Of a stretch of DNA of 64,000 bases, positions 1 to 64,000 are shown in pieces. The notes under the pieces are model-generated. The model was not told the DNA's origin. It saw only the letters and a program-made list of their open reading frames with translations, and searched no databases. The DNA is from Sphingopyxis sp. MSC1_008 (GTDB lineage Bacteria; Pseudomonadota; Alphaproteobacteria; Sphingomonadales; Sphingomonadaceae): NCBI RefSeq assembly GCF_023197165.1, contig NZ_JALPRD010000011.1, positions 1 to 64,000 on the forward strand, read 5' to 3'. Position numbers and translations under genes: made by a program. Every line of letters starts with the position of its first letter. Position 1 is the stretch's first letter.

Positions 1-1863
1 CCCACGCCCACCCCGACCCCCACGCCGACGACCGTCTACACGCCCCCCGCGGCCGAGGCGTTGACCGCGGCCGACGTCGAACGCGTGCTCGCGCAGGCGA
101 TATCGGAAGCGCAGGCACGCGGCCTGCCGTCGGTGATCGCGGTGACCGACCGCGTCGGCAATGTGCTCGGCGTCTTCCGCATGACCGGCGCGCGCCCGAC
201 CGCGACGACCGCACCGGCGCCGAACGGCGTCAATATCGACGCGCAGAATGTCACCTTCCCGGCCGAGGGCGGCGCGATCGCCAAGGCCGTGACCGGCGCG
301 TATCTGTCGAGCGGCGGCAACGCCTTCTCGACGCGCACCGCGAGCCAGATCGTCCAGGAACATTTCCCGCCCGCGCCGGGCGTGACCGCCGGGCTTGAAA
401 GCGGGCCGCTGTTCGGGGTGCAGTTCAGCCAATTGCCGTGCAGCGACCTGTCGGCGCGCTTCGGCGCCGCGGGCGCCGCGGCGCTGATCGGCCCCAAACG
501 CTCGCCGCTCGGCCTTGCTGCCGATCCCGGCGGGCTGCCGCTCTACAAGAATGGCGTGCTCGTCGGCGGCATCGGGGTGATGGGCGATGGCGTCTACGGC
601 AGCGACGGTGACACCCGCGACGTCGATAATGACCCCGAAGAGTTTATCGCGCTAGCGGGTACGCGTGGGTTCGAGGCGCCCTCGACGATCACTGCCGACA
701 AGATCACCGTCGACGGGACGTCGCTCCGCTTCTCCGACGCGACCTTTGCCGGGGTGATGTCGAGCGGCAGCGCCAGCTTCGCGAGCCTCAACGGCACCGC
801 AGGCAATCTGGTCGCGGTGATCGGCTATGCCAATGCCGCGGTCACCACCGGGGTTGCCTATGGCAGCGAGGCATCGGGCGTCCGCGCTTCGACGCCGGCG
901 GAATTTTCGAACCGCGACGCGTTCATCCTCACCAACGGCAGCGGCACGAATCGCTATCCGCTGCGTGCCGGCACCGATGGCGCCACGAACAGCGCGCCGC
1001 TGACGCAGGCCGAGGCGCGCGCGGTGCTCGAAGAAGCCTTCACGGTGATGAGCCGCGCGCGCGCGCAGATCCGCCGCCCGCTCGACAGCCGCGCGCAGGT
1101 GACGATCAGCATCGTCGACACGCACGGGTCGGTGCTCGGCATCGTGCGCTCACCCGACGCGCCGATCTTCGGCACCGACGTGTCGTTGCAAAAGGCGCGC
1201 ACCGCCGCTTTCTTCTCCGGCGCGCAGGCGGGAACCGAGCTCAGCGCCAATGCTAGCGCCGACGTGCGCCAGTTTGTCACCGCAACGCGGACATTCCTGA
1301 ACAGCCCGACGGCACTTACCGGCACTGTCGCCTACGCCGACCGCGCCGTCGGCAATCTTGCGCGGCCCTATTTCCCCGATGGCGAGGTCGGCCGCCCGCC
1401 GGGGCCGCTGTCGCGCCCGATTGCGCAGTTCAATCCCTTCTCGACCGGGCTGCAATCGGCGCTGATCATCGGCAATCTCGGCGCGCATCTGGGTTTCGTC
1501 TCGGGCGCCAGCCCGTCCGACACGCCCGCGCGCTGCACGACCTTGCCCGACGTTGCGGCGGGACAGAACCGACTCCAGAACGGTATCCAGATCTTCCCCG
1601 GATCGGTCCCGATCTATCGCGGTAACCAGTTGGTCGGCGCGATCGGCGTGTCGGGCGACGGTATCGATCAGGATGACATGATCAGCTTCCTCGGCGCGCA
1701 TAATGGCGGCGCGCGCGTCGGCGGGATCGGCAATGCGCCGAAAGCGATCCGATCGGACACTGTCGTCGTCAACGTCGGTGCGGGAGTGCGCCTTCGTTAC
1801 ATCAGCTGCCCCTTCGCCCCGTTCCTCGACACGGCGAACCAGAACGTCTGCGACGGGCTATAG
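1..1863 (+). CDS. Two-domain HbpS/GlcG-like (DUF336) protein, 5' end cut by window
   Basis: The frame is already open at base 1, where it encodes a Pro-Thr repeat linker, so the true start lies outside the window; such linkers often follow a lipoprotein or secretion signal. Two copies of the HbpS/GlcG (heme-binding, DUF336) fold can be seen. Each opens with an Ala-rich helix followed by a V(T/D)xxGxVLGxxR strand (near 61-190 and 1000-1150) and closes with the family's glycine motif, GIGVMGDG near 570-590 and AIGVSGDG near 1640-1660. Both copies carry long inserts, so each is larger than the usual domain of about 140 residues. Family members bind heme or small ligands. The stop is 3 bases before the outer-membrane protein gene and two genes before a decaheme cytochrome, which suggests a periplasmic or surface heme-related partner. 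That role is inference. Confidence 0.75.
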   Translation, partial: PTPTPTPTPTTVYTPPAAEALTAADVERVLAQAISEAQARGLPSVIAVTDRVGNVLGVFRMTGARPTATTAPAPNGVNIDAQNVTFPAEGGAIAKAVTGAYLSSGGNAFSTRTASQIVQEHFPPAPGVTAGLESGPLFGVQFSQLPCSDLSARFGAAGAAALIGPKRSPLGLAADPGGLPLYKNGVLVGGIGVMGDGVYGSDGDTRDVDNDPEEFIALAGTRGFEAPSTITADKITVDGTSLRFSDATFAGVMSSGSASFASLNGTAGNLVAVIGYANAAVTTGVAYGSEASGVRASTPAEFSNRDAFILTNGSGTNRYPLRAGTDGATNSAPLTQAEARAVLEEAFTVMSRARAQIRRPLDSRAQVTISIVDTHGSVLGIVRSPDAPIFGTDVSLQKARTAAFFSGAQAGTELSANASADVRQFVTATRTFLNSPTALTGTVAYADRAVGNLARPYFPDGEVGRPPGPLSRPIAQFNPFSTGLQSALIIGNLGAHLGFVSGASPSDTPARCTTLPDVAAGQNRLQNGIQIFPGSVPIYRGNQLVGAIGVSGDGIDQDDMISFLGAHNGGARVGGIGNAPKAIRSDTVVVNVGAGVRLRYISCPFAPFLDTANQNVCDGL

Positions 1864-1866
1864 GCG

Positions 1867-3798
1867 ATGATGACGGGGGGCAGCCTTTGGCCGATCATCG
1901 CGACGCTCGCCGCGCAAGGCGCGCCGGGAGCCGAGGTTCCGCCGCCACCGCCCGCGCCCGAGGGACCGCCGATTGCCGGCGACACCGCGGCTGCCGAACA
2001 GCCCGCCGAAGAGCTGATTCCTCCCCCGCCGCCGGTCGACTGGCAGGAGATGGTCAAGGACGACCTCGTCACCGGGATTATCGAGGGCCGCCGCCGTCCG
2101 GGCTACACCCCCGACCTGCCCGAACAGCTCAGCCAGGACAATGTCGGTGCGCTTCGCCCGCCGCCGCCGCAGGCCTTTCCCGGCATGGAGGACCAGCTGC
2201 CCGTTCCCGACCGCTGGCGCCTCATTGAGACATTGGGCGTGGTCAAGGAACGCTGGTTCGACCCCTATCACCAGAACACCTACAAGGGTGACCGCGCGAT
2301 CGACCGCAGCAAGGTCAAATGGCTACCGATCAAGGGCGACGACTGGTTCTTTGTCGGCAATGCGGTGTCCGACACGGTGTTCGAACCGCGCACTTTCCCG
2401 ATCCCCGTCGGCGTCCAGACGACCGAGCGGCCGGGCAGCCTCGACGTGTTCGGCAAGGATCGCAGCTTCGTCTTCGCGCAGACCTTCATCGTCGGCGCCG
2501 CGCTGATCAAGGGATCGACCGCGTTCAAGCCACCTGACATCGAATATCGCGTCACGCTTGCCTATCAGGCCAATTATGTCGACGTGCCCGAACGGCGCGT
2601 GCTCGACGTGCGCCCGTCGAAGGCGAGCCATCGCTATGACTCATTCCTCGGCGTGCAGGAATTGTTCGTCGACAAGCATCTCGGCAACACGTCGGACCGG
2701 TTCGATTTTTATTCGATCCGCCTCGGCATCCAGCCATTCCAGAGCGATTTTCGCGGTTTCCTGTTCAACGACAGCCAGCTTGGCATCCGCTTGTTCGGTA
2801 ATCGCGACAACAACCGCTTCCAATATAATCTCGCAGCCTTCTGGCGGCTCGAAAAGGACACCAACAGCGGCCTCAACGACATCACCCAGACCCCGCGCAG
2901 CGATTTCATCTTCACGGGCAATCTCTATCGCCAGGATTTCCCGTTCGTCGGGCTGACCAGCCAGGCCAGCGTGACCTACAATATGAACCGCGAAAAGAAT
3001 GACGTGCAGATCGACCACAACGGCTTCCCGGTGCGCCCGGCGCTGCTCGGCGATCTGCGCGGGCGCGAATATGATGTCGTCTATCTCGGCTATAGCGCCG
3101 ACGGACGGATCGGGCGGATCAACGTCACCGCGAGTTTCTATGCCGCGCTCGGCGAGGACCGGAACAGCTTCTTCACGAGCAAGCCTGCCGAAATCCGCGC
3201 GGGCTTCGGCGCGGTCGAGCTCAGCTACGATCACGACTGGATGCGTTTCCGCCTCTCGGGGCTTTATGCGACGGGCGATGGCGACCCGTATAACAACACC
3301 GAAGGCGGCTACGACGCGATCTTCGAGAACCCGATCTTCGGCGGCGCCGACACCAGCTACTGGATCCGCCAGACGATCCCTTTCGCGGGCGGCGGGCGCG
3401 TCATCGCGATCAGCGGGCGCAACGGCATTTTGAACTCGCTGCGCTCGTCGAAGGAAGAGGGGCAGTCGAATTTCAACAACCCCGGCACCGTCTTCATCGG
3501 TGCCGGTGCCGATTTCGACCTGACCCCCGAATTTCGCGTCAGCACCAATTTCAACCATCTGTGGTTCGAGAATACGTCGAGCCTGCAGGCGCTGCGTACC
3601 GAAGGGTCGATCCCCAAGGATATCGGTTTCGACCTGTCGGTCGCGACGATCTGGCGACCGAAGGCGACGCAGAATATCGTCGGCCGCCTCAGCGCCGCGG
3701 TGCTGCTGCCGGGCAAGGGGTTCAAGGACCTGTTCGACAACAAGAAGAAGAACGACGCTTATGTGTCGATCCTCGCCAATGTGATCGTGAGTTTCTGA
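1867..3798 (+). CDS. Predicted outer-membrane beta-barrel protein next to a decaheme cytochrome
   Basis: This encodes 643 residues; a second ATG at 1870 is an equally possible start. A short hydrophobic N-terminus and a Pro-rich linker (residues about 20-60) precede a long region of alternating polar and aromatic strands typical of outer-membrane barrels. The chain ends in the aromatic residue F, as the BAM signal requires. No heme motif and no TonB box are visible. I cannot assign it to a named family. It starts 3 bases after the HbpS-like gene, and its TGA overlaps the ATG of the cytochrome gene by one base, so the three are almost certainly co-expressed. By analogy with MtrB/PioB-type barrels beside multiheme cytochromes, it may sheathe the cytochrome across the outer membrane. 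Sequence similarity to those families was not recognised, so this is inference. Confidence 0.7.
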   Translation: MMTGGSLWPIIATLAAQGAPGAEVPPPPPAPEGPPIAGDTAAAEQPAEELIPPPPPVDWQEMVKDDLVTGIIEGRRRPGYTPDLPEQLSQDNVGALRPPPPQAFPGMEDQLPVPDRWRLIETLGVVKERWFDPYHQNTYKGDRAIDRSKVKWLPIKGDDWFFVGNAVSDTVFEPRTFPIPVGVQTTERPGSLDVFGKDRSFVFAQTFIVGAALIKGSTAFKPPDIEYRVTLAYQANYVDVPERRVLDVRPSKASHRYDSFLGVQELFVDKHLGNTSDRFDFYSIRLGIQPFQSDFRGFLFNDSQLGIRLFGNRDNNRFQYNLAAFWRLEKDTNSGLNDITQTPRSDFIFTGNLYRQDFPFVGLTSQASVTYNMNREKNDVQIDHNGFPVRPALLGDLRGREYDVVYLGYSADGRIGRINVTASFYAALGEDRNSFFTSKPAEIRAGFGAVELSYDHDWMRFRLSGLYATGDGDPYNNTEGGYDAIFENPIFGGADTSYWIRQTIPFAGGGRVIAISGRNGILNSLRSSKEEGQSNFNNPGTVFIGAGADFDLTPEFRVSTNFNHLWFENTSSLQALRTEGSIPKDIGFDLSVATIWRPKATQNIVGRLSAAVLLPGKGFKDLFDNKKKNDAYVSILANVIVSF

Positions 3799-6700
3799 TG
3801 GTGGCGCGCAAACTCTTCGCCCTGCTCGCTTTCGTGACGATGTGCGCCGCTTTCGGCGCGAGCGTCGTGCGCGCGGCCGAGGAAGAAAAACCGCTCAAGA
3901 TCGAATATCGCTTCACCCCGCCGGCGCCGCGCGAGCAGAGCGAGGCCGAGGTCGTCCAGAAATCCGAAGGCTGCTACAGCTGCCACACCCGCACCGACCA
4001 GCCGTCGATGCACGCGACGCCGGCGGTGCGGCTCGGCTGCACCGACTGCCACGGCGGCGATGCGAGCCAGCGCGGCACGCCCAGCCTCGGCTACCAGCAT
4101 CCGACGAACAAGGCGGTGATTGCGCTCGCGCACCCGCAGCCGACGCTGCCTGGCGCGTGGCACGACAGCTCGGCGAACCCCGAGCGCAGCTACACCTTGC
4201 TCAACAAGGAATCGCCCGAATTCATCCGCTTCGTGAACCCCAGCGATTACCGCGTCGCGCGCGAGGCGTGCGGCGCGTGCCATCTCGAGGTGATCGAGGC
4301 GACCGAGCGGTCGATGATGTCGACCGGCGCGATGCTTTGGGGCGGTGCGGCGTATAACAACGGGATCGTCCCCTATAAAAACTACATCTTTGGTGAGGCT
4401 TATACGCGCACCGGCGAACCCGCATGCATCCTCTCGCCCTCGTCGCGGCTGACCGCCGAGGAATATAAGGAAGCCTGCAAGCCGAGCTTCGGTTTCGACA
4501 AGATATTGACCGACGAAGAGAAAAAGCGCGGCGCGCTTGCGAAAATGTATCCGCTGCCGCGGTGGAGCGTGCTGCCGCCGGGCGACGTTTTCCGCGTGTT
4601 CGAGCGCGGTGGACGCAACATCAATACGCAATTCCCCGAAATCGGTCTGCCGAACCCGACGGGCAGCATCCAGCGGCTCGAGGAGCCGGGACGCCCCGAC
4701 CTCAAGCAGTCGAACCGCGGCCCCGGCACTGGCCTGCGTGTGTCGATCCCCGTGCTCAACATCCACAAGACGCGCCTCAACGACCCGTTGTCATGGTTCA
4801 TGGGGACGAACGACCAGCCCGGCGATTATCGCCACTCGGGCTGTTCGGGCTGTCACGTCGTCTACGCCAACGACCGCGAGCCGCGGCACAGCCTGACCTA
4901 TGCCAAATATGGTCGCGACGGCGAAACGGCGACGGTCGACCCGACGATCGCGGAAAAGAAGTGGAAGCCCGAAGGCGAGCATGGCGGCGATAGCCATGGC
5001 GCCGAAGATGGCCATCAAGCCGGTGGCGGCCACGGCGCGTTGATCGACCCCGCCGATCCCGACGTTCCGGCGCGCCCCGCATCGCCGGCGCGCGGCGAAT
5101 CGGGTCACCCGATCAGCCACACATTCACGCGCGCGATCCCGACCTCGCAGTGCATGTCGTGCCACATGCACCAGCCGAATATCTTCCTGAACTCCTATCT
5201 CGGTTACACGATGTGGGATTATGAATCCGATGCCCCACAGATGTGGCCGGGCCCTGACAACACCGCGCCGCGTCCGCCGGGGATGAGTGACGAGGAGTAT
5301 CAGAAGAAATACAAGCAACAGCGTTATCCGACCGCGGCCGAGGTGCATCAGGTGCTCGAACGCAATCCGGAGGGCGCGGCGACGCGCGGGCTATGGGCCG
5401 ATGTCGAGTTCCTGCGCGACGTCTATGACGTCAACGACAGCAACAAGGACACGCAGTTCGCCGACTATCACGGCCATGGCTGGAACTTCCGCGGCATCTT
5501 CAAGCGCGACCGCAGCGGCAATCTGCTGACCGCCGACGGCAATATGTCGACCTATGGCACCGACACCGCGAACATCATCGATCCGAAGGACCCGGAGAAA
5601 TGGCGCAAGAGCTGCAGCCATTACACCGATCCGAAGGAGCGCGATCTCTGCCTGTCGAGCGCCGATCCGGGCCGCCCGGGTGTCGAGGGCAAGTTCGTGC
5701 CGCCCGGCCTCAACCCCGGCAAGGCGGTCCATATGATGGACATCCACGCCGAAAAGGGCATGCAATGCGCCGACTGCCACTTTGCGCAGGACAGCCATGG
5801 CAATGGCTATATTCAGGGCGAGGTCGCGAACGCGGTCGAGATCAGCTGCAAGGATTGCCACGGCACCGCCGATGCTTTCCCGAACCTGCTCACCTCGAAC
5901 GTCGCGGCGCGGCCGCAGGGCAACAACTTGGCGCTGCTTCGCAATCCCGACGGGCGGCGCCGCTTCGAATTCCAGTATAACGACGATGCCGAAGTGATCG
6001 GGCTGATCCAGCGATCGATCGTCGATCCGAAGCTCGAATGGCGGGTCAGCCTCGTCAAGCAGGCGGTGACGCCGGGGCCGCATTTCAACGCCAAGGCGGC
6101 GCGCGCGAAATTGATGGCGCGGGCGGGCAGCGAGGACGGCAAGTTCGAATGGGGGCCGGGGGTCGCCAAGGAGGAGCGCGCACACGGCGAAGACAAGATG
6201 ACCTGCTTCACCTGTCACCTGTCGTGGACGACGAGTTGCGGCGGCTGCCATTTGCCGATCGAGGCGAACTGGAAGACCAAGATGCACCATTTCGAGGGTG
6301 AGGAGACGCGCAACTTCGCGACGTACAACCCGCAGGTGGCGCGCGACGAGATGTTCCAGCTTGGCCGCCACCAGCTCACCAAGCCCGGCGAACCCGGCCC
6401 GAACGGCGAGGCGCGCGGCATCATCACCCCGGTGCGCTCGACCTCGGCGTTGGTGCTGTCGTCGACGAACATCAACCGCGAGCGCATCTATGTGCAGCAG
6501 CCGCCGATTTCGTCGGCGGGCTATTCGAGCCAGGCGTTTGCCCCGCACTTCCCGCATACGGTGCGGCGTTCGGAAACCAAGCAATGCTCCGACTGCCATC
6601 TGTCGGCGGCCGACGATAACAATGCGATCATGGCGCAGCTCAATTTGCTCGGCACCAACTTCGTCAATTTCGTCGGGCTGAACGTCTGGTCGGGTCAGGA

Positions 6701-8090
6701 AAACAGCTTCCAGGCGACGCGCGTCACCGAATGGGACGAGCCGCAGGCGGTGATTGGCAGCTACCTCCAGAAATACGCCTATCCCGACTATTGGAAACTG
6801 CATGTCGACCAGAATGGCCGCGAGCTCAAAAATTGGGTGCGCGGCAAGACCTTCGACAAGAATGGCTCGGGCGAAACGCACGCGCTCGAGGAGTTCGCCA
6901 ATATCGTCCAGGGGACGAGCGGGCGCGTGAACTGCCTGCAACAGCGCGGCGAATATATGTTCGTGGCAGAGGGCAAGGGCGGTTTCCGCGTCTATGACAT
7001 CGCGTCGATCGGCAACAAGGGCTTCTCCGAACGCATCATCCGCGCGCCTTTCTCGGCGCTCGGGCAGGATACGCATGTGAAGACGAAGAACGCGACCTGC
7101 ATGGCGATCGCGACGACGCAGCCGATCAGCGTGTCGCGCAACGAGAATATCGTGAAGAATTTCCCCGAGAACCACGAACAGGTAATGCACGATATCTACC
7201 GTTACGCGGTGATCACCGACAGCGTCGAAGGGCTGATCCTCGTCGACATCGATACGCTGGCCGACGCCGAGTTCCGCAACAACAAGTTCAAGCGCGCGCT
7301 GACGTGGAACGAGGGCAATGTGCTGGCGGGCGCGCGGCACGTCACGCTCGCGGGCAGTATGGCCTATATCACCACCGACGCAGGGCTGGTGGTGCTCGAC
7401 CTGTCGACGCCGCTCCAGCCGAAGGTCACGGCGCAACTGCCGCTGACCGATGCGCGCGCGAGCGCGGTGCAGTTCCGTTACCTCTGGGTCACCGATGCCG
7501 AGGGTGTGAAGCTGTTCGACGTCACCAATCTTGCACAGCCGGTCGCGGTGCCGTCGGGCACGGTGCGGCTGGCCAATGCACGGAAAATCTATCTGGCGCG
7601 CACTTATATGTACGTCGCGGCGAAGCAGGATGGCCTGGTGATCGTCGATGTGACACGCCCCGCGGCGCCGATTGTATGGCCCGGGCTGACCTTTGGCGGA
7701 ATGCTGAACGATGCCGAGGATGTGATCGTCGCGTCGACCAACGCGTCGCTGTTCGGTTATGTCGCCGACGGGCGGAACGGCATCAAGGTGCTCCAGCTGA
7801 CGAGCCCCGACAATCCGGGCCTTTATGGCTTCTCGCCCAAACCTACACCGGAATTGATCGCCTGGGCGAAGACGCCGTCACCTGCGCTCGCGCTGTCGAA
7901 GGGGCTCGACCGCGATCGCGCGGTCGACGAGACCGGCGGGCAGATGGCGGTGTTCGGGCGTGTCGGATCGCGGCCGTTCACCCGGCCCGAGATGGAGAAG
8001 CTGTTCCTCAACAGCAGGGGCGTGGTCTACAAGGTCAGCGACGACGTCGACCAGAATGCTTGGCGGCCCCCGCTGCTTTACGCAAACTAG
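3798..8090 (+). CDS. Decaheme c-type cytochrome with C-terminal LVIVD beta-propeller
   Basis: This encodes 1430 residues from an ATG that overlaps the previous stop (TGATG); the open frame continues upstream to 3561 but only inside the preceding gene. Residues 1-26 form a Sec signal peptide ending VVRA. Ten CxxCH heme c motifs lie between residue 59 and about 934: CYSCH, CTDCH, CGACH, CSGCH, CMSCH, CADCH, CKDCH, CFTCH, CGGCH, CSDCH. From about residue 1050 to 1370 there are at least five LVIVD-type repeats (for example GGFRVYDI, LVVLDLS, VKLFDVT, LVIVDVT), which form beta-propellers in known proteins. The protein should be exported and matured by the Ccm system. Electron transfer is certain from the hemes, but the donor and acceptor are unknown. 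Fusion of ten hemes to a propeller is unusual; a surface terminal reductase or oxidase is one possibility. Confidence 0.9.
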   Translation: MVARKLFALLAFVTMCAAFGASVVRAAEEEKPLKIEYRFTPPAPREQSEAEVVQKSEGCYSCHTRTDQPSMHATPAVRLGCTDCHGGDASQRGTPSLGYQHPTNKAVIALAHPQPTLPGAWHDSSANPERSYTLLNKESPEFIRFVNPSDYRVAREACGACHLEVIEATERSMMSTGAMLWGGAAYNNGIVPYKNYIFGEAYTRTGEPACILSPSSRLTAEEYKEACKPSFGFDKILTDEEKKRGALAKMYPLPRWSVLPPGDVFRVFERGGRNINTQFPEIGLPNPTGSIQRLEEPGRPDLKQSNRGPGTGLRVSIPVLNIHKTRLNDPLSWFMGTNDQPGDYRHSGCSGCHVVYANDREPRHSLTYAKYGRDGETATVDPTIAEKKWKPEGEHGGDSHGAEDGHQAGGGHGALIDPADPDVPARPASPARGESGHPISHTFTRAIPTSQCMSCHMHQPNIFLNSYLGYTMWDYESDAPQMWPGPDNTAPRPPGMSDEEYQKKYKQQRYPTAAEVHQVLERNPEGAATRGLWADVEFLRDVYDVNDSNKDTQFADYHGHGWNFRGIFKRDRSGNLLTADGNMSTYGTDTANIIDPKDPEKWRKSCSHYTDPKERDLCLSSADPGRPGVEGKFVPPGLNPGKAVHMMDIHAEKGMQCADCHFAQDSHGNGYIQGEVANAVEISCKDCHGTADAFPNLLTSNVAARPQGNNLALLRNPDGRRRFEFQYNDDAEVIGLIQRSIVDPKLEWRVSLVKQAVTPGPHFNAKAARAKLMARAGSEDGKFEWGPGVAKEERAHGEDKMTCFTCHLSWTTSCGGCHLPIEANWKTKMHHFEGEETRNFATYNPQVARDEMFQLGRHQLTKPGEPGPNGEARGIITPVRSTSALVLSSTNINRERIYVQQPPISSAGYSSQAFAPHFPHTVRRSETKQCSDCHLSAADDNNAIMAQLNLLGTNFVNFVGLNVWSGQENSFQATRVTEWDEPQAVIGSYLQKYAYPDYWKLHVDQNGRELKNWVRGKTFDKNGSGETHALEEFANIVQGTSGRVNCLQQRGEYMFVAEGKGGFRVYDIASIGNKGFSERIIRAPFSALGQDTHVKTKNATCMAIATTQPISVSRNENIVKNFPENHEQVMHDIYRYAVITDSVEGLILVDIDTLADAEFRNNKFKRALTWNEGNVLAGARHVTLAGSMAYITTDAGLVVLDLSTPLQPKVTAQLPLTDARASAVQFRYLWVTDAEGVKLFDVTNLAQPVAVPSGTVRLANARKIYLARTYMYVAAKQDGLVIVDVTRPAAPIVWPGLTFGGMLNDAEDVIVASTNASLFGYVADGRNGIKVLQLTSPDNPGLYGFSPKPTPELIAWAKTPSPALALSKGLDRDRAVDETGGQMAVFGRVGSRPFTRPEMEKLFLNSRGVVYKVSDDVDQNAWRPPLLYAN

Positions 8091-8093
8091 GGC

Positions 8094-10196
8094 CTACTGC
8101 CGCTCGGCCTGAACCACCGTGTCCGACGCGCGCAACGCCGACAGGATGCGCATCACATGCTGGACGTCGCGCACCTCGACGACGACGTCGTAGGTGTGGA
8201 AGCCGCCCTCGCGGTTCGACAGGCGCAAATTGGTGATGTTCGCCATATTGGCGGCAAGAATGCCCGACATTTCGGCGAGCGTGCCGGGTTCGTTGAGGAT
8301 GACGATGCAGAGGCGCGCATTGCCGCCCTCGCTGTCTTCCTGCCAGCGCAGATCGATCCAGTCGGCGTCGATGCCGTCGGCAAGCTTCGGACAGTCGATG
8401 ACATGCACCTCGATCCCCTCGCCCGGCCGCGACAGGCCGACGATGCGGTCGCCGGGAACGGGGTGGCAGCAATCGGCAAGCTGATAGGCGACACCGGGTG
8501 TCAGCCCCGCGATCGACACCGCCGCGCCCTGCACGAGCTTGCCCGGCTTGGTCTTCATCTCGGCGGTGATGCCGGGGACGAGCGCCTCGAGCAGCGCATT
8601 GTCGGTAATCCGCTGCTTGGCGATCGCAACATAGAGTGCAGTGTCGTCGTCGAGTTTCAGCCGCTCGCGCGCCGCGATCCGCGCCTTGTCGCCGACCTTG
8701 TTCGGCAGGCGCAGCGCGATTTCGTCGTACATCTTGCGGCCGAGCGCCGCGAGTTCGACCTTTTCCTTCGACCGGACATGGCGGCGGATCGCGGCGCGCG
8801 CCTTGCCCGTTACCGCAAAGCCCAGCCAGGCGGGCTGCGGCGTCTGCTTGTCGGAGGACAGGATTTCGACCGTGTCGCCGTTGTTGAGCTGGGTACGCAG
8901 CGGCACCAGGCGCCCGTTGACTTTGGCGCCGACGGTGCGATCGCCGAGCCCGGTGTGGACGGCATAGGCGAAATCGACCGGGGTCGCGCCCTTCGGCAAC
9001 TGGTGCAGGCTGCCCTTCGGGGTGAAAGCGAAGATGCGGTCCTGATACATCGCGATGCGCGTGTTTTCGAGAAACTCTTCGGGATCGTGCGTCTGTTCGA
9101 GGATTTCGATCAGGTCGCGGATCCACCCCGCCTGCCCGTCGGGAACGGCGCCGCCCTGTTTATACGCCCAATGCGCGGCGAAGCCGAATTCGGACTGCTG
9201 GTGCATACCGAGGCTGCGAAGCTGGATTTCGATCCGCATATTCTGCTGGTGCATGATCGTCGTGTGCAGCGACTTGTAGCCGTTGCGTTTCGGCGTCGAG
9301 ATATAATCCTTGAACCGGCCGGGGACCATTTTCCATTTGCGGTGGATCAGCCCCAGCGCGGCGTAGCAATCGGCATCGGTCGGGGTGATGATGCGGAACG
9401 CGATGATATCGGTGACCTGTTCGAAGCTGACGTGGCGTTCCTGCATCTTGCGCCAGATCGAATAGGGATGCTTCTCGCGCCCCGACACATCGGCTTCGAT
9501 GCCGTTCTTGGCGAGCAATTCCTTGAACTCGCGGCTGATCGCCGTGACCTTGTCCTTGCCACCGGCGGTCAGCTTGGCGAGGCGGCCGGTGATCGTCGCA
9601 TAGGCCTCGGGCTCGAGCTCGCTGAACGCGAGCAGCTGCATCTCGCGCATATATTCATACATGCCGATCCGCTCGGCGAGCGGGGCATAGATATCCATCG
9701 TCTCCTTCGCGATGCGGCGGCGCTTCTCGGGATTCTTGATGAAATGCAGTGTCCGCATATTGTGCAGCCGGTCGGCAAGCTTGACCAGCAGCACGCGGAT
9801 ATCGTCCGACATCGCGAGCAGGAATTTGCGCAGATTTTCCGCCGCGCGCTCATTCTCGGTCTGCGCTTCGATCTTGCTGAGCTTGGTGACGCCATCGACG
9901 AGCCGGCCGACGTCGGCGCCGAACAGGCGCTCGATCTCCTCGGGCGTCGTCAGCGTGTCTTCGAGCGTATCGTGGAGCAGCGCGGTGACGATCGTCTCGG
10001 CGTCGAGATGGAGGTCGGTCAAAATCCCCGCAACCTCGACCGGATGGCTGAAATAGGGGTCGCCCGACGCGCGCTTCTGGCTGCCGTGCTTTTGCACGGT
10101 AAACACATAGGCGCGGTTGAGCAGCGCCTCGTCGACGTCGGGATCATAAGCGCGCACGCGCTCGACAAGTTCATATTGCCTCAGCATCGCGTCCAA
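8094..10196 (-). CDS. spoT: Bifunctional (p)ppGpp synthetase/hydrolase (RelA/SpoT homologue)
   Basis: This 700-residue protein makes and degrades the alarmone (p)ppGpp. It shows the full long-RSH layout: an HD hydrolase domain (ALLHDTLEDT near residue 92), a synthetase domain (NGYKSLHTT near 305), a TGS domain (about 385-445), a Cys-rich zinc/RIS segment (CCHPVPGD) and a C-terminal ACT domain. Both catalytic halves keep their signatures, so both activities are expected. Alphaproteobacteria usually have this single long enzyme. The start is taken at the first ATG; an ATG three codons later is equally good and gives the common N-terminus MLRQYELVERV. It is convergent with the cytochrome gene, 3 bases from its stop. 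Confidence 0.95.
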   Translation of the reverse strand: MDAMLRQYELVERVRAYDPDVDEALLNRAYVFTVQKHGSQKRASGDPYFSHPVEVAGILTDLHLDAETIVTALLHDTLEDTLTTPEEIERLFGADVGRLVDGVTKLSKIEAQTENERAAENLRKFLLAMSDDIRVLLVKLADRLHNMRTLHFIKNPEKRRRIAKETMDIYAPLAERIGMYEYMREMQLLAFSELEPEAYATITGRLAKLTAGGKDKVTAISREFKELLAKNGIEADVSGREKHPYSIWRKMQERHVSFEQVTDIIAFRIITPTDADCYAALGLIHRKWKMVPGRFKDYISTPKRNGYKSLHTTIMHQQNMRIEIQLRSLGMHQQSEFGFAAHWAYKQGGAVPDGQAGWIRDLIEILEQTHDPEEFLENTRIAMYQDRIFAFTPKGSLHQLPKGATPVDFAYAVHTGLGDRTVGAKVNGRLVPLRTQLNNGDTVEILSSDKQTPQPAWLGFAVTGKARAAIRRHVRSKEKVELAALGRKMYDEIALRLPNKVGDKARIAARERLKLDDDTALYVAIAKQRITDNALLEALVPGITAEMKTKPGKLVQGAAVSIAGLTPGVAYQLADCCHPVPGDRIVGLSRPGEGIEVHVIDCPKLADGIDADWIDLRWQEDSEGGNARLCIVILNEPGTLAEMSGILAANMANITNLRLSNREGGFHTYDVVVEVRDVQHVMRILSALRASDTVVQAERQ

Positions 10197-10312
10197 TGTC
10201 GTTCATGCAGGCAATATTGCAATGCGAAACTTGCTTGCGCGCAATCGCCCGGGATCAGCAACTTTGATAAAGCCGGTTGGAAGCATCGGTCGTCGTGTAG
10301 AAAAAGGCGTCG

Positions 10313-10360
10313 AAAAGCCGCGGCGCCCCGCCAGCCAGGCGAGCGAAGCGCGGCGGCTTT
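10313..10360 (-). terminator. Possible Rho-independent terminator of the CC_3452-type gene
   Basis: A GC-rich inverted repeat (AAAGCCGC...GCGGCTTT type) lies just past the stop at 10379 when read on the minus strand, and a short T-run follows the stem on that strand. The loop is long, so the call is tentative. Confidence 0.35.
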
Positions 10361-10378
10361 CCATGGCTTGTGGCCAAA

Positions 10379-10714
10379 TTACTTCGCGGCGTTGCAGCGC
10401 GCGAGATCGTCGGCGTCGAGCGCCTTGCCGCCTGCGGTGAAGCTCGTCACCGGGCCCGCTTTCCTGGCGAGCGCCGAGCACATGATCAGCGGACGGCTCG
10501 TCCCCTGGCCAGCGCTACAGCCGGCATCCGCGCAAGCCCAGACGACGTCACGCGCAACGAAGCGTGCCTCGGGCGCCGGGCTTGCGAGTTCGGCACGATA
10601 ATAGGCGCCGCCCGCGGCGGTTGCGGCGGTCGACGCGAAGGCGAGGCCGCCGATCAGCGCGGCGCCTGCCAGCGCAAAGTTATGGGTGCGGGGAGAAAGC
10701 TTGAAATCGGGCAT
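10379..10714 (-). CDS. Small exported protein of the CC_3452 type
   Basis: This encodes 111 residues. The start at 10714 is favoured over the one at 10738 because an AGGAGG ribosome-binding site lies six bases before it and the protein then opens with a signal-peptide-like segment (cleavage likely near ATAAGG). The mature part has the pattern typical of this alphaproteobacterial family: an RDVVWxCxxxxCxA segment, SRPLIMCSALARKxGxxxSF and a final AxCN motif. The three to four cysteines suggest a disulfide in the periplasm. The function of the family is unknown. It is divergent from the HxlR regulator, with about 125 bases between them. Confidence 0.75.
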   Translation of the reverse strand: MPDFKLSPRTHNFALAGAALIGGLAFASTAATAAGGAYYRAELASPAPEARFVARDVVWACADAGCSAGQGTSRPLIMCSALARKAGPVTSFTAGGKALDADDLARCNAAK

Positions 10715-10745
10715 CTGGGACCTCCTGTTTTTGCACAACCAACAG

Positions 10746-10786
10746 GTTGCGAAGCGCTCCCTAGACTTTGAGTTGCGAAATGCAAC
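10746..10786. promoter_or_regulatory. Candidate operator in the divergent promoter region
   Basis: GTTGCGAA occurs twice here (10746-10753 and 10772-10779), and the second copy is part of the inverted repeat GTTGC-GAAAT-GCAAC (10772-10786). The site lies between the CC_3452-type gene and the HxlR regulator gene. HxlR proteins bind short inverted repeats near their own promoters, so autoregulation is plausible but unproven. Confidence 0.3.
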
Positions 10787-10840
10787 GGAGGCCCTATATT
10801 TTTTTGGCGCATATGCCGATTTTACGTTAGGGCTTGGGTC

Positions 10841-11362
10841 ATGGGAAAATTACGCGAACTGCTGAACGACATGGATGGGGGCAATTGCGCCCTGCCGCTC
10901 GCGCTGGAAGCGATGGGCGAGCGATGGTCCTTCATGATCCTTCGCGCCGCTTTCAACGGCGTCCATCATTTCGAGGAGTTCCAGCAGGAACTGAACATTG
11001 CGCGCAACATATTGTCGAACCGGCTGTCGCGGCTGGTCGACCATGGGATCATGGCGCGCGAAGTGATGGCCGAGGACCGGCGCAAGGTTCAGTACCAGCT
11101 GACCGAAAAGGGCATCGAACTGCTCCCCGCGATGATCGCGCTGCGCCAATGGGGTGAGAAATGGGGCGCGGGCGTGCCGTCGACGCCGGTGCTGGTCGAT
11201 GCGCGCGACGAACAGCCGATCGGTCCTGTCACGCTCACCGCGCACGACGGCCGGGTGATCGGGTATAAGGAATTGCTGTGGAAGCATCGCGCCGAACTGC
11301 AGCCGCTTGGACAGGCGCGCGTGCGCAGTGACGGCGGACTGGCGCCGGTAGCCGCCGAATGA
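10841..11362 (+). CDS. HxlR-family winged-helix transcriptional regulator
   Basis: This encodes 173 residues. The HxlR signature is clear in residues about 15-110: a conserved Cys near the N-terminus (GGNCALPLALE), GERWSFMILRAAFNGVHHFEEF, NILSNRLSRLVDHGIM and a wing with YQLTEKG. The C-terminal 55 residues lie beyond the core and may be a dimerisation or ligand region. HxlR proteins often sense reactive aldehydes, quinones or oxidants through that cysteine; whether this one does cannot be read from the sequence. It is followed on the same strand by a LytS/LytTR pair 64 bases downstream, so a link is possible but not shown. Confidence 0.9.
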   Translation: MGKLRELLNDMDGGNCALPLALEAMGERWSFMILRAAFNGVHHFEEFQQELNIARNILSNRLSRLVDHGIMAREVMAEDRRKVQYQLTEKGIELLPAMIALRQWGEKWGAGVPSTPVLVDARDEQPIGPVTLTAHDGRVIGYKELLWKHRAELQPLGQARVRSDGGLAPVAAE

Positions 11363-11426
11363 TCGGCCGCGCCGGTTTCCGACATCGCCCGCGCGGCGAC
11401 TGACCATCGCCATCGTACAGACTCCC

Positions 11427-12551
11427 ATGCCGCTTTTCCGACTGTCTTCGCCGGGGCCCTTTTTCGACAACAAGGTCCGCGCCTTCTGGAACCTGCAGAT
11501 ATTGGGCTGGGCCGCGTGGCTCGGTCTGCGCGGGGTGTCGGGGCTTGCCAACGGCCAGGCCTTCACCTTCCTCATTCCCCAGATGATTTCGGCGATCACC
11601 GGCTTTTCGCTGACGCTGATCCTGTCGGCCTGTTACCGTGCGTTGATCAGCCGCCGTCCGCTCTTGATGTGGGGGGTTAGTTTCGGGCTCGCGGGGATCG
11701 CGACCGCGCTCTGGGCCTTTATCGACGCGTGGGTCGCGCAGATCCAGAATCCGGCGAGCGAGGCGGGCTTCACCAGCCTGCTCCTCGGCGCGATGTATAT
11801 CGACGCGACGTCGCTCGCGGCCTGGTCGGCGCTCTATTTCGCGATCAACTATTTCCTCCAGCTCGAGGAACAGAATGACCGCGTCATCCGGCTCGAGGCG
11901 CAGGCGGCGTCGGCGCAGCTGGCGATGCTCCGTTATCAGCTCAACCCGCATTTCCTGTTCAACACGCTCAACAGCATTTCGACGCTTGTGCTCCTGAAAC
12001 AGGCCGAGCCCGCCAACGCGATGCTGTCGCGCCTGTCGGCGTTCCTTCGCTACACGCTCGCGAACGAGCCGACCGCGCAGGTGACGCTGGCGCAGGAGAT
12101 CGAGACGCTGAAGCTGTACCTCGAAATCGAGAAAATGCGCTTCGAGGAGCGGCTGCGCCCTCACTTTGCAATAGATCCGGCGGTCGCGCGGGCTCGATTG
12201 CCCTCGCTTTTGCTCCAGCCGCTCATCGAAAATGCGATAAAATATGCGGTAACGCCGCAGGAGGATGGCGCCGATATCACGCTGTCTGCACAGTTGGCCG
12301 GTCAAAATGTTCGGATTACCGTGTCCGACACCGGCGCGGGATTGTCAGCCGACCGCACGGACCCCACCACTGGCGTTGCAACGGAATCGACCGGTGTGGG
12401 TTTAGCCAATATCAGGGACCGGCTGGCGCAGGCTTTTGGCGACCAGCACCGGTTCGACGTCCATGTGGGCGCTGAGGGCGGCTTCACGGTGGTTATCGAG
12501 TTTCCGTTCCAGCCTGATGGGCAAATGACGATTGGAACCGAGAGAACATGA
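11427..12551 (+). CDS. LytS/YehU-type sensor histidine kinase
   Basis: This encodes 374 residues. About four hydrophobic segments lie between residues 20 and 150, so sensing is probably within the membrane; no PAS, GAF or periplasmic domain is visible. The His_kinase signature LRYQLNPHFLFNTLNSIS places the phosphorylated His at residue 175. A HATPase domain follows, with an N-box (LIENAIKYAV), a DTGAGL G1 box and a GVGLANIRDRL G2 box. Its TGA overlaps the ATG of the response regulator (ATGA), as usual for cognate pairs. The signal is unknown. Confidence 0.93.
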   Translation: MPLFRLSSPGPFFDNKVRAFWNLQILGWAAWLGLRGVSGLANGQAFTFLIPQMISAITGFSLTLILSACYRALISRRPLLMWGVSFGLAGIATALWAFIDAWVAQIQNPASEAGFTSLLLGAMYIDATSLAAWSALYFAINYFLQLEEQNDRVIRLEAQAASAQLAMLRYQLNPHFLFNTLNSISTLVLLKQAEPANAMLSRLSAFLRYTLANEPTAQVTLAQEIETLKLYLEIEKMRFEERLRPHFAIDPAVARARLPSLLLQPLIENAIKYAVTPQEDGADITLSAQLAGQNVRITVSDTGAGLSADRTDPTTGVATESTGVGLANIRDRLAQAFGDQHRFDVHVGAEGGFTVVIEFPFQPDGQMTIGTERT

Positions 12552-13354
12552 CGATCAGAACCATCCTGGTGGATGATGAAAAATTGGCCACCCAAGGCCT
12601 GCAACTGCGGCTCGAACCGCACACGGACGTCGAAATCGTCGACACCGCGCAAAATGGCCGCGAAGCCATCAGAAAGATCAAGACCCACAAACCCGATCTG
12701 GTGTTCCTCGACATCCAGATGCCGGGTTTCGACGGCTTTTCGGTGATCCAGGGATTGATGGAGGTCGAACCGCCGCTGGTAGTGTTCGTCACCGCCTATT
12801 CGGATCACGCCATCCGGGCGTTCGAGGCGCAGGCGGTCGATTATCTCGTCAAACCGGTCGAGCCCGAGCGGCTTGCCGATGCACTCGACCGCGTCCGCCA
12901 GCGGCTCGCTGAAAAGCGCGGCGTCGCCGAGGTCGAACGCCTCAAGACCGTGCTCGCCGAAGTCGCGCCCGAAGCGGTCGAGGACTATGACGCCGAGACG
13001 CAGCCCGACGCGCACGCCGCCGATCGCTATGAAAAGATGATCAACATCAAGGACCGCGGCCAGATCTTCCGCGTCGACGTCGACAGCATCGAACGCATCG
13101 ACGCCGCGGGCGATTACATGTGCATCTACACCGCCGACAACAGCCTGATCCTGCGCGAGACGATGAAGGATCTGGAAAAGCGGCTCGACCCGCGCAATTT
13201 CCAGCGCGTGCATCGCTCGACGATCGTGAACTTGTCGCAGGTGAAACAGGTCAAGCCGCACACCAACGGCGAATGCTTCCTCGTGCTCGGTTCGGGCGCG
13301 CAGGTGAAGGTGAGCCGCAGCTATCGCGACGTCGTCGCGCGCTTCGTGCATTGA
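12548..13354 (+). CDS. LytTR-family response regulator
   Basis: This encodes 268 residues. The receiver domain (about 3-120) has the acidic pair D9/D10, phospho-acceptor D55 (LVFLDIQMPGFDG), the T/Y switch region (VFVTAYSDHAIRAF) and K106 in YLVKPV. A linker of about 40 residues leads to a LytTR DNA-binding domain (about 165-268; FQRVHRSTIVNLSQVKQV). Such regulators bind direct repeats about 10 bases apart. It is translationally coupled to the kinase upstream. A palindromic repeat element follows the stop. Confidence 0.94.
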   Translation: MTIRTILVDDEKLATQGLQLRLEPHTDVEIVDTAQNGREAIRKIKTHKPDLVFLDIQMPGFDGFSVIQGLMEVEPPLVVFVTAYSDHAIRAFEAQAVDYLVKPVEPERLADALDRVRQRLAEKRGVAEVERLKTVLAEVAPEAVEDYDAETQPDAHAADRYEKMINIKDRGQIFRVDVDSIERIDAAGDYMCIYTADNSLILRETMKDLEKRLDPRNFQRVHRSTIVNLSQVKQVKPHTNGECFLVLGSGAQVKVSRSYRDVVARFVH

Positions 13355-13359
13355 TTTGA

Positions 13360-13433
13360 ACGTCGCCTCCGCGAAGGCGGGGGCCGCAGTCGGCCTGGAG
13401 CAAGGTTGCCAGCGGCCCCCTTCGCGGGCGACG
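13360..13433. repeat. Palindromic intergenic repeat, type A (CCGCGAAGGCGGGGGCC core)
   Basis: Two half-sites, GCCTCCGCGAAGGCGGGGGCCG and GCGGCCCCCTTCGCGGGCGAC, face each other and can fold into one long stem with each half also self-complementary. A second copy of the same family lies at 60389-60467. It separates the convergent LytTR regulator and ribA genes, so it may also end transcription. Confidence 0.8.
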
Positions 13434-13438
13434 TGTTT

Positions 13439-14494
13439 TTAAAGCTGGTGTCCCGTCCGATCGCGTTTCGTCGCGAGATATTGCTCGTTATATTTGTTTG
13501 TCGGCAACGCCAGGGGCAAGCGCTCGACGATTTCGACGCCTTCTTTCTCGAGCCGCGACACCTTTTCCGGATTGTTGGTCATCAGCCGGATGCGCGGGAT
13601 ATTGAGCAGTTCGAGCATCCGCCCGGCGATCGCAAAATCGCGCGCCTCGACCGGAAAGCCGAGCCTGAGGTTTGCATCGACGGTGTCATAACCCTGATCC
13701 TGCAGCGCGTAGGCGCGCAGCTTGTTGACGAGGCCGATGCCGCGGCCTTCCTGCCTGAGGTAAAGCAGCACGCCCCACGGCGCGTCGGCCATCGTGTGAA
13801 GCGCGGCGTGGAGCTGCGGTCCGCAATCGCATTTGAGGCTGCCGAGCACATCGCCGGTCAGGCATTCGCTGTGGAGGCGAACAACGGGCGGATTGCCGTC
13901 GCGCTTGCCAACGATCAGCGCGACATGGTCCGATGCTTCTTCGGGCGAGCGGAAGGCAATGATTTCGGCGCTTTCGCTCGCTTCGACAGGCAGGCGCGCG
14001 CGCGCCGCGACCTCGAGCCGCGTCGGATCGAGCAGTGCGGCGACATCGTCGACGCTACACGCAGTTTCGGCCTCGCCTGCGGCTTCACGGACGAAAAAGG
14101 CGGGGAGTAGCCCGGCATGGCGCGCCATCGTCATCGCGGCGGTTGCCGCCGCTTCGCCGCCGGTGGCGATGGTGTGGAAAGGTCCCTTCAGCGGGTTAGC
14201 CAGATCGAGCGCGGGATCAGCGATGGCGAGGGCCGCCGTGACGGTATCGGCGGCGTTCGCCAACCGGACCGGACCCGGCGTTGCGGCAACGCGCTGGTTG
14301 GTCAGCTTGAGCGTGACCGCGCGCTCGCCCGAAAGCAGCATATCGTGGCCGGAAAATTCCGCCAGCGCCGCATCGCGCGCGCTTTCGACCGCGAGCAGGT
14401 CGAGCGAGCCGTCTGCGCCTTCGACGCGAAACGGCCAGCCGCGCCGCAGCGCGTCGATGGCGCGTGCCGCCCGACGGGCGCCTGCATGGCTCAA
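13439..14494 (-). CDS. ribA: GTP cyclohydrolase II
   Basis: This enzyme opens GTP at the first step of riboflavin synthesis. The catalytic domain (about residues 155-340) has the zinc ligands in HSECLTGDVLGSLKCDCGPQL, the RQEGRGIGLVNKLRAY loop and TVDANxxLGF. About 150 residues precede it, as in other alphaproteobacterial long forms. The open frame runs back to 14878, but that part lies inside the exonuclease gene and makes no sense as RibA. The only workable start is a TTG at 14494 overlapping the exonuclease TGA, giving 351 residues beginning MSHAGARRAARAID. The overlap suggests translational coupling. Product certain, start probable. Confidence 0.88.
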   Translation of the reverse strand: MSHAGARRAARAIDALRRGWPFRVEGADGSLDLLAVESARDAALAEFSGHDMLLSGERAVTLKLTNQRVAATPGPVRLANAADTVTAALAIADPALDLANPLKGPFHTIATGGEAAATAAMTMARHAGLLPAFFVREAAGEAETACSVDDVAALLDPTRLEVAARARLPVEASESAEIIAFRSPEEASDHVALIVGKRDGNPPVVRLHSECLTGDVLGSLKCDCGPQLHAALHTMADAPWGVLLYLRQEGRGIGLVNKLRAYALQDQGYDTVDANLRLGFPVEARDFAIAGRMLELLNIPRIRLMTNNPEKVSRLEKEGVEIVERLPLALPTNKYNEQYLATKRDRTGHQL

Positions 14495-15285
14495 AAATCG
14501 AACTCGGTGATCAGCGGGATATGGTCTGATGGCCGCTCCCAGCTGCGCGCCGGCTGAACGATGCGGTGCGACACAGCCTTGGGCATCAGGTCGGGGGTCA
14601 CCCACATATGGTCGAGCCGGCGGCCACGGTTCGACGCCTCCCAATCCTTCGCGCGGTAGCTCCACCAGGTGTAGAGCCGCTCCGGAGCCGGGACGAAGTG
14701 GCGCCCGAGGTCGACCCAATTCGATGCCGCCTGCAGCCGCGCGAGCGTTTCGACCTCGATCGGCGTGTGGCTGACGACGTCGAGCAGCGCCTTGTGGTTC
14801 CACACATCGCTTTCGAGCGGGGCGACGTTGAAATCGCCGGTCAGCACCGTCGGGGTCCCGTTCAGCGCGCCCGACCATTCGGTCATGCGGCCAAAGAAAT
14901 CGAGCTTCTGCCCGAATTTGGGGTTGAGTTCGCGGTTCGGGATGTCGCCGCCCGCAGGGATGTAGACATTGTCGAGCCGTACGCCCGAGGGCAGCGTCAC
15001 GCCGACATGGCGTGCCTCGCCATTCGCCTGCCAGTCATATTTGCGTATGTCGGTCAGCGGAACCTTGCTGACGATCGCCACGCCGTGATGCATGCGCTGG
15101 CCATGGGTGACGATATGTTCGTACCCCAGCCGCTTGAACATGTCGGGCGGGAACAACCCGCATTCGACCTTCGTCTCCTGCAGGCAGAGAATGTCGGGCG
15201 CTTCTTCGCGCAGGAATTTTTCGACGATGCCGATGCGGGCGCGAACGCTGTTGATGTTCCACGATGCGATGCTGGTGCGAGTCAT
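14491..15285 (-). CDS. xth: Exodeoxyribonuclease III
   Basis: This encodes 264 residues of the EEP superfamily, a DNA repair nuclease acting as AP endonuclease and 3'-5' exonuclease. Active-site segments are ASWNINSVRAR at the N-terminus, LCLQETKVE (metal-binding Glu), LTGDFNVAP (Asp/Asn pair) and SDHIPLITEFDF at the C-terminus with the catalytic Asp-His. Full length for the family. Its stop overlaps the TTG start of ribA. Confidence 0.93.
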   Translation of the reverse strand: MTRTSIASWNINSVRARIGIVEKFLREEAPDILCLQETKVECGLFPPDMFKRLGYEHIVTHGQRMHHGVAIVSKVPLTDIRKYDWQANGEARHVGVTLPSGVRLDNVYIPAGGDIPNRELNPKFGQKLDFFGRMTEWSGALNGTPTVLTGDFNVAPLESDVWNHKALLDVVSHTPIEVETLARLQAASNWVDLGRHFVPAPERLYTWWSYRAKDWEASNRGRRLDHMWVTPDLMPKAVSHRIVQPARSWERPSDHIPLITEFDF

Positions 15286-15327
15286 GCGGTGGCTCTATCG
15301 GCGCGGGCTCCTGTTCGCAATGCGATT

Positions 15328-15413
15328 GCGGCACCAGCCCGCTCCCCCACCCAGCCTCCCTACAGCGTATCCTGAAATGGGAGGCTGGGTGGGGGGAGCG
15401 GGCTGGTGCCGCC
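15328..15413. repeat. Long palindromic hairpin element, type B
   Basis: Arms of about 32 bases (GGCACCAGCCCGCTCCC... and its complement) match except for one extra base and are separated by an 18-base loop. The stem is far longer than a terminator needs. It lies 40 bases upstream of the exonuclease gene. Confidence 0.8.
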
Positions 15414-15451
15414 TGCCGCGTTAGCGGCAGAAAACAGCACCGGATAAATTA

Positions 15452-15484
15452 AACCCCCGTTCCAGGGGCGGTGGAACGGGGGTT
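15452..15484 (-). terminator. Perfect 12-bp inverted repeat, possible terminator
   Basis: AACCCCCGTTCC and GGAACGGGGGTT face each other around a nine-base loop. On the minus strand the stem is followed by the T-rich TTTAATTTAT, so it could stop transcripts arriving from the lolA side. Confidence 0.4.
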
Positions 15485-15687
15485 CAAGGTCAGCGTTCGT
15501 CACGCTCTTGAATGAAGGCACCTGGCAGTCCGGGTGGGGCAACAGGGGGAAACCCAAATCCGGGGGCCGTGTTGGCGCCTTCGAGAGATGAAATAGACGG
15601 TCTTCCCTGTCGCCAAGCTGAACGAAAATCGGCGGCCACGGGCCGATTTTGCAGTTCGTCGATGCGTGATGTCGGTTGGTCTGGAAA
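15485..15687. other. Intergenic stretch between xth and lolA with no recognised gene
   Basis: The 467 bases between the two genes (15286-15752) hold one long palindrome and two smaller hairpins, annotated separately. In the remainder, including this part, I see no credible ribosome-binding site with an open frame, no tRNA and no known RNA motif. Confidence 0.5.
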
Positions 15688-15721
15688 ATGGCGCTGAATC
15701 CATGCGAAGATTCAGCGCCAT
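15688..15721 (-). terminator. Terminator hairpin after lolA
   Basis: ATGGCGCTGAATC and GATTCAGCGCCAT form a perfect 13-bp stem with an eight-base loop, 31 bases past the lolA stop on the minus strand. Read on that strand the stem ends in a short T-run (CCATTTT). Confidence 0.6.
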
Positions 15722-15752
15722 ATGATTTCGACTGAATTTGAGGTCGTCGGCG

Positions 15753-16403
15753 TCAGCCGGCGCGACCGCGCTGCTTCGGCCGCGGGTCGGTCCATTTGAA
15801 CGCCGAGTCGGCGACCGCGACGTTGAATTTCTGGTTGGTGAGGTCGATCCGCGTCCGGTTGTTCTGCGAATCGAGCGCGACCCATCCGCGCAGCCGCAGC
15901 CCGGCGGGTGCCGACCCGTCGCGGACGAACACCATCGTGATCGTACCATATTCGGGGCGTTTGGGATCCTTGACCTCGACGCTCAGCACGTCGCCGCTGC
16001 CAGTGGGCAAGACCTTGGCATATTTGGTCAGGTCGCGGTCGGGATCGAGCAGCGCGCCGAGCGGCGAATTCTTCACTGGCCAGCGCTGGACCTGCTTCAC
16101 CTCATAGTCGATCATCGTCAGCGCGCTACCGTCGCCGACGATCAGCAAAGGCACGTCTTTCTGATACTGGAAGCGGATCTTGCCCGGGCGTTTCAGCGTC
16201 AGCTTGCCGCTCAGCCGCTGGCCGTTGCGATCGGTCTGTACGAAATCGGCGGTCATCGAGCTGGTCGACTTCAAATGCGACTGCACCGATGCCAGTGCGC
16301 TCGCCGATTGGGCGATCGCGGGCGCACCGAAGGCAAGGCTTGCCGCCGCGACGGGGGCGAGCGTCCAGGCGGCGAGGCGGGTCATGGGGGTCATGAAGGT
16401 CAT
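15753..16403 (-). CDS. lolA: Outer-membrane lipoprotein carrier protein LolA
   Basis: This encodes 216 residues. The start at 16403 (MTFMTPMTRLAAW) has a GAGAG site just upstream; a longer form from 16451 would add 16 residues before the signal peptide. The signal peptide ends near APAIAQS. The mature domain has the LolA pattern: TADFVQTDRNGQRLSGKLTLKRPGKIRF, VGDGSALTMIDYEVKQVQRWP and a C-terminal LRGWVALDSQNNRTRIDL. LolA ferries lipoproteins from LolCDE to the outer membrane. It lies directly downstream of ftsK, an arrangement common in Proteobacteria. A RGRAG tail is slightly longer than usual. Confidence 0.88.
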   Translation of the reverse strand: MTFMTPMTRLAAWTLAPVAAASLAFGAPAIAQSASALASVQSHLKSTSSMTADFVQTDRNGQRLSGKLTLKRPGKIRFQYQKDVPLLIVGDGSALTMIDYEVKQVQRWPVKNSPLGALLDPDRDLTKYAKVLPTGSGDVLSVEVKDPKRPEYGTITMVFVRDGSAPAGLRLRGWVALDSQNNRTRIDLTNQKFNVAVADSAFKWTDPRPKQRGRAG

Positions 16404-16511
16404 TTGGCTCTCATTCTGCGATATGTTTTGCGGTCCATAGCAGGCGGGCATTGAACCCGCGCTGAACCTTTCGTTAGACGCTGTTCAAGTCGTAGGGCCG
16501 GCAAAGGTTCC

Positions 16512-18827
16512 TCACCTTTGCTGGCCATATTGGTCGGTGAGCACGTCGCGGCGGCCGACATGGTTCGGGGGACTGACCAGCCCTTCCTCCTCCATCCGCT
16601 CGATCAGGCGCGCGGCGCTGTTGTAACCGATGCGCAGCTGGCGCTGGAGCCAGCTCGTCGAGGCCTTCTGGCTTTCGACGACGATCTGGCAGGCCTTGGC
16701 GTACATGCGGTCTTCGGCGCTGTCGCCGCCCGCGGGCGCGCCTTCCATCGCGAAGCCGCCGTCCTCGGGGTCCTCGGTGACGCTCTCGACATAGTCGGGA
16801 CGGCCCTGCCCGCGCCAATGGTCGGCGACCGCGCGCACCTCGTCGTCGGACACGAACGGCCCGTGGATACGCGTGATCTGCTTGCCGCCGGGGACGTAGA
16901 GCATGTCGCCCTTGCCGAGCAGCTGTTCGGCGCCCGCTTCGCCAAGGATCGTGCGGCTGTCGATTTTCGACGTGACGTTGAAGCTGATGCGCGTCGGCAG
17001 GTTCGCCTTGATCACGCCGGTGATGACATCGACCGAGGGGCGCTGGGTCGCAAGGATCAAGTGGATGCCCGCCGCGCGCGCCTTTTGCGCGAGGCGCTGG
17101 ATCAGGAATTCGACCTCCTTGCCCGCGGTCATCATCAGGTCGGCGAGTTCGTCGACGACGACGACGATCTGCGGCAGCGGGGCGTAGTCGAGCGTCTCTT
17201 CCTCATAGATCGGTTGGCCCGTGTCGGGATCATAGCCCGTCTGGACGCGGCGGCCCAAGGATTTGCCCTTGGCGAGCGCGCCGCGCACCTTGTCGTTATA
17301 GCTCGCAAGGTTGCGCACCGACAGCGACGACATCATCCGGTAGCGGTCCTCCATCTGCTCGACCGCCCATTTAAGGGCGCGGATCGCCTTCTTGGGCTCG
17401 GTCACCACGGGGGCGAGCAGGTGCGGGATGTCGTCATAGACGCTGAGTTCCAGCATCTTGGGATCGATCATGATCATCTTCACCTGGTCGGGCCCCAGGC
17501 GATAAAGGAGTGAGAGGATCATCGCGTTGAGGCCGACCGACTTACCCGAACCCGTCGTACCCGCGATCAGCAGGTGCGGCATCGGGGCCAAGTCGGCGAT
17601 CATCGCGTCGCCGCTGATATTCTTCCCCAGGATGATCGGCAGCGCGCCGGTCTGGTCCTGGAACAGCGCGCTGCCGATGATTTCGTGCAGCACCACCGAT
17701 TCGCGATGCGCGTTTGGCAGTTCGATGCCGATCACGGTGCGGCCGGGGATCGGCGCGATGCGCGCCGACAGCGCCGACATGTTGCGCGCGATATCATCGG
17801 CGAGGTTCGACACGCGGCTGGCTTTCGTGCCCGGCGCGGGCTCGAGTTCGTACATGGTGACGACGGGGCCGGGGCGCACCGCGGTGACGACGCCCTTGAC
17901 CTGGAAATCCTCGAGTACCGATTCGAGCAGGCGCGCGTTGCGCTCGAGCCCCGCCTTGTCGATCTGCCCGGTCGGTCCCGGCGGGGGCGGCGCGAGCAGG
18001 TCGATCGACGGCAGCTGGTAATTGGTGAACAGCTCGGTCTGCGGCTTCGGCTTGGGTTTGGAGGGCGCCGTACGCTGCGCCGGGTCGGCGATCTCGGGCG
18101 GGGCGCGGTCGCTCGGCTCGGCAACCGCGCGCGGCCGCACGACCCGATCCATCAGGTTCGGCGCCTTCACCTCCTCGCTTGGCACCCGCGCGGGTTCGAC
18201 AATGCGGCTGCTGCTCTCGGCGGCGGGCAGCCTGAAGCGCGATGTCCAGCCCTTTTCGAGCCGCAACGCGCGCCACGCGAGCCACAAGCCAAGCCCGACA
18301 AGCAGCAATATCGTCGCAAAGCGGATCAGCGCCGCGGCGGGCTCGCCCGCCTGCGCGAACAGCGGTGCGACCGCGCCGCCGATCAGCAGCGCGATGATCC
18401 CGCCCCAGCCCGCAGGCATGGGCGCGTTCGTCGCGGGCGACCAGAGTTCGGCACCGAGCCCGACGAGCAGAATCCCGATGAAGCTGTAGGCGAGCTGGCG
18501 CGGCCAATAGGGCTGCGCCTCGCCCGTCCACAGCCGCCACGCGATGATGCCGAGCAGCGGAAGCAGCAGGACAATCGGCGCGCCGCCGATCGACAGGCCC
18601 AGGTCGGCGAACCAGGCACCCGCGCCGCCCATCCAGTTGGCGGCGGTGCCGTGCGCGGCGGTATTCAGCGCCGCGTCGGTGCTGTCATAGGTGACGAGCG
18701 CGAGGGTCAGGAACAGCGTGAAAAGCCCGAGCGCCACCGCCGCGGCGATCACGAGCGATCGCGCGATGCTTTGGCGGAAAACCGTGCGCCAATCGGCCTT
18801 TGCGGGTGCGGCCTTGCGGCTAGCCAT
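16512..18827 (-). CDS. ftsK: DNA translocase FtsK
   Basis: This encodes 771 residues. Four hydrophobic segments (about residues 20-175) anchor it at the septum. A Pro/Arg-rich linker of about 120 residues is much shorter than in Escherichia coli. The motor follows, with Walker A GTTGSGKSVG near residue 420, Walker B IVVVVDELADLMM and the RecA-like LATQRPSVDVITG region. The C-terminus carries the winged-helix gamma domain that reads KOPS sites (STSWLQRQLRIGYNSAARLIERME). It segregates chromosome ends at division and activates XerCD at dif. Divergent from the UbiH-family gene. Confidence 0.95.
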   Translation of the reverse strand: MASRKAAPAKADWRTVFRQSIARSLVIAAAVALGLFTLFLTLALVTYDSTDAALNTAAHGTAANWMGGAGAWFADLGLSIGGAPIVLLLPLLGIIAWRLWTGEAQPYWPRQLAYSFIGILLVGLGAELWSPATNAPMPAGWGGIIALLIGGAVAPLFAQAGEPAAALIRFATILLLVGLGLWLAWRALRLEKGWTSRFRLPAAESSSRIVEPARVPSEEVKAPNLMDRVVRPRAVAEPSDRAPPEIADPAQRTAPSKPKPKPQTELFTNYQLPSIDLLAPPPPGPTGQIDKAGLERNARLLESVLEDFQVKGVVTAVRPGPVVTMYELEPAPGTKASRVSNLADDIARNMSALSARIAPIPGRTVIGIELPNAHRESVVLHEIIGSALFQDQTGALPIILGKNISGDAMIADLAPMPHLLIAGTTGSGKSVGLNAMILSLLYRLGPDQVKMIMIDPKMLELSVYDDIPHLLAPVVTEPKKAIRALKWAVEQMEDRYRMMSSLSVRNLASYNDKVRGALAKGKSLGRRVQTGYDPDTGQPIYEEETLDYAPLPQIVVVVDELADLMMTAGKEVEFLIQRLAQKARAAGIHLILATQRPSVDVITGVIKANLPTRISFNVTSKIDSRTILGEAGAEQLLGKGDMLYVPGGKQITRIHGPFVSDDEVRAVADHWRGQGRPDYVESVTEDPEDGGFAMEGAPAGGDSAEDRMYAKACQIVVESQKASTSWLQRQLRIGYNSAARLIERMEEEGLVSPPNHVGRRDVLTDQYGQQR

Positions 18828-18951
18828 GCTCTTGTCCGGTCCCTGTCAGTTAACCACGGCGATATGCGCATGGGGCGGACTCGTCGTCAAGCGCGGCCCC
18901 GTTCCTGCCCACAGCCTTTCCAACCGCTTTGCCGCGCGCTAGGGCGAAGCC

Positions 18952-20193
18952 ATGAGTGAAACGCTGCGCAGCGATGTCCTGATTTCGGGTGGCGGCCTTG
19001 TCGGCCAGGCGCTCGCCCTTGCCCTCGCCCACCATGGCTTGTCGGTCCAGATCGTCGATCCTGCCGACCCTGTGACAACGATCGCGCCGGGTTTCGACGG
19101 TCGCGCGTCGGCGATCGCGAGTGCGACGTGGCAGATGTTCGAGGTGCTGGGGCTCGCCGATCGCCTTGCCGGACACGGCTGCCCGATCCGCGCGATCAAG
19201 GTTGGCGACGGTGCCCCCGACAGGGGCCACGGCGGCGAACTCGACTTCGTTACCGCCGACGGCGATCCGCCGCTCGGCACGATGGTCGAGAATCGCCAGC
19301 TCCGCCTCGCGCTTGCCGCTGGGCTCGCCGAGGCGCCACTCGTTCGCTTGCTGATGCCGGCCGCGGCCGTGTCGCGCGCGATCGACGCGCATGGCGTCAC
19401 GCTGACGCTCGCCGACGGCACAAGGCTCACGGCGCCGCTGCTGATTGTTGCCGAAGGCCGCCGCTCGCCGACGCGCGATGCCGCGGGGTTCAGCATCGCG
19501 AACTGGTCGTACCATCATCATGCGATGATCGGCGCGGTCGTGCACGAAAAGCCGCATGGCAACGTCGCGCACGAAATCTTCTATCCGTCGGGGCCCTTCG
19601 CGCTACTGCCGCTCGTCGATGATGAACAGGGACGCCACCGTTCGGCGTTCGTGTGGACGGTCGCCGAAAAAGATGGTCCCGGTTTCTCCAAGTTGGGCGA
19701 ACGGGGTTTCATCGCCGAATTGCAGAAGCGCGCCGGCGGCGTGCTCGGCACGATGGAGCTCGTCGCGCCGCGGATGACCTATCCGCTCGGCTTTCATCAC
19801 AGCGCTTCGATCGTTGCCGACCGTATCGCGCTCGTCGGCGACGCCGCGCACGGCATCCATCCGATCGCGGGGCAGGGGCTCAACCTTGGCCTCCGCGACG
19901 TTGCTGCGTTGACCGAAGTGCTCGTCGAGGGCGCGCGTCTCGGGCTAGACCTCGGCGATGCGGCGCTGCTCGCGCGCTATCAGCGCTGGCGCGGGCTCGA
20001 CAATATGATGGTCAGCCTTGCGACCGACGGGCTGACGCGGCTGTTCGGCATCCCGGGGCGTACCGCCGCCGCGGTGCGCCGCACCGGTCTGGGCGCGGTG
20101 CAGCGGATGCCAATGCTCAAACGCTTCTTCATGGACGAGGCGCGCGGCGAGGCGGGCGACCTGCCGCGCCTCCTTGCGGGCGCCGAAATCTAG
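18952..20193 (+). CDS. UbiH/UbiF/COQ6-family FAD-dependent monooxygenase
   Basis: This encodes 413 residues. Signatures of class A flavin monooxygenases are present: the N-terminal ADP-binding GGGLVGQALALALAHHG, the DG region near residue 150 (IVAEGRRSPTRDAAG) and the GD motif LVGDAAHGIHPIAGQGLNLGLRD near residue 295. These enzymes hydroxylate the ring in ubiquinone synthesis. Which ring position this one acts on (UbiH, UbiI, UbiF or the alphaproteobacterial UbiL) cannot be decided from the sequence alone, so no symbol is given. Confidence 0.88.
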   Translation: MSETLRSDVLISGGGLVGQALALALAHHGLSVQIVDPADPVTTIAPGFDGRASAIASATWQMFEVLGLADRLAGHGCPIRAIKVGDGAPDRGHGGELDFVTADGDPPLGTMVENRQLRLALAAGLAEAPLVRLLMPAAAVSRAIDAHGVTLTLADGTRLTAPLLIVAEGRRSPTRDAAGFSIANWSYHHHAMIGAVVHEKPHGNVAHEIFYPSGPFALLPLVDDEQGRHRSAFVWTVAEKDGPGFSKLGERGFIAELQKRAGGVLGTMELVAPRMTYPLGFHHSASIVADRIALVGDAAHGIHPIAGQGLNLGLRDVAALTEVLVEGARLGLDLGDAALLARYQRWRGLDNMMVSLATDGLTRLFGIPGRTAAAVRRTGLGAVQRMPMLKRFFMDEARGEAGDLPRLLAGAEI

Positions 20194-20323
20194 GTATTAC
20201 TACCTAGGACGCCGGCAGTGCAGCGCTAAGCATGACATCCTATCCCTGAGTGCGCGGTAACCACGCCGCGGACAGGATGGGGACGGGACCATATCGGCAA
20301 AAAGCGATGCGCTCGAAGCAGCG

Positions 20324-20989
20324 GTGACGGACTATATTCAGGCGCGAACCGCGCTCGACGCGGTGCCCGGGGCGCGGGCAAGGGCCTTGGCCGACCGCAG
20401 CTTCGCCCGGCTCGCCGCGCTCGCCGCGCCGCGTATCCGCTATTTCACGCGCAGCTATGGGCTGACCGATGTCGCCGAGGATGCCGCGCAAGTGTGCGCG
20501 ATCGCGCTTCATCGCGCCGCCGAACGCTATGATCCGGCGCGCGCGCGCTTCACCACCTATGTGAATTGGCAATTCCGCGCCGAATTGCAGGCGCTGCGGC
20601 ACCGGCTTCACGGCGACCAGCGTTGCGCCGGGCGGCGGCATGTCACCGCGACGCTATCGCTCGACGCGTTGCAGGAGGAAGGCGCCGACGCGTGGCTGAC
20701 CGATCCGGCGGCCGAAGATGCGACCGAACAGGGCGCGGCCGACAATCTTGCCGCGCTTTTGGCCGATCGGTTGGTCGAGGAGTGGGCGAGCCGTCGCCGC
20801 GCCAGGCTCGGCGCACCGCGCGGCGATGAAAGCCGGCTGGAAACGCGGCTCGCCGCCGAAAAGAAACTCGTTCGGCACCATCTGATGGTGAGCGACGGGG
20901 CGGAACGGCTGCGCGAAAGCGACCGGCATGTCGTACGCCGGGCGCTCGCCGACATCGTCCATCACGCGCCGGTCCGCAAGTTTCACTGA
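20324..20989 (+). CDS. Short sigma-70-like protein (region 2 visible, region 4 not evident)
   Basis: This encodes 221 residues from a GTG start. Residues about 30-95 look like sigma region 2: a helix around LAALAAPRIRYFTRSYGL, then AEDAAQVCAIALHRAAERYDP and FTTYVNWQFRAELQALRHRL, which resembles the region 2.3/2.4 helix. The C-terminal half has no clear region 4 helix-turn-helix. Upstream of the GTG the frame is open for 21 further codons back to a TAA at 20258, but contains no ATG, GTG or TTG, only an ATA at 20291. The ribosome-binding site is weak. It could be a divergent sigma factor or a regulator derived from one. Confidence 0.6.
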   Translation: MTDYIQARTALDAVPGARARALADRSFARLAALAAPRIRYFTRSYGLTDVAEDAAQVCAIALHRAAERYDPARARFTTYVNWQFRAELQALRHRLHGDQRCAGRRHVTATLSLDALQEEGADAWLTDPAAEDATEQGAADNLAALLADRLVEEWASRRRARLGAPRGDESRLETRLAAEKKLVRHHLMVSDGAERLRESDRHVVRRALADIVHHAPVRKFH

Positions 20990-20994
20990 ATAGT

Positions 20995-21645
20995 CTATTG
21001 CAGCGTGGCGCGGCCGTCGTCGCCGTCGAAGCGCCCGAAAAACTGCATCAGCTGGACGACGAGTTCGGCGCGCGCGTCGATCGGCGACGCCTCAAGCAGC
21101 GCCTGCTTCGCCGCGGCGTCGAACGGCGCGACCTGCGCGATGCCGTTCACCAGCGTGGCGTCGTCGAGCTGGCCGACCGAATCCCAATCGACGACATAGC
21201 CCTGCCGCGCCGCGAAGCGCTTGGCCTCGCGTTCGAGGCTGGCGCGCTCGATGCTTGCCAGCACCGCTTCATCTTCGGCTTCGAGCTCGATCTCGGCCTC
21301 GACCTGCCGAAACGGCGTCGTGACGTCGAGCTCGCGGCGGACACGAAAGCGCGCGACGCCTTCGAGGACGAGATTGAAACGGCCCTCGTCGAGCGCCTCG
21401 ACATCGACGATGCGCCCGACGCAACCGACGTCATAGAGCGCCGGCGGCTCGCGGTCCTCTTCGCCGGGAAGCTGGCGCGGCTGGATCATCCCGATCTGGC
21501 GGTCGCGCGCGAGCACTTCCTGCACCATCGCCGAATAGCGCGGCTCGAAGATGTGCAGCGGCAGGTGCAGCCCGGGGAACAGCACCGCGCCGGTGAGCGG
21601 AAAGATCGCGATCCGCTGGATAGTCAGAGGCGCGGCTTCGCCCAT
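20995..21645 (-). CDS. LON substrate-binding-domain protein
   Basis: This encodes 216 residues made almost entirely of the Lon N-terminal (LON_substr_bdg) domain: IFPLTGAVLFPGLHLPLHIFEPRY, IGMIQPR, VGCVGRIVDVE and a C-terminal helical part. There is no AAA or protease domain. The start at 21645 overlaps the TGA of the thioredoxin gene by one base; the frame is open further upstream but only inside that gene. Function unknown; proximity to a CnoX-like chaperone suggests a link to protein quality control, which is inference. Confidence 0.88.
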   Translation of the reverse strand: MGEAAPLTIQRIAIFPLTGAVLFPGLHLPLHIFEPRYSAMVQEVLARDRQIGMIQPRQLPGEEDREPPALYDVGCVGRIVDVEALDEGRFNLVLEGVARFRVRRELDVTTPFRQVEAEIELEAEDEAVLASIERASLEREAKRFAARQGYVVDWDSVGQLDDATLVNGIAQVAPFDAAAKQALLEASPIDARAELVVQLMQFFGRFDGDDGRATLQ

Positions 21646-22556
21646 CAGCCGAAGAGGATCAGCGACAGGCGGCGGCGCTGGGCGGCGACCCACGCATCCT
21701 CGAGGCCGACAGCTTCGAACAGCGAGAGCAGCTTGGCTCGCGCGGCGTCTTCGTTCCATTCGCGGTCGGCGGCGACGATGTGGAGCAGATTGTCGGCGGC
21801 GGCATCGCGCTGTCCCGCGCCGATCTGCGCGCTCGCAAGGTCGTAACGTGCCTGATGGTCGCCGGGATCTGCGGCCACCGCTGCCTCGAAGGCAGCGAGC
21901 TCGCCCGCGTCAGGGGCATCGGCGGCGAGCGCGAGTGCGCTCTTCGCCTGCGCGATCGCGGGGTCTTCGGCTATGTCGGCGGGCACTATGTCGAGCGCGG
22001 CCTGCGCGCCTTCGATATCGCCCGCGAGCACCAGCGCACGAATCAACCCGCCATGCGCCGCGGCATTGTCGGGCGCGATCTCGAGGATCTGCGCAAAGAT
22101 GCTTGCGGCACGCGGACCGTCGCCTTCGGCGAGGACGCTTTCGCCCATTTCGATCAGCGGCGCGATCTCGACCGCGCGCGCGGTCGCCTCGCTCTCGATC
22201 GGGAGCTGCGCGAGCAGCTGGTCGAGAATCGTCTTCAGCTGGCTTTCGGTGCGCGCGTTGGTCAAGTTGGCGACGGGCTGGCCCTGGAAGATCGCATAGA
22301 CGGTCGGGATCGACTGGACCTGGAACTGGCCGGCGATGAAGCGATTCGCATCGACGTCGACCTTGACCAGTATGACGCCCTTATCGGCATAATCCGCGGC
22401 GACTTTTTCGAGCACCGGGCCGAGCTGCTTGCACGGCCCGCACCATTCGGCCCAGAAATCGAGGATGACGAGACTGGTCATCGAAGGTTCGACGACATCG
22501 CGGCGGAAGGCTTCGACGGCTTCCTTTTCTGTGGGGTTCAGACCGAGCGTGGCCAC
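21645..22556 (-). CDS. CnoX/YbbN-like thioredoxin-TPR protein
   Basis: This encodes 303 residues. The thioredoxin domain (about 10-115) has an intact WCGPC active site (C39 and C42), and the cis-Pro is in SIPTVYAIF. The rest is a TPR-like helical region (about 120-303), ending in the Ala-rich DNLLHIVAADREWNEDAARAKLLSLF pattern of the YbbN/CnoX family. CnoX proteins are redox-active holdases that hand clients to GroEL/ES or DnaK; Caulobacter CnoX keeps WCGPC, unlike the Escherichia coli form. It has no signal peptide, so it is cytoplasmic. Confidence 0.88.
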   Translation of the reverse strand: MATLGLNPTEKEAVEAFRRDVVEPSMTSLVILDFWAEWCGPCKQLGPVLEKVAADYADKGVILVKVDVDANRFIAGQFQVQSIPTVYAIFQGQPVANLTNARTESQLKTILDQLLAQLPIESEATARAVEIAPLIEMGESVLAEGDGPRAASIFAQILEIAPDNAAAHGGLIRALVLAGDIEGAQAALDIVPADIAEDPAIAQAKSALALAADAPDAGELAAFEAAVAADPGDHQARYDLASAQIGAGQRDAAADNLLHIVAADREWNEDAARAKLLSLFEAVGLEDAWVAAQRRRLSLILFG

Positions 22557-22747
22557 GCAGATATGCTCCTGTTTTGATTTGCCGTCGCTTCTGCGCCAGC
22601 GGAAAGACTCTTTCCCCGCTTATGTGGGATTTGCGGGCGATATGCCAACCCTTCGGAGAAAATGCACAATCAGGGGTTGCCGAGTCAAAAAGCCGGTGCT
22701 AATCGCCCGCCTCACCCGCTGGAACCGACCGGTTTCCAGCCGCCAGA

Positions 22748-22822
22748 GCGGGCGTAGCTCAGGGGTAGAGCACAACCTTGCCAAGGTTGGGGTCGAGGGT
22801 TCGAATCCCTTCGCCCGCTCCA
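22748..22822 (+). tRNA. tRNA-Gly(GCC)
   Basis: The 7-bp acceptor stem is GCGGGCG paired with CGCCCGC, followed by discriminator T and an encoded CCA (22820-22822). The anticodon stem CAACC/GGTTG encloses the loop TTGCCAA, giving anticodon GCC at 22780-22782. The D arm (GCTC..GAGC) and the T arm with GGTTCGAATCC are standard. A T-run (GTTTTTC) follows immediately and probably ends the transcript. Confidence 0.97.
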
Positions 22823-22902
22823 GTTTTTCTCAAAGAATCTGCAATTTGACTCCCTTCGGTGAAGGGGGGGCTCGTGCGTGTCGCGCCGGTCGGGGCGCAG
22901 GC

Positions 22903-23400
22903 TCAGCCTGCCGAGAAGGTCAGCGAGACCAGGGCAAAGACGAAGAGAAGCGCCACGGCCGTGAACAAGGCGGTCAATGCCGTGAACAGGATCGCGCTCG
23001 GCCGCCGCCGCGCATAAAGTTCGTTGGCGTCGCTCGCGGTCGCCGCAGCGGTCCCATCGTCCGCTTCCTCATCGGGGGCGGACTTGAGCAGCGCTGCGCT
23101 GATCGCGCTCGCGGGGACGGGCGTCAGAAATTCGCACCCGAAGAGCCGGCCGTCGTGGCGAACGACGCGCGCGGGGGCGGCGCCGAGTTCGGGCAAGACC
23201 AGCAGGAACGTCTCGCCGATCGAAAAGCCCGCGCCGGTCTCGATCAGCAGGCCGGTCCGCGACAGGTTGCGGATGATTACGGCGGATTCGGCCGTGGCGG
23301 TGCGTGCCGCGACATCGAGCCGGAGGGTGCGGCGGTTCGTCCGCCTGCGATCGGCCGTTTCGACGGGAGCTGCGATATGGGCCAGCAAGGATCTCACCAT
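22903..23400 (-). CDS. PilZ-domain protein with C-terminal membrane anchor
   Basis: This encodes 165 residues from an ATG with a strong AAAGGAG site (an upstream ATG at 23433 lacks one). The PilZ domain covers about residues 15-105 and keeps both c-di-GMP contacts, the RxxxR motif within DRRRTNRR and the (D/N)xSxxG motif as NLSRTG. After a linker, a hydrophobic segment near the C-terminus (AILFTALTALFTAVALLFVF) should anchor it in the inner membrane with PilZ in the cytoplasm. It is divergent from the giant adhesin gene, with a 489-base gap, so c-di-GMP control of adhesion is an attractive but untested idea. Confidence 0.88.
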   Translation of the reverse strand: MVRSLLAHIAAPVETADRRRTNRRTLRLDVAARTATAESAVIIRNLSRTGLLIETGAGFSIGETFLLVLPELGAAPARVVRHDGRLFGCEFLTPVPASAISAALLKSAPDEEADDGTAAATASDANELYARRRPSAILFTALTALFTAVALLFVFALVSLTFSAG

Positions 23401-23889
23401 CGTCTCCTTTGGTGAACCCTTATTGCCCTGCAACCCTTAATATTGCATTTTCGCTGCGGTTTTGGGGTGCGCGGGCAGGGCGCAATTGGCCCCGGCAAGA
23501 TCGGGCCGGACCGGCTTGACGCCGTGCAGAGCGCCCGGCCGATTCGCCGCCCGGGCGGCGCCTTGCATGCGACGAGCCGTGTTAAGTTGTGGTTCTAATT
23601 GGGACGGAGGTGTCCCCATCGCGGTGAGCGCTCGCGATAAGGGGTTCAACATACATCATTGAATATACGGCGTATTTTATTCACCCAGCCGCGCCGTGAT
23701 GATCACCTGTTCAGCCAAAATTAGCGATGACTAAAAATGTGTTAACGCGCTTGCGGAGTCCCGGGAATCCATGTTTCCTAAGGGGTGGGGAAGGTCCGAG
23801 TCGCTTGGACCATGGGTCGCACTGACATTGGTGGAAATTTTGCTGTGCCGTTTTTGCGGCAGGGCGAGGTGCGTTCGAGGGAAATTGAC
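23401..23889. promoter_or_regulatory. 489-base divergent control region between PilZ and adhesin genes
   Basis: No gene is seen here. The right two-thirds (23590-23760) is much more AT-rich than the rest of the window and is the likely place for the adhesin promoter; I cannot pick -35/-10 boxes with confidence. One hairpin (CCCCaTCGCG...CGCGAtaaGGGG, 23614-23644) and a small GGTCC...GGACC inverted repeat near 23793-23811 could lie in the leader. Confidence 0.4.
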
Positions 23890-26800
23890 ATGGATGCTTT
23901 CGACAATCCGGCGCGGAATGGAATGACTGGTCCCGAGCGCGACGGCGTATCGAACGAGCAATCGAGCCGGGCCGTACCGGGCGGCGAGTTTCTTGCCGCC
24001 GCGGCGAACGTGACCGCCGCTGCGTCGATCATTCCGCTGGCGATCCAGGCGATCCTCGTTCCCGACGCAAGCGGCCGCATCGTCCTGCCCGCGGGCGCGT
24101 CGATCGACGATATCACGATATCGGGCACCGACCTCGTCATCACCCTGCCGAACGGCCAGGTGTTCATCATTCCCGGCGGCGCGGTAGATGTTCCGTCGAT
24201 CGTCATCGATGGCGATACGGTGCCGGCGAGCACGGTGGCGCAGCTGCTGGAGAATCTGGGCGAACTGAACCCCGAAGCCGGGGTTCGCAGTTCGGGCGGC
24301 AATTTCGCCGATCCCGAAGGCCCGATCCAGGATGCCTATGCGCTCGGCGACCTGCTGCCCTACACCCAGCTTGCGTTCCCGCAGCCCGAGAACCGCGAAC
24401 TGCTGCCGGCCGTTCAGGACGAGGAACCGACGATCGTCATCGTCACCCCCGACCAGCCCGCCGGGATCGCCGCAGCGACCGCGAGCGTCAACGAAGCCGG
24501 CCTTCCCGCGCGTGGCAACGAGCCCGCGGGCAGCAACAGCGCCGCGAACAGCGAAACCACGACGGGTTCGATCGTCTATGACGCCGGCGACGGCCTCGAC
24601 ACGCTCACGATCAACGGCACTGCCATCACCACGGTCGGCCAGGTCATCACGACGCCGCTCGGCCAGCTGACGATCACCAGCCTGACACCCGGCAATGTCG
24701 GCTACAGCTACACGCTGACCGACAACACCAATGCGAATAACAATCTGACCGACGCGTTGACCGTCGTCGTCACCGACAATGACGGTGACACCGCGACCGC
24801 GACGTTGACGATTTCGGTCGTCGACGACGTTCCGATTGCGCGGGGCGACACCGATCAGGTCGCCGCGGGCAGCTTTGCGCCCGAGGCGGGCAATGTCCTG
24901 ACCGGTACGGGTACGACCAGCGGCGCGGCGGGCGCCGACACGCCGGGCGCCGACGGCGCAAGCCTGACGGGGATCCGCGGCGCGAGCACCGAAGGCGGCT
25001 TTTCGGCGCCGGGCCCGGTGCAGGGCCAATATGGCACGCTGACGATCGATGCGCAGGGCGGCTACACCTATGTCCGGAATCCGGGCACTCCCGGCGGCGT
25101 CAACGACGTCTTCAGCTATCAGATTACCGACGGTGACGGCGATACATCGACGGCGACCCTTACCATCAGTATCGCCGACGCGCCGACCGTCATCACCTTC
25201 GTTCCGGGCGACGGCGAAGGTGATGGCGGGACGGTCGTTTACGAGGCCGATCTCGGCCCGCGCGAAGGCGAAACCCCGGGTTCGGCCTTTGCCGGCGGCG
25301 ACGCCTCGACCAGCGGCACAATCGCCTTCTCGGCGATCGACGGCGTCGGCAGCGTGTCGATCGGCGGCGTCGTGGTGACGCCCGGATCTTTGCCGCAGAC
25401 GATTTCGAGCGATACGACGGGGACGCTGGTCGTCACCGGCTACAGTTTCGACGCCGCAACCGGCGAGGGCTCGTTCACCTATGTCTATACGCTGATCGAC
25501 AACAGGCTCGACGGCGATGGCTCGACGGTCAGCTTCGACCTCGTCATCACCGATGCCGACGGCGATGCCGCGTCGGACACGCTCGACATCGATATCGTCG
25601 ATGATGTGCCGACCGCGCGTGCAGACAATGACAGCGTGACCGAGGATGGCCCGACGGTGGCCGACGGGAATGTGCTGACCGGCAGCGGCGGCGAAGATGC
25701 GAATGGCACCGATGGCGTCGCCGACGTGCAGGGTGCCGACGGCGCGACCGTGACCGCAGTGACGGGCGGCGCTGTGGGCGAGCCGCTGGCCGGCGCCTAT
25801 GGTTCGCTGACGCTGAACAGCGACGGCAGCTACAGCTATGCCCTCAACAATGAAGCGCAGGCGGTGCAGGGCCTCGCGGCGGGCGAAACGCTGACCGAGA
25901 CCTTTGCCTACACGATCACCGATGGCGATGGCGACACGTCGACCACGACGCTGACGATCATAATCAACGGCGCCGACGACGGCGTCACGATCTCCGGCCT
26001 CGATGCCGAGGGCGGCGAACTCACCGTCGACGAAGAGGATCTCGCCGATGGCTCGTCGCCCGATGTAACGGCGCTGACGCAGGGCGGCACGTTCGATGTC
26101 TCGACGCCCGACGGCCTTGGCAATGTCACGGTCGGCGGTGTGTCGGTCGTCGCGAACGGCGTGTTCACACCCGCGACGGTCACCAGCCCGCTCGGCACGG
26201 TCAACATCACCGGCTTCACGCCCGTCACGGGCGCCGATGGATCGGTGACCGGCGGCACCTTCACCTATGAATATGTGCTCGCCGACAACACATTGACCCA
26301 CGGAGCGCAGGGCGAGGACAATGTCAGCGACAGCTTTGCGGTGATCGTGACCGACAGCGATGGATCGACCGCCAACGCCAGCCTCGATGTCCGCATCATC
26401 GACGATGTGCCGGCCGCACGCGACGATGTAGACAGCGTGACCGAGGATAGCGGCAACGGCGACAATCCGCCGGCTGCCGATGGCAATGTTCTGACGGGCT
26501 TGGGTGGCGGCGACGCCAACGCGACCGACGGGGTCGCCGACACTCAAGGCGCCGATGGTGCGACGGTCACGGCCGTCGCAGGCGGCGCGCTGGGCGAGGC
26601 TTTTGCCGGCGCCTATGGCTCGCTGACGCTGGGCGCCGACGGCAGCTATCGCTATGTCCTGAACAATCAGGCGCAGCCGGTGCAGGGCCTTTCGGCCGGC
26701 GAAACGCTGACCGAGACCTTCACCTATACGATCACCGACGGCGACGGCGACACCGCAACCGCGACGCTGACTATCACCATCAACGGCGCCGACGATGGCG

Positions 26801-29800
26801 TGACGATCAATGGCCTGAACGCCGAAGGCGCCGAAGTCATCGTCAACGAAGACGATCTGTCCGACGGTTCGTCGCCTGATGCGACGGCGCTGACGCAGAC
26901 GGATAATTTCACCGTCTCGACCCCCGACGGGCTCGGCAATGTGACGATCGGCGGCACGCAGGTCGTGACGAACGGCGTGTTCACCGCGGGCACCGCGACG
27001 AGTCCGCTCGGGACCGTCAACATCACGGGCTTTACGCCGGTGATCGGCGCCGATGGCTCGGTGGTCGGTGGGACCTTCACCTATAATTATGTGCTTTCGG
27101 ACAACACGCTGACGCACAGCAGCCAGGGCGAGGATTTCGTCGGCGACAGCTTCGCCGTTGTCGTGACCGACAGCGACGGATCGACCGCCAACGCCAGCCT
27201 CGACGTCCGGATCATCGACGATGTCCCGACCGCGACGGACGATGGCACGACGCAAACGGTCGAAAATGCCCCGGTCACGATCGATGTGCTCGCCAACGAT
27301 GTGCGCGGCGCAGACGGCGTACAGCCCTCGGCGGTTCAACTCGTCGCGGGTTCGCTGAGCGGCACCGGCACGCTCGTCAACAATGGCGACGGCAGCTTCA
27401 CCTATACGCCCGGTGCGCAGGAAACCGGCAGCGTCAGCTTCCAGTACCGGATCACCGACGGCGACGGCGACACCGACGTCGCCACCGCGACGATCACGCT
27501 GGTCGCCGATTCGGCGCCGCAGATCGGCAAGACCGCCGATGTCACCGTCGACGAGGACGGCCTCGCCGGCGCCAATGCCGACAATGGCCTGCCCGGCGAA
27601 ATCACCTCGACCGGCAGCGCAAGCGCCAACGGCACGATCACCGTCGATTTCGGCAGCGACGTCCCCGCGACGCTCGCGGGCTCGCTCGTGCTCAACGACA
27701 GCGCGGCGCTCGACACGCATCTGACCGTCGGCAGCGTACCGGTAACCTTCGCCAAGGTCGGCAATGATCTCGTCGGGTCGGTCGGCGGCAATGAGGTAAT
27801 TCGCATCAGCCTGACGACCGCGACCGCGGGCCCCGGCGCGACGCAGGTCACCTATGGCTATACGGTCACCCTGTCGCAGGCGATCGACCAGGCGGTCCCG
27901 GGCAGCGAGGATAGCGATTTCCTCGCGGGCATCGGCTTCACCGTCACCGACGGCGACGGCACCACTGCGTCGGGTTCGTTCGGCGCGACGATCGTCGACG
28001 ACCTGCCGACGCTCAACATTTCCGACATGCCTACGACCATCGTCGAGGGCGCGACCGCCAACGGCACGTGGACGCTTGATCGCGGCGCCGACGGCGTCAA
28101 CTCGGTCAACGTCAGCTTTGGCGCGGGCAGCGCGACGCTGTCGCTCGCGCCGGGAAGCAGCGTGTCGATCACCCAGCCGACGGGCACGCTGACGGTCAAC
28201 GCCAACGGCACCTTCAGCTTTGCCGCCGCGGGCAACCAGAACAACGCCGCGAATCCGTCCGCAAGCTTCACCCTGTCGGCGGTCGACCGCGACGGCGATC
28301 CGACCTCGGACAGCCTGACGATCGCGATCACCGACGGCGCAAACCCGGTGAATGCGACCCCCATCACGGTGACGGTCAACGAAGCCGCGCTGAACGGCAT
28401 TGGCAGCAGCCCGGCGAGCAACGCCGAAACGGCGAGCGGAAATCTCAGCTTTACGGCGGGTTCGGACACGCTGTCGGGCTTCGCCTTTACCGGCGTTGCG
28501 GGTCTTGCGGCCAATCTCGACGGGGCGGGCACCGACATTTTCTGGACGCTGGCACCCGGCGGGCAAACGATCATCGGGTCGCTGACGATGGGCGGCCCCG
28601 CCGCGATCACGATCAGCCTGACCGCACCCGCAAGCATCGCGCCCGGCGCGACGGCTGCGGCAACGGTCACCGTCACGCTCGCCGACAATCTGCCGCACGC
28701 GCTGGCAATGGCGGCGCAGACACAGGCGCTCGGTACCGTGACGGTGCAGGCGACCGATACCGATGGTGACCCTGCAACGGGCGTCGTCACCGTGCAGGTA
28801 ACCGACGATATTCCGGCCGCCAAGCCCGACGCCGATAGCGTTACCGAGGATGGTCCGCTGACCGCGGACGGCAATGTGCTGACCGGTACGGGCGGCGCCG
28901 ACGGCAATACGACAGATGGCGCTGCCGATACCCAAGGGGCCGACGGCGCGACCGTCACGGGCGTAAGCTTCGGTGCAACGGTCGGCGCCGTGGGCGCAGG
29001 GCTGGCGGGCGCCTATGGCACGCTGACGCTGAACGCCGACGGTAGCTACAGCTATGTCCTCAACAATGCGGCGCAGCCGGTGCAGGGCCTTTCGGCCGGT
29101 CAGACGCTGACCGAGACCTTCACATATATAATCACCGACGGCGACGGCGATCCGGCGACGACGACGCTGACGATTACGATCGACGGCGCCAACGACGGCG
29201 TGACGATCACCGGTCTCGACGCCGCGGGCGCCGAACTGTTCGTCGACGAAGACGATCTGCCGGCACGTCCGGGCGAACCCGCAGGTTCGGACACGACGCC
29301 CGACAGCCTGACCGACAGCGACAGCTTCACCGTGTCGACCCCTGACGGCATGGGCAATGTGGTGCTGACCAGCTTTAACGGCGTGCCGCTCGGCGCGCCG
29401 CTGACGCTCGTCGTCGCCAATGGCGCGTTCACGCCGCAGTCGGTTGCGAGCGCCTATGGCACGCTCAATGTCACCGGCTTCACCGCGGTGACCGGCGCCG
29501 ACGGTTCGGTGATCGGCGGGACGTTCACCTATAGCTACACGCTGAACGATAATCGCATCGACCATCCGGCGGCGGGCGAGGACAATCGCAACGACAGCGT
29601 CGGCGTGACGGTGACCGACATCGACGGATCGACCGCGAGTGCGACGATCAACATCCGTATCACCGACGACGTGCCCGCCGCCGCGCCCGAAGCGAACCAG
29701 AATGTCGCCGAGGGTGCGACGGTCACCGGCACGCTCGACTTCGTGCAGGGTGCCGACGGCGCGACCGTTACCCAGATCAACGGCACGGCGCTCGCCTTTG

Positions 29801-32800
29801 GCGGCGACGGCTTCTCGCAGGCCATCGACATCGGCCACGGCATGATCAAGGTGAAGGCCGACGGCAGCTACAGCTTTACCGCCGACGCATCGGTGCCCGG
29901 CACCGGCAGCGCCGCCGCGACCTACACGGTCACCGATGGCGACGGCGATACGGCAACCGCTTCGATCGGCTTCACGATCACCGACGCCAATGTGCCGACC
30001 GCGGGCACCACGCTGGCGTCGGTCGATGACGATGGGCTGGTAGGTGGGAATGCCGCGAGCAATACGGGCGATCTCAATGCTAATCTCGGCGACGCGCCGG
30101 GCGATACCAGCGAAGCAACCTTTACCGGCACGCTTGCTCTGAGCTTCGGTGGCGACGGCCCGGGCATCGTTACCTTTGCCAGCATGGATGGCACGACCGC
30201 ACAGATCGGCACCGAAACCGTGACCTACAGCTCGGTGGGGGGCAATCTCCATGCCGTGATCACCGGCGGTCCGCGCGACGGTATCCAGCTGTTCTTCGTC
30301 GAAGGTAACGGCCTCGGCGGATACAAGGTGACGTTGCTCGACAATGTCCTGCATGCTGCGGGCGGGGCTGAAAATGATGCACTGGCCGCGCTGACCTACA
30401 CCGTCACCGACGCCGATGGCTCGACCGCGACGGGCACACTCAACATCACCTTCGACGACGATGCGCCGACGGTGGTTGCGAACATCACTCAGCCGGTGCT
30501 GCCGGTCGATGAATCGACGTTTGGCACCGACGCGTCGTTCAGCTTTGCCTCGGTCTTTACGCCGACCTTTGGCGCCGATGGCGCTGCGGCGACGAATTCG
30601 ACCACCTATTCGCTCGGCTTCGCGGCCGGATCGACGGGCCTTGTCGACACGCTGACGAACCAGGCGGTCGTGCTCAGCGTCGTCGGTGGCGTGGTCCAGG
30701 GCCGAACCGCGACCTCGAACGAGTTGGTCTTCACGGTCAGCGTCGCGGCGAATGGCACCGTCACGCTCGATCAGAGCCGCGCGGTGGTCCACACCCCGAA
30801 CAGCGGACCCGATCAGCCGACGAGCCCGCTCGCGGACAATCTGATCACGCTGACCGCGACGGTTACCGATGCCGACGGCGACACGGCGACCGCGACCGCC
30901 AATATCGGCCAGAATCTGGTATTCGAAGACGATGCGCCAGTGGCGAATGACGATATGGCGGGCCTCACCGAAGGCGGCCCGATCGCGGTGACCTTCGACG
31001 TCGACACCAACGACAGCGACGGCGCCGACGGTTTCGGCAGCCGCACCTTCACCAGCCTGACGGGTACCTATGGTACGATCACGATCAACGGCGACGGCAC
31101 GCAGACCTATGCGCTGAGCGCCGCCGGCCAGATTGCGATCAACGCGCTCGCCCCCGGGGCAACGCTGACCGATGTCTTCACCTACACCCTCACCGACAAG
31201 GACGGCGACAGCGACCCCGCGACGCTGACGGTCACGCTGACCGGTGACGACGACGGCGTGACGATCACCAACCTGACGCCCGCGGCGCAGGGTGGTGACG
31301 TCACAGTGGACGAGGACGATCTGCCGAACGGTTCGTCGCCGAATGCGGCGGCGCTCACCGCAACGGGCACCTTCAATATCTCGGCGCCCGATGGCGTTGC
31401 GAACCTGTCGGTGCATGGCGCGCAGGTCGTCAATAATGGCGTCTTCACGTCGGCTACGATCACCACGCCGCTCGGCAACACGCTGGTGATCACCGCTTAT
31501 AATCCGGCGACAGGAGTGGTGACGTACACTTACAAGCTGAACGCGGCGGAGACGCATACGACGGGTGCGGACCAGAACAGCCTGTTTGAGAATTTCACCG
31601 TCTCGCTCACCGACACCGACGGCGACAACACGACGGGGACGCTTTCGGTCAATATCGTCGACGATGTCCCGGACGCCGTGAACGATACCGACAGCATCGC
31701 CGCCGGCCAGTTCGGCCCGGCAACGGGCAATGTCATCACCGACGCTGCCGCGGGCGATGCGGGTGACGGCGACACTGGCGCCGATACGCGCGGCGCCGAC
31801 GGTGCGGCAGTTTCTGCGATCGTCAGCGTCAATGTGCCGGCGAACAGCGACACGAGTGCTGATGGCTTGGGCAATTTCCAGGTCAATGGCCAGTATGGAG
31901 TTCTGACAATCAACACCGACGGCAGCTACAGCTATACGCGGGGCGCCGGAACTGCCGGGGGTGTCAGTGACACCTTCACATATACGTTGCGCGACGGCGA
32001 CGGCGATCCCGATACCGCGACGCTGACGATCAGCATCGCCGATGCGCGGCCGGTCGCGGCGGCGAACGCGACAGCCCTGCTCGACGACGACGCGCTTCCG
32101 GGCGGCATCGCGAACGGCACGGGCGACGACGTCAATTCCGCGAACACGACCGGCACGCTTGGCGCCACGGGCGGCGACGGCGCACTGACCTTCGCTTTCC
32201 TGACGACGGGTGCGCCGGCGGGCTTCACCTATGTCCTGTCGGGCAACGATCTGCTGGTGAAGCAGGGCGGTGCCGGCGGCACCACGGTGCTGACCGTCAC
32301 GCTGAACCCTGCAAACGGTGCCTACACCGTCACCCAGAATGCGCCGATCGTGCACGCGGCGGGCGATGACGAGAACAACCAGCCGTTCGCGATCGGCTAT
32401 AGCGTCACCGACATCGATGGCGATGCGGCGCTCGTCCCCGGCACGCTGAACATCAACGTCGACGACGACACGCCGACGGTCACCCTGGTGGCGACCAACG
32501 AAAGCAGCGTCGTTCTGACCACGCAGGATGCGCAGACGATCGGCGCGGGCGTCTCCGACACCGATTCCTCGACCGCGAACTTCGGCGGTGTCTTCAACCT
32601 GACGTCGGCCTATGGCGCCGACGGCGCGGGCACGACGACGTTCAACTATGTGCTGAGCCTCGTCGGCTTGAACGGCAGTCCGGCAAACCTTGCCAGCAAT
32701 GGCGTGGCGATCCGCCTTTACACCCAGTCCGACGGTTCGTTGGTCGGCTCGACCTCGGCGACGTCGGGCGGCGTCAACGCCGCGAACACGATCTTCTCGA

Positions 32801-35800
32801 TCGCCGTCAACGCGGCGACGGGTGCGGTCACACTGACCCAGTTCGCCGAAATCGATCATCCGGCGAACGCCGACACGTCGGCGCCCTATGACGACCAGTT
32901 TGCCGGCCTCGGGAGCAATCTGGTCCGCCTGACCGGCACCGCGACGATCACCGATCGCGACGGCGACATCCGGACGAGCACCGATTTCGTCGATCTGGGT
33001 GGCAACATCCGTTTTGCCGACGATGGTCCGTCGATCGCGGTCGGCGCCCCGCTTCCGACGCTGATCGTCGATGAAACGAATCTTGGAACCAATGCGACCA
33101 GCGCCGCGGTGTTCACGACCAACTTTGGCGCCGATGGCCCCGGAACGGTGACCTATGCGCTCGGCGTCAACGCGGGTTCGACGGGCCTTGTCGACACTGC
33201 AACCGGGCAGGCGGTCGTGCTGACGCTCGTCGGCGGGCAGGTGGTTGCCACCGCCGGCAGCGGCGGGCCGACGGTCTTCACCGTTGCGGTCGATGGCAGC
33301 GGGAACATCACGCTCGACCAGATCCGTGCGATCGCGCACGATACCGATGGCGGCCCGGGCGCGGCGCACGACGATGCGAAGACGCTCGCCGCGGCCAATC
33401 TGATCACGATCACCGGGACGATCACCGACGGCGACGGCGACAGTGCGCAGGCGTCGATCAACATCGGCCAGCGGCTGAGCTTCGAGGACGATGGCCCGAC
33501 GGCGACCGCGGATTCGGGTACGACGACCGAGGCGACGCTCGATTTCAACGCGGCCTTCGTGCTCGACTTCTCGGGCAGCATCGATACCGCCGAACTGAAT
33601 GTGATGCTGGGCGCCGTCCGCGACGCCGGGCTGGCGCTGTTCGGGAGCTCGAGCGGCGATGTGTCGATCCGGCTTGTCGGCTTCGCATCGTCCGCGACGA
33701 GTTGGGGGCCGTTCACCGATCCCGTCAGCTTCATCCAGCAGCTCGACGCGCTGAACCCGTCGCAGGGCGGCACGCGCCCGCTCAACTCGAATACCAACTT
33801 CTCCGCTGGTATCAACGAGTTGCTGAGCGTTTACGCGGCCGACCCGACGGCCAACAACCAGGTATTCTTCCTGAGTGACGGCAATCCGAATGAAGGGACC
33901 GGATCGGGCAACGCGCTCAATTCGGCCACGGCGACGGCCTGGAACAGTTTCGTCAACAACAATGACGTCAACGTCACGGCGATCGGCGTCGGGAACGGCA
34001 TCAACGACGGCCCACTGCAGGATGTCGACGTCGATGGCGAGGGCGAAATCCTTCGCGCCGACAATTTCGACGACCTCGTCCAGACCTTGCTCGACGCGGT
34101 GGTCGCGCTGCCGGTCAGCGGCGACCTCGACGCCAACGACAATTTCGGCGCCGACGGCGGCCGGATCCTGTCGATCACCGTCAGCGGCACGACCTACGAG
34201 TGGAATGGAAACAACACGATCACGCGCACGGGCGCCAATCCCGGCACGCAATCGGGCAACAGCATCTTGGCCACGACGCCCGACGGCGCGACGCTGACGC
34301 TCAATTTCGCGACCGGAATCTGGACCTATGCGCCCGATGACACCCCAACCCCGGGATCGGAGCTGTTCAACTATACGGTGATCGACCGCGACGGCGACAC
34401 GGCGGGTTCGACGCTGACCGTGACCGTGGTTGACGGTGGGGGACCGGGCGGCGGGACCATCGCGAACCCCGATATCGTCATCACCAACGCCAGCGGTTCG
34501 GGTGCGGCGATCCAGATCGCCGAAGCGGCGCTGCTCGCCAACGACCAGGCGGGCACCGCGATCACCGGGGGGGCCAGCAACGTCACCGATGCGGCCAGCG
34601 TGACGCGCGGCGGCGGCAACTTCACCTTCACCGACAACGACGCCGATGGCGGCGGCTTCTTCTATGAAACCACGCCGACAGACACGGCGCGTGTCACGGT
34701 CAATCGCGCGCAGGCGGGCAACAGCACACTCAACGGCACCAGTGCCAACGACATCCTGATTGGCCGCGACGGGGCCGACGATACGCTCGTCGGCAAGAAT
34801 GGCAGCGATTATATATATGGTCTTGGCGGTAACGACACCTTCAACCTCGCCAACGGCAATTTCGGCGCGGGCGAATATATCGACGGTGGCGCAGGCAATG
34901 ATACGATCGTCCTGACCAACCAGACCAATGTCAATTTCGCGACCGGCACGATCGTCGGCGTCGAAACGCTGACGGGCAGCGACGACGGTGACAGCGTGAC
35001 GATGTCCGCGCAGCAATGGGCGGCGTTCAGCACGATCAATCTGGCGGGCGGCAGCGACGCGCTGACCGTCAACGTCAGCGGGGCGGTCAATATTTCTGCG
35101 GCTTCGGCCACGACGGTCAGCAGTGTCGCAACGGGCAGCCTGAGCGGCAGCGGCAGCGCGGATACGATCACCCTGACGGGGGCCCAGCTCGACGCGATCC
35201 TCGCCGGTTCGGGCACGATCAACCTGGGCGGCGGCACCGACACGATCGTCCTCACCTCGACCTCGAACGAGCTGAACGGTCTGACCAACGGCGGCCTGTC
35301 GGGCGTCGAGGCGATTTCGGCGACGGCCGCGACTGCGGGGGTGAAGATCAACCTCGCCAATCAGGGCGAGGCCTTCACCGTAACCGGTTCGGGCTTTGCC
35401 GATACGCTGGTCGGCGGCACCGCGAACGATACGCTGACCGGCGGTGGCGGGGCGGACCAGTTCCGGTTCCGCAGCACGACCAACGGGACCGACATCGTCA
35501 ACGATTTTACCGATGGAACCGACAAGATCGGCTTCCTCGACAACGGATCGAACAGCGGTGGCAGCGTGGATTTCGTGAACACCGGGGGAAGCTCGGTCGG
35601 AACCGCGCTGAACGCGGGCGATTTCGTGACGCGGGCGAGTATCTCGGGGGCCTTGGGGATCAACGGCGCCGACGATATGCGGGTGATTCGTATCACCACC
35701 GCCCAGACGACCGCCCAGATCACGACCGACGATGGCGCCAACAATTCCCAGAACTCCTATGTGATCGTCTTCAACTCAGACACGCAACGCGGTGAAATCT

Positions 35801-37155
35801 GGTTCGACAGCGACTGGGACAATGACGCGAACAGGGTGCAGGTCGCGACGCTCAACAATGTCACGACGCTTGCCCAACTCGCCCAGATCACGGCCGACGA
35901 CATCATCGTCTATAATAATGCGGCCGATCCGATCATTCTCGACCTTGCGGGCGATGGTTATGCGTTCGGCGCGTCGGCGCTGTTCGACATGAATGCCGAT
36001 GGCGTGGTCGATCGGGTGACGTGGAATTCATCGAGCGACGGCATTCTTGCCGTCGATCTCGATGGCAATGGCACGATCGACAACGGGACCGAAATCTTCA
36101 CTCCCGGTTTCGGTGGCGGCAATTTTGCCAACGGCACCGAGGCGCTGGCGTCGCTCGACGGCAATGGCGACGGGGTGATCGATGCGAACGACGCCGCCTT
36201 TGCGAAGCTGCTGGTCTGGCAGGACGACAACGCCGATGGGGTGAGCGACGCTGGCGAGCTTTCGGGCCTTGCCGATCATGGCATCGCCTCGATTGCGACG
36301 GGTGCGGCATATGCCGACGAGGCGATCGACGGGCAGGCGGTTACCGCGCGCGGCAGCTTTACGCGGGCGGACGGATCGACGGGTGAATATATCGAAGCGC
36401 AGCTCGATACGCAGCACGGCACGCGCGGCGCATCGCGTGAAGCCGAGGATATCCAGCGTGCGCAGGGCAACCAGGCGCTCGCCAACTCGCTGGTCGCCGC
36501 TTCGCTGATCGTGGGGATTCAGGACGCGCAGCCGGACAGCGGCGCGGCGCCGATCGTTGCGGCGAAGGACGAGCCGGGGATCGACCAGGCCGACGCCGGC
36601 GTCGCGGCGACTGCCGTCGATGTTTCGACGGGGGCGACGCCTTCGAGCGCCGCCAGCGACGGCCTTGCGGAAACGCCGAAAACCGCCGCATCCGACACAT
36701 CGGCCACGCTGCATTCCGACGAGGCGAGCCCCGCCGCGATCGACGGCGCCGAGGACAGCGGCTGGCGCAGCGAAACCACCGACAATGCCGATACCGGCAG
36801 CTCGGATTCGCTGGCCGACATGATCGCGGATCGCGGTTCGTTCGATCCGGGCGTGATGGACGGCCTGCTTGCGCTGGCGGCGGCGCCGGCCGCGGCGGTT
36901 GCCGCGGGTTCGGATGCCGCGGCGCATGATCCGGCGGCGGTTGCCGTGCTTGCCGAGGTTCTGGAAAGCGGCGGCAGCACGGTCGATCAGTTGATCCATG
37001 CCGTCACGGGTGGCGTCGAGCCGGTGCAGATCGCAGCCGGCGAGACGCCCGCGTTCGATCTGGCGCAGTTCCTCGACCAAAAGATCGCGCCCGATGTGGC
37101 GTTCCCGACCAGCCAGCCGCTGGAAGCGGATCTTCACAATATGGCGGCCGCCTGA
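23890..37155 (+). CDS. Giant RTX/VCBS-repeat adhesin secreted by type I system, with vWA domain
   Basis: This encodes 4421 residues from ATG 23890, which has a GAGGG site; the frame is also open from a GTG at 23785. There is no Sec signal. Residues 1-150 look like an adhesin retention module (hydrophobic Ala-rich helix, IVLPAGASIDD, LVITLPNGQVFIIPGGA), followed by a PEAG tetrapeptide at 128-131 and SSGGNF. Residues about 160-3200 are cadherin/VCBS-like repeats rich in DGDGDTATATL, with T1SS-143-type units (about 2194-2354 and 2859-3200). A vWA domain (about 3217-3407) keeps the MIDAS motif DFSGS at 3226. Nonapeptide RTX repeats lie at about 3611-3677 and 3836-3877, then EF-hand-like Asp-rich loops (about 4052-4127) and an Ala/Ser-rich tail. 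It should act in surface attachment or biofilm formation. The five following genes complete its export system. Confidence 0.93.
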   Translation: MDAFDNPARNGMTGPERDGVSNEQSSRAVPGGEFLAAAANVTAAASIIPLAIQAILVPDASGRIVLPAGASIDDITISGTDLVITLPNGQVFIIPGGAVDVPSIVIDGDTVPASTVAQLLENLGELNPEAGVRSSGGNFADPEGPIQDAYALGDLLPYTQLAFPQPENRELLPAVQDEEPTIVIVTPDQPAGIAAATASVNEAGLPARGNEPAGSNSAANSETTTGSIVYDAGDGLDTLTINGTAITTVGQVITTPLGQLTITSLTPGNVGYSYTLTDNTNANNNLTDALTVVVTDNDGDTATATLTISVVDDVPIARGDTDQVAAGSFAPEAGNVLTGTGTTSGAAGADTPGADGASLTGIRGASTEGGFSAPGPVQGQYGTLTIDAQGGYTYVRNPGTPGGVNDVFSYQITDGDGDTSTATLTISIADAPTVITFVPGDGEGDGGTVVYEADLGPREGETPGSAFAGGDASTSGTIAFSAIDGVGSVSIGGVVVTPGSLPQTISSDTTGTLVVTGYSFDAATGEGSFTYVYTLIDNRLDGDGSTVSFDLVITDADGDAASDTLDIDIVDDVPTARADNDSVTEDGPTVADGNVLTGSGGEDANGTDGVADVQGADGATVTAVTGGAVGEPLAGAYGSLTLNSDGSYSYALNNEAQAVQGLAAGETLTETFAYTITDGDGDTSTTTLTIIINGADDGVTISGLDAEGGELTVDEEDLADGSSPDVTALTQGGTFDVSTPDGLGNVTVGGVSVVANGVFTPATVTSPLGTVNITGFTPVTGADGSVTGGTFTYEYVLADNTLTHGAQGEDNVSDSFAVIVTDSDGSTANASLDVRIIDDVPAARDDVDSVTEDSGNGDNPPAADGNVLTGLGGGDANATDGVADTQGADGATVTAVAGGALGEAFAGAYGSLTLGADGSYRYVLNNQAQPVQGLSAGETLTETFTYTITDGDGDTATATLTITINGADDGVTINGLNAEGAEVIVNEDDLSDGSSPDATALTQTDNFTVSTPDGLGNVTIGGTQVVTNGVFTAGTATSPLGTVNITGFTPVIGADGSVVGGTFTYNYVLSDNTLTHSSQGEDFVGDSFAVVVTDSDGSTANASLDVRIIDDVPTATDDGTTQTVENAPVTIDVLANDVRGADGVQPSAVQLVAGSLSGTGTLVNNGDGSFTYTPGAQETGSVSFQYRITDGDGDTDVATATITLVADSAPQIGKTADVTVDEDGLAGANADNGLPGEITSTGSASANGTITVDFGSDVPATLAGSLVLNDSAALDTHLTVGSVPVTFAKVGNDLVGSVGGNEVIRISLTTATAGPGATQVTYGYTVTLSQAIDQAVPGSEDSDFLAGIGFTVTDGDGTTASGSFGATIVDDLPTLNISDMPTTIVEGATANGTWTLDRGADGVNSVNVSFGAGSATLSLAPGSSVSITQPTGTLTVNANGTFSFAAAGNQNNAANPSASFTLSAVDRDGDPTSDSLTIAITDGANPVNATPITVTVNEAALNGIGSSPASNAETASGNLSFTAGSDTLSGFAFTGVAGLAANLDGAGTDIFWTLAPGGQTIIGSLTMGGPAAITISLTAPASIAPGATAAATVTVTLADNLPHALAMAAQTQALGTVTVQATDTDGDPATGVVTVQVTDDIPAAKPDADSVTEDGPLTADGNVLTGTGGADGNTTDGAADTQGADGATVTGVSFGATVGAVGAGLAGAYGTLTLNADGSYSYVLNNAAQPVQGLSAGQTLTETFTYIITDGDGDPATTTLTITIDGANDGVTITGLDAAGAELFVDEDDLPARPGEPAGSDTTPDSLTDSDSFTVSTPDGMGNVVLTSFNGVPLGAPLTLVVANGAFTPQSVASAYGTLNVTGFTAVTGADGSVIGGTFTYSYTLNDNRIDHPAAGEDNRNDSVGVTVTDIDGSTASATINIRITDDVPAAAPEANQNVAEGATVTGTLDFVQGADGATVTQINGTALAFGGDGFSQAIDIGHGMIKVKADGSYSFTADASVPGTGSAAATYTVTDGDGDTATASIGFTITDANVPTAGTTLASVDDDGLVGGNAASNTGDLNANLGDAPGDTSEATFTGTLALSFGGDGPGIVTFASMDGTTAQIGTETVTYSSVGGNLHAVITGGPRDGIQLFFVEGNGLGGYKVTLLDNVLHAAGGAENDALAALTYTVTDADGSTATGTLNITFDDDAPTVVANITQPVLPVDESTFGTDASFSFASVFTPTFGADGAAATNSTTYSLGFAAGSTGLVDTLTNQAVVLSVVGGVVQGRTATSNELVFTVSVAANGTVTLDQSRAVVHTPNSGPDQPTSPLADNLITLTATVTDADGDTATATANIGQNLVFEDDAPVANDDMAGLTEGGPIAVTFDVDTNDSDGADGFGSRTFTSLTGTYGTITINGDGTQTYALSAAGQIAINALAPGATLTDVFTYTLTDKDGDSDPATLTVTLTGDDDGVTITNLTPAAQGGDVTVDEDDLPNGSSPNAAALTATGTFNISAPDGVANLSVHGAQVVNNGVFTSATITTPLGNTLVITAYNPATGVVTYTYKLNAAETHTTGADQNSLFENFTVSLTDTDGDNTTGTLSVNIVDDVPDAVNDTDSIAAGQFGPATGNVITDAAAGDAGDGDTGADTRGADGAAVSAIVSVNVPANSDTSADGLGNFQVNGQYGVLTINTDGSYSYTRGAGTAGGVSDTFTYTLRDGDGDPDTATLTISIADARPVAAANATALLDDDALPGGIANGTGDDVNSANTTGTLGATGGDGALTFAFLTTGAPAGFTYVLSGNDLLVKQGGAGGTTVLTVTLNPANGAYTVTQNAPIVHAAGDDENNQPFAIGYSVTDIDGDAALVPGTLNINVDDDTPTVTLVATNESSVVLTTQDAQTIGAGVSDTDSSTANFGGVFNLTSAYGADGAGTTTFNYVLSLVGLNGSPANLASNGVAIRLYTQSDGSLVGSTSATSGGVNAANTIFSIAVNAATGAVTLTQFAEIDHPANADTSAPYDDQFAGLGSNLVRLTGTATITDRDGDIRTSTDFVDLGGNIRFADDGPSIAVGAPLPTLIVDETNLGTNATSAAVFTTNFGADGPGTVTYALGVNAGSTGLVDTATGQAVVLTLVGGQVVATAGSGGPTVFTVAVDGSGNITLDQIRAIAHDTDGGPGAAHDDAKTLAAANLITITGTITDGDGDSAQASINIGQRLSFEDDGPTATADSGTTTEATLDFNAAFVLDFSGSIDTAELNVMLGAVRDAGLALFGSSSGDVSIRLVGFASSATSWGPFTDPVSFIQQLDALNPSQGGTRPLNSNTNFSAGINELLSVYAADPTANNQVFFLSDGNPNEGTGSGNALNSATATAWNSFVNNNDVNVTAIGVGNGINDGPLQDVDVDGEGEILRADNFDDLVQTLLDAVVALPVSGDLDANDNFGADGGRILSITVSGTTYEWNGNNTITRTGANPGTQSGNSILATTPDGATLTLNFATGIWTYAPDDTPTPGSELFNYTVIDRDGDTAGSTLTVTVVDGGGPGGGTIANPDIVITNASGSGAAIQIAEAALLANDQAGTAITGGASNVTDAASVTRGGGNFTFTDNDADGGGFFYETTPTDTARVTVNRAQAGNSTLNGTSANDILIGRDGADDTLVGKNGSDYIYGLGGNDTFNLANGNFGAGEYIDGGAGNDTIVLTNQTNVNFATGTIVGVETLTGSDDGDSVTMSAQQWAAFSTINLAGGSDALTVNVSGAVNISAASATTVSSVATGSLSGSGSADTITLTGAQLDAILAGSGTINLGGGTDTIVLTSTSNELNGLTNGGLSGVEAISATAATAGVKINLANQGEAFTVTGSGFADTLVGGTANDTLTGGGGADQFRFRSTTNGTDIVNDFTDGTDKIGFLDNGSNSGGSVDFVNTGGSSVGTALNAGDFVTRASISGALGINGADDMRVIRITTAQTTAQITTDDGANNSQNSYVIVFNSDTQRGEIWFDSDWDNDANRVQVATLNNVTTLAQLAQITADDIIVYNNAADPIILDLAGDGYAFGASALFDMNADGVVDRVTWNSSSDGILAVDLDGNGTIDNGTEIFTPGFGGGNFANGTEALASLDGNGDGVIDANDAAFAKLLVWQDDNADGVSDAGELSGLADHGIASIATGAAYADEAIDGQAVTARGSFTRADGSTGEYIEAQLDTQHGTRGASREAEDIQRAQGNQALANSLVAASLIVGIQDAQPDSGAAPIVAAKDEPGIDQADAGVAATAVDVSTGATPSSAASDGLAETPKTAASDTSATLHSDEASPAAIDGAEDSGWRSETTDNADTGSSDSLADMIADRGSFDPGVMDGLLALAAAPAAAVAAGSDAAAHDPAAVAVLAEVLESGGSTVDQLIHAVTGGVEPVQIAAGETPAFDLAQFLDQKIAPDVAFPTSQPLEADLHNMAAA
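25600..29670 (+). repeat. Internal repeats of about 0.8 kb in the adhesin gene
   Basis: Blocks that open with DSVTEDxG and close with SDGSTANASLDVRIIDDVP recur at about 25600, 26400 and 28800. Adjacent copies are offset by 801 and 816 bases and share long near-identical stretches (for example around 26351 and 27167). They encode tandem VCBS-type domains and could recombine. Confidence 0.8.
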
Positions 37156-37210
37156 TCGAGCAATTTTAAAAGACCAGTGGAACAGAGAATAACGGGAGGG
37201 CGATACGAAC

Positions 37211-37927
37211 ATGGCACATCAAACGGGAAAATGGATGGCGGGGGCATGTGCCGCGCTGGCCTTCGCCCAGCCTGGCAGCGCTTATGCGCAGGCTCTTGCC
37301 GATCAGCCGATCGACCAGGTGCGGACTGAGGTCCAGACCCGCTACGACGCGGCCTTGGCGCTGACCACCGATCGTTCGGTCGTCGCCGCCAACAGCAATG
37401 TCTATACCTGGGCGTCCGAAGCCAAGGCGCAGTGCGGCATCGCAAAAGGCTTCCTGAAGTCGGGGAACAAAGACGCCGAAAGCCTGCGTCGCTGCGATTT
37501 CGCTTACGGCATGATGCGGAACCAGCCGCCGCCGACGCCCGAGGCGCCACTCGTGCCGCCGGCACCGCCGGGCGAAAATTGCCCGCCCGAGGTCGCGTCG
37601 ACCTTCTATTTCGACTGGGATTCGACCGTCGCACCCGCCGATGCGAGCCAGTCGGTCGCTTTCATGGCCGAGAACCGCACGCGGTGCGGCTGGCGCAGCT
37701 TTACCGTCGTCGGTCACACCGACCGGTCGGGCTCCGACAAATATAATGACGGTCTGGCGCTCCGCCGCGCACGCGTGATCGCCGACATGATGGGCGTGGC
37801 GGGCATTCCCGCCGATGCGATCGCGGTGTCGGGCATGGGTGAGCGCAAGCCGCGCGTCCAGACTGTGGATGGCCAACGCACGCCGGAGAACCGGCGCGTT
37901 GAAGTCGAAGTGAATGGGGGACTGTGA
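37211..37927 (+). CDS. OmpA-family outer-membrane or periplasmic protein
   Basis: This encodes 238 residues. A GGGAGGG site precedes the ATG. A signal peptide (about 1-27, ending SAYAQ) is followed by a helical region of about 80 residues, a Pro-rich linker and a C-terminal OmpA peptidoglycan-binding domain (about 125-235) with FYFDWDSTVAP, VVGHTDRSGSDKYNDGLALRRARVIADMM and GERKPRV plus a final ENRRVEVEV. There is no N-terminal beta-barrel. It overlaps the tolC gene and lies in the adhesin export operon, so it may fix the secretion apparatus or adhesin to the cell wall. That role is inferred. Confidence 0.9.
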   Translation: MAHQTGKWMAGACAALAFAQPGSAYAQALADQPIDQVRTEVQTRYDAALALTTDRSVVAANSNVYTWASEAKAQCGIAKGFLKSGNKDAESLRRCDFAYGMMRNQPPPTPEAPLVPPAPPGENCPPEVASTFYFDWDSTVAPADASQSVAFMAENRTRCGWRSFTVVGHTDRSGSDKYNDGLALRRARVIADMMGVAGIPADAIAVSGMGERKPRVQTVDGQRTPENRRVEVEVNGGL

Positions 37928-39321
37928 TGAAACCGCAACTTAAGCTCGCCGGCTTCGCCTCGGCGCTCGCCATATCCCTTTTCGCGACATCGGCTTTTGC
38001 CGAGCCGACCAGCATGCAGAATGTCATGGCGGTCGCGATCGATTCGAATCCGCAGATCAACCAGGCGGAAATGAACAAGCAGGCGATCGAGTTCGAACTC
38101 GAGCAGGCCAAGGGTCTGTATCTGCCGCGCGTCTCGCTTGAATTGTCGGCGGGGGTCCGCCGGCTCGAAAATGCGACGCGCCGCAACCTCGGCATCGCCA
38201 ATGACGAACTCTATCCACTCGAAGCGGGAATCCGCGCCGAGCAGACGCTGATCGATTTCGGCCGGCGCCACGGCGAAAAGCTTCGTCAGGCGGCACGCGT
38301 CGACGGCGCGGCGCTGCGCGTCGTTGAACGGTCCGAGTTCATTGCGCTGCAATCGGCGCGGCAATATCTCGACGTCTTGCTGCAGCAGCGCGTCGTCGCC
38401 GCCGCCGAAGACAATATGACCTTTCACAACAGCCTGGTGTCCGACCTGTCGAGCGGGGTGACCGCCGGGTCGATCAGCGTCGCCGACCTGCAGCAGGCGC
38501 AGGAGCGCGCCAAGGCGGCAAGTGTGCGCGTGTCCGAAGCCAGGGAAGCGCTGCAGAATGCCAAGATCGAACTGCTCGCGCTGAGCGGGCTCGAAGTCGA
38601 AGACGTTCAGATGCCGCCGGCGATGGCCGAAAAACTGCCCGTCAGCCTCAGCGAAGCGGTCGGCCTGACCCGGACGCGGCATCCCAAGGTGCTCGAAGCG
38701 CAGGCCGATGTCGATGCGGCGAATGCCGAGGCAAAGAAGGAAAAGGGCGATATTTTCCCGACGATCGGGCTCGAATTTTCGGGCCGGGTTGGCGAGGATA
38801 TCGACGCGTTCCGCGGCGAGACGACCGACCTCTTGGGCCGCGTGGTCCTGCGCTGGGATATTTTCAACGGCGGGATCAACCAGGCGAAATATCAGGAGAT
38901 GATCCGCCGCGCGAGCGAGAGCCGTTTCCGCCTGCACGAAACCGAACGCAATGCCGAAGCCGATACGCGCCGCGCATGGAACAGCCGCGAGACGCAGACC
39001 GCGGTGTTCCGCGACCTCGTCGACCAGAGCAAGTCGACCGACGAACTCCTGCTGTCGTACCGCGAGCAATTCTCGGTCGGCCGCCGTTCGTTGCTCGACG
39101 TGCTCGATGCGCAAAACACGCGTTTCAACGTCCAGGTTCGCGCCGAGACCGCGCGTTTCTCTGAGATGTTCGCGGTCTACCAAATCCTCGCATCGACCAA
39201 CAGCCTGCTCGAGGCGTTCAACCTGACCGCCCCCGAAGCGCGCCGCGTCTATGCGCGCGAGAAGGTCGGTTACGGCCCGCCGGCCCCCGCCGAACTGCAG
39301 CGTCGCCACTACCCGCATTGA
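37927..39321 (+). CDS. TolC-family outer-membrane channel of the type I system
   Basis: This encodes 464 residues. ATG 37927 overlaps the previous TGA; a GTG three bases earlier is in the same frame. A signal peptide ends near SAFAEP. Two OEP repeats follow, each of paired long helices and strands (Q/E-rich coils near 75-240 and 250-420). The SVGRRSLLDVLDAQNTRFNVQ segment is diagnostic of T1SS TolC-like channels. It forms the trimeric outer-membrane exit for the adhesin together with the ABC and HlyD proteins encoded downstream. Confidence 0.93.
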   Translation: MKPQLKLAGFASALAISLFATSAFAEPTSMQNVMAVAIDSNPQINQAEMNKQAIEFELEQAKGLYLPRVSLELSAGVRRLENATRRNLGIANDELYPLEAGIRAEQTLIDFGRRHGEKLRQAARVDGAALRVVERSEFIALQSARQYLDVLLQQRVVAAAEDNMTFHNSLVSDLSSGVTAGSISVADLQQAQERAKAASVRVSEAREALQNAKIELLALSGLEVEDVQMPPAMAEKLPVSLSEAVGLTRTRHPKVLEAQADVDAANAEAKKEKGDIFPTIGLEFSGRVGEDIDAFRGETTDLLGRVVLRWDIFNGGINQAKYQEMIRRASESRFRLHETERNAEADTRRAWNSRETQTAVFRDLVDQSKSTDELLLSYREQFSVGRRSLLDVLDAQNTRFNVQVRAETARFSEMFAVYQILASTNSLLEAFNLTAPEARRVYAREKVGYGPPAPAELQRRHYPH

Positions 39322-39356
39322 TGTCAGTGGATTGATTCCAAGTAGAAAATTTGAAT

Positions 39357-41504
39357 ATGGTGCAGAATCAATCCTCGATTGCGCGTATCGGTAAAGAGGT
39401 GCCGGGCGATCCGCTGATCGCGTGCATCCTCTTTGTCGCGCAGCATTTCGGCCAGAATTTCCAGCGCGGCGCGCTCTCGGCGCTCGCGCGCGATGAGAGG
39501 GGTTTCCTCCCCTTTCATCAGGCCGAAGCCGCGCTCGACCTCTGCTTCATCAACAATGAACAGCTCTACGCGCGCAAGGTGAGAAACCTTGCGCGCGACC
39601 TGCCGGCGATCATCCGCCGTACCGACGCGTCGTGCGCGGTGCTGATCGAGGCGAAGGACGATCAATATCTTGTCTGGGAACCCGGCGCCGATGCGCCGGT
39701 CTGGGCCGACGAAGACAGTGTCGAGGAAAGCTACGCCGGGCAGGCGGTGGCGGTGGCCGCCGATCCGACCGCGATCCGCGCCGAGGAACGGCCGTGGGAC
39801 GAACAGGCCAAGCGCCACTGGTTTTGGAGCGAGGTCCGGCGGATGCGCCGTTCCTTCTATCCAGTGCTCGGCGCGGCGCTGATGATCAACCTGCTCGGCT
39901 TTGCGCTGCCGCTGTTCACGATGAATGTTTATGACCGCGTGATCCCGAACAAGGCGGTGTCTAGCCTGTGGGTCCTCGCCATCGGCGCGCTGCTCGCCTT
40001 TGCGGTCGAATTCACGCTGCGTCTCGCGCGCTCGACTTTGCTCGACGATCTTGGTCGCGAACTCGACGTCAAACTGTCCGAGAAGATTTTCTCGAAAGTG
40101 CTGAACATGCCGCTGGCGGACCGCCGCGGCAGCACCGGCATGCTCGCGCGGCGCGTCTCCGAATTCGAATCGGTGCGCGATTTCTTCGCCTCGACGACGA
40201 TCGTGCTGCTCGTCGACATCGTCTTCCTCTTTCTGTTCCTGATCATGATTGCGGTGCTCGCGGGATGGCTCGCACTCGTCCCGCTGACGATCATCGTCGC
40301 GATGGGCGTTGCCGGATATTTCCTGCAGCGCCGCATGGTGCAGGCGTCGCTCGACAATCAGGCCGACATGAGCATCCAGCATGCGATGCTGGTCGAGTCG
40401 ATCGGCGGGGCCGAAACGGTCAAGAGCTGCGCCGCCGAGGGGCAGGTGCTCGGCCAGTGGCGCCGGATGGTCGACACCAGCGCGCGGACGCAGGCGACGA
40501 TGCGCCGCACCGGCGCCGCGGCGATCAACCTCGCGACACTCGGCCAGCAATTTTCCAGCCTCGCGCTCGTCGTGGGCGGCTTCTATCTGTTCGACGCGGG
40601 CAAGATTTCGATGGGCGCGATCATCGCGATCGTCATGCTCGCCGGACGCTCGATGGCTCCCGTCGGCCAGCTCGCCTTGCTGATGACGCGCGGGCGCCAG
40701 GCGCTGACGACGATGGCGAGCATCCAGCAGATGATCGAGGCCGATGACGAACGCCGCATGGGCAGCAGCGCGCTCAACCTCACGATCGACACGGGCAATA
40801 TCTCGGTCGAGGGTCTGTCGTTCACCTACCCGGGCGCCGCGGCGCCGTCGCTTTCGGACATCGACCTCAAGATCGAGGCGGGCGAGCGGATCGCGATCGT
40901 CGGCCGCGTCGCGTCGGGCAAGTCGACGCTCGGGCGTCTGCTCTGCGGGCTGTATGCGCCCGAGGCAGGCAATATCTTCATCGACGGGCTCGACAGCCGC
41001 CAGCATTCGCCGATCTACCTGCGCTCGCAATTCCGTTTCGTCGGACAGGATGCGGTGCTGTTCAGCGGCTCGATCAAGCAGAATATGCAATTTTGCGCGC
41101 CCGCGGCGACCGACGCCGAACTGCTCGCGACCTTGCAGTCGATCGGAGCCGACCGCTTCATGGGCCGCGACGAAACCGGGCTCGACCGGGGAACGGGCGA
41201 GCGCGGCGGCCAGCTTTCGGGCGGCCAGCGCGGCTTCCTGACGATCGCGCGTGCGCTCGCCTCGCCCTCGCGCCTGCTGTTTCTCGACGAGCCGACCGGC
41301 GCGATGGACACGCAGAGCGAGCGGCTTTTCATCACCGCGCTCGATAGCGCCGTCGGCAAATCGCAAACGGTGATCATCGCCACGCACCGCGAGGCAATCC
41401 TGCAGATGTGCGACCGCATCATCGTCATCGACGGCGGACGCATCGTCGCCGACGGCCCGCGCGCCGATGTGCTCGCGCGATCGATCAAGGAACCGGCATC
41501 ATGA
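39357..41504 (+). CDS. Type I secretion ABC transporter (LapB-like) with degenerate C39 domain
   Basis: This encodes 715 residues from ATG 39357 (a TTG six bases earlier is possible). Residues about 1-125 form a C39-like domain in which the catalytic Cys is missing: the usual ECGxAC stretch is replaced by DPLIAC, and no His of the active site is evident. Such domains bind the substrate without cutting it and are typical of exporters of RTX adhesins. The membrane domain (about 160-440) has six helices. The nucleotide-binding domain has Walker A GRVASGKST, signature LSGGQ, Walker B LLFLDEPT and an H-loop ATHR. It powers export of the upstream adhesin. Confidence 0.93.
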   Translation: MVQNQSSIARIGKEVPGDPLIACILFVAQHFGQNFQRGALSALARDERGFLPFHQAEAALDLCFINNEQLYARKVRNLARDLPAIIRRTDASCAVLIEAKDDQYLVWEPGADAPVWADEDSVEESYAGQAVAVAADPTAIRAEERPWDEQAKRHWFWSEVRRMRRSFYPVLGAALMINLLGFALPLFTMNVYDRVIPNKAVSSLWVLAIGALLAFAVEFTLRLARSTLLDDLGRELDVKLSEKIFSKVLNMPLADRRGSTGMLARRVSEFESVRDFFASTTIVLLVDIVFLFLFLIMIAVLAGWLALVPLTIIVAMGVAGYFLQRRMVQASLDNQADMSIQHAMLVESIGGAETVKSCAAEGQVLGQWRRMVDTSARTQATMRRTGAAAINLATLGQQFSSLALVVGGFYLFDAGKISMGAIIAIVMLAGRSMAPVGQLALLMTRGRQALTTMASIQQMIEADDERRMGSSALNLTIDTGNISVEGLSFTYPGAAAPSLSDIDLKIEAGERIAIVGRVASGKSTLGRLLCGLYAPEAGNIFIDGLDSRQHSPIYLRSQFRFVGQDAVLFSGSIKQNMQFCAPAATDAELLATLQSIGADRFMGRDETGLDRGTGERGGQLSGGQRGFLTIARALASPSRLLFLDEPTGAMDTQSERLFITALDSAVGKSQTVIIATHREAILQMCDRIIVIDGGRIVADGPRADVLARSIKEPAS

Positions 41505-42592
41505 TCCCTGAGCTTCACATCGGGCGCGATGGCGCCGCGGCGGCCGACGCACCTTGGGCCGAGGGCAGGCAGGGGTCGCCCAAGAGCCTGAAGCTGATCC
41601 TGCTGGGTCTCGCGCTGTTCGCGGCCGCGATCCTGTTCGCGTCGTCGAACGACCGGCTATCGCGTTTCGTCGAGGGTGTCGTTGCCGATTGGACCGCCGA
41701 CCCCGTCGAAACCGCCAAAGCAGCGAAGCAAAAGGCGATTGCGAAACTGATCACCGAAACCGAAACCAACTCTGTCGTGCCCACCGCCGAGGGCGCTGAC
41801 GCCGTCGCGCGCAACGCGTTGCTCCCGGTTTCGACCCTGCCGGTCGAGGCGGCGCGGCCGTTCCTGATGCCTACGATCTCGCTGGCGCAGGCGACCAATG
41901 CGCAGCGCTGTCTGACGCAGGCGATCTATTATGAGGCCGCGACCGAATCCGACGCGGGCAAGGCGGCGGTCGCGCAGGTCATTCTCAACCGCATGAAGCA
42001 CCCTGCCTATCCGAACACTGTCTGCGGCGTGATCTATCAGGGCAGCGCGCGACCGGGTTGCCAGTTCAGCTTTGCCTGCGACGGCTCGATGCGCCGCCCG
42101 CCGATGCCCGCGCTGTGGCGCCGTTCGGCCGAGATCGCGCGCGCCGCGCTGACCGGTCATGTCGAGGTGAGCGTCGGCATGGCGACGCATTATCACGCCA
42201 ATTATGTCCTGCCGCGCTGGGCGCCCAAATTGACCAAGATCGAACAGATCGGCGCGCATATTTTCTATCGCTGGCCGGGGTCGTGGGGGAAGCCGGGGGC
42301 TTTCTCCGACGCCTACGCCGGCGCCGAGTGGATTCCGGCGTTCAGCCAGCTGTATCAAGGAAGTGCTGCCGTGGCCGAGGCGCTGCCCGGCGAGGTCATC
42401 GCGGTCGAGGGCGTGCCCCCGCCGCGTGATCCGACCGACCACCGCGCCGACAATGACGTTGGCGGCCGCGTCGATGTGACCAAGGGCTGGGTGCCGAACA
42501 TTCCCGACCCGGCGCAGAGCAAATCGCGGTTCGACAGCCTGACGAGCCAGCAGGGCGCCGCCGCCACACCCGAAATCCAGCCCGGAACATAA
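41501..42592 (+). CDS. SleB-type cell-wall hydrolase with N-terminal membrane anchor
   Basis: This encodes 363 residues. The ATG overlaps the ABC gene stop (ATGA). One hydrophobic segment (about 24-43) anchors it, leaving the rest in the periplasm. The Hydrolase_2/SleB domain (about 130-250) is clear: AIYYEAATESDAGKAAVAQVILNR with the presumed catalytic E145, then HPAYPNTVCGVIYQGS and CQFSFACDG. SleB enzymes are lytic transglycosylases that cut peptidoglycan. In a type I secretion operon, it may open the wall for assembly of the channel. The Pro/Ser-rich tail (about 290-363) has no recognised domain. Confidence 0.9.
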   Translation: MIPELHIGRDGAAAADAPWAEGRQGSPKSLKLILLGLALFAAAILFASSNDRLSRFVEGVVADWTADPVETAKAAKQKAIAKLITETETNSVVPTAEGADAVARNALLPVSTLPVEAARPFLMPTISLAQATNAQRCLTQAIYYEAATESDAGKAAVAQVILNRMKHPAYPNTVCGVIYQGSARPGCQFSFACDGSMRRPPMPALWRRSAEIARAALTGHVEVSVGMATHYHANYVLPRWAPKLTKIEQIGAHIFYRWPGSWGKPGAFSDAYAGAEWIPAFSQLYQGSAAVAEALPGEVIAVEGVPPPRDPTDHRADNDVGGRVDVTKGWVPNIPDPAQSKSRFDSLTSQQGAAATPEIQPGT

Positions 42593-42595
42593 CGC

Positions 42596-43852
42596 ATGGG
42601 AATCGTGAAATTCTGGCAGCGTCTTCGCGGAAGCGAGCAGATCATGGTCGCGGCGGCGGCAGGCCTCGTGCTGTTCCTGCTGTGGGCAAGCATCGCGCGT
42701 GTCGATGAGGTGTCGCGCGGGCAGGGGCGCGTGATCCCGTCGTCGAAGGTGCAGATCATCCAGTCGGCCGAACCCTCGACGATCCGCGAAATCCTCGTCC
42801 GTTCGGGGCAGACGGTCAAGAAAGGCCAGCTGCTCGTGCGCCTCGATAACACGACGTCGCAGTCCGAACTCGGCCAGCTCGAAACCGAAAATGCCCGCCT
42901 TGCGCAGCGCGCCGCGCGCCTTGCGGGCGAAGGCGGCGGGGCGGGTTGCGTTGGGACAAGCTGCGGCGACGAAACGCGGCTGGCCGAGGTGCGGCGTTCG
43001 TCGCTGCAGAGCCAGCTCGCGGCGCTGTCGGCGAGCGTCGAACAACGCCGCCGCGACATGGGCGAAGCGCAGGCGACCGCCTCGTCGCTCGAAAGCAGTC
43101 TGAGCCTCGCGCGCGAACAGGTCGCGATGCTCGCGCCGCTCGCGGCGAAGGGCGTCGTTCCGCAGACCGAACTGCTGACCGCGCAGCGCGAGGTCGTCGA
43201 TATCCAGGGGCGGCTTGCCGCGGCGCGCCAGGCGATTTCCCGCTCGCAGGCCGCGGTGCGCGAAGCCGGCGCCGAAGTGTCGCGCGCGCGCTTCGACTTC
43301 CAGCAGGAGGCATTGAACGAGCGCAGCCAGCTGACGACCAAGATGGCGGTCAACGAGGAAACGATCCGCGGCGCCGAAGGACGGCTCGCGCGATCCGAAA
43401 TCCGGTCGCCGACGCGCGGGGTCGTCAACGATCTGCTCGTCAACACGCTCGGCGGCTATGTGAACGCGGGCGAAAAGATCATGCAGATCGTGCCGCTGGG
43501 CGATAAATTGCTGATCGAAACGCGCGTCACCCCGCGCGACATCGCCTTCATCAAGGTCGGCGATCCCGCGAACGTCAAGGTCACCGCCTATGATTTCTCG
43601 ATCTATGGCGGCCTCAACGGCAAGGTCGTCCGCGTGTCGGCCGACAGCATCTATGACGAGGTTGAGCGACAGGCCTATTTCACCGTTGTCGTCGAAACGA
43701 CGAACAGCTATCTGACGTCGAACGGCCGGCGGCTGCCGATCACCCCCGGCATGCTATGCGATGTCGAAATCGTGACCGGTAAAAAGTCGGTGCTGAGTTA
43801 TTTGCTCAAGCCGGTCTTGAAGGTCAGCGGATCGGCGCTCACCGAGCGCTGA
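42596..43852 (+). CDS. HlyD-family periplasmic adaptor of the type I system
   Basis: This encodes 418 residues. One membrane helix lies near residues 18-36. A lipoyl half follows (about 45-85: GRVIPSSKVQIIQS, GQTVKKGQLLVRLD), then a long alpha-hairpin (about 88-270) with a Cys pair near residue 119, and a beta-barrel part (RSPTRGVVNDLLVNTLGGYVNAGEKIMQIVPLGD, then ITPGMLCDVEIVTGKKSVLSYLLKP). This bridges the ABC transporter and TolC. It begins 3 bases after the hydrolase gene and its end overlaps the convergent protease gene by 55 bases. Confidence 0.93.
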   Translation: MGIVKFWQRLRGSEQIMVAAAAGLVLFLLWASIARVDEVSRGQGRVIPSSKVQIIQSAEPSTIREILVRSGQTVKKGQLLVRLDNTTSQSELGQLETENARLAQRAARLAGEGGGAGCVGTSCGDETRLAEVRRSSLQSQLAALSASVEQRRRDMGEAQATASSLESSLSLAREQVAMLAPLAAKGVVPQTELLTAQREVVDIQGRLAAARQAISRSQAAVREAGAEVSRARFDFQQEALNERSQLTTKMAVNEETIRGAEGRLARSEIRSPTRGVVNDLLVNTLGGYVNAGEKIMQIVPLGDKLLIETRVTPRDIAFIKVGDPANVKVTAYDFSIYGGLNGKVVRVSADSIYDEVERQAYFTVVVETTNSYLTSNGRRLPITPGMLCDVEIVTGKKSVLSYLLKPVLKVSGSALTER

Positions 43853-44871
43853 TTGTTCAGCGCGAGCGTATAGCTTTTCTGTGACGCCGGGATTGCGGCG
43901 AGGTTCGGCGACGGCTGGCTCCCGCGATAGGCGTGAACCCAGCGCCGGTTCTCGCTGAACGACAACACGGGGCGCACCGCATTCGACTGGCTGCCGTCGT
44001 AAAGCCGGTCGGTCACATTATCGAGCACGACCTTGCCGGCGTCGGTCTGGACGAGCAGGAAGGCATGATCGGCGTTCGCCGCGAGATCGCGAAGGAGGAC
44101 GAGCTTCATCTTGCCGGCATCGACCCCCGCGGCGCGCAGCATCTGCATCTTCAGGATCGCGAAATCCTCACAATCGCCTTTGCCGCGCGCGATCGTCTGC
44201 TCGGCGGTCGCCCAGAAATCGCGCTGCCGGTAATTGCGGTCGTCATTCACATAGGCGATCTCGCGATTGACCCACTGGTTGACGCGCGCGAGCAGGTCCT
44301 GCTCGGTCAGCCCCGGCGATGCGTTTGCGCTGCGCAGCTTGCTCTGCATCAGCCCGGCGGGCGCGGCGCGGCGGACATGGTCCCAGCGGTCGTCGAACCG
44401 CGTCCGCTTGACCGGGATCGCGCGGGTGCCGAGTTCGGCGGCGGGATCATATTCGGCGGTTTCAGCAAGCGGCGCGAAAATCGACGACGCACCGCAGCCC
44501 TCGGACGAGGCGAAAGCGATCGGGGTGCGGCTGGCGGGCTCGAGCGTCTGTCGAACCGGGAAAGCCGCGAGGCTGGCGGCGATCGGTACCGCGGCGGCGG
44601 GTTCGGGCGCCCCTACGCCCTGCTGGTCGACGCGGATGCGGTCGAGTGCGCTCGGCGCGCCGCCCAATATGGAGCGCGAGATGTCGGCCGGGGCCGGCGG
44701 CGCATAGCTCGCGGCGACGGGGCATGCAGCTTTGCTGCCCGCCAACGCCTTGGTGTTGAGCAGCTTCGACGAGGCATGGGCGGCCGACGGCGTTAGCGCC
44801 GCGGCGGCAAGCGCGATGGAGACAGGAAGCCATCGCGAATCGCCAGCGACAAGATGGGCATGCTTTCTCAT
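43798..44871 (-). CDS. LapG-like periplasmic cysteine protease (BTLCP family)
   Basis: This encodes 357 residues with a signal peptide (about 1-33, ending AHASS). After about 130 poorly conserved residues comes the bacterial transglutaminase-like cysteine protease domain with the catalytic triad of the LapG family: Cys234 in GKGDCEDFAI, His269 in ADHAFLLV and an Asp in VVLDNVTD. LapG releases LapA-type adhesins by cutting after an AAG-like motif, under control of c-di-GMP through LapD. Its position against the adhesin export operon makes the giant adhesin the likely substrate. It overlaps the HlyD gene by 55 bases, tail to tail. No LapD gene is in the window. Confidence 0.9.
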   Translation of the reverse strand: MRKHAHLVAGDSRWLPVSIALAAAALTPSAAHASSKLLNTKALAGSKAACPVAASYAPPAPADISRSILGGAPSALDRIRVDQQGVGAPEPAAAVPIAASLAAFPVRQTLEPASRTPIAFASSEGCGASSIFAPLAETAEYDPAAELGTRAIPVKRTRFDDRWDHVRRAAPAGLMQSKLRSANASPGLTEQDLLARVNQWVNREIAYVNDDRNYRQRDFWATAEQTIARGKGDCEDFAILKMQMLRAAGVDAGKMKLVLLRDLAANADHAFLLVQTDAGKVVLDNVTDRLYDGSQSNAVRPVLSFSENRRWVHAYRGSQPSPNLAAIPASQKSYTLALNNQRSVSADPLTFKTGLSK

Positions 44872-44957
44872 GCGGCCCGATTTGCCGGGGCGGCGTGAGG
44901 ATAAGCTTCATGACGATAGTAAACGCGCGATTCAGCACGTTTCGGGAAGGTCGTGCT

Positions 44958-45482
44958 TTAATTGCCGCGCGGCTTGAGTGTCAGAGGCAGTCCGGCGGTG
45001 AGCAGCACCACTTCGTCCGCCGTCGCCGCGACCGACTGGTTGAGCTGCCCCGCCGCGTCGCGGAACGCGCGCGCGAGTGCATTGTCGGGCACGATGCCGA
45101 GGCCAACCTCGTTGGCGACGAGGATCAGAGTCCCTCTGAAGTGGTTGATCGCATGGCATAATTCGCGGCCCGCACGCGGAATGTCGGCGTCGGCAAGCAG
45201 CAGGTTCGAGACCCAGAGCGTCAGGCAGTCAACCAGCACGACCGCATCTTTGGCATTCAGCGCGTCGATCGCCGCAGGCAGGTCGCGCGGCGCCTCGATG
45301 GTGGTCCAGCGCGCGTCGCGGTCGGCGCGGTGGCGCGCGATCCGGTCGCGCATTTCGTCGTCGAAGGCTTCGGCGGTCGCAACAAAAACCGGGTTGTCGC
45401 CCGCGGCTTCGGCGCGTGCCTGCGCATAGCGACTCTTGCCCGATCGCGCGCCGCCGAGCACGAACAGCGACGATCCGCTCAT
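44958..45482 (-). CDS. cobU: Adenosylcobinamide kinase/guanylyltransferase
   Basis: This encodes 174 residues. The Walker A-like GGARSGKS at the N-terminus, the His-rich IARHRADRDARW loop, VLVDCLTLWVSNLL and EVGLGIVP(D)N match CobU/CobP. It phosphorylates adenosylcobinamide and activates it with GTP. Last gene of the cobalamin operon; its ATG overlaps the cobQ stop. Confidence 0.94.
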   Translation of the reverse strand: MSGSSLFVLGGARSGKSRYAQARAEAAGDNPVFVATAEAFDDEMRDRIARHRADRDARWTTIEAPRDLPAAIDALNAKDAVVLVDCLTLWVSNLLLADADIPRAGRELCHAINHFRGTLILVANEVGLGIVPDNALARAFRDAAGQLNQSVAATADEVVLLTAGLPLTLKPRGN

Positions 45483-46936
45483 GCGCCGATCCCGGCGATG
45501 CGCAGCATCGCATCGATATCGGCGTGCGCCGCAAACTCGGCGGCGATGTCGTCGAGCGCGGTATCGACGTCGGCCGCATAGTCGCGTCCGCCTCCCGCTA
45601 CCTCGATCCGCGCGAGCAGCGCTTGGCGCAAGTCGGGCGAAGCGAACAGGCCGTGGAGATAGGAGCCGATGACATTGCCTTCGCGATTGGTCGCGCCGTC
45701 GCGCACACCGTCCTCCAGAACGGCGAATGGCTGTACCGTACCGGGGCCGCTGGTTTCGCCCAAATGCATTTCATATCCCTCCACCGCTGCACCCAATGCG
45801 GTTCCCCGCACGTGACGCAATGTCTTTGCGGGCGAAAGGATCGTTTCGACATCGAGCAGGCCGAGCCCTTCGACTTCGGCAGGTGCCCCCTCGATCCCCA
45901 GCGGGTCGGCGATCCGGCGCCCGAGCATCTGATAGCCCCCGCACAGCCCGACGATCATCCCGCCGCGCCGGTGGTGCGCCTTGATGTCGATATCCCAACC
46001 CTCGGCACGCAGCGCCGCAAGGTCGGCGATCGTCGCCTTCGACCCTGGCAAGACGATGATCGCCGCCTCGGCGGGGATCGGCCGGCCCGGCGGCACCATC
46101 ACGATCTCGACCCCGGGTTCGAGCTTCAGCGGATCGAGGTCGTCGAAATTCGAAATGCGCGGCAGGATCGGGCAGGCGATCATCTTGCGGCCCTCGCGCG
46201 GGTCGGCGGGGCGTTCGAGGATCACCGCATCCTCGCTCGGCAGGCGCGATGCCGCGCTCAGCCACGGGATCACGCCGAAACCCTGCCACCCGCTGCGCTT
46301 CTCGATTTCGCGATAGCCGTCCTCGAACAGCGCGGGGTCGCCGCGGAACTTGTTGATCAGGAAACCGCGGATCATTGCGGCGTCCGCGGCGTCGATTACC
46401 GCTCGCGTCCCGACGAGCGAGGCGATTACGCCGCCGCGGTCGATGTCGCCGATCAGCACGACGGGCACATTCGCGGCGCGCGCGAACCCCATGTTCGCGA
46501 TGTCGCCCGCGCGCAGGTTGATCTCTGCGGGCGACCCGGCGCCTTCGACGATGACGATATCGCACTGGCTGCGGAGCCGCCCATAGCTTTCGAGCACTTC
46601 GGTCATCAGCGCGCCGCGCGCCTCGCGGAAATTGCCGCTGCCGAGCGTGCCGCGCACGCGGCCGTGGACGATCAACTGCGAAGTGCGGTCGGCCTGCGGT
46701 TTCAGCAGCACGGGGTTCATGTCGCTGTGCGGTTCGACGCGGCACGCAATGGCTTGCAGTGCCTGCGCGCGCCCGATCTCACCGCCATCGGTCGTCACCG
46801 CGGCATTGTTCGACATATTCTGCGGCTTGAAAGGGAGGACGCGAAGGCCGCAATTGGTCAGCACGCGGCACAGCGCGGCGACGAGCACCGACTTGCCGAC
46901 GTCCGAGCCGGTGCCCTGCAGCATCAGCGCAGCCAT
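45479..46936 (-). CDS. cobQ: Cobyric acid synthase (glutamine-hydrolysing)
   Basis: This encodes 485 residues. The start at 46936 (MAALMLQGTGSDVGKS) is inside the end of cbiB, by 13 bases; the frame is open further upstream without meaning. The N-terminal dethiobiotin-synthase-like ATPase has the P-loop GTGSDVGKS. The C-terminal class I amidotransferase has its Cys in VGLCGGYQMLG and a His in SYLHGLF. It amidates adenosylcobyrinic acid a,c-diamide at four positions. Its presence without ring-forming genes suggests use of imported cobyrinate-type precursors. Confidence 0.93.
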   Translation of the reverse strand: MAALMLQGTGSDVGKSVLVAALCRVLTNCGLRVLPFKPQNMSNNAAVTTDGGEIGRAQALQAIACRVEPHSDMNPVLLKPQADRTSQLIVHGRVRGTLGSGNFREARGALMTEVLESYGRLRSQCDIVIVEGAGSPAEINLRAGDIANMGFARAANVPVVLIGDIDRGGVIASLVGTRAVIDAADAAMIRGFLINKFRGDPALFEDGYREIEKRSGWQGFGVIPWLSAASRLPSEDAVILERPADPREGRKMIACPILPRISNFDDLDPLKLEPGVEIVMVPPGRPIPAEAAIIVLPGSKATIADLAALRAEGWDIDIKAHHRRGGMIVGLCGGYQMLGRRIADPLGIEGAPAEVEGLGLLDVETILSPAKTLRHVRGTALGAAVEGYEMHLGETSGPGTVQPFAVLEDGVRDGATNREGNVIGSYLHGLFASPDLRQALLARIEVAGGGRDYAADVDTALDDIAAEFAAHADIDAMLRIAGIGA

Positions 46937-47862
46937 AGCGCGCCTCCCGCGATCAGCCAGAGGAGGAGGCAAGCGCGCAAATAGATCGCGAGCGCGCGGT
47001 CGATTTCGTCGCCGCCTGCTTTGCTGGTCCCATCGCCGATCCATGGCTTGTCGTGCATGACCCCGTCATAGGCGATCGGTCCCGCGAGCCGAAGCCCCAG
47101 CGCGCCCGCCATTGCCGCCTCGGGCCAGCCGGCGTTGGGCGAGGCATGGTTGCGCGCGTCGCGCCACAGGATGCGCCAGCCGCCGCGGCCCGCGAGGCAC
47201 AGGAGTAGCCCCGACAGCCGCGCCGGAATCCAGTTGGCGAGGTCGTCGGTCCGCGCGGCCGCCCAGCCAAAGGCGCGCCAGCGTTCCTCGCGGTGGCCGA
47301 TCAGGCTGTCGGCGGTGTTGACCGCCTTATACGCCCAAACGCCCGGCAGGCCGAGGAGGAGCAGCCAGAAGAGCGGCGCGGCGACGCCGTCGCAAAAGCT
47401 TTCGGCAAGGCTTTCGATCGCGGCGCGCGCGACCCCGCTTTCGTCGAGTGCGGCGGTGTCGCGGCCGACGATCATGCCGACCGCACCGCGCGCCCCGGCG
47501 AGGTCGCCGGCATCGATCCGCTCGCCCACCGCACGAACATGATCGAACAGGCTGCGCTGCGTGAGCGCGGGCCAGGCGAGTATCGCGACGGCGATCCAGC
47601 CCCAGCCGCCGAGCGACGCGAGCAGCAGACGCTGGAGCGCCCAACCGGAGCCAGCAACGAGGACAAGCAGGACGAGCAGGGTCAGGACACCGAGCGCGCG
47701 CCGCATGGCGAAGCTGTGTCCGGGACGGTTCCAGCGCGCCTCGCAACCGCCGATGATCCGCGCAAACAGCCCGACGGGGTGGCCGACGCTGCGATAGAGC
47801 GCGCGGGGCCAGCCGAACGCGGCGTCGAGCGCGAGCGCGGTGAGCGCGATCGGCTCAGCCAT
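46924..47862 (-). CDS. cbiB: Adenosylcobinamide-phosphate synthase
   Basis: This encodes 312 residues of an integral membrane protein with about five hydrophobic segments. CbiB/CobD signatures are HPVGLFARIIG, the RDTAALDESGVARAAIESLAESFCDGVAAPLFW stretch, YKAVNTADSLIGHREERWRAFGWAAARTDDLANWIPARLS and RNHASPNAGWPEAAMAGALG. It joins cobyric acid to the aminopropanol-phosphate arm made by the decarboxylase encoded just upstream. It overlaps that gene by eight bases and cobQ by 13. Confidence 0.94.
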   Translation of the reverse strand: MAEPIALTALALDAAFGWPRALYRSVGHPVGLFARIIGGCEARWNRPGHSFAMRRALGVLTLLVLLVLVAGSGWALQRLLLASLGGWGWIAVAILAWPALTQRSLFDHVRAVGERIDAGDLAGARGAVGMIVGRDTAALDESGVARAAIESLAESFCDGVAAPLFWLLLLGLPGVWAYKAVNTADSLIGHREERWRAFGWAAARTDDLANWIPARLSGLLLCLAGRGGWRILWRDARNHASPNAGWPEAAMAGALGLRLAGPIAYDGVMHDKPWIGDGTSKAGGDEIDRALAIYLRACLLLWLIAGGALWLR

Positions 47863-48829
47863 CGGCGAGCGCCGCTTCGAGCCGCGCGCGCGCGGCGGCG
47901 TCGACGGGCAGGCCGATCCGCAGCCAGCGCGGTTGATCGGCGAAGGGGCGCGTCAGGATCGCACGCCACGCGAGCCGCTCGAACAGCGCATGCGCGTCGT
48001 CGACCTCGATCAGGCGAAAGAGCGGGCAGTCGCCGGTCGACCGATGGCCACGGCGCGTCAGCAGGGCGTCGAGCGCGGCGGCTTCATCCGTAAGCCGCTG
48101 CCGTGCGGCGGCGATCCAGTCGCGGTCGGCATAGGCGGCGGTTCCGATCAGGATTGCCGCGGCCGACAGCGGCCACGCGCCGAGCCGTTCGCGCAGCGCC
48201 GCGACGATGGGCTGCGGCGCAACGACGAAGCCGAGCCGCACGCCCGCGAGGCCGAAGAATTTGCCAAAGGAGCGGAAGACGATCAGCCTCCGGCCGTCAT
48301 CGACCAGCGGCGCGATACTCGTGGCCGGGTCGGTGTCGGCAAAGGCTTCGTCGACCAACAGCCAGCCGCCGGGGCCGCGCCGGTCCAGCAGCGCCTGCAT
48401 CGCCGCGGCGCCGGTCACGCGGCCGTCCGGGTTGTTGGGGTTGGCAAGGATCAATGTGCCGTCGTGGCCTCGTGCCGCTTCGGGGGCGACGGGCGCGCTT
48501 CCCGCAACCATTTCGCCATGGGTGCGATAGCTCGGTGCGATATGCCGTGCGGGGCCGCCCACCAGCGCCCCGGTGAGGCGCAGGCCGATCTCGCTTCCGG
48601 GCACGGCGCAGAGATGGCGGGCGTCGACACCGAAACAGGCGGCAGCAACGGCTTCGAGCCGCGCGAGTGCGTCGGGGTCGGGTAGGCGCTGCCAGTCGAA
48701 CGCCATCGCGGCGGCGCCGGGCCAGGGGTGCGGATTGATCCCCGTCGACAGGTCGATCCAGTCGCCATTTCCGAACTCGCGCTTCGCGGCTTCGATCCCG
48801 CCGCCGTGCCAGGTCCATGGGCCGCTCAT
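47855..48829 (-). CDS. cobD: Threonine-phosphate decarboxylase
   Basis: This encodes 324 residues of a fold-type I PLP enzyme. The PLP lysine lies in FRSFGKFFGLAGVRLGF, and the Asn/Asp contacts in LANPNNPDGRV and LLVDEAF. The N-terminal DLSTGINPHPWPG is specific for CobC/CobD decarboxylases rather than general aminotransferases. The product, aminopropanol phosphate, is the linker of the nucleotide loop. The gene is called cobD in Salmonella and cobC in Pseudomonas. Start 48829 overlaps the cobS stop. Confidence 0.92.
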   Translation of the reverse strand: MSGPWTWHGGGIEAAKREFGNGDWIDLSTGINPHPWPGAAAMAFDWQRLPDPDALARLEAVAAACFGVDARHLCAVPGSEIGLRLTGALVGGPARHIAPSYRTHGEMVAGSAPVAPEAARGHDGTLILANPNNPDGRVTGAAAMQALLDRRGPGGWLLVDEAFADTDPATSIAPLVDDGRRLIVFRSFGKFFGLAGVRLGFVVAPQPIVAALRERLGAWPLSAAAILIGTAAYADRDWIAAARQRLTDEAAALDALLTRRGHRSTGDCPLFRLIEVDDAHALFERLAWRAILTRPFADQPRWLRIGLPVDAAARARLEAALADG

Positions 48830-49545
48830 GCAAAGTGCACCAGCAACAGCGCCGCCGCGAGCAGCAGGCTTTCGGCGATCTCGATCCCCGCGCCGTGCCC
48901 GTCGCCCGAAATCCCCCCGATCTTGCGTAGCAGCCACCAGCTCCAAATAAGGAAGTTCAAGGGTGCGATGAGCAGCGAGGGCGATACCCAAGCCGCAGCG
49001 GCGAGAGCCAGGCCCCAGATGACGAAATCCGTCCGGCGTACCGCGTTGCGGAAGCGCGAGCCGAGCCCCGCGTGAAGGTCGGGCAGCGCGCGCGACCAGG
49101 CGAGCGGGCCGATCCGCGCGGCAAAGGGTATGAGCGCGATCGCGGGGAACATCTCGCGGTCAAGCAATGCATGGAGCAGCACGAGCTTGGCGATCAGTTG
49201 CAGCGCGATGGCGACGACCGCGAAACTGCCGACATGCGGGTCGCCGAGCACGGCGATCAGCCGCCCGCGGTCCTTGTGCGCCGCCCCGCTCGCATCGGCG
49301 ATATCGCCGAGCCCGTCGAGATGCAGCGCGCCGGTCACCGCGACCCAGAGGATGAGTGCGCACAAGGCGCCCGTCCACGGATCGATCCGCGCACCAGCCC
49401 AGCCGCCCGCTGCGACAATCGCGCCGACGATCAGCCCGACGGCGGGAAACCAGCGCATCGACGCTGCGAATTCTTCGCTCGACACCGTGATGCGCGGTGT
49501 CGGCAGGCGCGTCAGGAACTGGATCGCGACGATCAGCCCCTTCAT
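48826..49545 (-). CDS. cobS: Adenosylcobinamide-GDP ribazoletransferase (cobalamin synthase)
   Basis: This encodes 239 residues with about six hydrophobic segments. The family motif GALHLDGLGDIADASGAAHKDR (about 75-96) holds the metal-binding acidic residues. The N-terminus IQFLTRLPTPR is typical. It joins the activated corrinoid to alpha-ribazole in the membrane. The start at 49545 overlaps the phosphatase stop (ATGA); the frame is open much further upstream, without the family features. Confidence 0.93.
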   Translation of the reverse strand: MKGLIVAIQFLTRLPTPRITVSSEEFAASMRWFPAVGLIVGAIVAAGGWAGARIDPWTGALCALILWVAVTGALHLDGLGDIADASGAAHKDRGRLIAVLGDPHVGSFAVVAIALQLIAKLVLLHALLDREMFPAIALIPFAARIGPLAWSRALPDLHAGLGSRFRNAVRRTDFVIWGLALAAAAWVSPSLLIAPLNFLIWSWWLLRKIGGISGDGHGAGIEIAESLLLAAALLLVHFA

Positions 49546-50111
49546 GGAGTGAGCCCCGCGATCTGCGCGCTCGGCGGTTCGCCTCGCCAGACGCGGAGCG
49601 AGAGCAGCGTAGAATAAGACAGATCGAACGCCCAGAGCTGGCGCTGGTCGAAACCGCACAGCGCATGGAGCGCCGCGCGCATCGCACCGCCATGCGTGAC
49701 GATCAGTGTCGGGACGGGGGGCAGATCGGCGATGGCGGCGGACACGCGCGCGACCAGCGCCGACCAGCGCTCGCCGCCCGCCGGCGGGTTTGCGTCGGGG
49801 TCGTCCCAGAAGCGGCCGAGCGCGTCGCGATCGATCGCGCTCGCCGCCTTGCCGTCCCAGTCGCCGAAATCGAGTTCGCGCCAGCGCGGATCGATGAGGA
49901 GCGGCAGGCCCAGCGCCGCGCCGATCGCTTCGCCGGCCGCATGGCTGCGATGAAGGCCGGATGCGATCAGGCGTTCGATGCCGAGGTCTCGGGCTTGCGC
50001 CACGCACGCCGCGATGCCCTCGGCAATCGGCGCGCCATCGGTGCGTCCCATCAGCAAACCCGGCGTCTCGGGCGCGCCGTGGCGCAGCAGATGGAGCGCG
50101 AAGCCGCTCAC
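49542..50111 (-). CDS. Histidine phosphatase, probable alpha-ribazole phosphatase
   Basis: This encodes 189 residues of the phosphoglycerate-mutase-like superfamily: LLRHGAPETPG with the phospho-acceptor His, SGLHRSHAAGEAIG, WRELDFGDWDGK and a second His in VTHGGAMRAALHAL. The superfamily is broad, but the place between cobT and cobS, with overlaps on both sides, argues for removal of the phosphate from alpha-ribazole phosphate or cobalamin phosphate (CobC in Salmonella naming). Confidence 0.87.
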   Translation of the reverse strand: MSGFALHLLRHGAPETPGLLMGRTDGAPIAEGIAACVAQARDLGIERLIASGLHRSHAAGEAIGAALGLPLLIDPRWRELDFGDWDGKAASAIDRDALGRFWDDPDANPPAGGERWSALVARVSAAIADLPPVPTLIVTHGGAMRAALHALCGFDQRQLWAFDLSYSTLLSLRVWRGEPPSAQIAGLTP

Positions 50112-51124
50112 AGCGACGCCGAAACCTGCGCTTCGGCAAAGGTCGCCATTTGGTCGTGCGCGGCGAGCGCGCTGCGCACGATGTTCGCCGCGACCGCGGC
50201 GCCGCTGCCTTCGCCGAGCCGCATATCGAGCGACAACAGGGGGACCAGGCCGAGCAGGTCAAGCAGGCGCGTGTGCCCCGGCTCGGCCGAACAATGGCCC
50301 GCGATGCAATGGCCCGCGATTGCGGGATTCTCGGCCGCAAGCGGTGCGATGGCCGAGGTGCAGATAAAGCCGTCGAGCAGCACCGGGACGCCAAGCTGGC
50401 GCGCGCGCGCGATCGCGCCCGCGATCGCCGCAATCTCGCGCCCGCCGACGCGGCGCAGTGTCTCGAACGCCGAGCGCGGCGCATCGATGTGAAAGGCGAG
50501 CGCGCGTTCGATCACCTCGATCTTGCGCGCGACGCCGTGGCCGTCAACCCCGGTGCCGGGGCCGACCCATCCCGCGACCCCGCCGGCGAAGCTGCGCGCG
50601 CAGAGCGCGGCGGCGGCGGTCGAATTGCCGATCCCCATTTCGCCGAGGACGATCAGGTCGAGGTCGGCGTCGACCACCGCCGCGCCGCGGTTCAACGCGT
50701 CGAGGCAATCGGCCTCGCTCATCGCGGCAGCAACTGTGAAATCGGCGGTCGGCCGGTCGAGGTCGAGCGCGACGACCGTCAGTTCGAGCCCGGCGGCGCC
50801 TGATAAAGCGTTGATCGCCGCGCCGCCGTTCGCGAAATTGGCGACCATCTGTGCGGTGACGCTCGGCGGAAACGCGCTGACGCCGTGAACGGTGACGCCA
50901 TGGTTGCCCGCGAAGATCGCAGCGCGGGCGCGGGCGATCTGAGGCCTCGCTTTGCCCTGCCAGCCGGCGAAAAAGATCGCCAGATCCTCGAGCCGCCCGA
51001 GCGATCCGGCGGGTTTGGTCAACTCGCCTTGCCTGACCCGCGCGTCGGCCGCGGCGCCGGCATCGGGGTCCCGCAGGTTCGCAAGCGCGGCCTCGAAGGC
51101 ATGGACGGAGGCGAAGCTGGTCAT
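50108..51124 (-). CDS. cobT: Nicotinate-nucleotide--dimethylbenzimidazole phosphoribosyltransferase
   Basis: This encodes 338 residues. Signatures of CobT are LTKPAGSLGRLEDLA, FAGNHGVTVHGVSAFP, GEMGIGNSTAAAAL, the GPGTGVDGHGVARKI loop and RLGEGSGAAVA with the catalytic Glu near the C-terminus. It makes alpha-ribazole phosphate for the lower ligand. A repeated AGHC pair (AIAGHCIAGHC) is slightly odd. The start at 51124 overlaps the DUF1636 stop. Confidence 0.94.
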   Translation of the reverse strand: MTSFASVHAFEAALANLRDPDAGAAADARVRQGELTKPAGSLGRLEDLAIFFAGWQGKARPQIARARAAIFAGNHGVTVHGVSAFPPSVTAQMVANFANGGAAINALSGAAGLELTVVALDLDRPTADFTVAAAMSEADCLDALNRGAAVVDADLDLIVLGEMGIGNSTAAAALCARSFAGGVAGWVGPGTGVDGHGVARKIEVIERALAFHIDAPRSAFETLRRVGGREIAAIAGAIARARQLGVPVLLDGFICTSAIAPLAAENPAIAGHCIAGHCSAEPGHTRLLDLLGLVPLLSLDMRLGEGSGAAVAANIVRSALAAHDQMATFAEAQVSASL

Positions 51125-51528
51125 TCGGCGACAAATCCTGGTGGTGGGGTGCGGGTGATGAAATGCCCTTTGACGCCTTCGGGCCAAAGCGAAAAGGGAA
51201 CGCGGCCGTGCTCGCTGGCGGCGTAGTGAATGGCATAATCGAGGATCGCGCGCGCGGAATTTTCATCGCCCTGAAAGCGGCCGAGCACATAGCCGACCTT
51301 ATCGGGCGCGCGCAGGTGGACGGTGCAATGATCCTGGCATGCGAACAGGCACGCCATTTCCTGTACCGCGATGCCGGCGTAGCGCGGCTCGTCTTTCCTG
51401 AGGCGTTTCAATGCCTCGACGAGCTGCGCTCCGCCGCGCATGCCGGTCGCGTCGTCCCGGGATTCGCGGCTGTGGCGGCAGGTGTTGCACACCACGACCG
51501 CGGGGCCCGGGTCGACGCGCGTGAGCAT
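51121..51528 (-). CDS. DUF1636 family Cys-rich protein of the cobalamin operon
   Basis: This encodes 135 residues. The cysteine pattern VCNTC near the N-terminus and CLFACQDHC in the middle is that of DUF1636, which resembles (2Fe-2S) thioredoxin-like ferredoxins. The family often sits with cobalamin or cobalt transport genes, but no reaction has been assigned that I know of. Start 51528 overlaps the stop of the membrane protein gene by one base, so it is part of the riboswitch-controlled operon. An electron carrier or metal-handling role is only inference. Confidence 0.8.
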   Translation of the reverse strand: MLTRVDPGPAVVVCNTCRHSRESRDDATGMRGGAQLVEALKRLRKDEPRYAGIAVQEMACLFACQDHCTVHLRAPDKVGYVLGRFQGDENSARAILDYAIHYAASEHGRVPFSLWPEGVKGHFITRTPPPGFVAE

Positions 51529-52073
51529 CAGGCGGCCGTTGCCGCCTGCGGCGGCGCCGGAACGCCTACCGCCGCGAGCGCGCGATAAAGGGCATAGAGC
51601 CCGATCAGGATCGCGCCGTTGCGCACGAACTGTTCGGCGAGCAGGTCGGGCGCCATCGCGGTGTGCAGCCCTCCGAGGACGAGCGCCCAGGCGAGGATGA
51701 TGCCCTTGAACGCCGTGAAGCCCGCCGCATAGGCGAGGCCGAGCCGTGCCGCGACCGAGCAGTATGGGAGCGCGCGCAGCGCCGCATAGCTTGCGAGCGC
51801 CGACCCCACCGCGGCGGTGCCGAGCCCGGCGCCCCAGCCGAGCGTGCTTCCATCGCGCGGATAGCCGAGCAGGAAGAAGCCGACGAACTGGCTCGCGGCC
51901 CATGCGAGCAGCATGAGCGCGATGCCGCCCTGGCGGCGCATATGCACCGCCGCGAGCGCCGCAAGCGCCGGAAAGGGGGTCGCGCACGCGAGCGCGAGCG
52001 TCGTCGCGGTGCTCGCTGCCGTCAGCAGCGAGAGCCAGAGCGCCGACGCACCCCGGTCCGACAGCGCGGCCAT
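51528..52073 (-). CDS. Integral membrane protein of unknown function in the cobalamin operon
   Basis: This encodes 181 residues with about five hydrophobic segments, a loop GYPRDGSTLGWGAGLG and a short Pro/Ala-rich tail. I do not recognise a family with confidence. It lies between btuB and the DUF1636 gene, overlapping each by one base, under the cobalamin riboswitch. Position suggests transport of a corrinoid or cobalt; no BtuCDF or Cbt genes are in the window. That assignment is a hypothesis. Confidence 0.75.
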   Translation of the reverse strand: MAALSDRGASALWLSLLTAASTATTLALACATPFPALAALAAVHMRRQGGIALMLLAWAASQFVGFFLLGYPRDGSTLGWGAGLGTAAVGSALASYAALRALPYCSVAARLGLAYAAGFTAFKGIILAWALVLGGLHTAMAPDLLAEQFVRNGAILIGLYALYRALAAVGVPAPPQAATAA

Positions 52074-54034
52074 CAGAAGCGCCCCCGGATGCCGGCGTAG
52101 ATGCTGCGGCCAAGCGAGCCATAGCGGAATGCCGTCATATATTGCTCGTCGAAGATATTCTCGGCGCGCGCGAACAGCTTCACCGCGTCGGACAGCGCAT
52201 ATTCGGCGCGCAGATCGACGAGCGTATAATCGTCGAGCCGCGTCGCATTGCTCGCATTGTCATAGCTCTTGCCCGACCAGCGCACCGCCGCGCCGAGCTC
52301 GAGCCCGAAGCCGAAGGCATAGCTCGCCGAGGCGTTGGCGGTATTGCGCGGGCGGCGCGGCAGCCATTTGCCGAAATTGGCGGTTCCTTCCGAGCGGTCT
52401 TCGGCGACGATCCAGCTGTAGTTGCCGTCGAGCGTCAGCCCGCCGAGCGTCAGCGCCGCGGATGCCTCGACGCCATGCGCTTCGCTGCGTGCGACGTTGA
52501 GATAATAGCCGAAGCGCGGGGTGGCCGGGCTGCTGCCGGGTACCGTGCAGAGCGGGTCGGTCGAGGGCGAGGAGCAGCTGTTGAAGATGATCTGGTTCGT
52601 CGTCGTGCGGTCAAACCAACTCGCGCCGACGACGAGCTTGCGGTCGAACAGATGCTGCTCGATACCGGCTTCCCAACCATGCGCTTCTTCGGGGTCGAGC
52701 CCGACATTCCCATATTCGCTGAACAGCTGGTAAAGCGACGGCGCTTTGAAGCCTTCGCTATAGCTGGCGCGCAGCACGGTGCCGGTGGCGAGCCGCCAGA
52801 CGCCGCCCGCCGCGAACAAAGTCTGCCCGCCGTAGCGGTCGTGATCGTCATAGCGGACGCCGCCATTGAGCGTCAGGCCGTCGACCGGCTCGATGCTCAA
52901 TTGACCATAGGCGCTCGTGAGTTCGGCCTTGCCGCGCACGAACGCTGGAAGCGGGGTTGCCAGCGATGCCGAGGGCGAACGGCTGCGGAAGTCCGAGCGT
53001 TCATTCTCGATCCCGAAGATCGCGGTGACGCGATCGGTAAAATCGAAGCTGCCCTGATATTCCCAGCGCTTGTTCTTGCCATCGGCCTCGAAGCTCTGCG
53101 GACGCGCGCGATCGGGATTGAAATTATCGCGGTTGGTGTCGGTATAGGCGTAAGCGACGCGGTTGCGGAAGCGCCCGCCGGCGAGGTCGAAATTGAGCCC
53201 CGCATAGCCGACGAACTCCTTGTTCTGCCCATAGTCGTTGCTGTCGGTGTTGAAGCCGTCGAATTCGACGCGGCCGCTCGAATAAGTGCCGCGCACCTCG
53301 GCGCTGACATTGTCGGCGAGCGCCAGTTCGGCGCGGCCCGAAAGATTGGTGTTGCGATAGCCGTCGCGCTCGACCCCGCCGAACGCCTTGGCGTGCGACG
53401 AAATTCCGTCGGTGGTGAAGCGCTGGCCGCCGACGCGCCAGCTCAAGGGGCCGGTACGGCCGCCGATCGCGGCGCGCGCGCTGACCGTCTCGCGCGACCC
53501 GGCCTCGAGGTCGAAGCTGCCTTCGAGCGATTTTTCGGGCGAAGCGGTGACGACGTTGACGACGCCGCCGATCGCCTGGCTGCCCCACAGGATCGACTGC
53601 GGGCCGCGCAGCACTTCGATCCGGTCGATATCGCCGACGAGCAAATTGGCGAAGTTGAAGCCGCCGCCGGTCGACGACGGATCGTTGAGCTTCACCCCGT
53701 CGATCACGACGACGGTGTGCTCCGATTCGGCGCCGCGGATGCGCAGCGAGGTCGAGGTGCCGTAGCCGCCGTTCCGCGCAATGCTGATGCCGGGGGTGCG
53801 GAGCAGGAGTTCGGTGACGCCGATATCCTGCGCGCGGTCGATCGCTTCCTTGTCGAGCACGGCGATCGACGACGGCACTTCGTCGAGCGTCAGCGGCGCG
53901 CGCGTCGCGGTGACGATGATGCTGTCGCCGTCGTCGGCGACGGCGTGCGCAGTGGACGCCTCGTCGGCGAACGCAGCGGAGGATGCCGCAACAGCGGCGA
54001 GGCAGATCGAACTTCGGAAAATCACTTTGAACAC
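52073..54034 (-). CDS. btuB: TonB-dependent cobalamin receptor BtuB
   Basis: This encodes 653 residues from GTG 54034, chosen because GAGGGG lies eight bases upstream; a TTG six codons earlier is possible. After a signal peptide (ending SAAFADEA) comes a TonB box-like DSIIVTATRAP, a plug domain (about 45-160: VPSSIAVLDKEAIDRAQ, IRGAESEHTVVVIDGVKLNDP, IEVLRGPQSILWGSQAIGGVVNVVT) and a 22-strand barrel ending in F. Substrate assignment comes from BtuB-like plug features, the riboswitch upstream and the cobalamin genes downstream. It is the first gene of the operon. Confidence 0.94.
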   Translation of the reverse strand: MFKVIFRSSICLAAVAASSAAFADEASTAHAVADDGDSIIVTATRAPLTLDEVPSSIAVLDKEAIDRAQDIGVTELLLRTPGISIARNGGYGTSTSLRIRGAESEHTVVVIDGVKLNDPSSTGGGFNFANLLVGDIDRIEVLRGPQSILWGSQAIGGVVNVVTASPEKSLEGSFDLEAGSRETVSARAAIGGRTGPLSWRVGGQRFTTDGISSHAKAFGGVERDGYRNTNLSGRAELALADNVSAEVRGTYSSGRVEFDGFNTDSNDYGQNKEFVGYAGLNFDLAGGRFRNRVAYAYTDTNRDNFNPDRARPQSFEADGKNKRWEYQGSFDFTDRVTAIFGIENERSDFRSRSPSASLATPLPAFVRGKAELTSAYGQLSIEPVDGLTLNGGVRYDDHDRYGGQTLFAAGGVWRLATGTVLRASYSEGFKAPSLYQLFSEYGNVGLDPEEAHGWEAGIEQHLFDRKLVVGASWFDRTTTNQIIFNSCSSPSTDPLCTVPGSSPATPRFGYYLNVARSEAHGVEASAALTLGGLTLDGNYSWIVAEDRSEGTANFGKWLPRRPRNTANASASYAFGFGLELGAAVRWSGKSYDNASNATRLDDYTLVDLRAEYALSDAVKLFARAENIFDEQYMTAFRYGSLGRSIYAGIRGRF

Positions 54035-54186
54035 AGGATAACCCCTCGACAATGCCGCTCACGCACACGGTGATGCGGTTGTCCCGGGGACACACGACAT
54101 CGCCCGCGCCCATGCGCAGCCAAGCTTGTCGTCATGCGGGTTCACCCCCGTCCGCCCGGCACACCCTGTCCGCACGAAAGACGACG

Positions 54187-54347
54187 GCGACGGGCAGGTC
54201 TCCTGGCTTGCGGGTCAGCGCCGGTCGGCCGCCTTCTCGGGACCGGAATCCCAATGGCAAGTGGCCGATGGCTCGCCGCGTACAGTTGCAGGGGCAGCCG
54301 GGGTTTTCCCGTTCCCTCTTAGTCCCCGTCGCCGGGGAACCTGTCGC
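54187..54347 (-). promoter_or_regulatory. Cobalamin riboswitch
   Basis: On the minus strand the B12 box AGCCAGGAGACCTGCC is at 54193-54208. Upstream is the conserved core CTGCAACTGTACGCGG, the usual partner of GCCACTG in this class, plus a run GGGAACGGGAAAACCCC. GCGAC at 54343-54347 can pair with GTCGC at 54187-54191 to close P1. It lies 153 bases before the btuB start and should turn off btuB and, through overlapping genes, the whole operon when adenosylcobalamin is present. The intervening 54035-54186 is leader with no gene. Confidence 0.93.
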
Positions 54348-54410
54348 TTGCCGCGGCCGTTAGCCCCATTTCGGGGCCGCGGTCAATTGCTGCGATGCAG
54401 CAGGGGGCGA

Positions 54411-55868
54411 TCAGAACAGTCCGGGCAGTTCGCGCTGCGCCGCGCTCGGCCGCTCGGGGGTCAGCATTTCGGGCTCGGCGAGCATGCGGGCGCCGCGGCT
54501 CCGTGCCGCCGCGCCCGCGCTGGCGTCGGCGATCCGCGTGGTACAGGCGTCGCCCGCCAGGAAGCCGATCGCGGCGCGGATCGACGCCTCGCGCGGGTCG
54601 CCGAGCGGGACGGTCAGATCGTCGCTCGCGGCGCAGCTGTTCGCGATTTTCGGCGCCAGCCCGTCATAATAGTCGCCCGCGCCAGCCGAATTGGCCGTCG
54701 CAAAGGCGACCACACGCATGCGGTCGTCGCATTCGGCCTTGTTGAGCGCGATCTGGCCGACCGGCTTGCCATAGGTGTTGCCGCCGACCAGCGTCATATT
54801 GGTGCCGAGATAGGGCAGCATCGAATTGATCACGAGCTCGCTCGCCGATGCGGTCGACTCGGTGCCGATAAAGGCGATGCGCGTCGGCGCGATCGACTGG
54901 CTTCCCGGCGCGAAACGATGCTCGTCATTCTCGGCAGATTTGTTGGCGCGAAAGCGCGTCTGCGAAAAAAGCTGCCCCGCGCGGCCCGCGCCCATCAAAT
55001 CGCCCATCAGATTGGCGGTCGAGACAAGGCCGCCGCCATTGTAGCGGAAATCGATGATGATGTCGGTCACGCCGCGCGCGCCGAAATCGGCGAAGGCCGC
55101 CTTCAACTGGTCGTCCGCCGACGAGATGAAGGTGCGCAGGTTCAGATATCCGTAGCTGCGGCCGCCCTCGGTGATGATCTTGGCGCCATAGCGGTCCGAA
55201 ACCGGATCGAGCGAATAGTCCGCCTTGGCGACGGTGACATCGCGCGTTCCGGCCGCGTCGGTGATGCGCAGCACGCGGCTGACCCCAGGGTCGTTCGGGC
55301 CAAGCGCATTGGTGAGGCCCGCGGTCCCTTCGGCGGCGACGATGCTTGCGACGGTGCGCAAATTGCCGCTGTTGGTGCCGATCGCGACGATCGCCGTGCC
55401 GCGGTCGATCCCCGCGGCAAATGCCGGCGCGCTCTCATAGGCTTCGGCGATGAGGATGCGCTGACCCGCCGCATCATAGCTCATGCGGACGCCGAAACCC
55501 GCGCTCGACCCGCTCGCGTAAAAGGCGTTCTCCTCGGCGATCGAGGTGATGTAAGTAAAGAAGCGATCCTTGTTCAGTGCGCGCGCCGGGGCGACGAGCG
55601 CGTCGATATAGGATTCGACATTGTTGTGGCTCGCCGCGCTTACGTTCGCGACGTCGCTGGGGAACAGATACCATTCGTCGATCACCGCCTTGGCAAAAGC
55701 CTGGCGTGATGCCAGCGCGCAATTGGCGGTCGGGGTGGGCGTCGGTGTCGGGGTGACCGTGACGGGGCCGCCGCTTCCGGCGGTGCTCGAACCACCCCCG
55801 CCGCCGCACGATGCGAGCATCAGCGCGGCGAGCGTCACAGCCGCGACCGACTGCTTCGACTTGCTCAT
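54411..55868 (-). CDS. S41-family peptidase, lipoprotein
   Basis: This encodes 485 residues. The start at 55868 (MSKSKQSVAAVTLAALML) is followed by a lipobox LASC at about residue 20 and a Gly/Ser/Thr-Pro linker, so it is an anchored lipoprotein. A short N-terminal helical region (about 55-130) leads to a PDZ-like part (about 130-215) and the TSPc domain with IIIDFRYNGGGLVST and the catalytic Ser in ESTASASELVINS; the Lys partner is probably in YGKPVGQIAL. Related proteases process periplasmic proteins. It is upstream of the btuB riboswitch on the same strand, but not overlapping. Confidence 0.86.
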   Translation of the reverse strand: MSKSKQSVAAVTLAALMLASCGGGGGSSTAGSGGPVTVTPTPTPTPTANCALASRQAFAKAVIDEWYLFPSDVANVSAASHNNVESYIDALVAPARALNKDRFFTYITSIAEENAFYASGSSAGFGVRMSYDAAGQRILIAEAYESAPAFAAGIDRGTAIVAIGTNSGNLRTVASIVAAEGTAGLTNALGPNDPGVSRVLRITDAAGTRDVTVAKADYSLDPVSDRYGAKIITEGGRSYGYLNLRTFISSADDQLKAAFADFGARGVTDIIIDFRYNGGGLVSTANLMGDLMGAGRAGQLFSQTRFRANKSAENDEHRFAPGSQSIAPTRIAFIGTESTASASELVINSMLPYLGTNMTLVGGNTYGKPVGQIALNKAECDDRMRVVAFATANSAGAGDYYDGLAPKIANSCAASDDLTVPLGDPREASIRAAIGFLAGDACTTRIADASAGAAARSRGARMLAEPEMLTPERPSAAQRELPGLF

Positions 55869-55902
55869 CAAAAAATCCCCACGGTTCGACCCATTACACC
55901 GT

Positions 55903-56604
55903 TTATTCTGCGTCCGCGTCACTGCTCCGGCCCTTGAAGCCTTGGGCGATGACATAAAGTTCGGGCGACCCTTTGCGGCTCGCCGGTGGCTTGGCGTGCT
56001 TTACCGTTGAAAAGTGGCGCTTTAGCAAAGTCAGCAGCGTGTGGTCGGCGCCGCCCGCGAACACCTTGGCCACAAAGGCGCCGCCGGGCACCAGGTTCTG
56101 CACGGCGAAATCGGCGGCGGTTTCGGCGAGGCCGATCGTGCGCAGATGGTCGGTCTGTTGATGGCCGACGGTGTTCGCCGCCATGTCCGAAATGACGAGA
56201 TCGGGGGCGCTGCCGAGCGCTTCGATCAGCGCGTCGGGCGCCGCATCGTCCATAAAATCCATCTCGAGAATTTCGACGCCCTCGATCGGTTCGCACACGA
56301 GCAGGTCGATCCCCGCGACGCGCGCGCGGGGGTTCGCCTTGCGCACGACCTGCGACCAGCCGCCGGGCGTGATGCCAAGGTCAACGACCGCGCGCGCTTT
56401 CTTGATGAAGCCGAATTTCTCGTCGAGTTCGATCAGCTTGTATGCGGCGCGCGAGCGATAGCCCTCGGCCTGCGCGCGGCGGACATAGGGATCGTTGAGC
56501 TGGCGTTGCAGCCAGCGCGTCGACGAGACGCTGCGTTTGCGCGCGGTCTTGACGCGCACATGCAGGCCGCCCCGGCCGCTGCCACCTTTTCCGGCACCGC
56601 TCAT
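55903..56604 (-). CDS. rlmE: 23S rRNA (uridine-2'-O)-methyltransferase RlmE
   Basis: This encodes 233 residues (RrmJ/FtsJ family), which methylates U2552 in the A loop of 23S rRNA. Start 56604 overlaps the ppx stop (ATGA). The K-D-K-E tetrad is visible: K in RSRAAYKL, D in VISDMA, K in FVAKVF and E in SPELYVIA. Motif I reads DLGITPGGWSQV, where AAPGG is usual. A basic Gly-rich N-terminus (about 1-25) is longer than in Escherichia coli. Confidence 0.93.
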   Translation of the reverse strand: MSGAGKGGSGRGGLHVRVKTARKRSVSSTRWLQRQLNDPYVRRAQAEGYRSRAAYKLIELDEKFGFIKKARAVVDLGITPGGWSQVVRKANPRARVAGIDLLVCEPIEGVEILEMDFMDDAAPDALIEALGSAPDLVISDMAANTVGHQQTDHLRTIGLAETAADFAVQNLVPGGAFVAKVFAGGADHTLLTLLKRHFSTVKHAKPPASRKGSPELYVIAQGFKGRSSDADAE

Positions 56605-57692
56605 TTGCGATACTCGCGGCGGGTGACGGGAATGTCGCGGCCCTGCATCGCAAGGCAGCGCAGGATCCCCTCGCGGATGCCGCGGTCGGCGACCCCGACG
56701 CGAACGGCGGGCCACAGGTCGATGATGCTCTCGAGGATCGCGCAGCCCGCGACGACCAGATCGGCGCGTTCGCGGCCGATGCATGCGATCTCGGCGCGGT
56801 CGGCGATGCTCGCGTCGGCAAGGCGGCGGCTGATGTCGCGCATCGCCTCCGACGGGACGACGAGCCCGTCGACCGCACGCCGGTCGTATCGCGGCAGGTC
56901 GAGGAAGACGCTGGCGAGCGTCGTCACGGTGCCGCTGGTGCCGAGCAGGCGCAGCTTCTGACCCGCAAAGCGTTCGGCGCGCCCGGCAAAGGCGGCAAAA
57001 GCTTCGCGCGTCACCTCGCGCATATGCGCATAGGCGGCCTGACGCCCCGCCAGGCTGTCTTCGGGAAGCGGGGCGTGTTCGGTCAGCGAGACGACCCCCC
57101 ATGGCACGCTGATCCAGTCGTGGATTTTGACGTCATGGTCGGACACATCGACATGCATCAACTCGGTCGAGCCGCCGCCGATGTCGAAGATCAGCGCCGG
57201 CCCTTCGCCGGGTTCCATCAGATTGTGACAGCCGAGAACGGCGAGCCGCGCTTCTTCGGCGGCCGAGATGATGTCGAGGACGATGCCCGTTTCGCGGCGG
57301 ACCCGCTCGGCCAGTTCCTCGCCATTGCTCGCGCGGCGGCACGCTTCGGTCGCGACCGCGCGCGACAGCGAGACGTGGCGGCGGCGCAGCTTGTCTGCGC
57401 AGACCGACAGCGCGGCGACGGTGCGGTCCATTGCGGCGTCGCTGATGCGTCCGCTGCCGTGCAAGCCTTCGCCGAGGCGGACGATGCGCGAAAAAGCGTC
57501 GATGACGACGAGCTCGCCATTTTGCGGGCGAGCGATCAAAAGCCGACAATTGTTAGTGCCAAGGTCGATCGCGGCATAGCTGCGCGGCCGCGCGATCGGC
57601 ATCGGACGCGATTCGCCGCCCGCCTTGTTTCGTCCTTTTACCGCCGGGCCTGGCCGCGGCGGTCGCCCTGATGGCGCTGCCATTTGCCGCAT
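56601..57692 (-). CDS. Ppx/GppA-family exopolyphosphatase/pentaphosphate phosphatase
   Basis: This encodes 363 residues; about 30 poorly conserved residues precede AAIDLGTNNCRLLIA, the first phosphate-binding loop, and DIGGGSTELM is the second. The catalytic Glu is probably in ATEACRRASNG. Only the two-lobed actin-like domain is present, so it is the short form without the C-terminal HD part. Family members degrade polyphosphate or pppGpp. It is coupled to rlmE by a four-base overlap. Confidence 0.9.
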   Translation of the reverse strand: MRQMAAPSGRPPRPGPAVKGRNKAGGESRPMPIARPRSYAAIDLGTNNCRLLIARPQNGELVVIDAFSRIVRLGEGLHGSGRISDAAMDRTVAALSVCADKLRRRHVSLSRAVATEACRRASNGEELAERVRRETGIVLDIISAAEEARLAVLGCHNLMEPGEGPALIFDIGGGSTELMHVDVSDHDVKIHDWISVPWGVVSLTEHAPLPEDSLAGRQAAYAHMREVTREAFAAFAGRAERFAGQKLRLLGTSGTVTTLASVFLDLPRYDRRAVDGLVVPSEAMRDISRRLADASIADRAEIACIGRERADLVVAGCAILESIIDLWPAVRVGVADRGIREGILRCLAMQGRDIPVTRREYRK

Positions 57693-57810
57693 GGCTATTG
57701 TAACCTGTTCTGCTCACGCGCCCGCAAAACCGCGGGCGTGCACTTGGCAGCAAACCTAGGCTTTCCCGGCCATTATGGCAAGCGCCTCCTCCCGCGGCGT
57801 CATTCGGACA

Positions 57811-57843
57811 AAGAAAACCCCGCCCGGCGAAGGCCGGACGGGG
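57811..57843 (-). terminator. Rho-independent terminator of the glycine-zipper gene
   Basis: An 11-bp GC stem with one mismatch and a four-base loop, 41 bases past the stop. On the minus strand it is followed by GGTTTTCTTT. Confidence 0.75.
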
Positions 57844-57883
57844 CAAAGGAGGGAAGGAAGTTATTGGGGGTCGGGACTGCCCC

Positions 57884-58285
57884 TTAACGGCAGCCGTCAT
57901 TCCCCTTGTCGATCGCGCGGCCGGCGAGGGCACCGACAGCGCCGCCGAGGATCGTGCCGACCGTGCGGTCGCCGCGGCCGGCGATTTCATGACCGGCGAG
58001 GCCGCCTGCAATCGCACCGATCACGGTGCCGCCGGTGCCATTGTCGCACTGGCGATAGTTGCGGCGATCATTCCGATAATTGCGGCGATCGTTGCGGTAA
58101 TCGCGGCGGTTGTCCCGACGATAGTCGCGGCGGTCATAACGGCGATCGTCGCGGTCGTAGCGAACATTATAGCTCGAATAGCCGTCGCGGTCGTAATAGC
58201 CGTTCTGCGCCGCGGCGGGAGCCGCCATGCCCAGCGTCGCGGTGGACATCAGGGCGGCGATCGAGAGGGTCACCATCTTTTTCAT
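57884..58285 (-). CDS. Small exported protein with glycine-zipper 2TM domain
   Basis: This encodes 133 residues. An AAGGAG-type site precedes the ATG. A signal peptide ends near PAAAQN. Residues about 28-78 are a repetitive Arg/Asp/Tyr segment (DRRDYRRDNRRDYRND type) with no known domain. The C-terminal half is a glycine-zipper: GGTVIGAIAGGLAGHEIAG, GTILGGAVGALAGRAID. Such proteins associate with the outer membrane. A terminator follows and an inverted repeat lies about 80 bases upstream. Confidence 0.88.
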   Translation of the reverse strand: MKKMVTLSIAALMSTATLGMAAPAAAQNGYYDRDGYSSYNVRYDRDDRRYDRRDYRRDNRRDYRNDRRNYRNDRRNYRQCDNGTGGTVIGAIAGGLAGHEIAGRGDRTVGTILGGAVGALAGRAIDKGNDGCR

Positions 58286-58364
58286 TGTCGTTCTCCTTCG
58301 TCGTCATTGGCCCGACTGGGCTTTGTCGATGAAGAGGTTTTGCCCGATTCGCATTGAGCGAAGC

Positions 58365-58392
58365 CTGAACATGGTTGTTGGCTATTGTTCAG
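58365..58392. promoter_or_regulatory. Candidate regulator site CTGAACA-N14-TGTTCAG
   Basis: A perfect 7-bp inverted repeat with a 14-base spacer sits in the 161-base gap between the divergent glycine-zipper and phytase-like genes. Spacing and symmetry fit a dimeric regulator; its identity is unknown. Confidence 0.35.
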
Positions 58393-58446
58393 CTTTCTGC
58401 AGCGAACCGCTTCCCTTTCGCATGCCGCCGCCCTAACCCCGCGGCG

Positions 58447-59445
58447 ATGCGCCGTTTGCTCTTCGCTGCCCTGATCTTCCTGGCTGTCGGCCCGGTCCCC
58501 GGCACCGTCATGCGCTTTCCAGAGGCCGACCTCACGCAAGCGGCGTCCGCGCGCCCGCTGGTTTTTCCACTCGCAACCACCGGTACGATGCGGTTCGTGC
58601 GCGGCTGGCACCTTGTCAGCCCGCACAGCCGCTTCGGCGGCTTCTCCGCGCTCGCCCGTACCGCGCCGGGGCAGTTCCTGCTGATCGGTGACAATGGCTA
58701 TGCAACGCGCCTGTCGCTCGATTCGCACGGCGCGGTGTCGTCGGTCCGGATACGCGCGTTGCCGACCATCAATGGGCGGCCCGCGCGCAAGGCGACCGCC
58801 GATACCGAGGCGATGTTCGTCGACGCGGCAAACGGCGGGGTCTGGGTCGCGCTGGAGGTCGTTAATCAGGTCTGGCGTCTCGACGCCGGCCTTTCGCAAA
58901 TCGAATCGCACCGCGAATTGCCGGAGCCACGCTGGCCAAGGAATAGCGGGCCCGAGGCGATGACCCGGCTCGCCGACGGGCGCGCTGTCATTTTTTCGGA
59001 GGACGCCAACGACAACCCGCGCGGGCGCGAGGCATTGATCTACGCCGGCGACCCTACCGCGCCGGGGCGGCCGCCGATTCGGTTTTTCTATGATTCGCGG
59101 GGCAAGGGATTGGTCAGCGACGCCGCGGCGCTGCCCGACGGGCGAATCCTGCTCGTCCATCGGCGGCTTGGTTTCGACCCCGTTTTCACGACGATCATCG
59201 CGATCGTCGACCCCGCGGACATAAAGAAGGGGGCTGTCGTGCGATCACGGACGATCGGCCGCGTTCCGGCGGCGCTCGCCGAAAATTACGAAGGCGCGGC
59301 GATTTCGGTCGAGCAGGGGCGGACCTGGCTGTGGCTCGTCGCCGACGATAATTTCAATGTCTGGCAACGCAGCCTGCTGCTGCAATTCGAACTGGTGAAC
59401 CTGCCGCCGAAAGCGGGGCCGGACAGCAAAAAGGCCGCGCGGTAA
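58447..59445 (+). CDS. Phytase-like/esterase-like beta-propeller protein (PF13449 type)
   Basis: This encodes 332 residues from ATG 58447 (the open frame begins further upstream). A signal-peptide-like N-terminus is followed by a single domain with features of the esterase-like activity of phytase family: FGGFSALARTAPGQFLLIGDNG, ADTEAMFVDAANGGVWVALE, RNSGPEAMTRLADGR and NYEGAAISVEQG. This fold is a beta-propeller; substrates are unknown for most members. Divergent from the glycine-zipper gene and convergent with rpmB. Confidence 0.83.
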   Translation: MRRLLFAALIFLAVGPVPGTVMRFPEADLTQAASARPLVFPLATTGTMRFVRGWHLVSPHSRFGGFSALARTAPGQFLLIGDNGYATRLSLDSHGAVSSVRIRALPTINGRPARKATADTEAMFVDAANGGVWVALEVVNQVWRLDAGLSQIESHRELPEPRWPRNSGPEAMTRLADGRAVIFSEDANDNPRGREALIYAGDPTAPGRPPIRFFYDSRGKGLVSDAAALPDGRILLVHRRLGFDPVFTTIIAIVDPADIKKGAVVRSRTIGRVPAALAENYEGAAISVEQGRTWLWLVADDNFNVWQRSLLLQFELVNLPPKAGPDSKKAAR

Positions 59446-59466
59446 CCCGGCGGCCTGATTGCTTTT
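59432..59466 (+). terminator. Terminator overlapping the phytase-like gene stop
   Basis: AGGCCGC and GCGGCCT form a 7-bp stem around 11 bases, followed by GATTGCTTTT. The left arm lies in the last codons of the gene. Confidence 0.5.
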
Positions 59467-59482
59467 AGCGATTTGAAAGCGC

Positions 59483-59776
59483 TTAAGCGGCCTTTTCGGC
59501 CAGCTTCTTCGCGACTTCCTTCTTCACCTTGCGCGCCGAAGCCGACAGCTTGTCGTCGCCGGCCTTCAGCAGCCAGTTGTCGAGACCGCCATTATGCTCG
59601 ACCGTGCGCAGGCCATGGGTCGACACGCGCAGCTTGACGCCCTTGCCGAGCGCGTCCGACAGCAACGTCACATTCTGCAGGTTGGGCAGGAAGGTGCGCT
59701 TGGTCTTGTTGTTGGCGTGGCTCACATTGTGGCCAACCTGGCGGCCCTTGCCGGTCAGTTCGCAGATGCGCGACAT
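59483..59776 (-). CDS. rpmB: 50S ribosomal protein L28
   Basis: This encodes 97 residues, the usual alphaproteobacterial length. [27 protein letters not shown] is diagnostic for bL28, with [20 protein letters not shown] in the middle and a Lys/Ala-rich tail. Only one cysteine is present, so it is the zinc-free type. Confidence 0.97.
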
Positions 59777-59928
59777 GGTCTTCGTCCTTGGCTAAAAAAC
59801 TGGGTCAAAAAATTCAGGTCGGCGTCCGGGCACTTCCCGTAAAACGGAGAATACAGAACCGGAGTGAGCCGGGAAAGGCGCGCGCTTATCGGCTTGCAGG
59901 AGATTCGTCAAGCGCATAGGCCGCTTTT

Positions 59929-60384
59929 ATGGCCCAGTTTCCGCTCCCCGAACCGATGCGCCGCGCGCTCGATCTCGCCCGTATCGCGGCGGAATGGGGC
60001 GAAGTGCCCGTCGGCGCGGTGATCGTCAAGGATGGGCAGATTATCGCCGAAGGCCACAACCGCCCGCGCGAATCGCACGACCCGACCGCGCACGCCGAAA
60101 TCGTCGCGATTCGCGCCGCGGCGGCGAAGCTCGGTAATGAGCGGCTCGACGGCTGCGATCTTTACGTGACGCTCGAGCCGTGCGCGATGTGCGCCGGGGC
60201 TATCGCCCACGCCCGAATCGCGCGCCTCTATTATGGCGCCGACGATCCGAAGGGGGGCGCCGTCGTCCACGGCCCGCGGACCTTCGCGCAGCCGACGATC
60301 CACCACCGGCCCGAAATCTACGACGGCATCGGCGACGGCGAGGCCGCCGCGCTTCTCCGCGACTTCTTCGCGTCGAGGCGTTAA
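59929..60384 (+). CDS. tadA: tRNA(Arg) adenosine-34 deaminase
   Basis: This encodes 151 residues that convert A34 to inosine in tRNA-Arg(ACG). Zinc and proton-shuttle residues are H55 and E57 in AHAE and the two cysteines in PCAMC; VPVGAVIV and the ARLYYGADDPKGGA region are typical. It is divergent from rpmB. A palindromic repeat follows five bases after the stop. Confidence 0.95.
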   Translation: MAQFPLPEPMRRALDLARIAAEWGEVPVGAVIVKDGQIIAEGHNRPRESHDPTAHAEIVAIRAAAAKLGNERLDGCDLYVTLEPCAMCAGAIAHARIARLYYGADDPKGGAVVHGPRTFAQPTIHHRPEIYDGIGDGEAAALLRDFFASRR

Positions 60385-60388
60385 AAAT

Positions 60389-60467
60389 CGTCGCCCCCGC
60401 GAAGGTGGGGGCCGTTATCGGCATGGCGCTGTATCTCCTGCCGCCCCCGCCTTCGCGGGGGGCGACG
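60389..60467. repeat. Palindromic intergenic repeat, type A, second copy
   Basis: Half-sites CGTCGCCCCCGCGAAGGTG and CCCCGCCTTCGCGGGGG face each other with about 30 bases between, matching the element at 13360-13433. It separates the convergent tadA and sirtuin genes. Confidence 0.85.
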
Positions 60468-60469
60468 CC

Positions 60470-61171
60470 CTAAGCGAGCATTTCCTCGACCCACTCGGGC
60501 ACCAACTGCGTCGCCGGACCCTGCCGCGCCTCGTCGAACCAGTAGCTGCCTTGGCTCGGCTCCATATTGAGCTCGAGCGTTCGTGCCCCGGAAGCGCGCG
60601 CTTCGCGCACGAAGCCCGCGGCGGGATAGACCGCGCCCGACGTGCCGATCGAAACGAACAGGTCGGCGCGGTTCAGCGCGTGATAGATATCCTCCATCCG
60701 GTACGGCATCTCGCCGAACCAGACGATGTCGGGGCGCAGCGTGCCGACGATGCCGCATGCGCTGCACGCCGGCCGGTCGAGCAACGGCCCCGTCCATGGC
60801 ACCCGCGCATCGCATGCGGTACACCAGGCATTGAGATGCTCGCCGTGCATATGGATCAGCCGCTTCGCGCCCGCGCGCTCGTGGAGGTCGTCGACATTCT
60901 GTGTGACGATGAGCAGTTCGCCCGGCCATGCGGCGTCGAGCCGCGCGAGCGCCTCGTGCGCCGCGTTGGGCGCCTTGGTCTGGATTGCCTCGCGGCGCAT
61001 GTCGTAGAAGCGCAGGACAAGGTCTGGATCGCGCGCGAACGCCTCGGGAGTCGCGACATCCTCGACACGGTGTTGCTCCCACAGGCCGCCGCTGTCGCGA
61101 AAGGTGTCGATGCCGCTTTCGGCCGAAACCCCGGCGCCGGTCAGGACCACGATATTGTTGATGTCGCTCAT
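60470..61171 (-). CDS. cobB: NAD-dependent protein deacylase (sirtuin)
   Basis: This encodes 233 residues. GAGVSAESGIDTFRD, TQNVDDLHERAG, the catalytic His in MHGEHL and four zinc cysteines (CTAC...CSAC) define a SIR2 enzyme. Tyr and Arg in FYDMRR mark class III, which prefers succinyl or other acidic acyl groups. Despite the symbol, no connection with the cobalamin genes is implied. A GAGAGGG site precedes the ATG. Confidence 0.94.
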   Translation of the reverse strand: MSDINNIVVLTGAGVSAESGIDTFRDSGGLWEQHRVEDVATPEAFARDPDLVLRFYDMRREAIQTKAPNAAHEALARLDAAWPGELLIVTQNVDDLHERAGAKRLIHMHGEHLNAWCTACDARVPWTGPLLDRPACSACGIVGTLRPDIVWFGEMPYRMEDIYHALNRADLFVSIGTSGAVYPAAGFVREARASGARTLELNMEPSQGSYWFDEARQGPATQLVPEWVEEMLA

Positions 61172-61184
61172 ACGCCCTCTCTAT

Positions 61185-61267
61185 CCGCTCGCATCGAGCG
61201 AAGTCGAGATGCCCATCGGCCTAGGTCTCAAATTGCAGGATGTCTCGACTTCGCTCGACACGAGCGG
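61185..61267. repeat. Palindromic intergenic repeat, type C
   Basis: CCGCTCGCATCGAGCGAAGTCGAGAT and TGTCTCGACTTCGCTCGACACGAGCGG face each other. Copies with the CGAGCGAAGTCGAGA core are common in sphingomonad genomes as I know them; only this one is in the window. It lies between divergent cobB and dapB, so it must contain or adjoin their promoters. Confidence 0.8.
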
Positions 61268-61298
61268 CTAAAGGGAGCGGCAATTTAGGGGACGGAAT

Positions 61299-62027
61299 AT
61301 GACCAGCATCGGCATTATCGGCAGCGAAGGGCGGATGGGCGTCGCGCTTGCCGCCGCGATCTCCGAAGCGGGGCAGCGCAGTTGCGGTGTCGACCGGGGC
61401 GGCAATGTCCTGAAGCTTGCCAGCGATGCCGACGTGCTTGTCGACTTTTCGTCGCCCGCCGCGCTCGAGGCGACGCTCGACGCCTGCGTCGCCTCGAAGA
61501 CGCCGATCGTCATCGGCACGACGGGGCTCGAGGAACGCCATCATTATCTGATCGACGATGCCGCGAAGGATATCGCGGTGCTCCAGACCGGCAACACCTC
61601 GCTCGGCGTCACCCTGCTCGCGCATCTGGTGCGCGAGGCCGCGACGCGGCTCGGCGCCGACTGGGATATCGAGGTAGTCGAGATGCACCACCGGATGAAG
61701 GTCGACGCGCCGAGCGGCACCGCGCTGCTGCTCGGGCAGGCGGCGGCGCAAGGGCGCGGGATCAATCTCGACACCTGCTCCGAACGCGGCCGCGACGGCG
61801 TTACCGGCGCGCGCGGGCATGGCAAGATCGGCTTTGCGAGCCTGCGCGGCGGGACCGTCGCGGGCGACCATGACGTGATCTTCGCAGGGCCCGAGGAGAT
61901 GATCACCCTCTCGCACCGCGCCGAAAACCGCATGATCTTTGCGCGCGGCGCGGTGCGCGCGGCGCTGTGGCTGCTCCAGCAGAAACCCGACCGCTATACG
62001 ATGCCGCAGGTGCTCGGGCTTAGCTGA
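61299..62027 (+). CDS. dapB: 4-hydroxy-tetrahydrodipicolinate reductase
   Basis: This encodes 242 residues. NAD(P)-binding is by IGIIGSEGRMG, DFSSPAALEATLDAC and GTTGLEE; the catalytic His-Lys pair lies in EMHHRMKVDAPSGTAL. It makes tetrahydrodipicolinate in the lysine/diaminopimelate pathway. The protein is slightly shorter than the 267-residue Escherichia coli enzyme. The nth gene starts four bases after its stop. Confidence 0.95.
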   Translation: MTSIGIIGSEGRMGVALAAAISEAGQRSCGVDRGGNVLKLASDADVLVDFSSPAALEATLDACVASKTPIVIGTTGLEERHHYLIDDAAKDIAVLQTGNTSLGVTLLAHLVREAATRLGADWDIEVVEMHHRMKVDAPSGTALLLGQAAAQGRGINLDTCSERGRDGVTGARGHGKIGFASLRGGTVAGDHDVIFAGPEEMITLSHRAENRMIFARGAVRAALWLLQQKPDRYTMPQVLGLS

Positions 62028-62031
62028 TCCG

Positions 62032-62688
62032 ATGAAGAAGGCCGATATCTTCGAATTCTACCGGAGGCTCGCGGAGCTCAACCCGAGTCCCGAGACCGAG
62101 CTGGAGTTCGGCAACACCTATCAGCTGCTCGTCGCCGTCGTACTGTCGGCGCAGGCGACCGACGTCGGGGTGAACAAGGCGACGCGGAAGCTGTTCCAGG
62201 AGGTAAAGACCCCGCAGCAAATGATCGACCTCGGCGAGGACGGGCTGAAGCAGCACATCAAGACGATCGGGCTGTTCAACGGCAAGGCGAAAAATGTTAT
62301 CGCATTGAGCGAAATCCTCGTCCGCGATTTCGGCGGCGAGGTGCCCGCCGACCGCGACACGCTCGTCGAACTTCCGGGCGTCGGGCGCAAGACTGCCAAT
62401 GTCGTGATGAACTGCGCCTTCGGCGCCGAAACCTTCGCAGTCGACACGCACATCTTCCGCGTCGGCAATCGCACCGGACTCGCGCCCGGCAAGACCGTGC
62501 TCGCGGTCGAAAAACAGCTCGAAAAGAACACGCCCGCACCGTTCCGCGTCGGCGCGCATCACTGGCTGATCCTCCACGGCCGCTATATCTGCAAGGCGCG
62601 CACCCCCGAATGCTGGCGCTGCCCGGTGGATGACCTGTGCCGCTACAAACCGAAGACGCCCGCGCCGAAGGCAAAGAAGGCGGCATAG
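62032..62688 (+). CDS. nth: Endonuclease III
   Basis: This encodes 218 residues, a bifunctional DNA glycosylase/AP lyase for oxidised pyrimidines. The helix-hairpin-helix LPGVGRKTANVV holds the catalytic Lys, the catalytic Asp is in AVDTHIFRV, and the 4Fe-4S cluster ligands follow the C-x6-C-x2-C-x5-C pattern in CKARTPECWRCPVDDLC. The start at 62032 is preferred over upstream frame continuation inside dapB. Confidence 0.96.
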   Translation: MKKADIFEFYRRLAELNPSPETELEFGNTYQLLVAVVLSAQATDVGVNKATRKLFQEVKTPQQMIDLGEDGLKQHIKTIGLFNGKAKNVIALSEILVRDFGGEVPADRDTLVELPGVGRKTANVVMNCAFGAETFAVDTHIFRVGNRTGLAPGKTVLAVEKQLEKNTPAPFRVGAHHWLILHGRYICKARTPECWRCPVDDLCRYKPKTPAPKAKKAA

Positions 62689-62690
62689 GA

Positions 62691-62768
62691 ATCGTTGTCC
62701 CAGCGAAAGCTGGGACCGCTACCGCCCTGCCACAACGATAGCGATCCCAGCTTGCGCTGGGATGACAG
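62691..62768. repeat. Palindromic intergenic repeat, type D
   Basis: GTCCCAGCGAAAGCTGGGACC and GATCCCAGCTTGCGCTGGGAT each fold on themselves and also face each other. It starts two bases after the nth stop and ends 19 bases before the next start. Confidence 0.85.
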
Positions 62769-62787
62769 CTGGTTAGGGTCCGTTTTC

Positions 62788-64000
62788 ATGCGCAACCTCA
62801 CCGCCCCGCTCGCCCTCGCCGCTGCCCTGCTCGCCGCCGCGCCCGTCCACGCCAAACCGGCCGACACCGAAACCGCGAAGAAAATCCTTAAGGACAGCAT
62901 CGCGATCCCGACCGTCGAGGGGCGCGGACAGGTGCCCAAGCTCGCCGCCTATTATGCAAGCGTGCTGAAAGCCGCGGGCTATGCCGACGCTGACATAGAA
63001 ATCACCCCGATCGGCGAAACCGCGACCTTCGCCGCAACGCTGCACGGGACGACCAAGCAGAAGCCGATCGTGCTGCTCGGCCATATGGACGTCGTCGAGG
63101 CCGATCCCAAGGACTGGACGCGCGATCCCTTCGTGCCGGTCGAGGAAAATGGCTATATTTTCGGCCGCGGGTCCGAAGACAACAAGTTCGACGTCTCGAT
63201 GATGGTCGCGACGATGGCGCAGCTCAAAAAAGACGGCTTCAAGCCGAAGCGCTCGATCATCCTGCTGCTTTCGGGCGACGAGGAAACGTCGATGACGACG
63301 ACGCGCGCGCTCGCGGCGAAGTATAAGGGCGCCGAATTCGCATTGAACGGCGACGGCGGCGGCGGGCTGATCGGCGAGGACGGCAAGCCCAAATATTATG
63401 GGCTGCAGGCGGGCGAGAAGACCTATGCCGACTTCACGCTCGAAGTGACCAACCCCGGCGGGCACAGCTCGCGCCCCACGGACAGCAATGCGATCGTCCA
63501 GCTGGCGAACGCGCTCGCGAAGGTCGGCGCCTATCGCTTCACCCCGCAGCAGAACGAGCTCACCAAGGTCGGCATGCCGATCGTCGCCGATCAGGTCGGC
63601 GGCGATATCGGTGCGGCGCTGAAGGCCTTTGCCGCGAACCCCGCCGACGCAAAGGCGATCGCCGCGATCCGGGCAGACCCCGAATATATCGGCCAGATCG
63701 GCACGACCTGCGTCCCGACCTTGGTCAAGGGCGGCCACGCGGAGAACGCGCTTCCCCAAAGGGCGACCGCGAACATCAACTGCCGTATCTTCCCCGGCGT
63801 CCCGGTCGAAACGGTGCGTGCCGAGCTCGAAAAGGTCATTGCCGACCCTGCAGTGAAGGTGAAGACCGATCCCGACGCGAGCGCGAGTGATGCATCGCCG
63901 CTGCGCCCCGACGTCGTGGCGGCAGTGACGAAGGCGGTGCATGCGCGCGCGCCGGGCCTGCCGATCATCCCGTCGATGAGCGCGGGCGCGACCGACAGCT
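62788..64000 (+). CDS. M20-family metallopeptidase, 3' end cut by window
   Basis: The frame runs 404 codons from ATG 62788 to the window edge without a stop. A signal peptide ends near PVHAKP, so the enzyme is exported. M20 features are LLGHMDVV (first metal His and nearby Asp), FGRGSEDNK (bridging Asp), LLLSGDEETS (catalytic Glu and metal Glu) and GGHSSRPTDSNAI in the dimerisation lid. Family members remove amino acids from peptides or acyl groups from amino acids. The last metal ligands lie beyond the edge. Confidence 0.92.
   Translation, partial: MRNLTAPLALAAALLAAAPVHAKPADTETAKKILKDSIAIPTVEGRGQVPKLAAYYASVLKAAGYADADIEITPIGETATFAATLHGTTKQKPIVLLGHMDVVEADPKDWTRDPFVPVEENGYIFGRGSEDNKFDVSMMVATMAQLKKDGFKPKRSIILLLSGDEETSMTTTRALAAKYKGAEFALNGDGGGGLIGEDGKPKYYGLQAGEKTYADFTLEVTNPGGHSSRPTDSNAIVQLANALAKVGAYRFTPQQNELTKVGMPIVADQVGGDIGAALKAFAANPADAKAIAAIRADPEYIGQIGTTCVPTLVKGGHAENALPQRATANINCRIFPGVPVETVRAELEKVIADPAVKVKTDPDASASDASPLRPDVVAAVTKAVHARAPGLPIIPSMSAGATDS

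Follow-up and report, generated by a model that had tools for sequence, protein, structure and literature searches.

A conserved barrel and decaheme-LVIVD cytochrome pair of Sphingomonadales as part of a candidate porin-cytochrome conduit with cytosolic electron entry

Most work on porin-cytochrome conduits concerns bacteria that reduce or oxidize metals. The Sphingomonadales, an order that includes Erythrobacter, are regarded as aerobic, and extracellular azo-dye reduction is known from Sphingomonas BN6. A conduit-like gene set is unexpected in such oxygen-breathing bacteria.

Several described systems provide points of comparison. The MtrB-type barrel has 28 predicted transmembrane motifs (PMC5877670). 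Of two putative conduits described by He et al. (2017; PMC5566968), PCC3 combines a porin with outer and periplasmic cytochromes and was reported in Alphaproteobacteria, including an Erythrobacter; its porins have up to 42 transmembrane regions, and its cytochromes carry a median of 34 and 21 heme sites. The other, PCC4, consists of a porin and three periplasmic cytochromes of 4, 5 and 10 hemes, none described as extracellular. The inner-membrane protein of PCC4 Subgroup II contains SGXXG and two WX3HX13H motifs, and a pfam13247 Fe-S gene lies upstream of its gene, sometimes in one frame with it (PMC5566968). The ext clusters of Geobacter (extHIJKL to S) are described as comprising a porin, a 5-heme cytochrome, a lipoprotein, larger multiheme cytochromes, b-type and Rieske-type Fe-S proteins, and a rhodanese; when they are deleted, the reduction of metals, selenite and tellurite is affected (PMC6148476, PMC5877670). 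Uet of Ca. Tenderia is described with a barrel, NHL-repeat proteins, a prolyl isomerase, and cytochromes of 11 hemes, 4 hemes and, in three cases, 3 hemes (PMC10734462). No description of the set analyzed here was found in the open-access papers searched, although subscription papers and supplements (the MHCscan survey, the tables of He et al.) may contain it.

The window, a stretch of 64,000 nucleotides, begins with the first base of contig C11 of Sphingopyxis sp. MSC1_008, and its first genes encode an HbpS-like lipoprotein, a barrel protein and a decaheme-LVIVD cytochrome (Table 1). The HbpS-like frame is open leftward because the contig begins there. The start of the gene, including a lipobox, lies on contig C20, whose end shares bases with the window start inside a Pro-Thr repeat. 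The lipobox pattern recurs in 69 of 77 aligned homologues, and the protein scores 87.4 bits against PF03928 (gathering cut-off, 25). The cytochrome frame opens at 3561, whereas the ATG that yields a protein with a signal peptide (recognized by eye) is at 3798; with this start, base 3798 is common to the barrel stop codon and the cytochrome start. The original prediction of a heme-free barrel directly before an exported ten-heme cytochrome, overlapping by one base, is upheld. Its further claim, that an HbpS/GlcG-like protein joins the set, agrees with the presence of the HbpS-like gene at 74/80 barrel-cytochrome loci; one locus (L103) has the pair without it.

Table 1. Features of the locus in window coordinates.
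Feature	Position	Strand	Basis
HbpS-like double-domain lipoprotein gene	1..1863	+	PF03928, E 1.1e-24; 5' end (lipoprotein signal) on contig C20
Heme-free outer-membrane barrel gene (predicted), 643 aa	1867..3798	+	ORF; AlphaFold2, 18 strands; AlgE best fold match
Conserved N-terminal segment of barrel protein, residues 90-159	2134..2343	+	Invariant alignment columns, 43 sequences
Region of 18 predicted strands in barrel protein, residues 160-642	2344..3792	+	AlphaFold2
Gene of exported decaheme cytochrome, LVIVD repeats at C-terminus, 1430 aa	3798..8090	+	ORF; PF08309
Cytochrome signal peptide, residues 1-27	3798..3878	+	By eye; hydrophobic stretch 1-19
Cytochrome heme region, ten CXXCH, residues 59-934	3972..6599	+	Motif conservation in homologues
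Best-scoring LVIVD stretch, residues 1261-1292, of the C-terminal repeat region (region a putative beta-propeller)	7578..7673	+	PF08309, E 2.7e-12

The association of barrel and cytochrome is highly conserved. Among 296 Sphingomonadales genomes, about a quarter (n = 75) are carriers; the two genes are adjacent in all 75, with gaps of 0-172 bases, and the barrel never occurs without the cytochrome. The same adjacency was found at 80/80 loci fetched from genome contigs. The outcome that would have refuted the original prediction, homologues in which the two genes are never linked, was not observed. Outside the order, the whole set occurs together in 3/3 genomes, with the barrel-cytochrome order unchanged; in one further genome from outside (G445), the HbpS and barrel genes stand at a contig end and the outer cytochrome was not detected. 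A gene for a second decaheme cytochrome, of FHA-TM-decaheme architecture with ten CXXCH motifs, is found in exactly the same 75 genomes as the barrel and the outer cytochrome. It lies within 40 kb of the barrel locus in only 43 of them; in 12 the distance exceeds 40 kb, and in the other 20 the two are on different contigs, as they are in the genome of the window.

This FHA-decaheme gene belongs to an inner-membrane module with genes for a cytosolic FAD/cNMP-binding/4Fe-4S protein and a b-type protein. The full set comprises a FAD/double-cNMP/4Fe-4S protein, the b-type protein, the FHA-TM-decaheme cytochrome, a c554-like cytochrome (four CXXCH and one CX4CH), the HbpS-like lipoprotein, the barrel and the decaheme-LVIVD cytochrome. 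PF13247 is found in the FAD/cNMP/Fe-S protein (E 1.7e-11), whose gene lies upstream of the b-type gene, and the two proteins are fused in one frame in genome G328. The b-type membrane protein has two HX13H pairs; two WX3HX13H motifs are present in 41/42 of its homologues and SGXXG in 40/42, while hydropathy does not firmly support five helices. A PDB search with the FHA-decaheme protein matched FHA domains and small cytochromes. In the phylum sample, all 11 genomes with the outer cytochrome also carry the FAD/cNMP/Fe-S gene. Conversely, 4 of the 15 genomes with that gene have no outer cytochrome, which indicates that the inner module can serve another purpose. A glutamate dehydrogenase gene often neighbors the set.

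The barrel gene encodes no CXXCH motif. Neither Pfam nor NCBIfam matches its product in the window at E 1, and PDB sequence searches, by single sequence as well as by profile, gave no match. Predicted with AlphaFold2, the protein forms an 18-stranded barrel, consistent with the original assignment; model confidence is middling (mean pLDDT 66.6) and low for residues 1-141. The segment given in Table 1 as conserved is modeled largely with low confidence, and its strong conservation marks it as a possible plug or docking site. AlgE is the closest fold among the structure matches listed; MtrB is not among them, although such a listing is no proof of absence. The AlgE alginate exporter resembles the model in fold without a clear sequence-family match, and the barrel differs from it in never occurring without a cytochrome in the 296-genome sample. 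Weak matches were found to Alginate_exp (PF13372) in 6 of 43 aligned barrel homologues (best E 0.0088) and to DESULF_POR1 in 25 of the 43.

The heme motifs of the outer cytochrome begin at residues 59, 81, 158, 349, 452, 657, 684, 803, 814 and 930. All ten are kept in 43/43 aligned homologues and in 3/3 from outside Sphingomonadales, which excludes chance. PF08309 (LVIVD) matches the C-terminus in two stretches, and Pfam lists no NHL repeat in this cytochrome at E 1. PDB searches returned five marginal matches by sequence (best E 0.08) and none at E 1 by profile. A structure model of the heme domain (residues 28-1040, 46-row alignment) was unusable (mean pLDDT 45.9, pTM 0.31).

Compared by sequence, the set is not Mtr/Pio. 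Neither the window barrel nor any of the 43 aligned homologues matches MtrB_PioB (PF11854) at E 1. This family was not found in the window's own genome either, in a search whose control matched 1/14 genomes, below the cut-off. Against the MtrA/DmsE model TIGR03508, the cytochrome reaches 15.6 bits, far under the cut-off of 192.2. The prediction had noted by eye that neither protein looks like these families, in agreement with the family searches; it had also invoked the gene logic of MtrAB/PioAB. That logic stands insofar as a heme-free barrel gene adjoins a decaheme cytochrome gene. The likeness goes no deeper, however, given 18 strands in a model of middling confidence, the family results above, and a likely periplasmic decaheme encoded by another gene on another contig.

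The b-type protein has both motifs of the PCC4 Subgroup II inner-membrane protein, motifs also ascribed to PCC3, and the position and occasional fusion of the PF13247 gene match as well. Judged by published descriptions, the cytochromes differ from those of PCC3, PCC4 and Uet: the two decaheme proteins contrast with the far more heme-rich PCC3 cytochromes, as the 18 predicted strands do with PCC3 porins, and the PCC4 complement is replaced by one of four CXXCH plus CX4CH, ten (FHA) and ten (LVIVD), with an HbpS lipoprotein added. Uet shares a barrel, a repeat protein and several multiheme cytochromes, but the outer cytochrome here has ten CXXCH and LVIVD repeats instead of being undecaheme with NHL partners. 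The ext clusters share the general inventory; here, an HbpS lipoprotein stands in place of rhodanese and a FAD/cNMP/Fe-S protein in place of the Rieske-type protein, and the LVIVD fusion is absent from the ext descriptions.

On balance, we lean toward the view that the three genes form the outer half of a chain carrying electrons across the cell envelope, with cytosolic entry and outward flow to an extracellular acceptor, and we read the set as a new variant of the porin-cytochrome conduit. The chain would probably be fed by NAD(P)H and perhaps gated by cyclic nucleotides. Electrons would pass from NAD(P)H to FAD and the iron-sulfur clusters of the cytosolic protein, then to the b hemes of the membrane protein and the periplasmic FHA-decaheme, and from there through the c554-like carrier to the decaheme-LVIVD cytochrome. 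The latter would dock on or in the barrel, presenting hemes and repeats at the surface; it is here that we infer a crossing of the outer membrane, outward flow being the likeliest direction. The cNMP domains would exert control by responding to cyclic nucleotide, and the cytosolic FHA domain by sensing phosphorylation. This reading draws on the co-occurrence in identical genomes despite the distant FHA gene, the whole set outside the order and the FAD gene in all 11 cytochrome carriers of the phylum sample, the Fe-S/b-type fusion and PCC3/PCC4-type motifs, the invariant heme motifs and histidines together with the predicted outer-membrane barrel, and the rarity of RuBisCO among carriers. Against it count the unusable heme-domain model, G445, L103 and the four genomes with the FAD gene but no outer cytochrome. 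In addition, a pore of 18 strands, as modeled, might not be wide enough for a sheathed wire of the Mtr kind, and quinones could be the actual redox partners of the b-type protein, as proposed for PCC3 and PCC4 (He et al., 2017; PMC5566968). The set links the inner-membrane protein of PCC3/PCC4 type with a specific cytosolic source of electrons and with candidate signaling domains, so that gene deletion in culturable strains could show whether an aerobe exports electrons, and in response to what signal. A more specific version, a gated trans-envelope NAD(P)H oxidase in which cNMP and FHA domains switch the path to the surface, with glutamate dehydrogenase as feeder and the outlet used at low oxygen, is less likely than not and is offered tentatively.

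Among the alternatives, a reductase for a soluble oxidized substrate fares best, although we consider it unlikely. The substrate would enter through the barrel and be reduced by the decaheme-LVIVD protein, either in the periplasm or held at the surface, for detoxification or assimilation, not for respiration of solids. In favor of this alternative, the barrel is similar to solute pores and exporters, Geobacter that had lost the porin ExtI is reported to have reduced less selenite and tellurite (PMC5877670), and the model of ExtM, from the Geobacter selenite/tellurite operon, matches 46/46 heme-domain members at E 0.001 (best E 1.1e-23). However, on this equivalog (NF040943) the whole cytochrome scores 68.1 bits and its heme domain 71.5, far under the cut-off of 800, which points at most to a distant relation. 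Moreover, besides the ten heme motifs, fourteen further histidines are invariant, enough for each of the ten hemes to be bis-His ligated, and hence no open catalytic heme is evident.

Electron uptake appears improbable; here Fe(II), Mn(II) or some other external donor would reduce the surface cytochrome, and the electrons would travel into the cell. PCC3 and PCC4 (PMC5566968) and Uet (PMC10734462) have been proposed for metal or cathode oxidation, a Mn(II)-oxidizing Erythrobacter is listed with PCC3 (PMC5566968), and such conduits are said to run possibly either way (PMC10734462). Nevertheless, the chain ends in the cytosol at a flavoprotein of the pyridine-nucleotide type, which electrons from donors like Fe(II) or Mn(II) could reach only uphill. 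RuBisCO, found in 13/296 genomes, occurs in just 1/75 carriers compared with 12/221 others, which speaks against autotrophic uptake.

Reductive iron or heme acquisition, with the HbpS-like lipoprotein and the decaheme reducing and capturing Fe(III) or heme and the barrel as pore, is very unlikely. The PF03928 match, a Fur-like similarity slightly above shuffles upstream of the c554 gene, and the reported Fur control of Ext genes (PMC5877670) fit this idea; however, the Fur signal is weak, no conserved TonB-type receptor or plug domain was found, and about 25 c-type hemes would make a costly uptake device. That barrel and cytochrome are functionally unrelated neighbors, the barrel an ordinary exporter or porin, is scarcely credible: the weak Alginate_exp and DESULF_POR1 matches and the G445 barrel agree with it, but the tight spacing in every carrier, the lack of any lone barrel in 296 genomes and the unchanged gene order beyond the Sphingomonadales oppose it.

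Upstream stretches of the c554 (72), FAD (27) and barrel (78) genes were scanned for promoter boxes against one single-base shuffle per stretch. Before c554, CRP-like boxes with 1 mismatch occur in 3/72 (0 shuffled) and Fur-like boxes with 7-8 of 19 mismatches in 38/72 (15 shuffled). Before FAD genes, Fur-like boxes with at most 6 mismatches and OxyR-like boxes with 2 mismatches each occur in 3/27 (0 shuffled). NnrR-like boxes with 0-1 mismatch (27/78; 7 shuffled) and FNR-like boxes with 2-3 mismatches (68/78; 23 shuffled) precede the barrel, where the stretches are mostly HbpS coding sequence. The differences from shuffles are small, and none of these boxes was given credit.

Two plasmid records contain the set without a system name, its products being annotated, for example, as "hypothetical protein" or "multiheme c-type cytochrome". 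One plasmid carrying the whole set is typed as conjugative, which suggests a route of spread.

The gene set at the start of the window is real, conserved and larger than first noted, and would encode a putative porin–cytochrome conduit, a new variant outside the Mtr/Pio systems. The original prediction placed a heme-free protein directly before an exported ten-heme cytochrome, with a one-base overlap and an HbpS-like gene alongside, and all three elements are present as claimed, base 3798 being common to the cytochrome ATG and the barrel stop codon.

Genes of the outer block in the window
Feature	Position	Strand	Basis
HbpS-like frame	1-1863	+	ORF listing, Pfam
Heme-free protein (barrel)	1867-3798	+	ORF listing, without heme motif
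Exported ten-heme cytochrome	3798-8090	+	ORF listing, translated sequence

The cytochrome, which shares 97% identity with the first three named records, all from Sphingopyxis, ends in C-terminal LVIVD repeats (PF08309, E 2.7e-12). Across 43 of 43 aligned homologues, neither its ten CXXCH motifs nor fourteen additional histidines vary, which would suffice to give every heme bis-His ligation. All three homologues outside Sphingomonadales retain all of these motifs and histidines. CcmF, for heme attachment, is present in the genome.

The assembly comprises 28 contigs (4.75 Mb), and the window begins at base 1 of contig C11. The HbpS gene is split by the contig break within a repeat that codes for Pro and Thr (window 1-60; L113:1-140, the locus at the end of contig C20). 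Because the bases at the C20 end are identical to those opening the window, C20 and C11 are probably neighbours. The start of the HbpS gene, with its lipoprotein signal, sits on C20, adjoined by a c554-like cytochrome with four CXXCH motifs and one conserved CX4CH.

The barrel–cytochrome linkage that the original prediction implied was borne out by neighbourhood surveys. A cytochrome search of GTDB genomes yielded 335 encoding stretches; in the best 80, the barrel lies immediately upstream of the cytochrome in every locus, and HbpS was detected in 74. In five of the six remaining loci (L036, L058, L078, L084, L099), the available sequence starts within or shortly upstream of the barrel gene. 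Only in L103 is HbpS truly absent, with unrelated genes upstream. Among 296 Sphingomonadales genomes, the outer cytochrome and barrel (both E 1e-10) and an FHA-decaheme cytochrome (E 1e-20) occur in exactly the same 75, carriers that share ancestry and are not independent, so no weight is placed on a p-value. Barrel and cytochrome are adjacent in all 75, separated by 0-172 bases. The FHA gene lies within 40 kb of the outer genes in 43 carriers; 12 have it farther away on the same contig and 20, including the window's genome, on a different one. In the window's genome, the FHA gene and its neighbours, the inner module, are on contig C21.

In the FHA protein, the FHA domain is N-terminal to a single predicted transmembrane segment (134-152), and all ten CXXCH motifs lie behind it. 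Adjoining genes encode a b-type membrane protein and a pyridine-nucleotide oxidoreductase/cNMP-binding/4Fe-4S protein (the flavoprotein), with two cNMP-binding stretches and no predicted transmembrane segment or signal. In genome G328, the Fe-S and b-type proteins form a single uninterrupted frame of 1118 codons (L144:12849-16205); a frame of comparable length is present in G444. In some genomes a metallophosphoesterase adjoins the FHA gene; its best NCBIfam match is SpdA, a cyclic-nucleotide phosphodiesterase, at 136.3 bits, below the cut-off of 400.

Across a 398-genome sample of the phylum, the outer cytochrome (E 1e-15) was found in 11 genomes, three of them outside Sphingomonadales, and the flavoprotein gene in 15, including all 11. 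The whole set forms one region on one strand in G653 and G645, and two facing blocks in G544. The other four genomes with the flavoprotein gene (G296, G328, G444, G445) gave no outer cytochrome at this limit; a lenient re-search of G296, G328 and G445 returned one 14.8-bit match, in G328. G445, in which the HbpS and barrel genes sit at the end of a contig, is an exception to the barrel–cytochrome rule unless its assembly lacks the cytochrome gene.

The inner-membrane step can be compared with published systems. He et al. (2017; PMC5566968) describe two putative cluster types, PCC3 and PCC4, and list an Erythrobacter among the bacteria with PCC3. SGXXG and two WX3HX13H motifs are common to the inner-membrane proteins of both types; in PCC4 Subgroup II, a pfam13247 Fe-S gene lies upstream of the inner-membrane gene. 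Here, the b-type protein has the same motifs (two WX3HX13H in 41 of 42 sequences, SGXXG in 40 of 42) and the flavoprotein matches PF13247, which places the predicted inner-membrane step in the PCC3/PCC4 kind. The rest of the set differs from PCC4 as described, whose cytochromes have 4, 5 and 10 hemes and none of which is extracellular. The best functional precedent is the Geobacter ext clusters, in which a porin accompanied by a rhodanese-like lipoprotein and a 5-heme cytochrome is reported as part of the conduits; metal reduction is affected when these are lost (PMC6148476, PMC5877670). ExtM from the ext region is matched by 46 of 46 heme domains here, far below its cut-off.

The sequences establish the gene set, co-occurrence, motifs, one fusion and hydropathy-based topology; cofactor loading, transfer order, surface exposure, direction and control of the proposed electron path are inferred. 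Most likely, NAD(P)H would supply electrons to the cytosolic flavoprotein, from which they would pass through its Fe-S clusters to the b hemes, the FHA-decaheme cytochrome and the c554-like carrier, and reach the decaheme-LVIVD protein at the barrel. Alternatively, the b-type step may exchange electrons with quinones, as He et al. favour for PCC3/PCC4 (PMC5566968). Outward flow is favoured by the cytosolic position of the flavoprotein at one end of the path and by the presence of RuBisCO in just one of the 75 carriers (versus 12 of 221 other Sphingomonadales genomes).

Of 36 loci with a glutamate dehydrogenase gene and the c554-like match both on the + strand, 35 have the dehydrogenase gene ending 47-231 bases upstream of that match; the Sphingopyxis indica record gives the enzyme as NADP-specific. 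In G653 the gene separates c554 from HbpS, in G544 it is a neighbour of the FHA gene, and it occurs next to or within the cluster in several lineages (L132:16836-18170, L113:1620-2972, L130:4282-5649). This hints at NADPH supply, or may be neighbourhood alone. CHASE2-type cyclase-like genes close to some clusters (L130:9807-11666, L106:114-1925) fit loosely with nucleotide control; L133:2-1387 appears cyclase-like by eye and was not matched in the corresponding search.

The cytochrome occurs in 13 of 72,556 plasmid records (12 Sphingobium, one Sphingopyxis), two typed as conjugative and 11 as non-mobilizable. Of the conjugative pair, Sphingobium herbicidovorans pMSHV carries all seven genes within one 17-kb stretch, and Sphingopyxis indica pMC4 just the outer block in the stretch examined. 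Two-partner secretion or large secreted-repeat genes lie near either module, annotated on pMSHV (L150:524-8677 and 28137-29816) and seen by eye elsewhere (L131:3371-7060, L112:15926-19852). In the window, a 4456-codon frame, possibly a giant adhesin, is followed by genes resembling a type I secretion set (23785-43852, by eye), and a further run resembles cobalamin biosynthesis genes with a TonB-type receptor (44958-54052, by eye).
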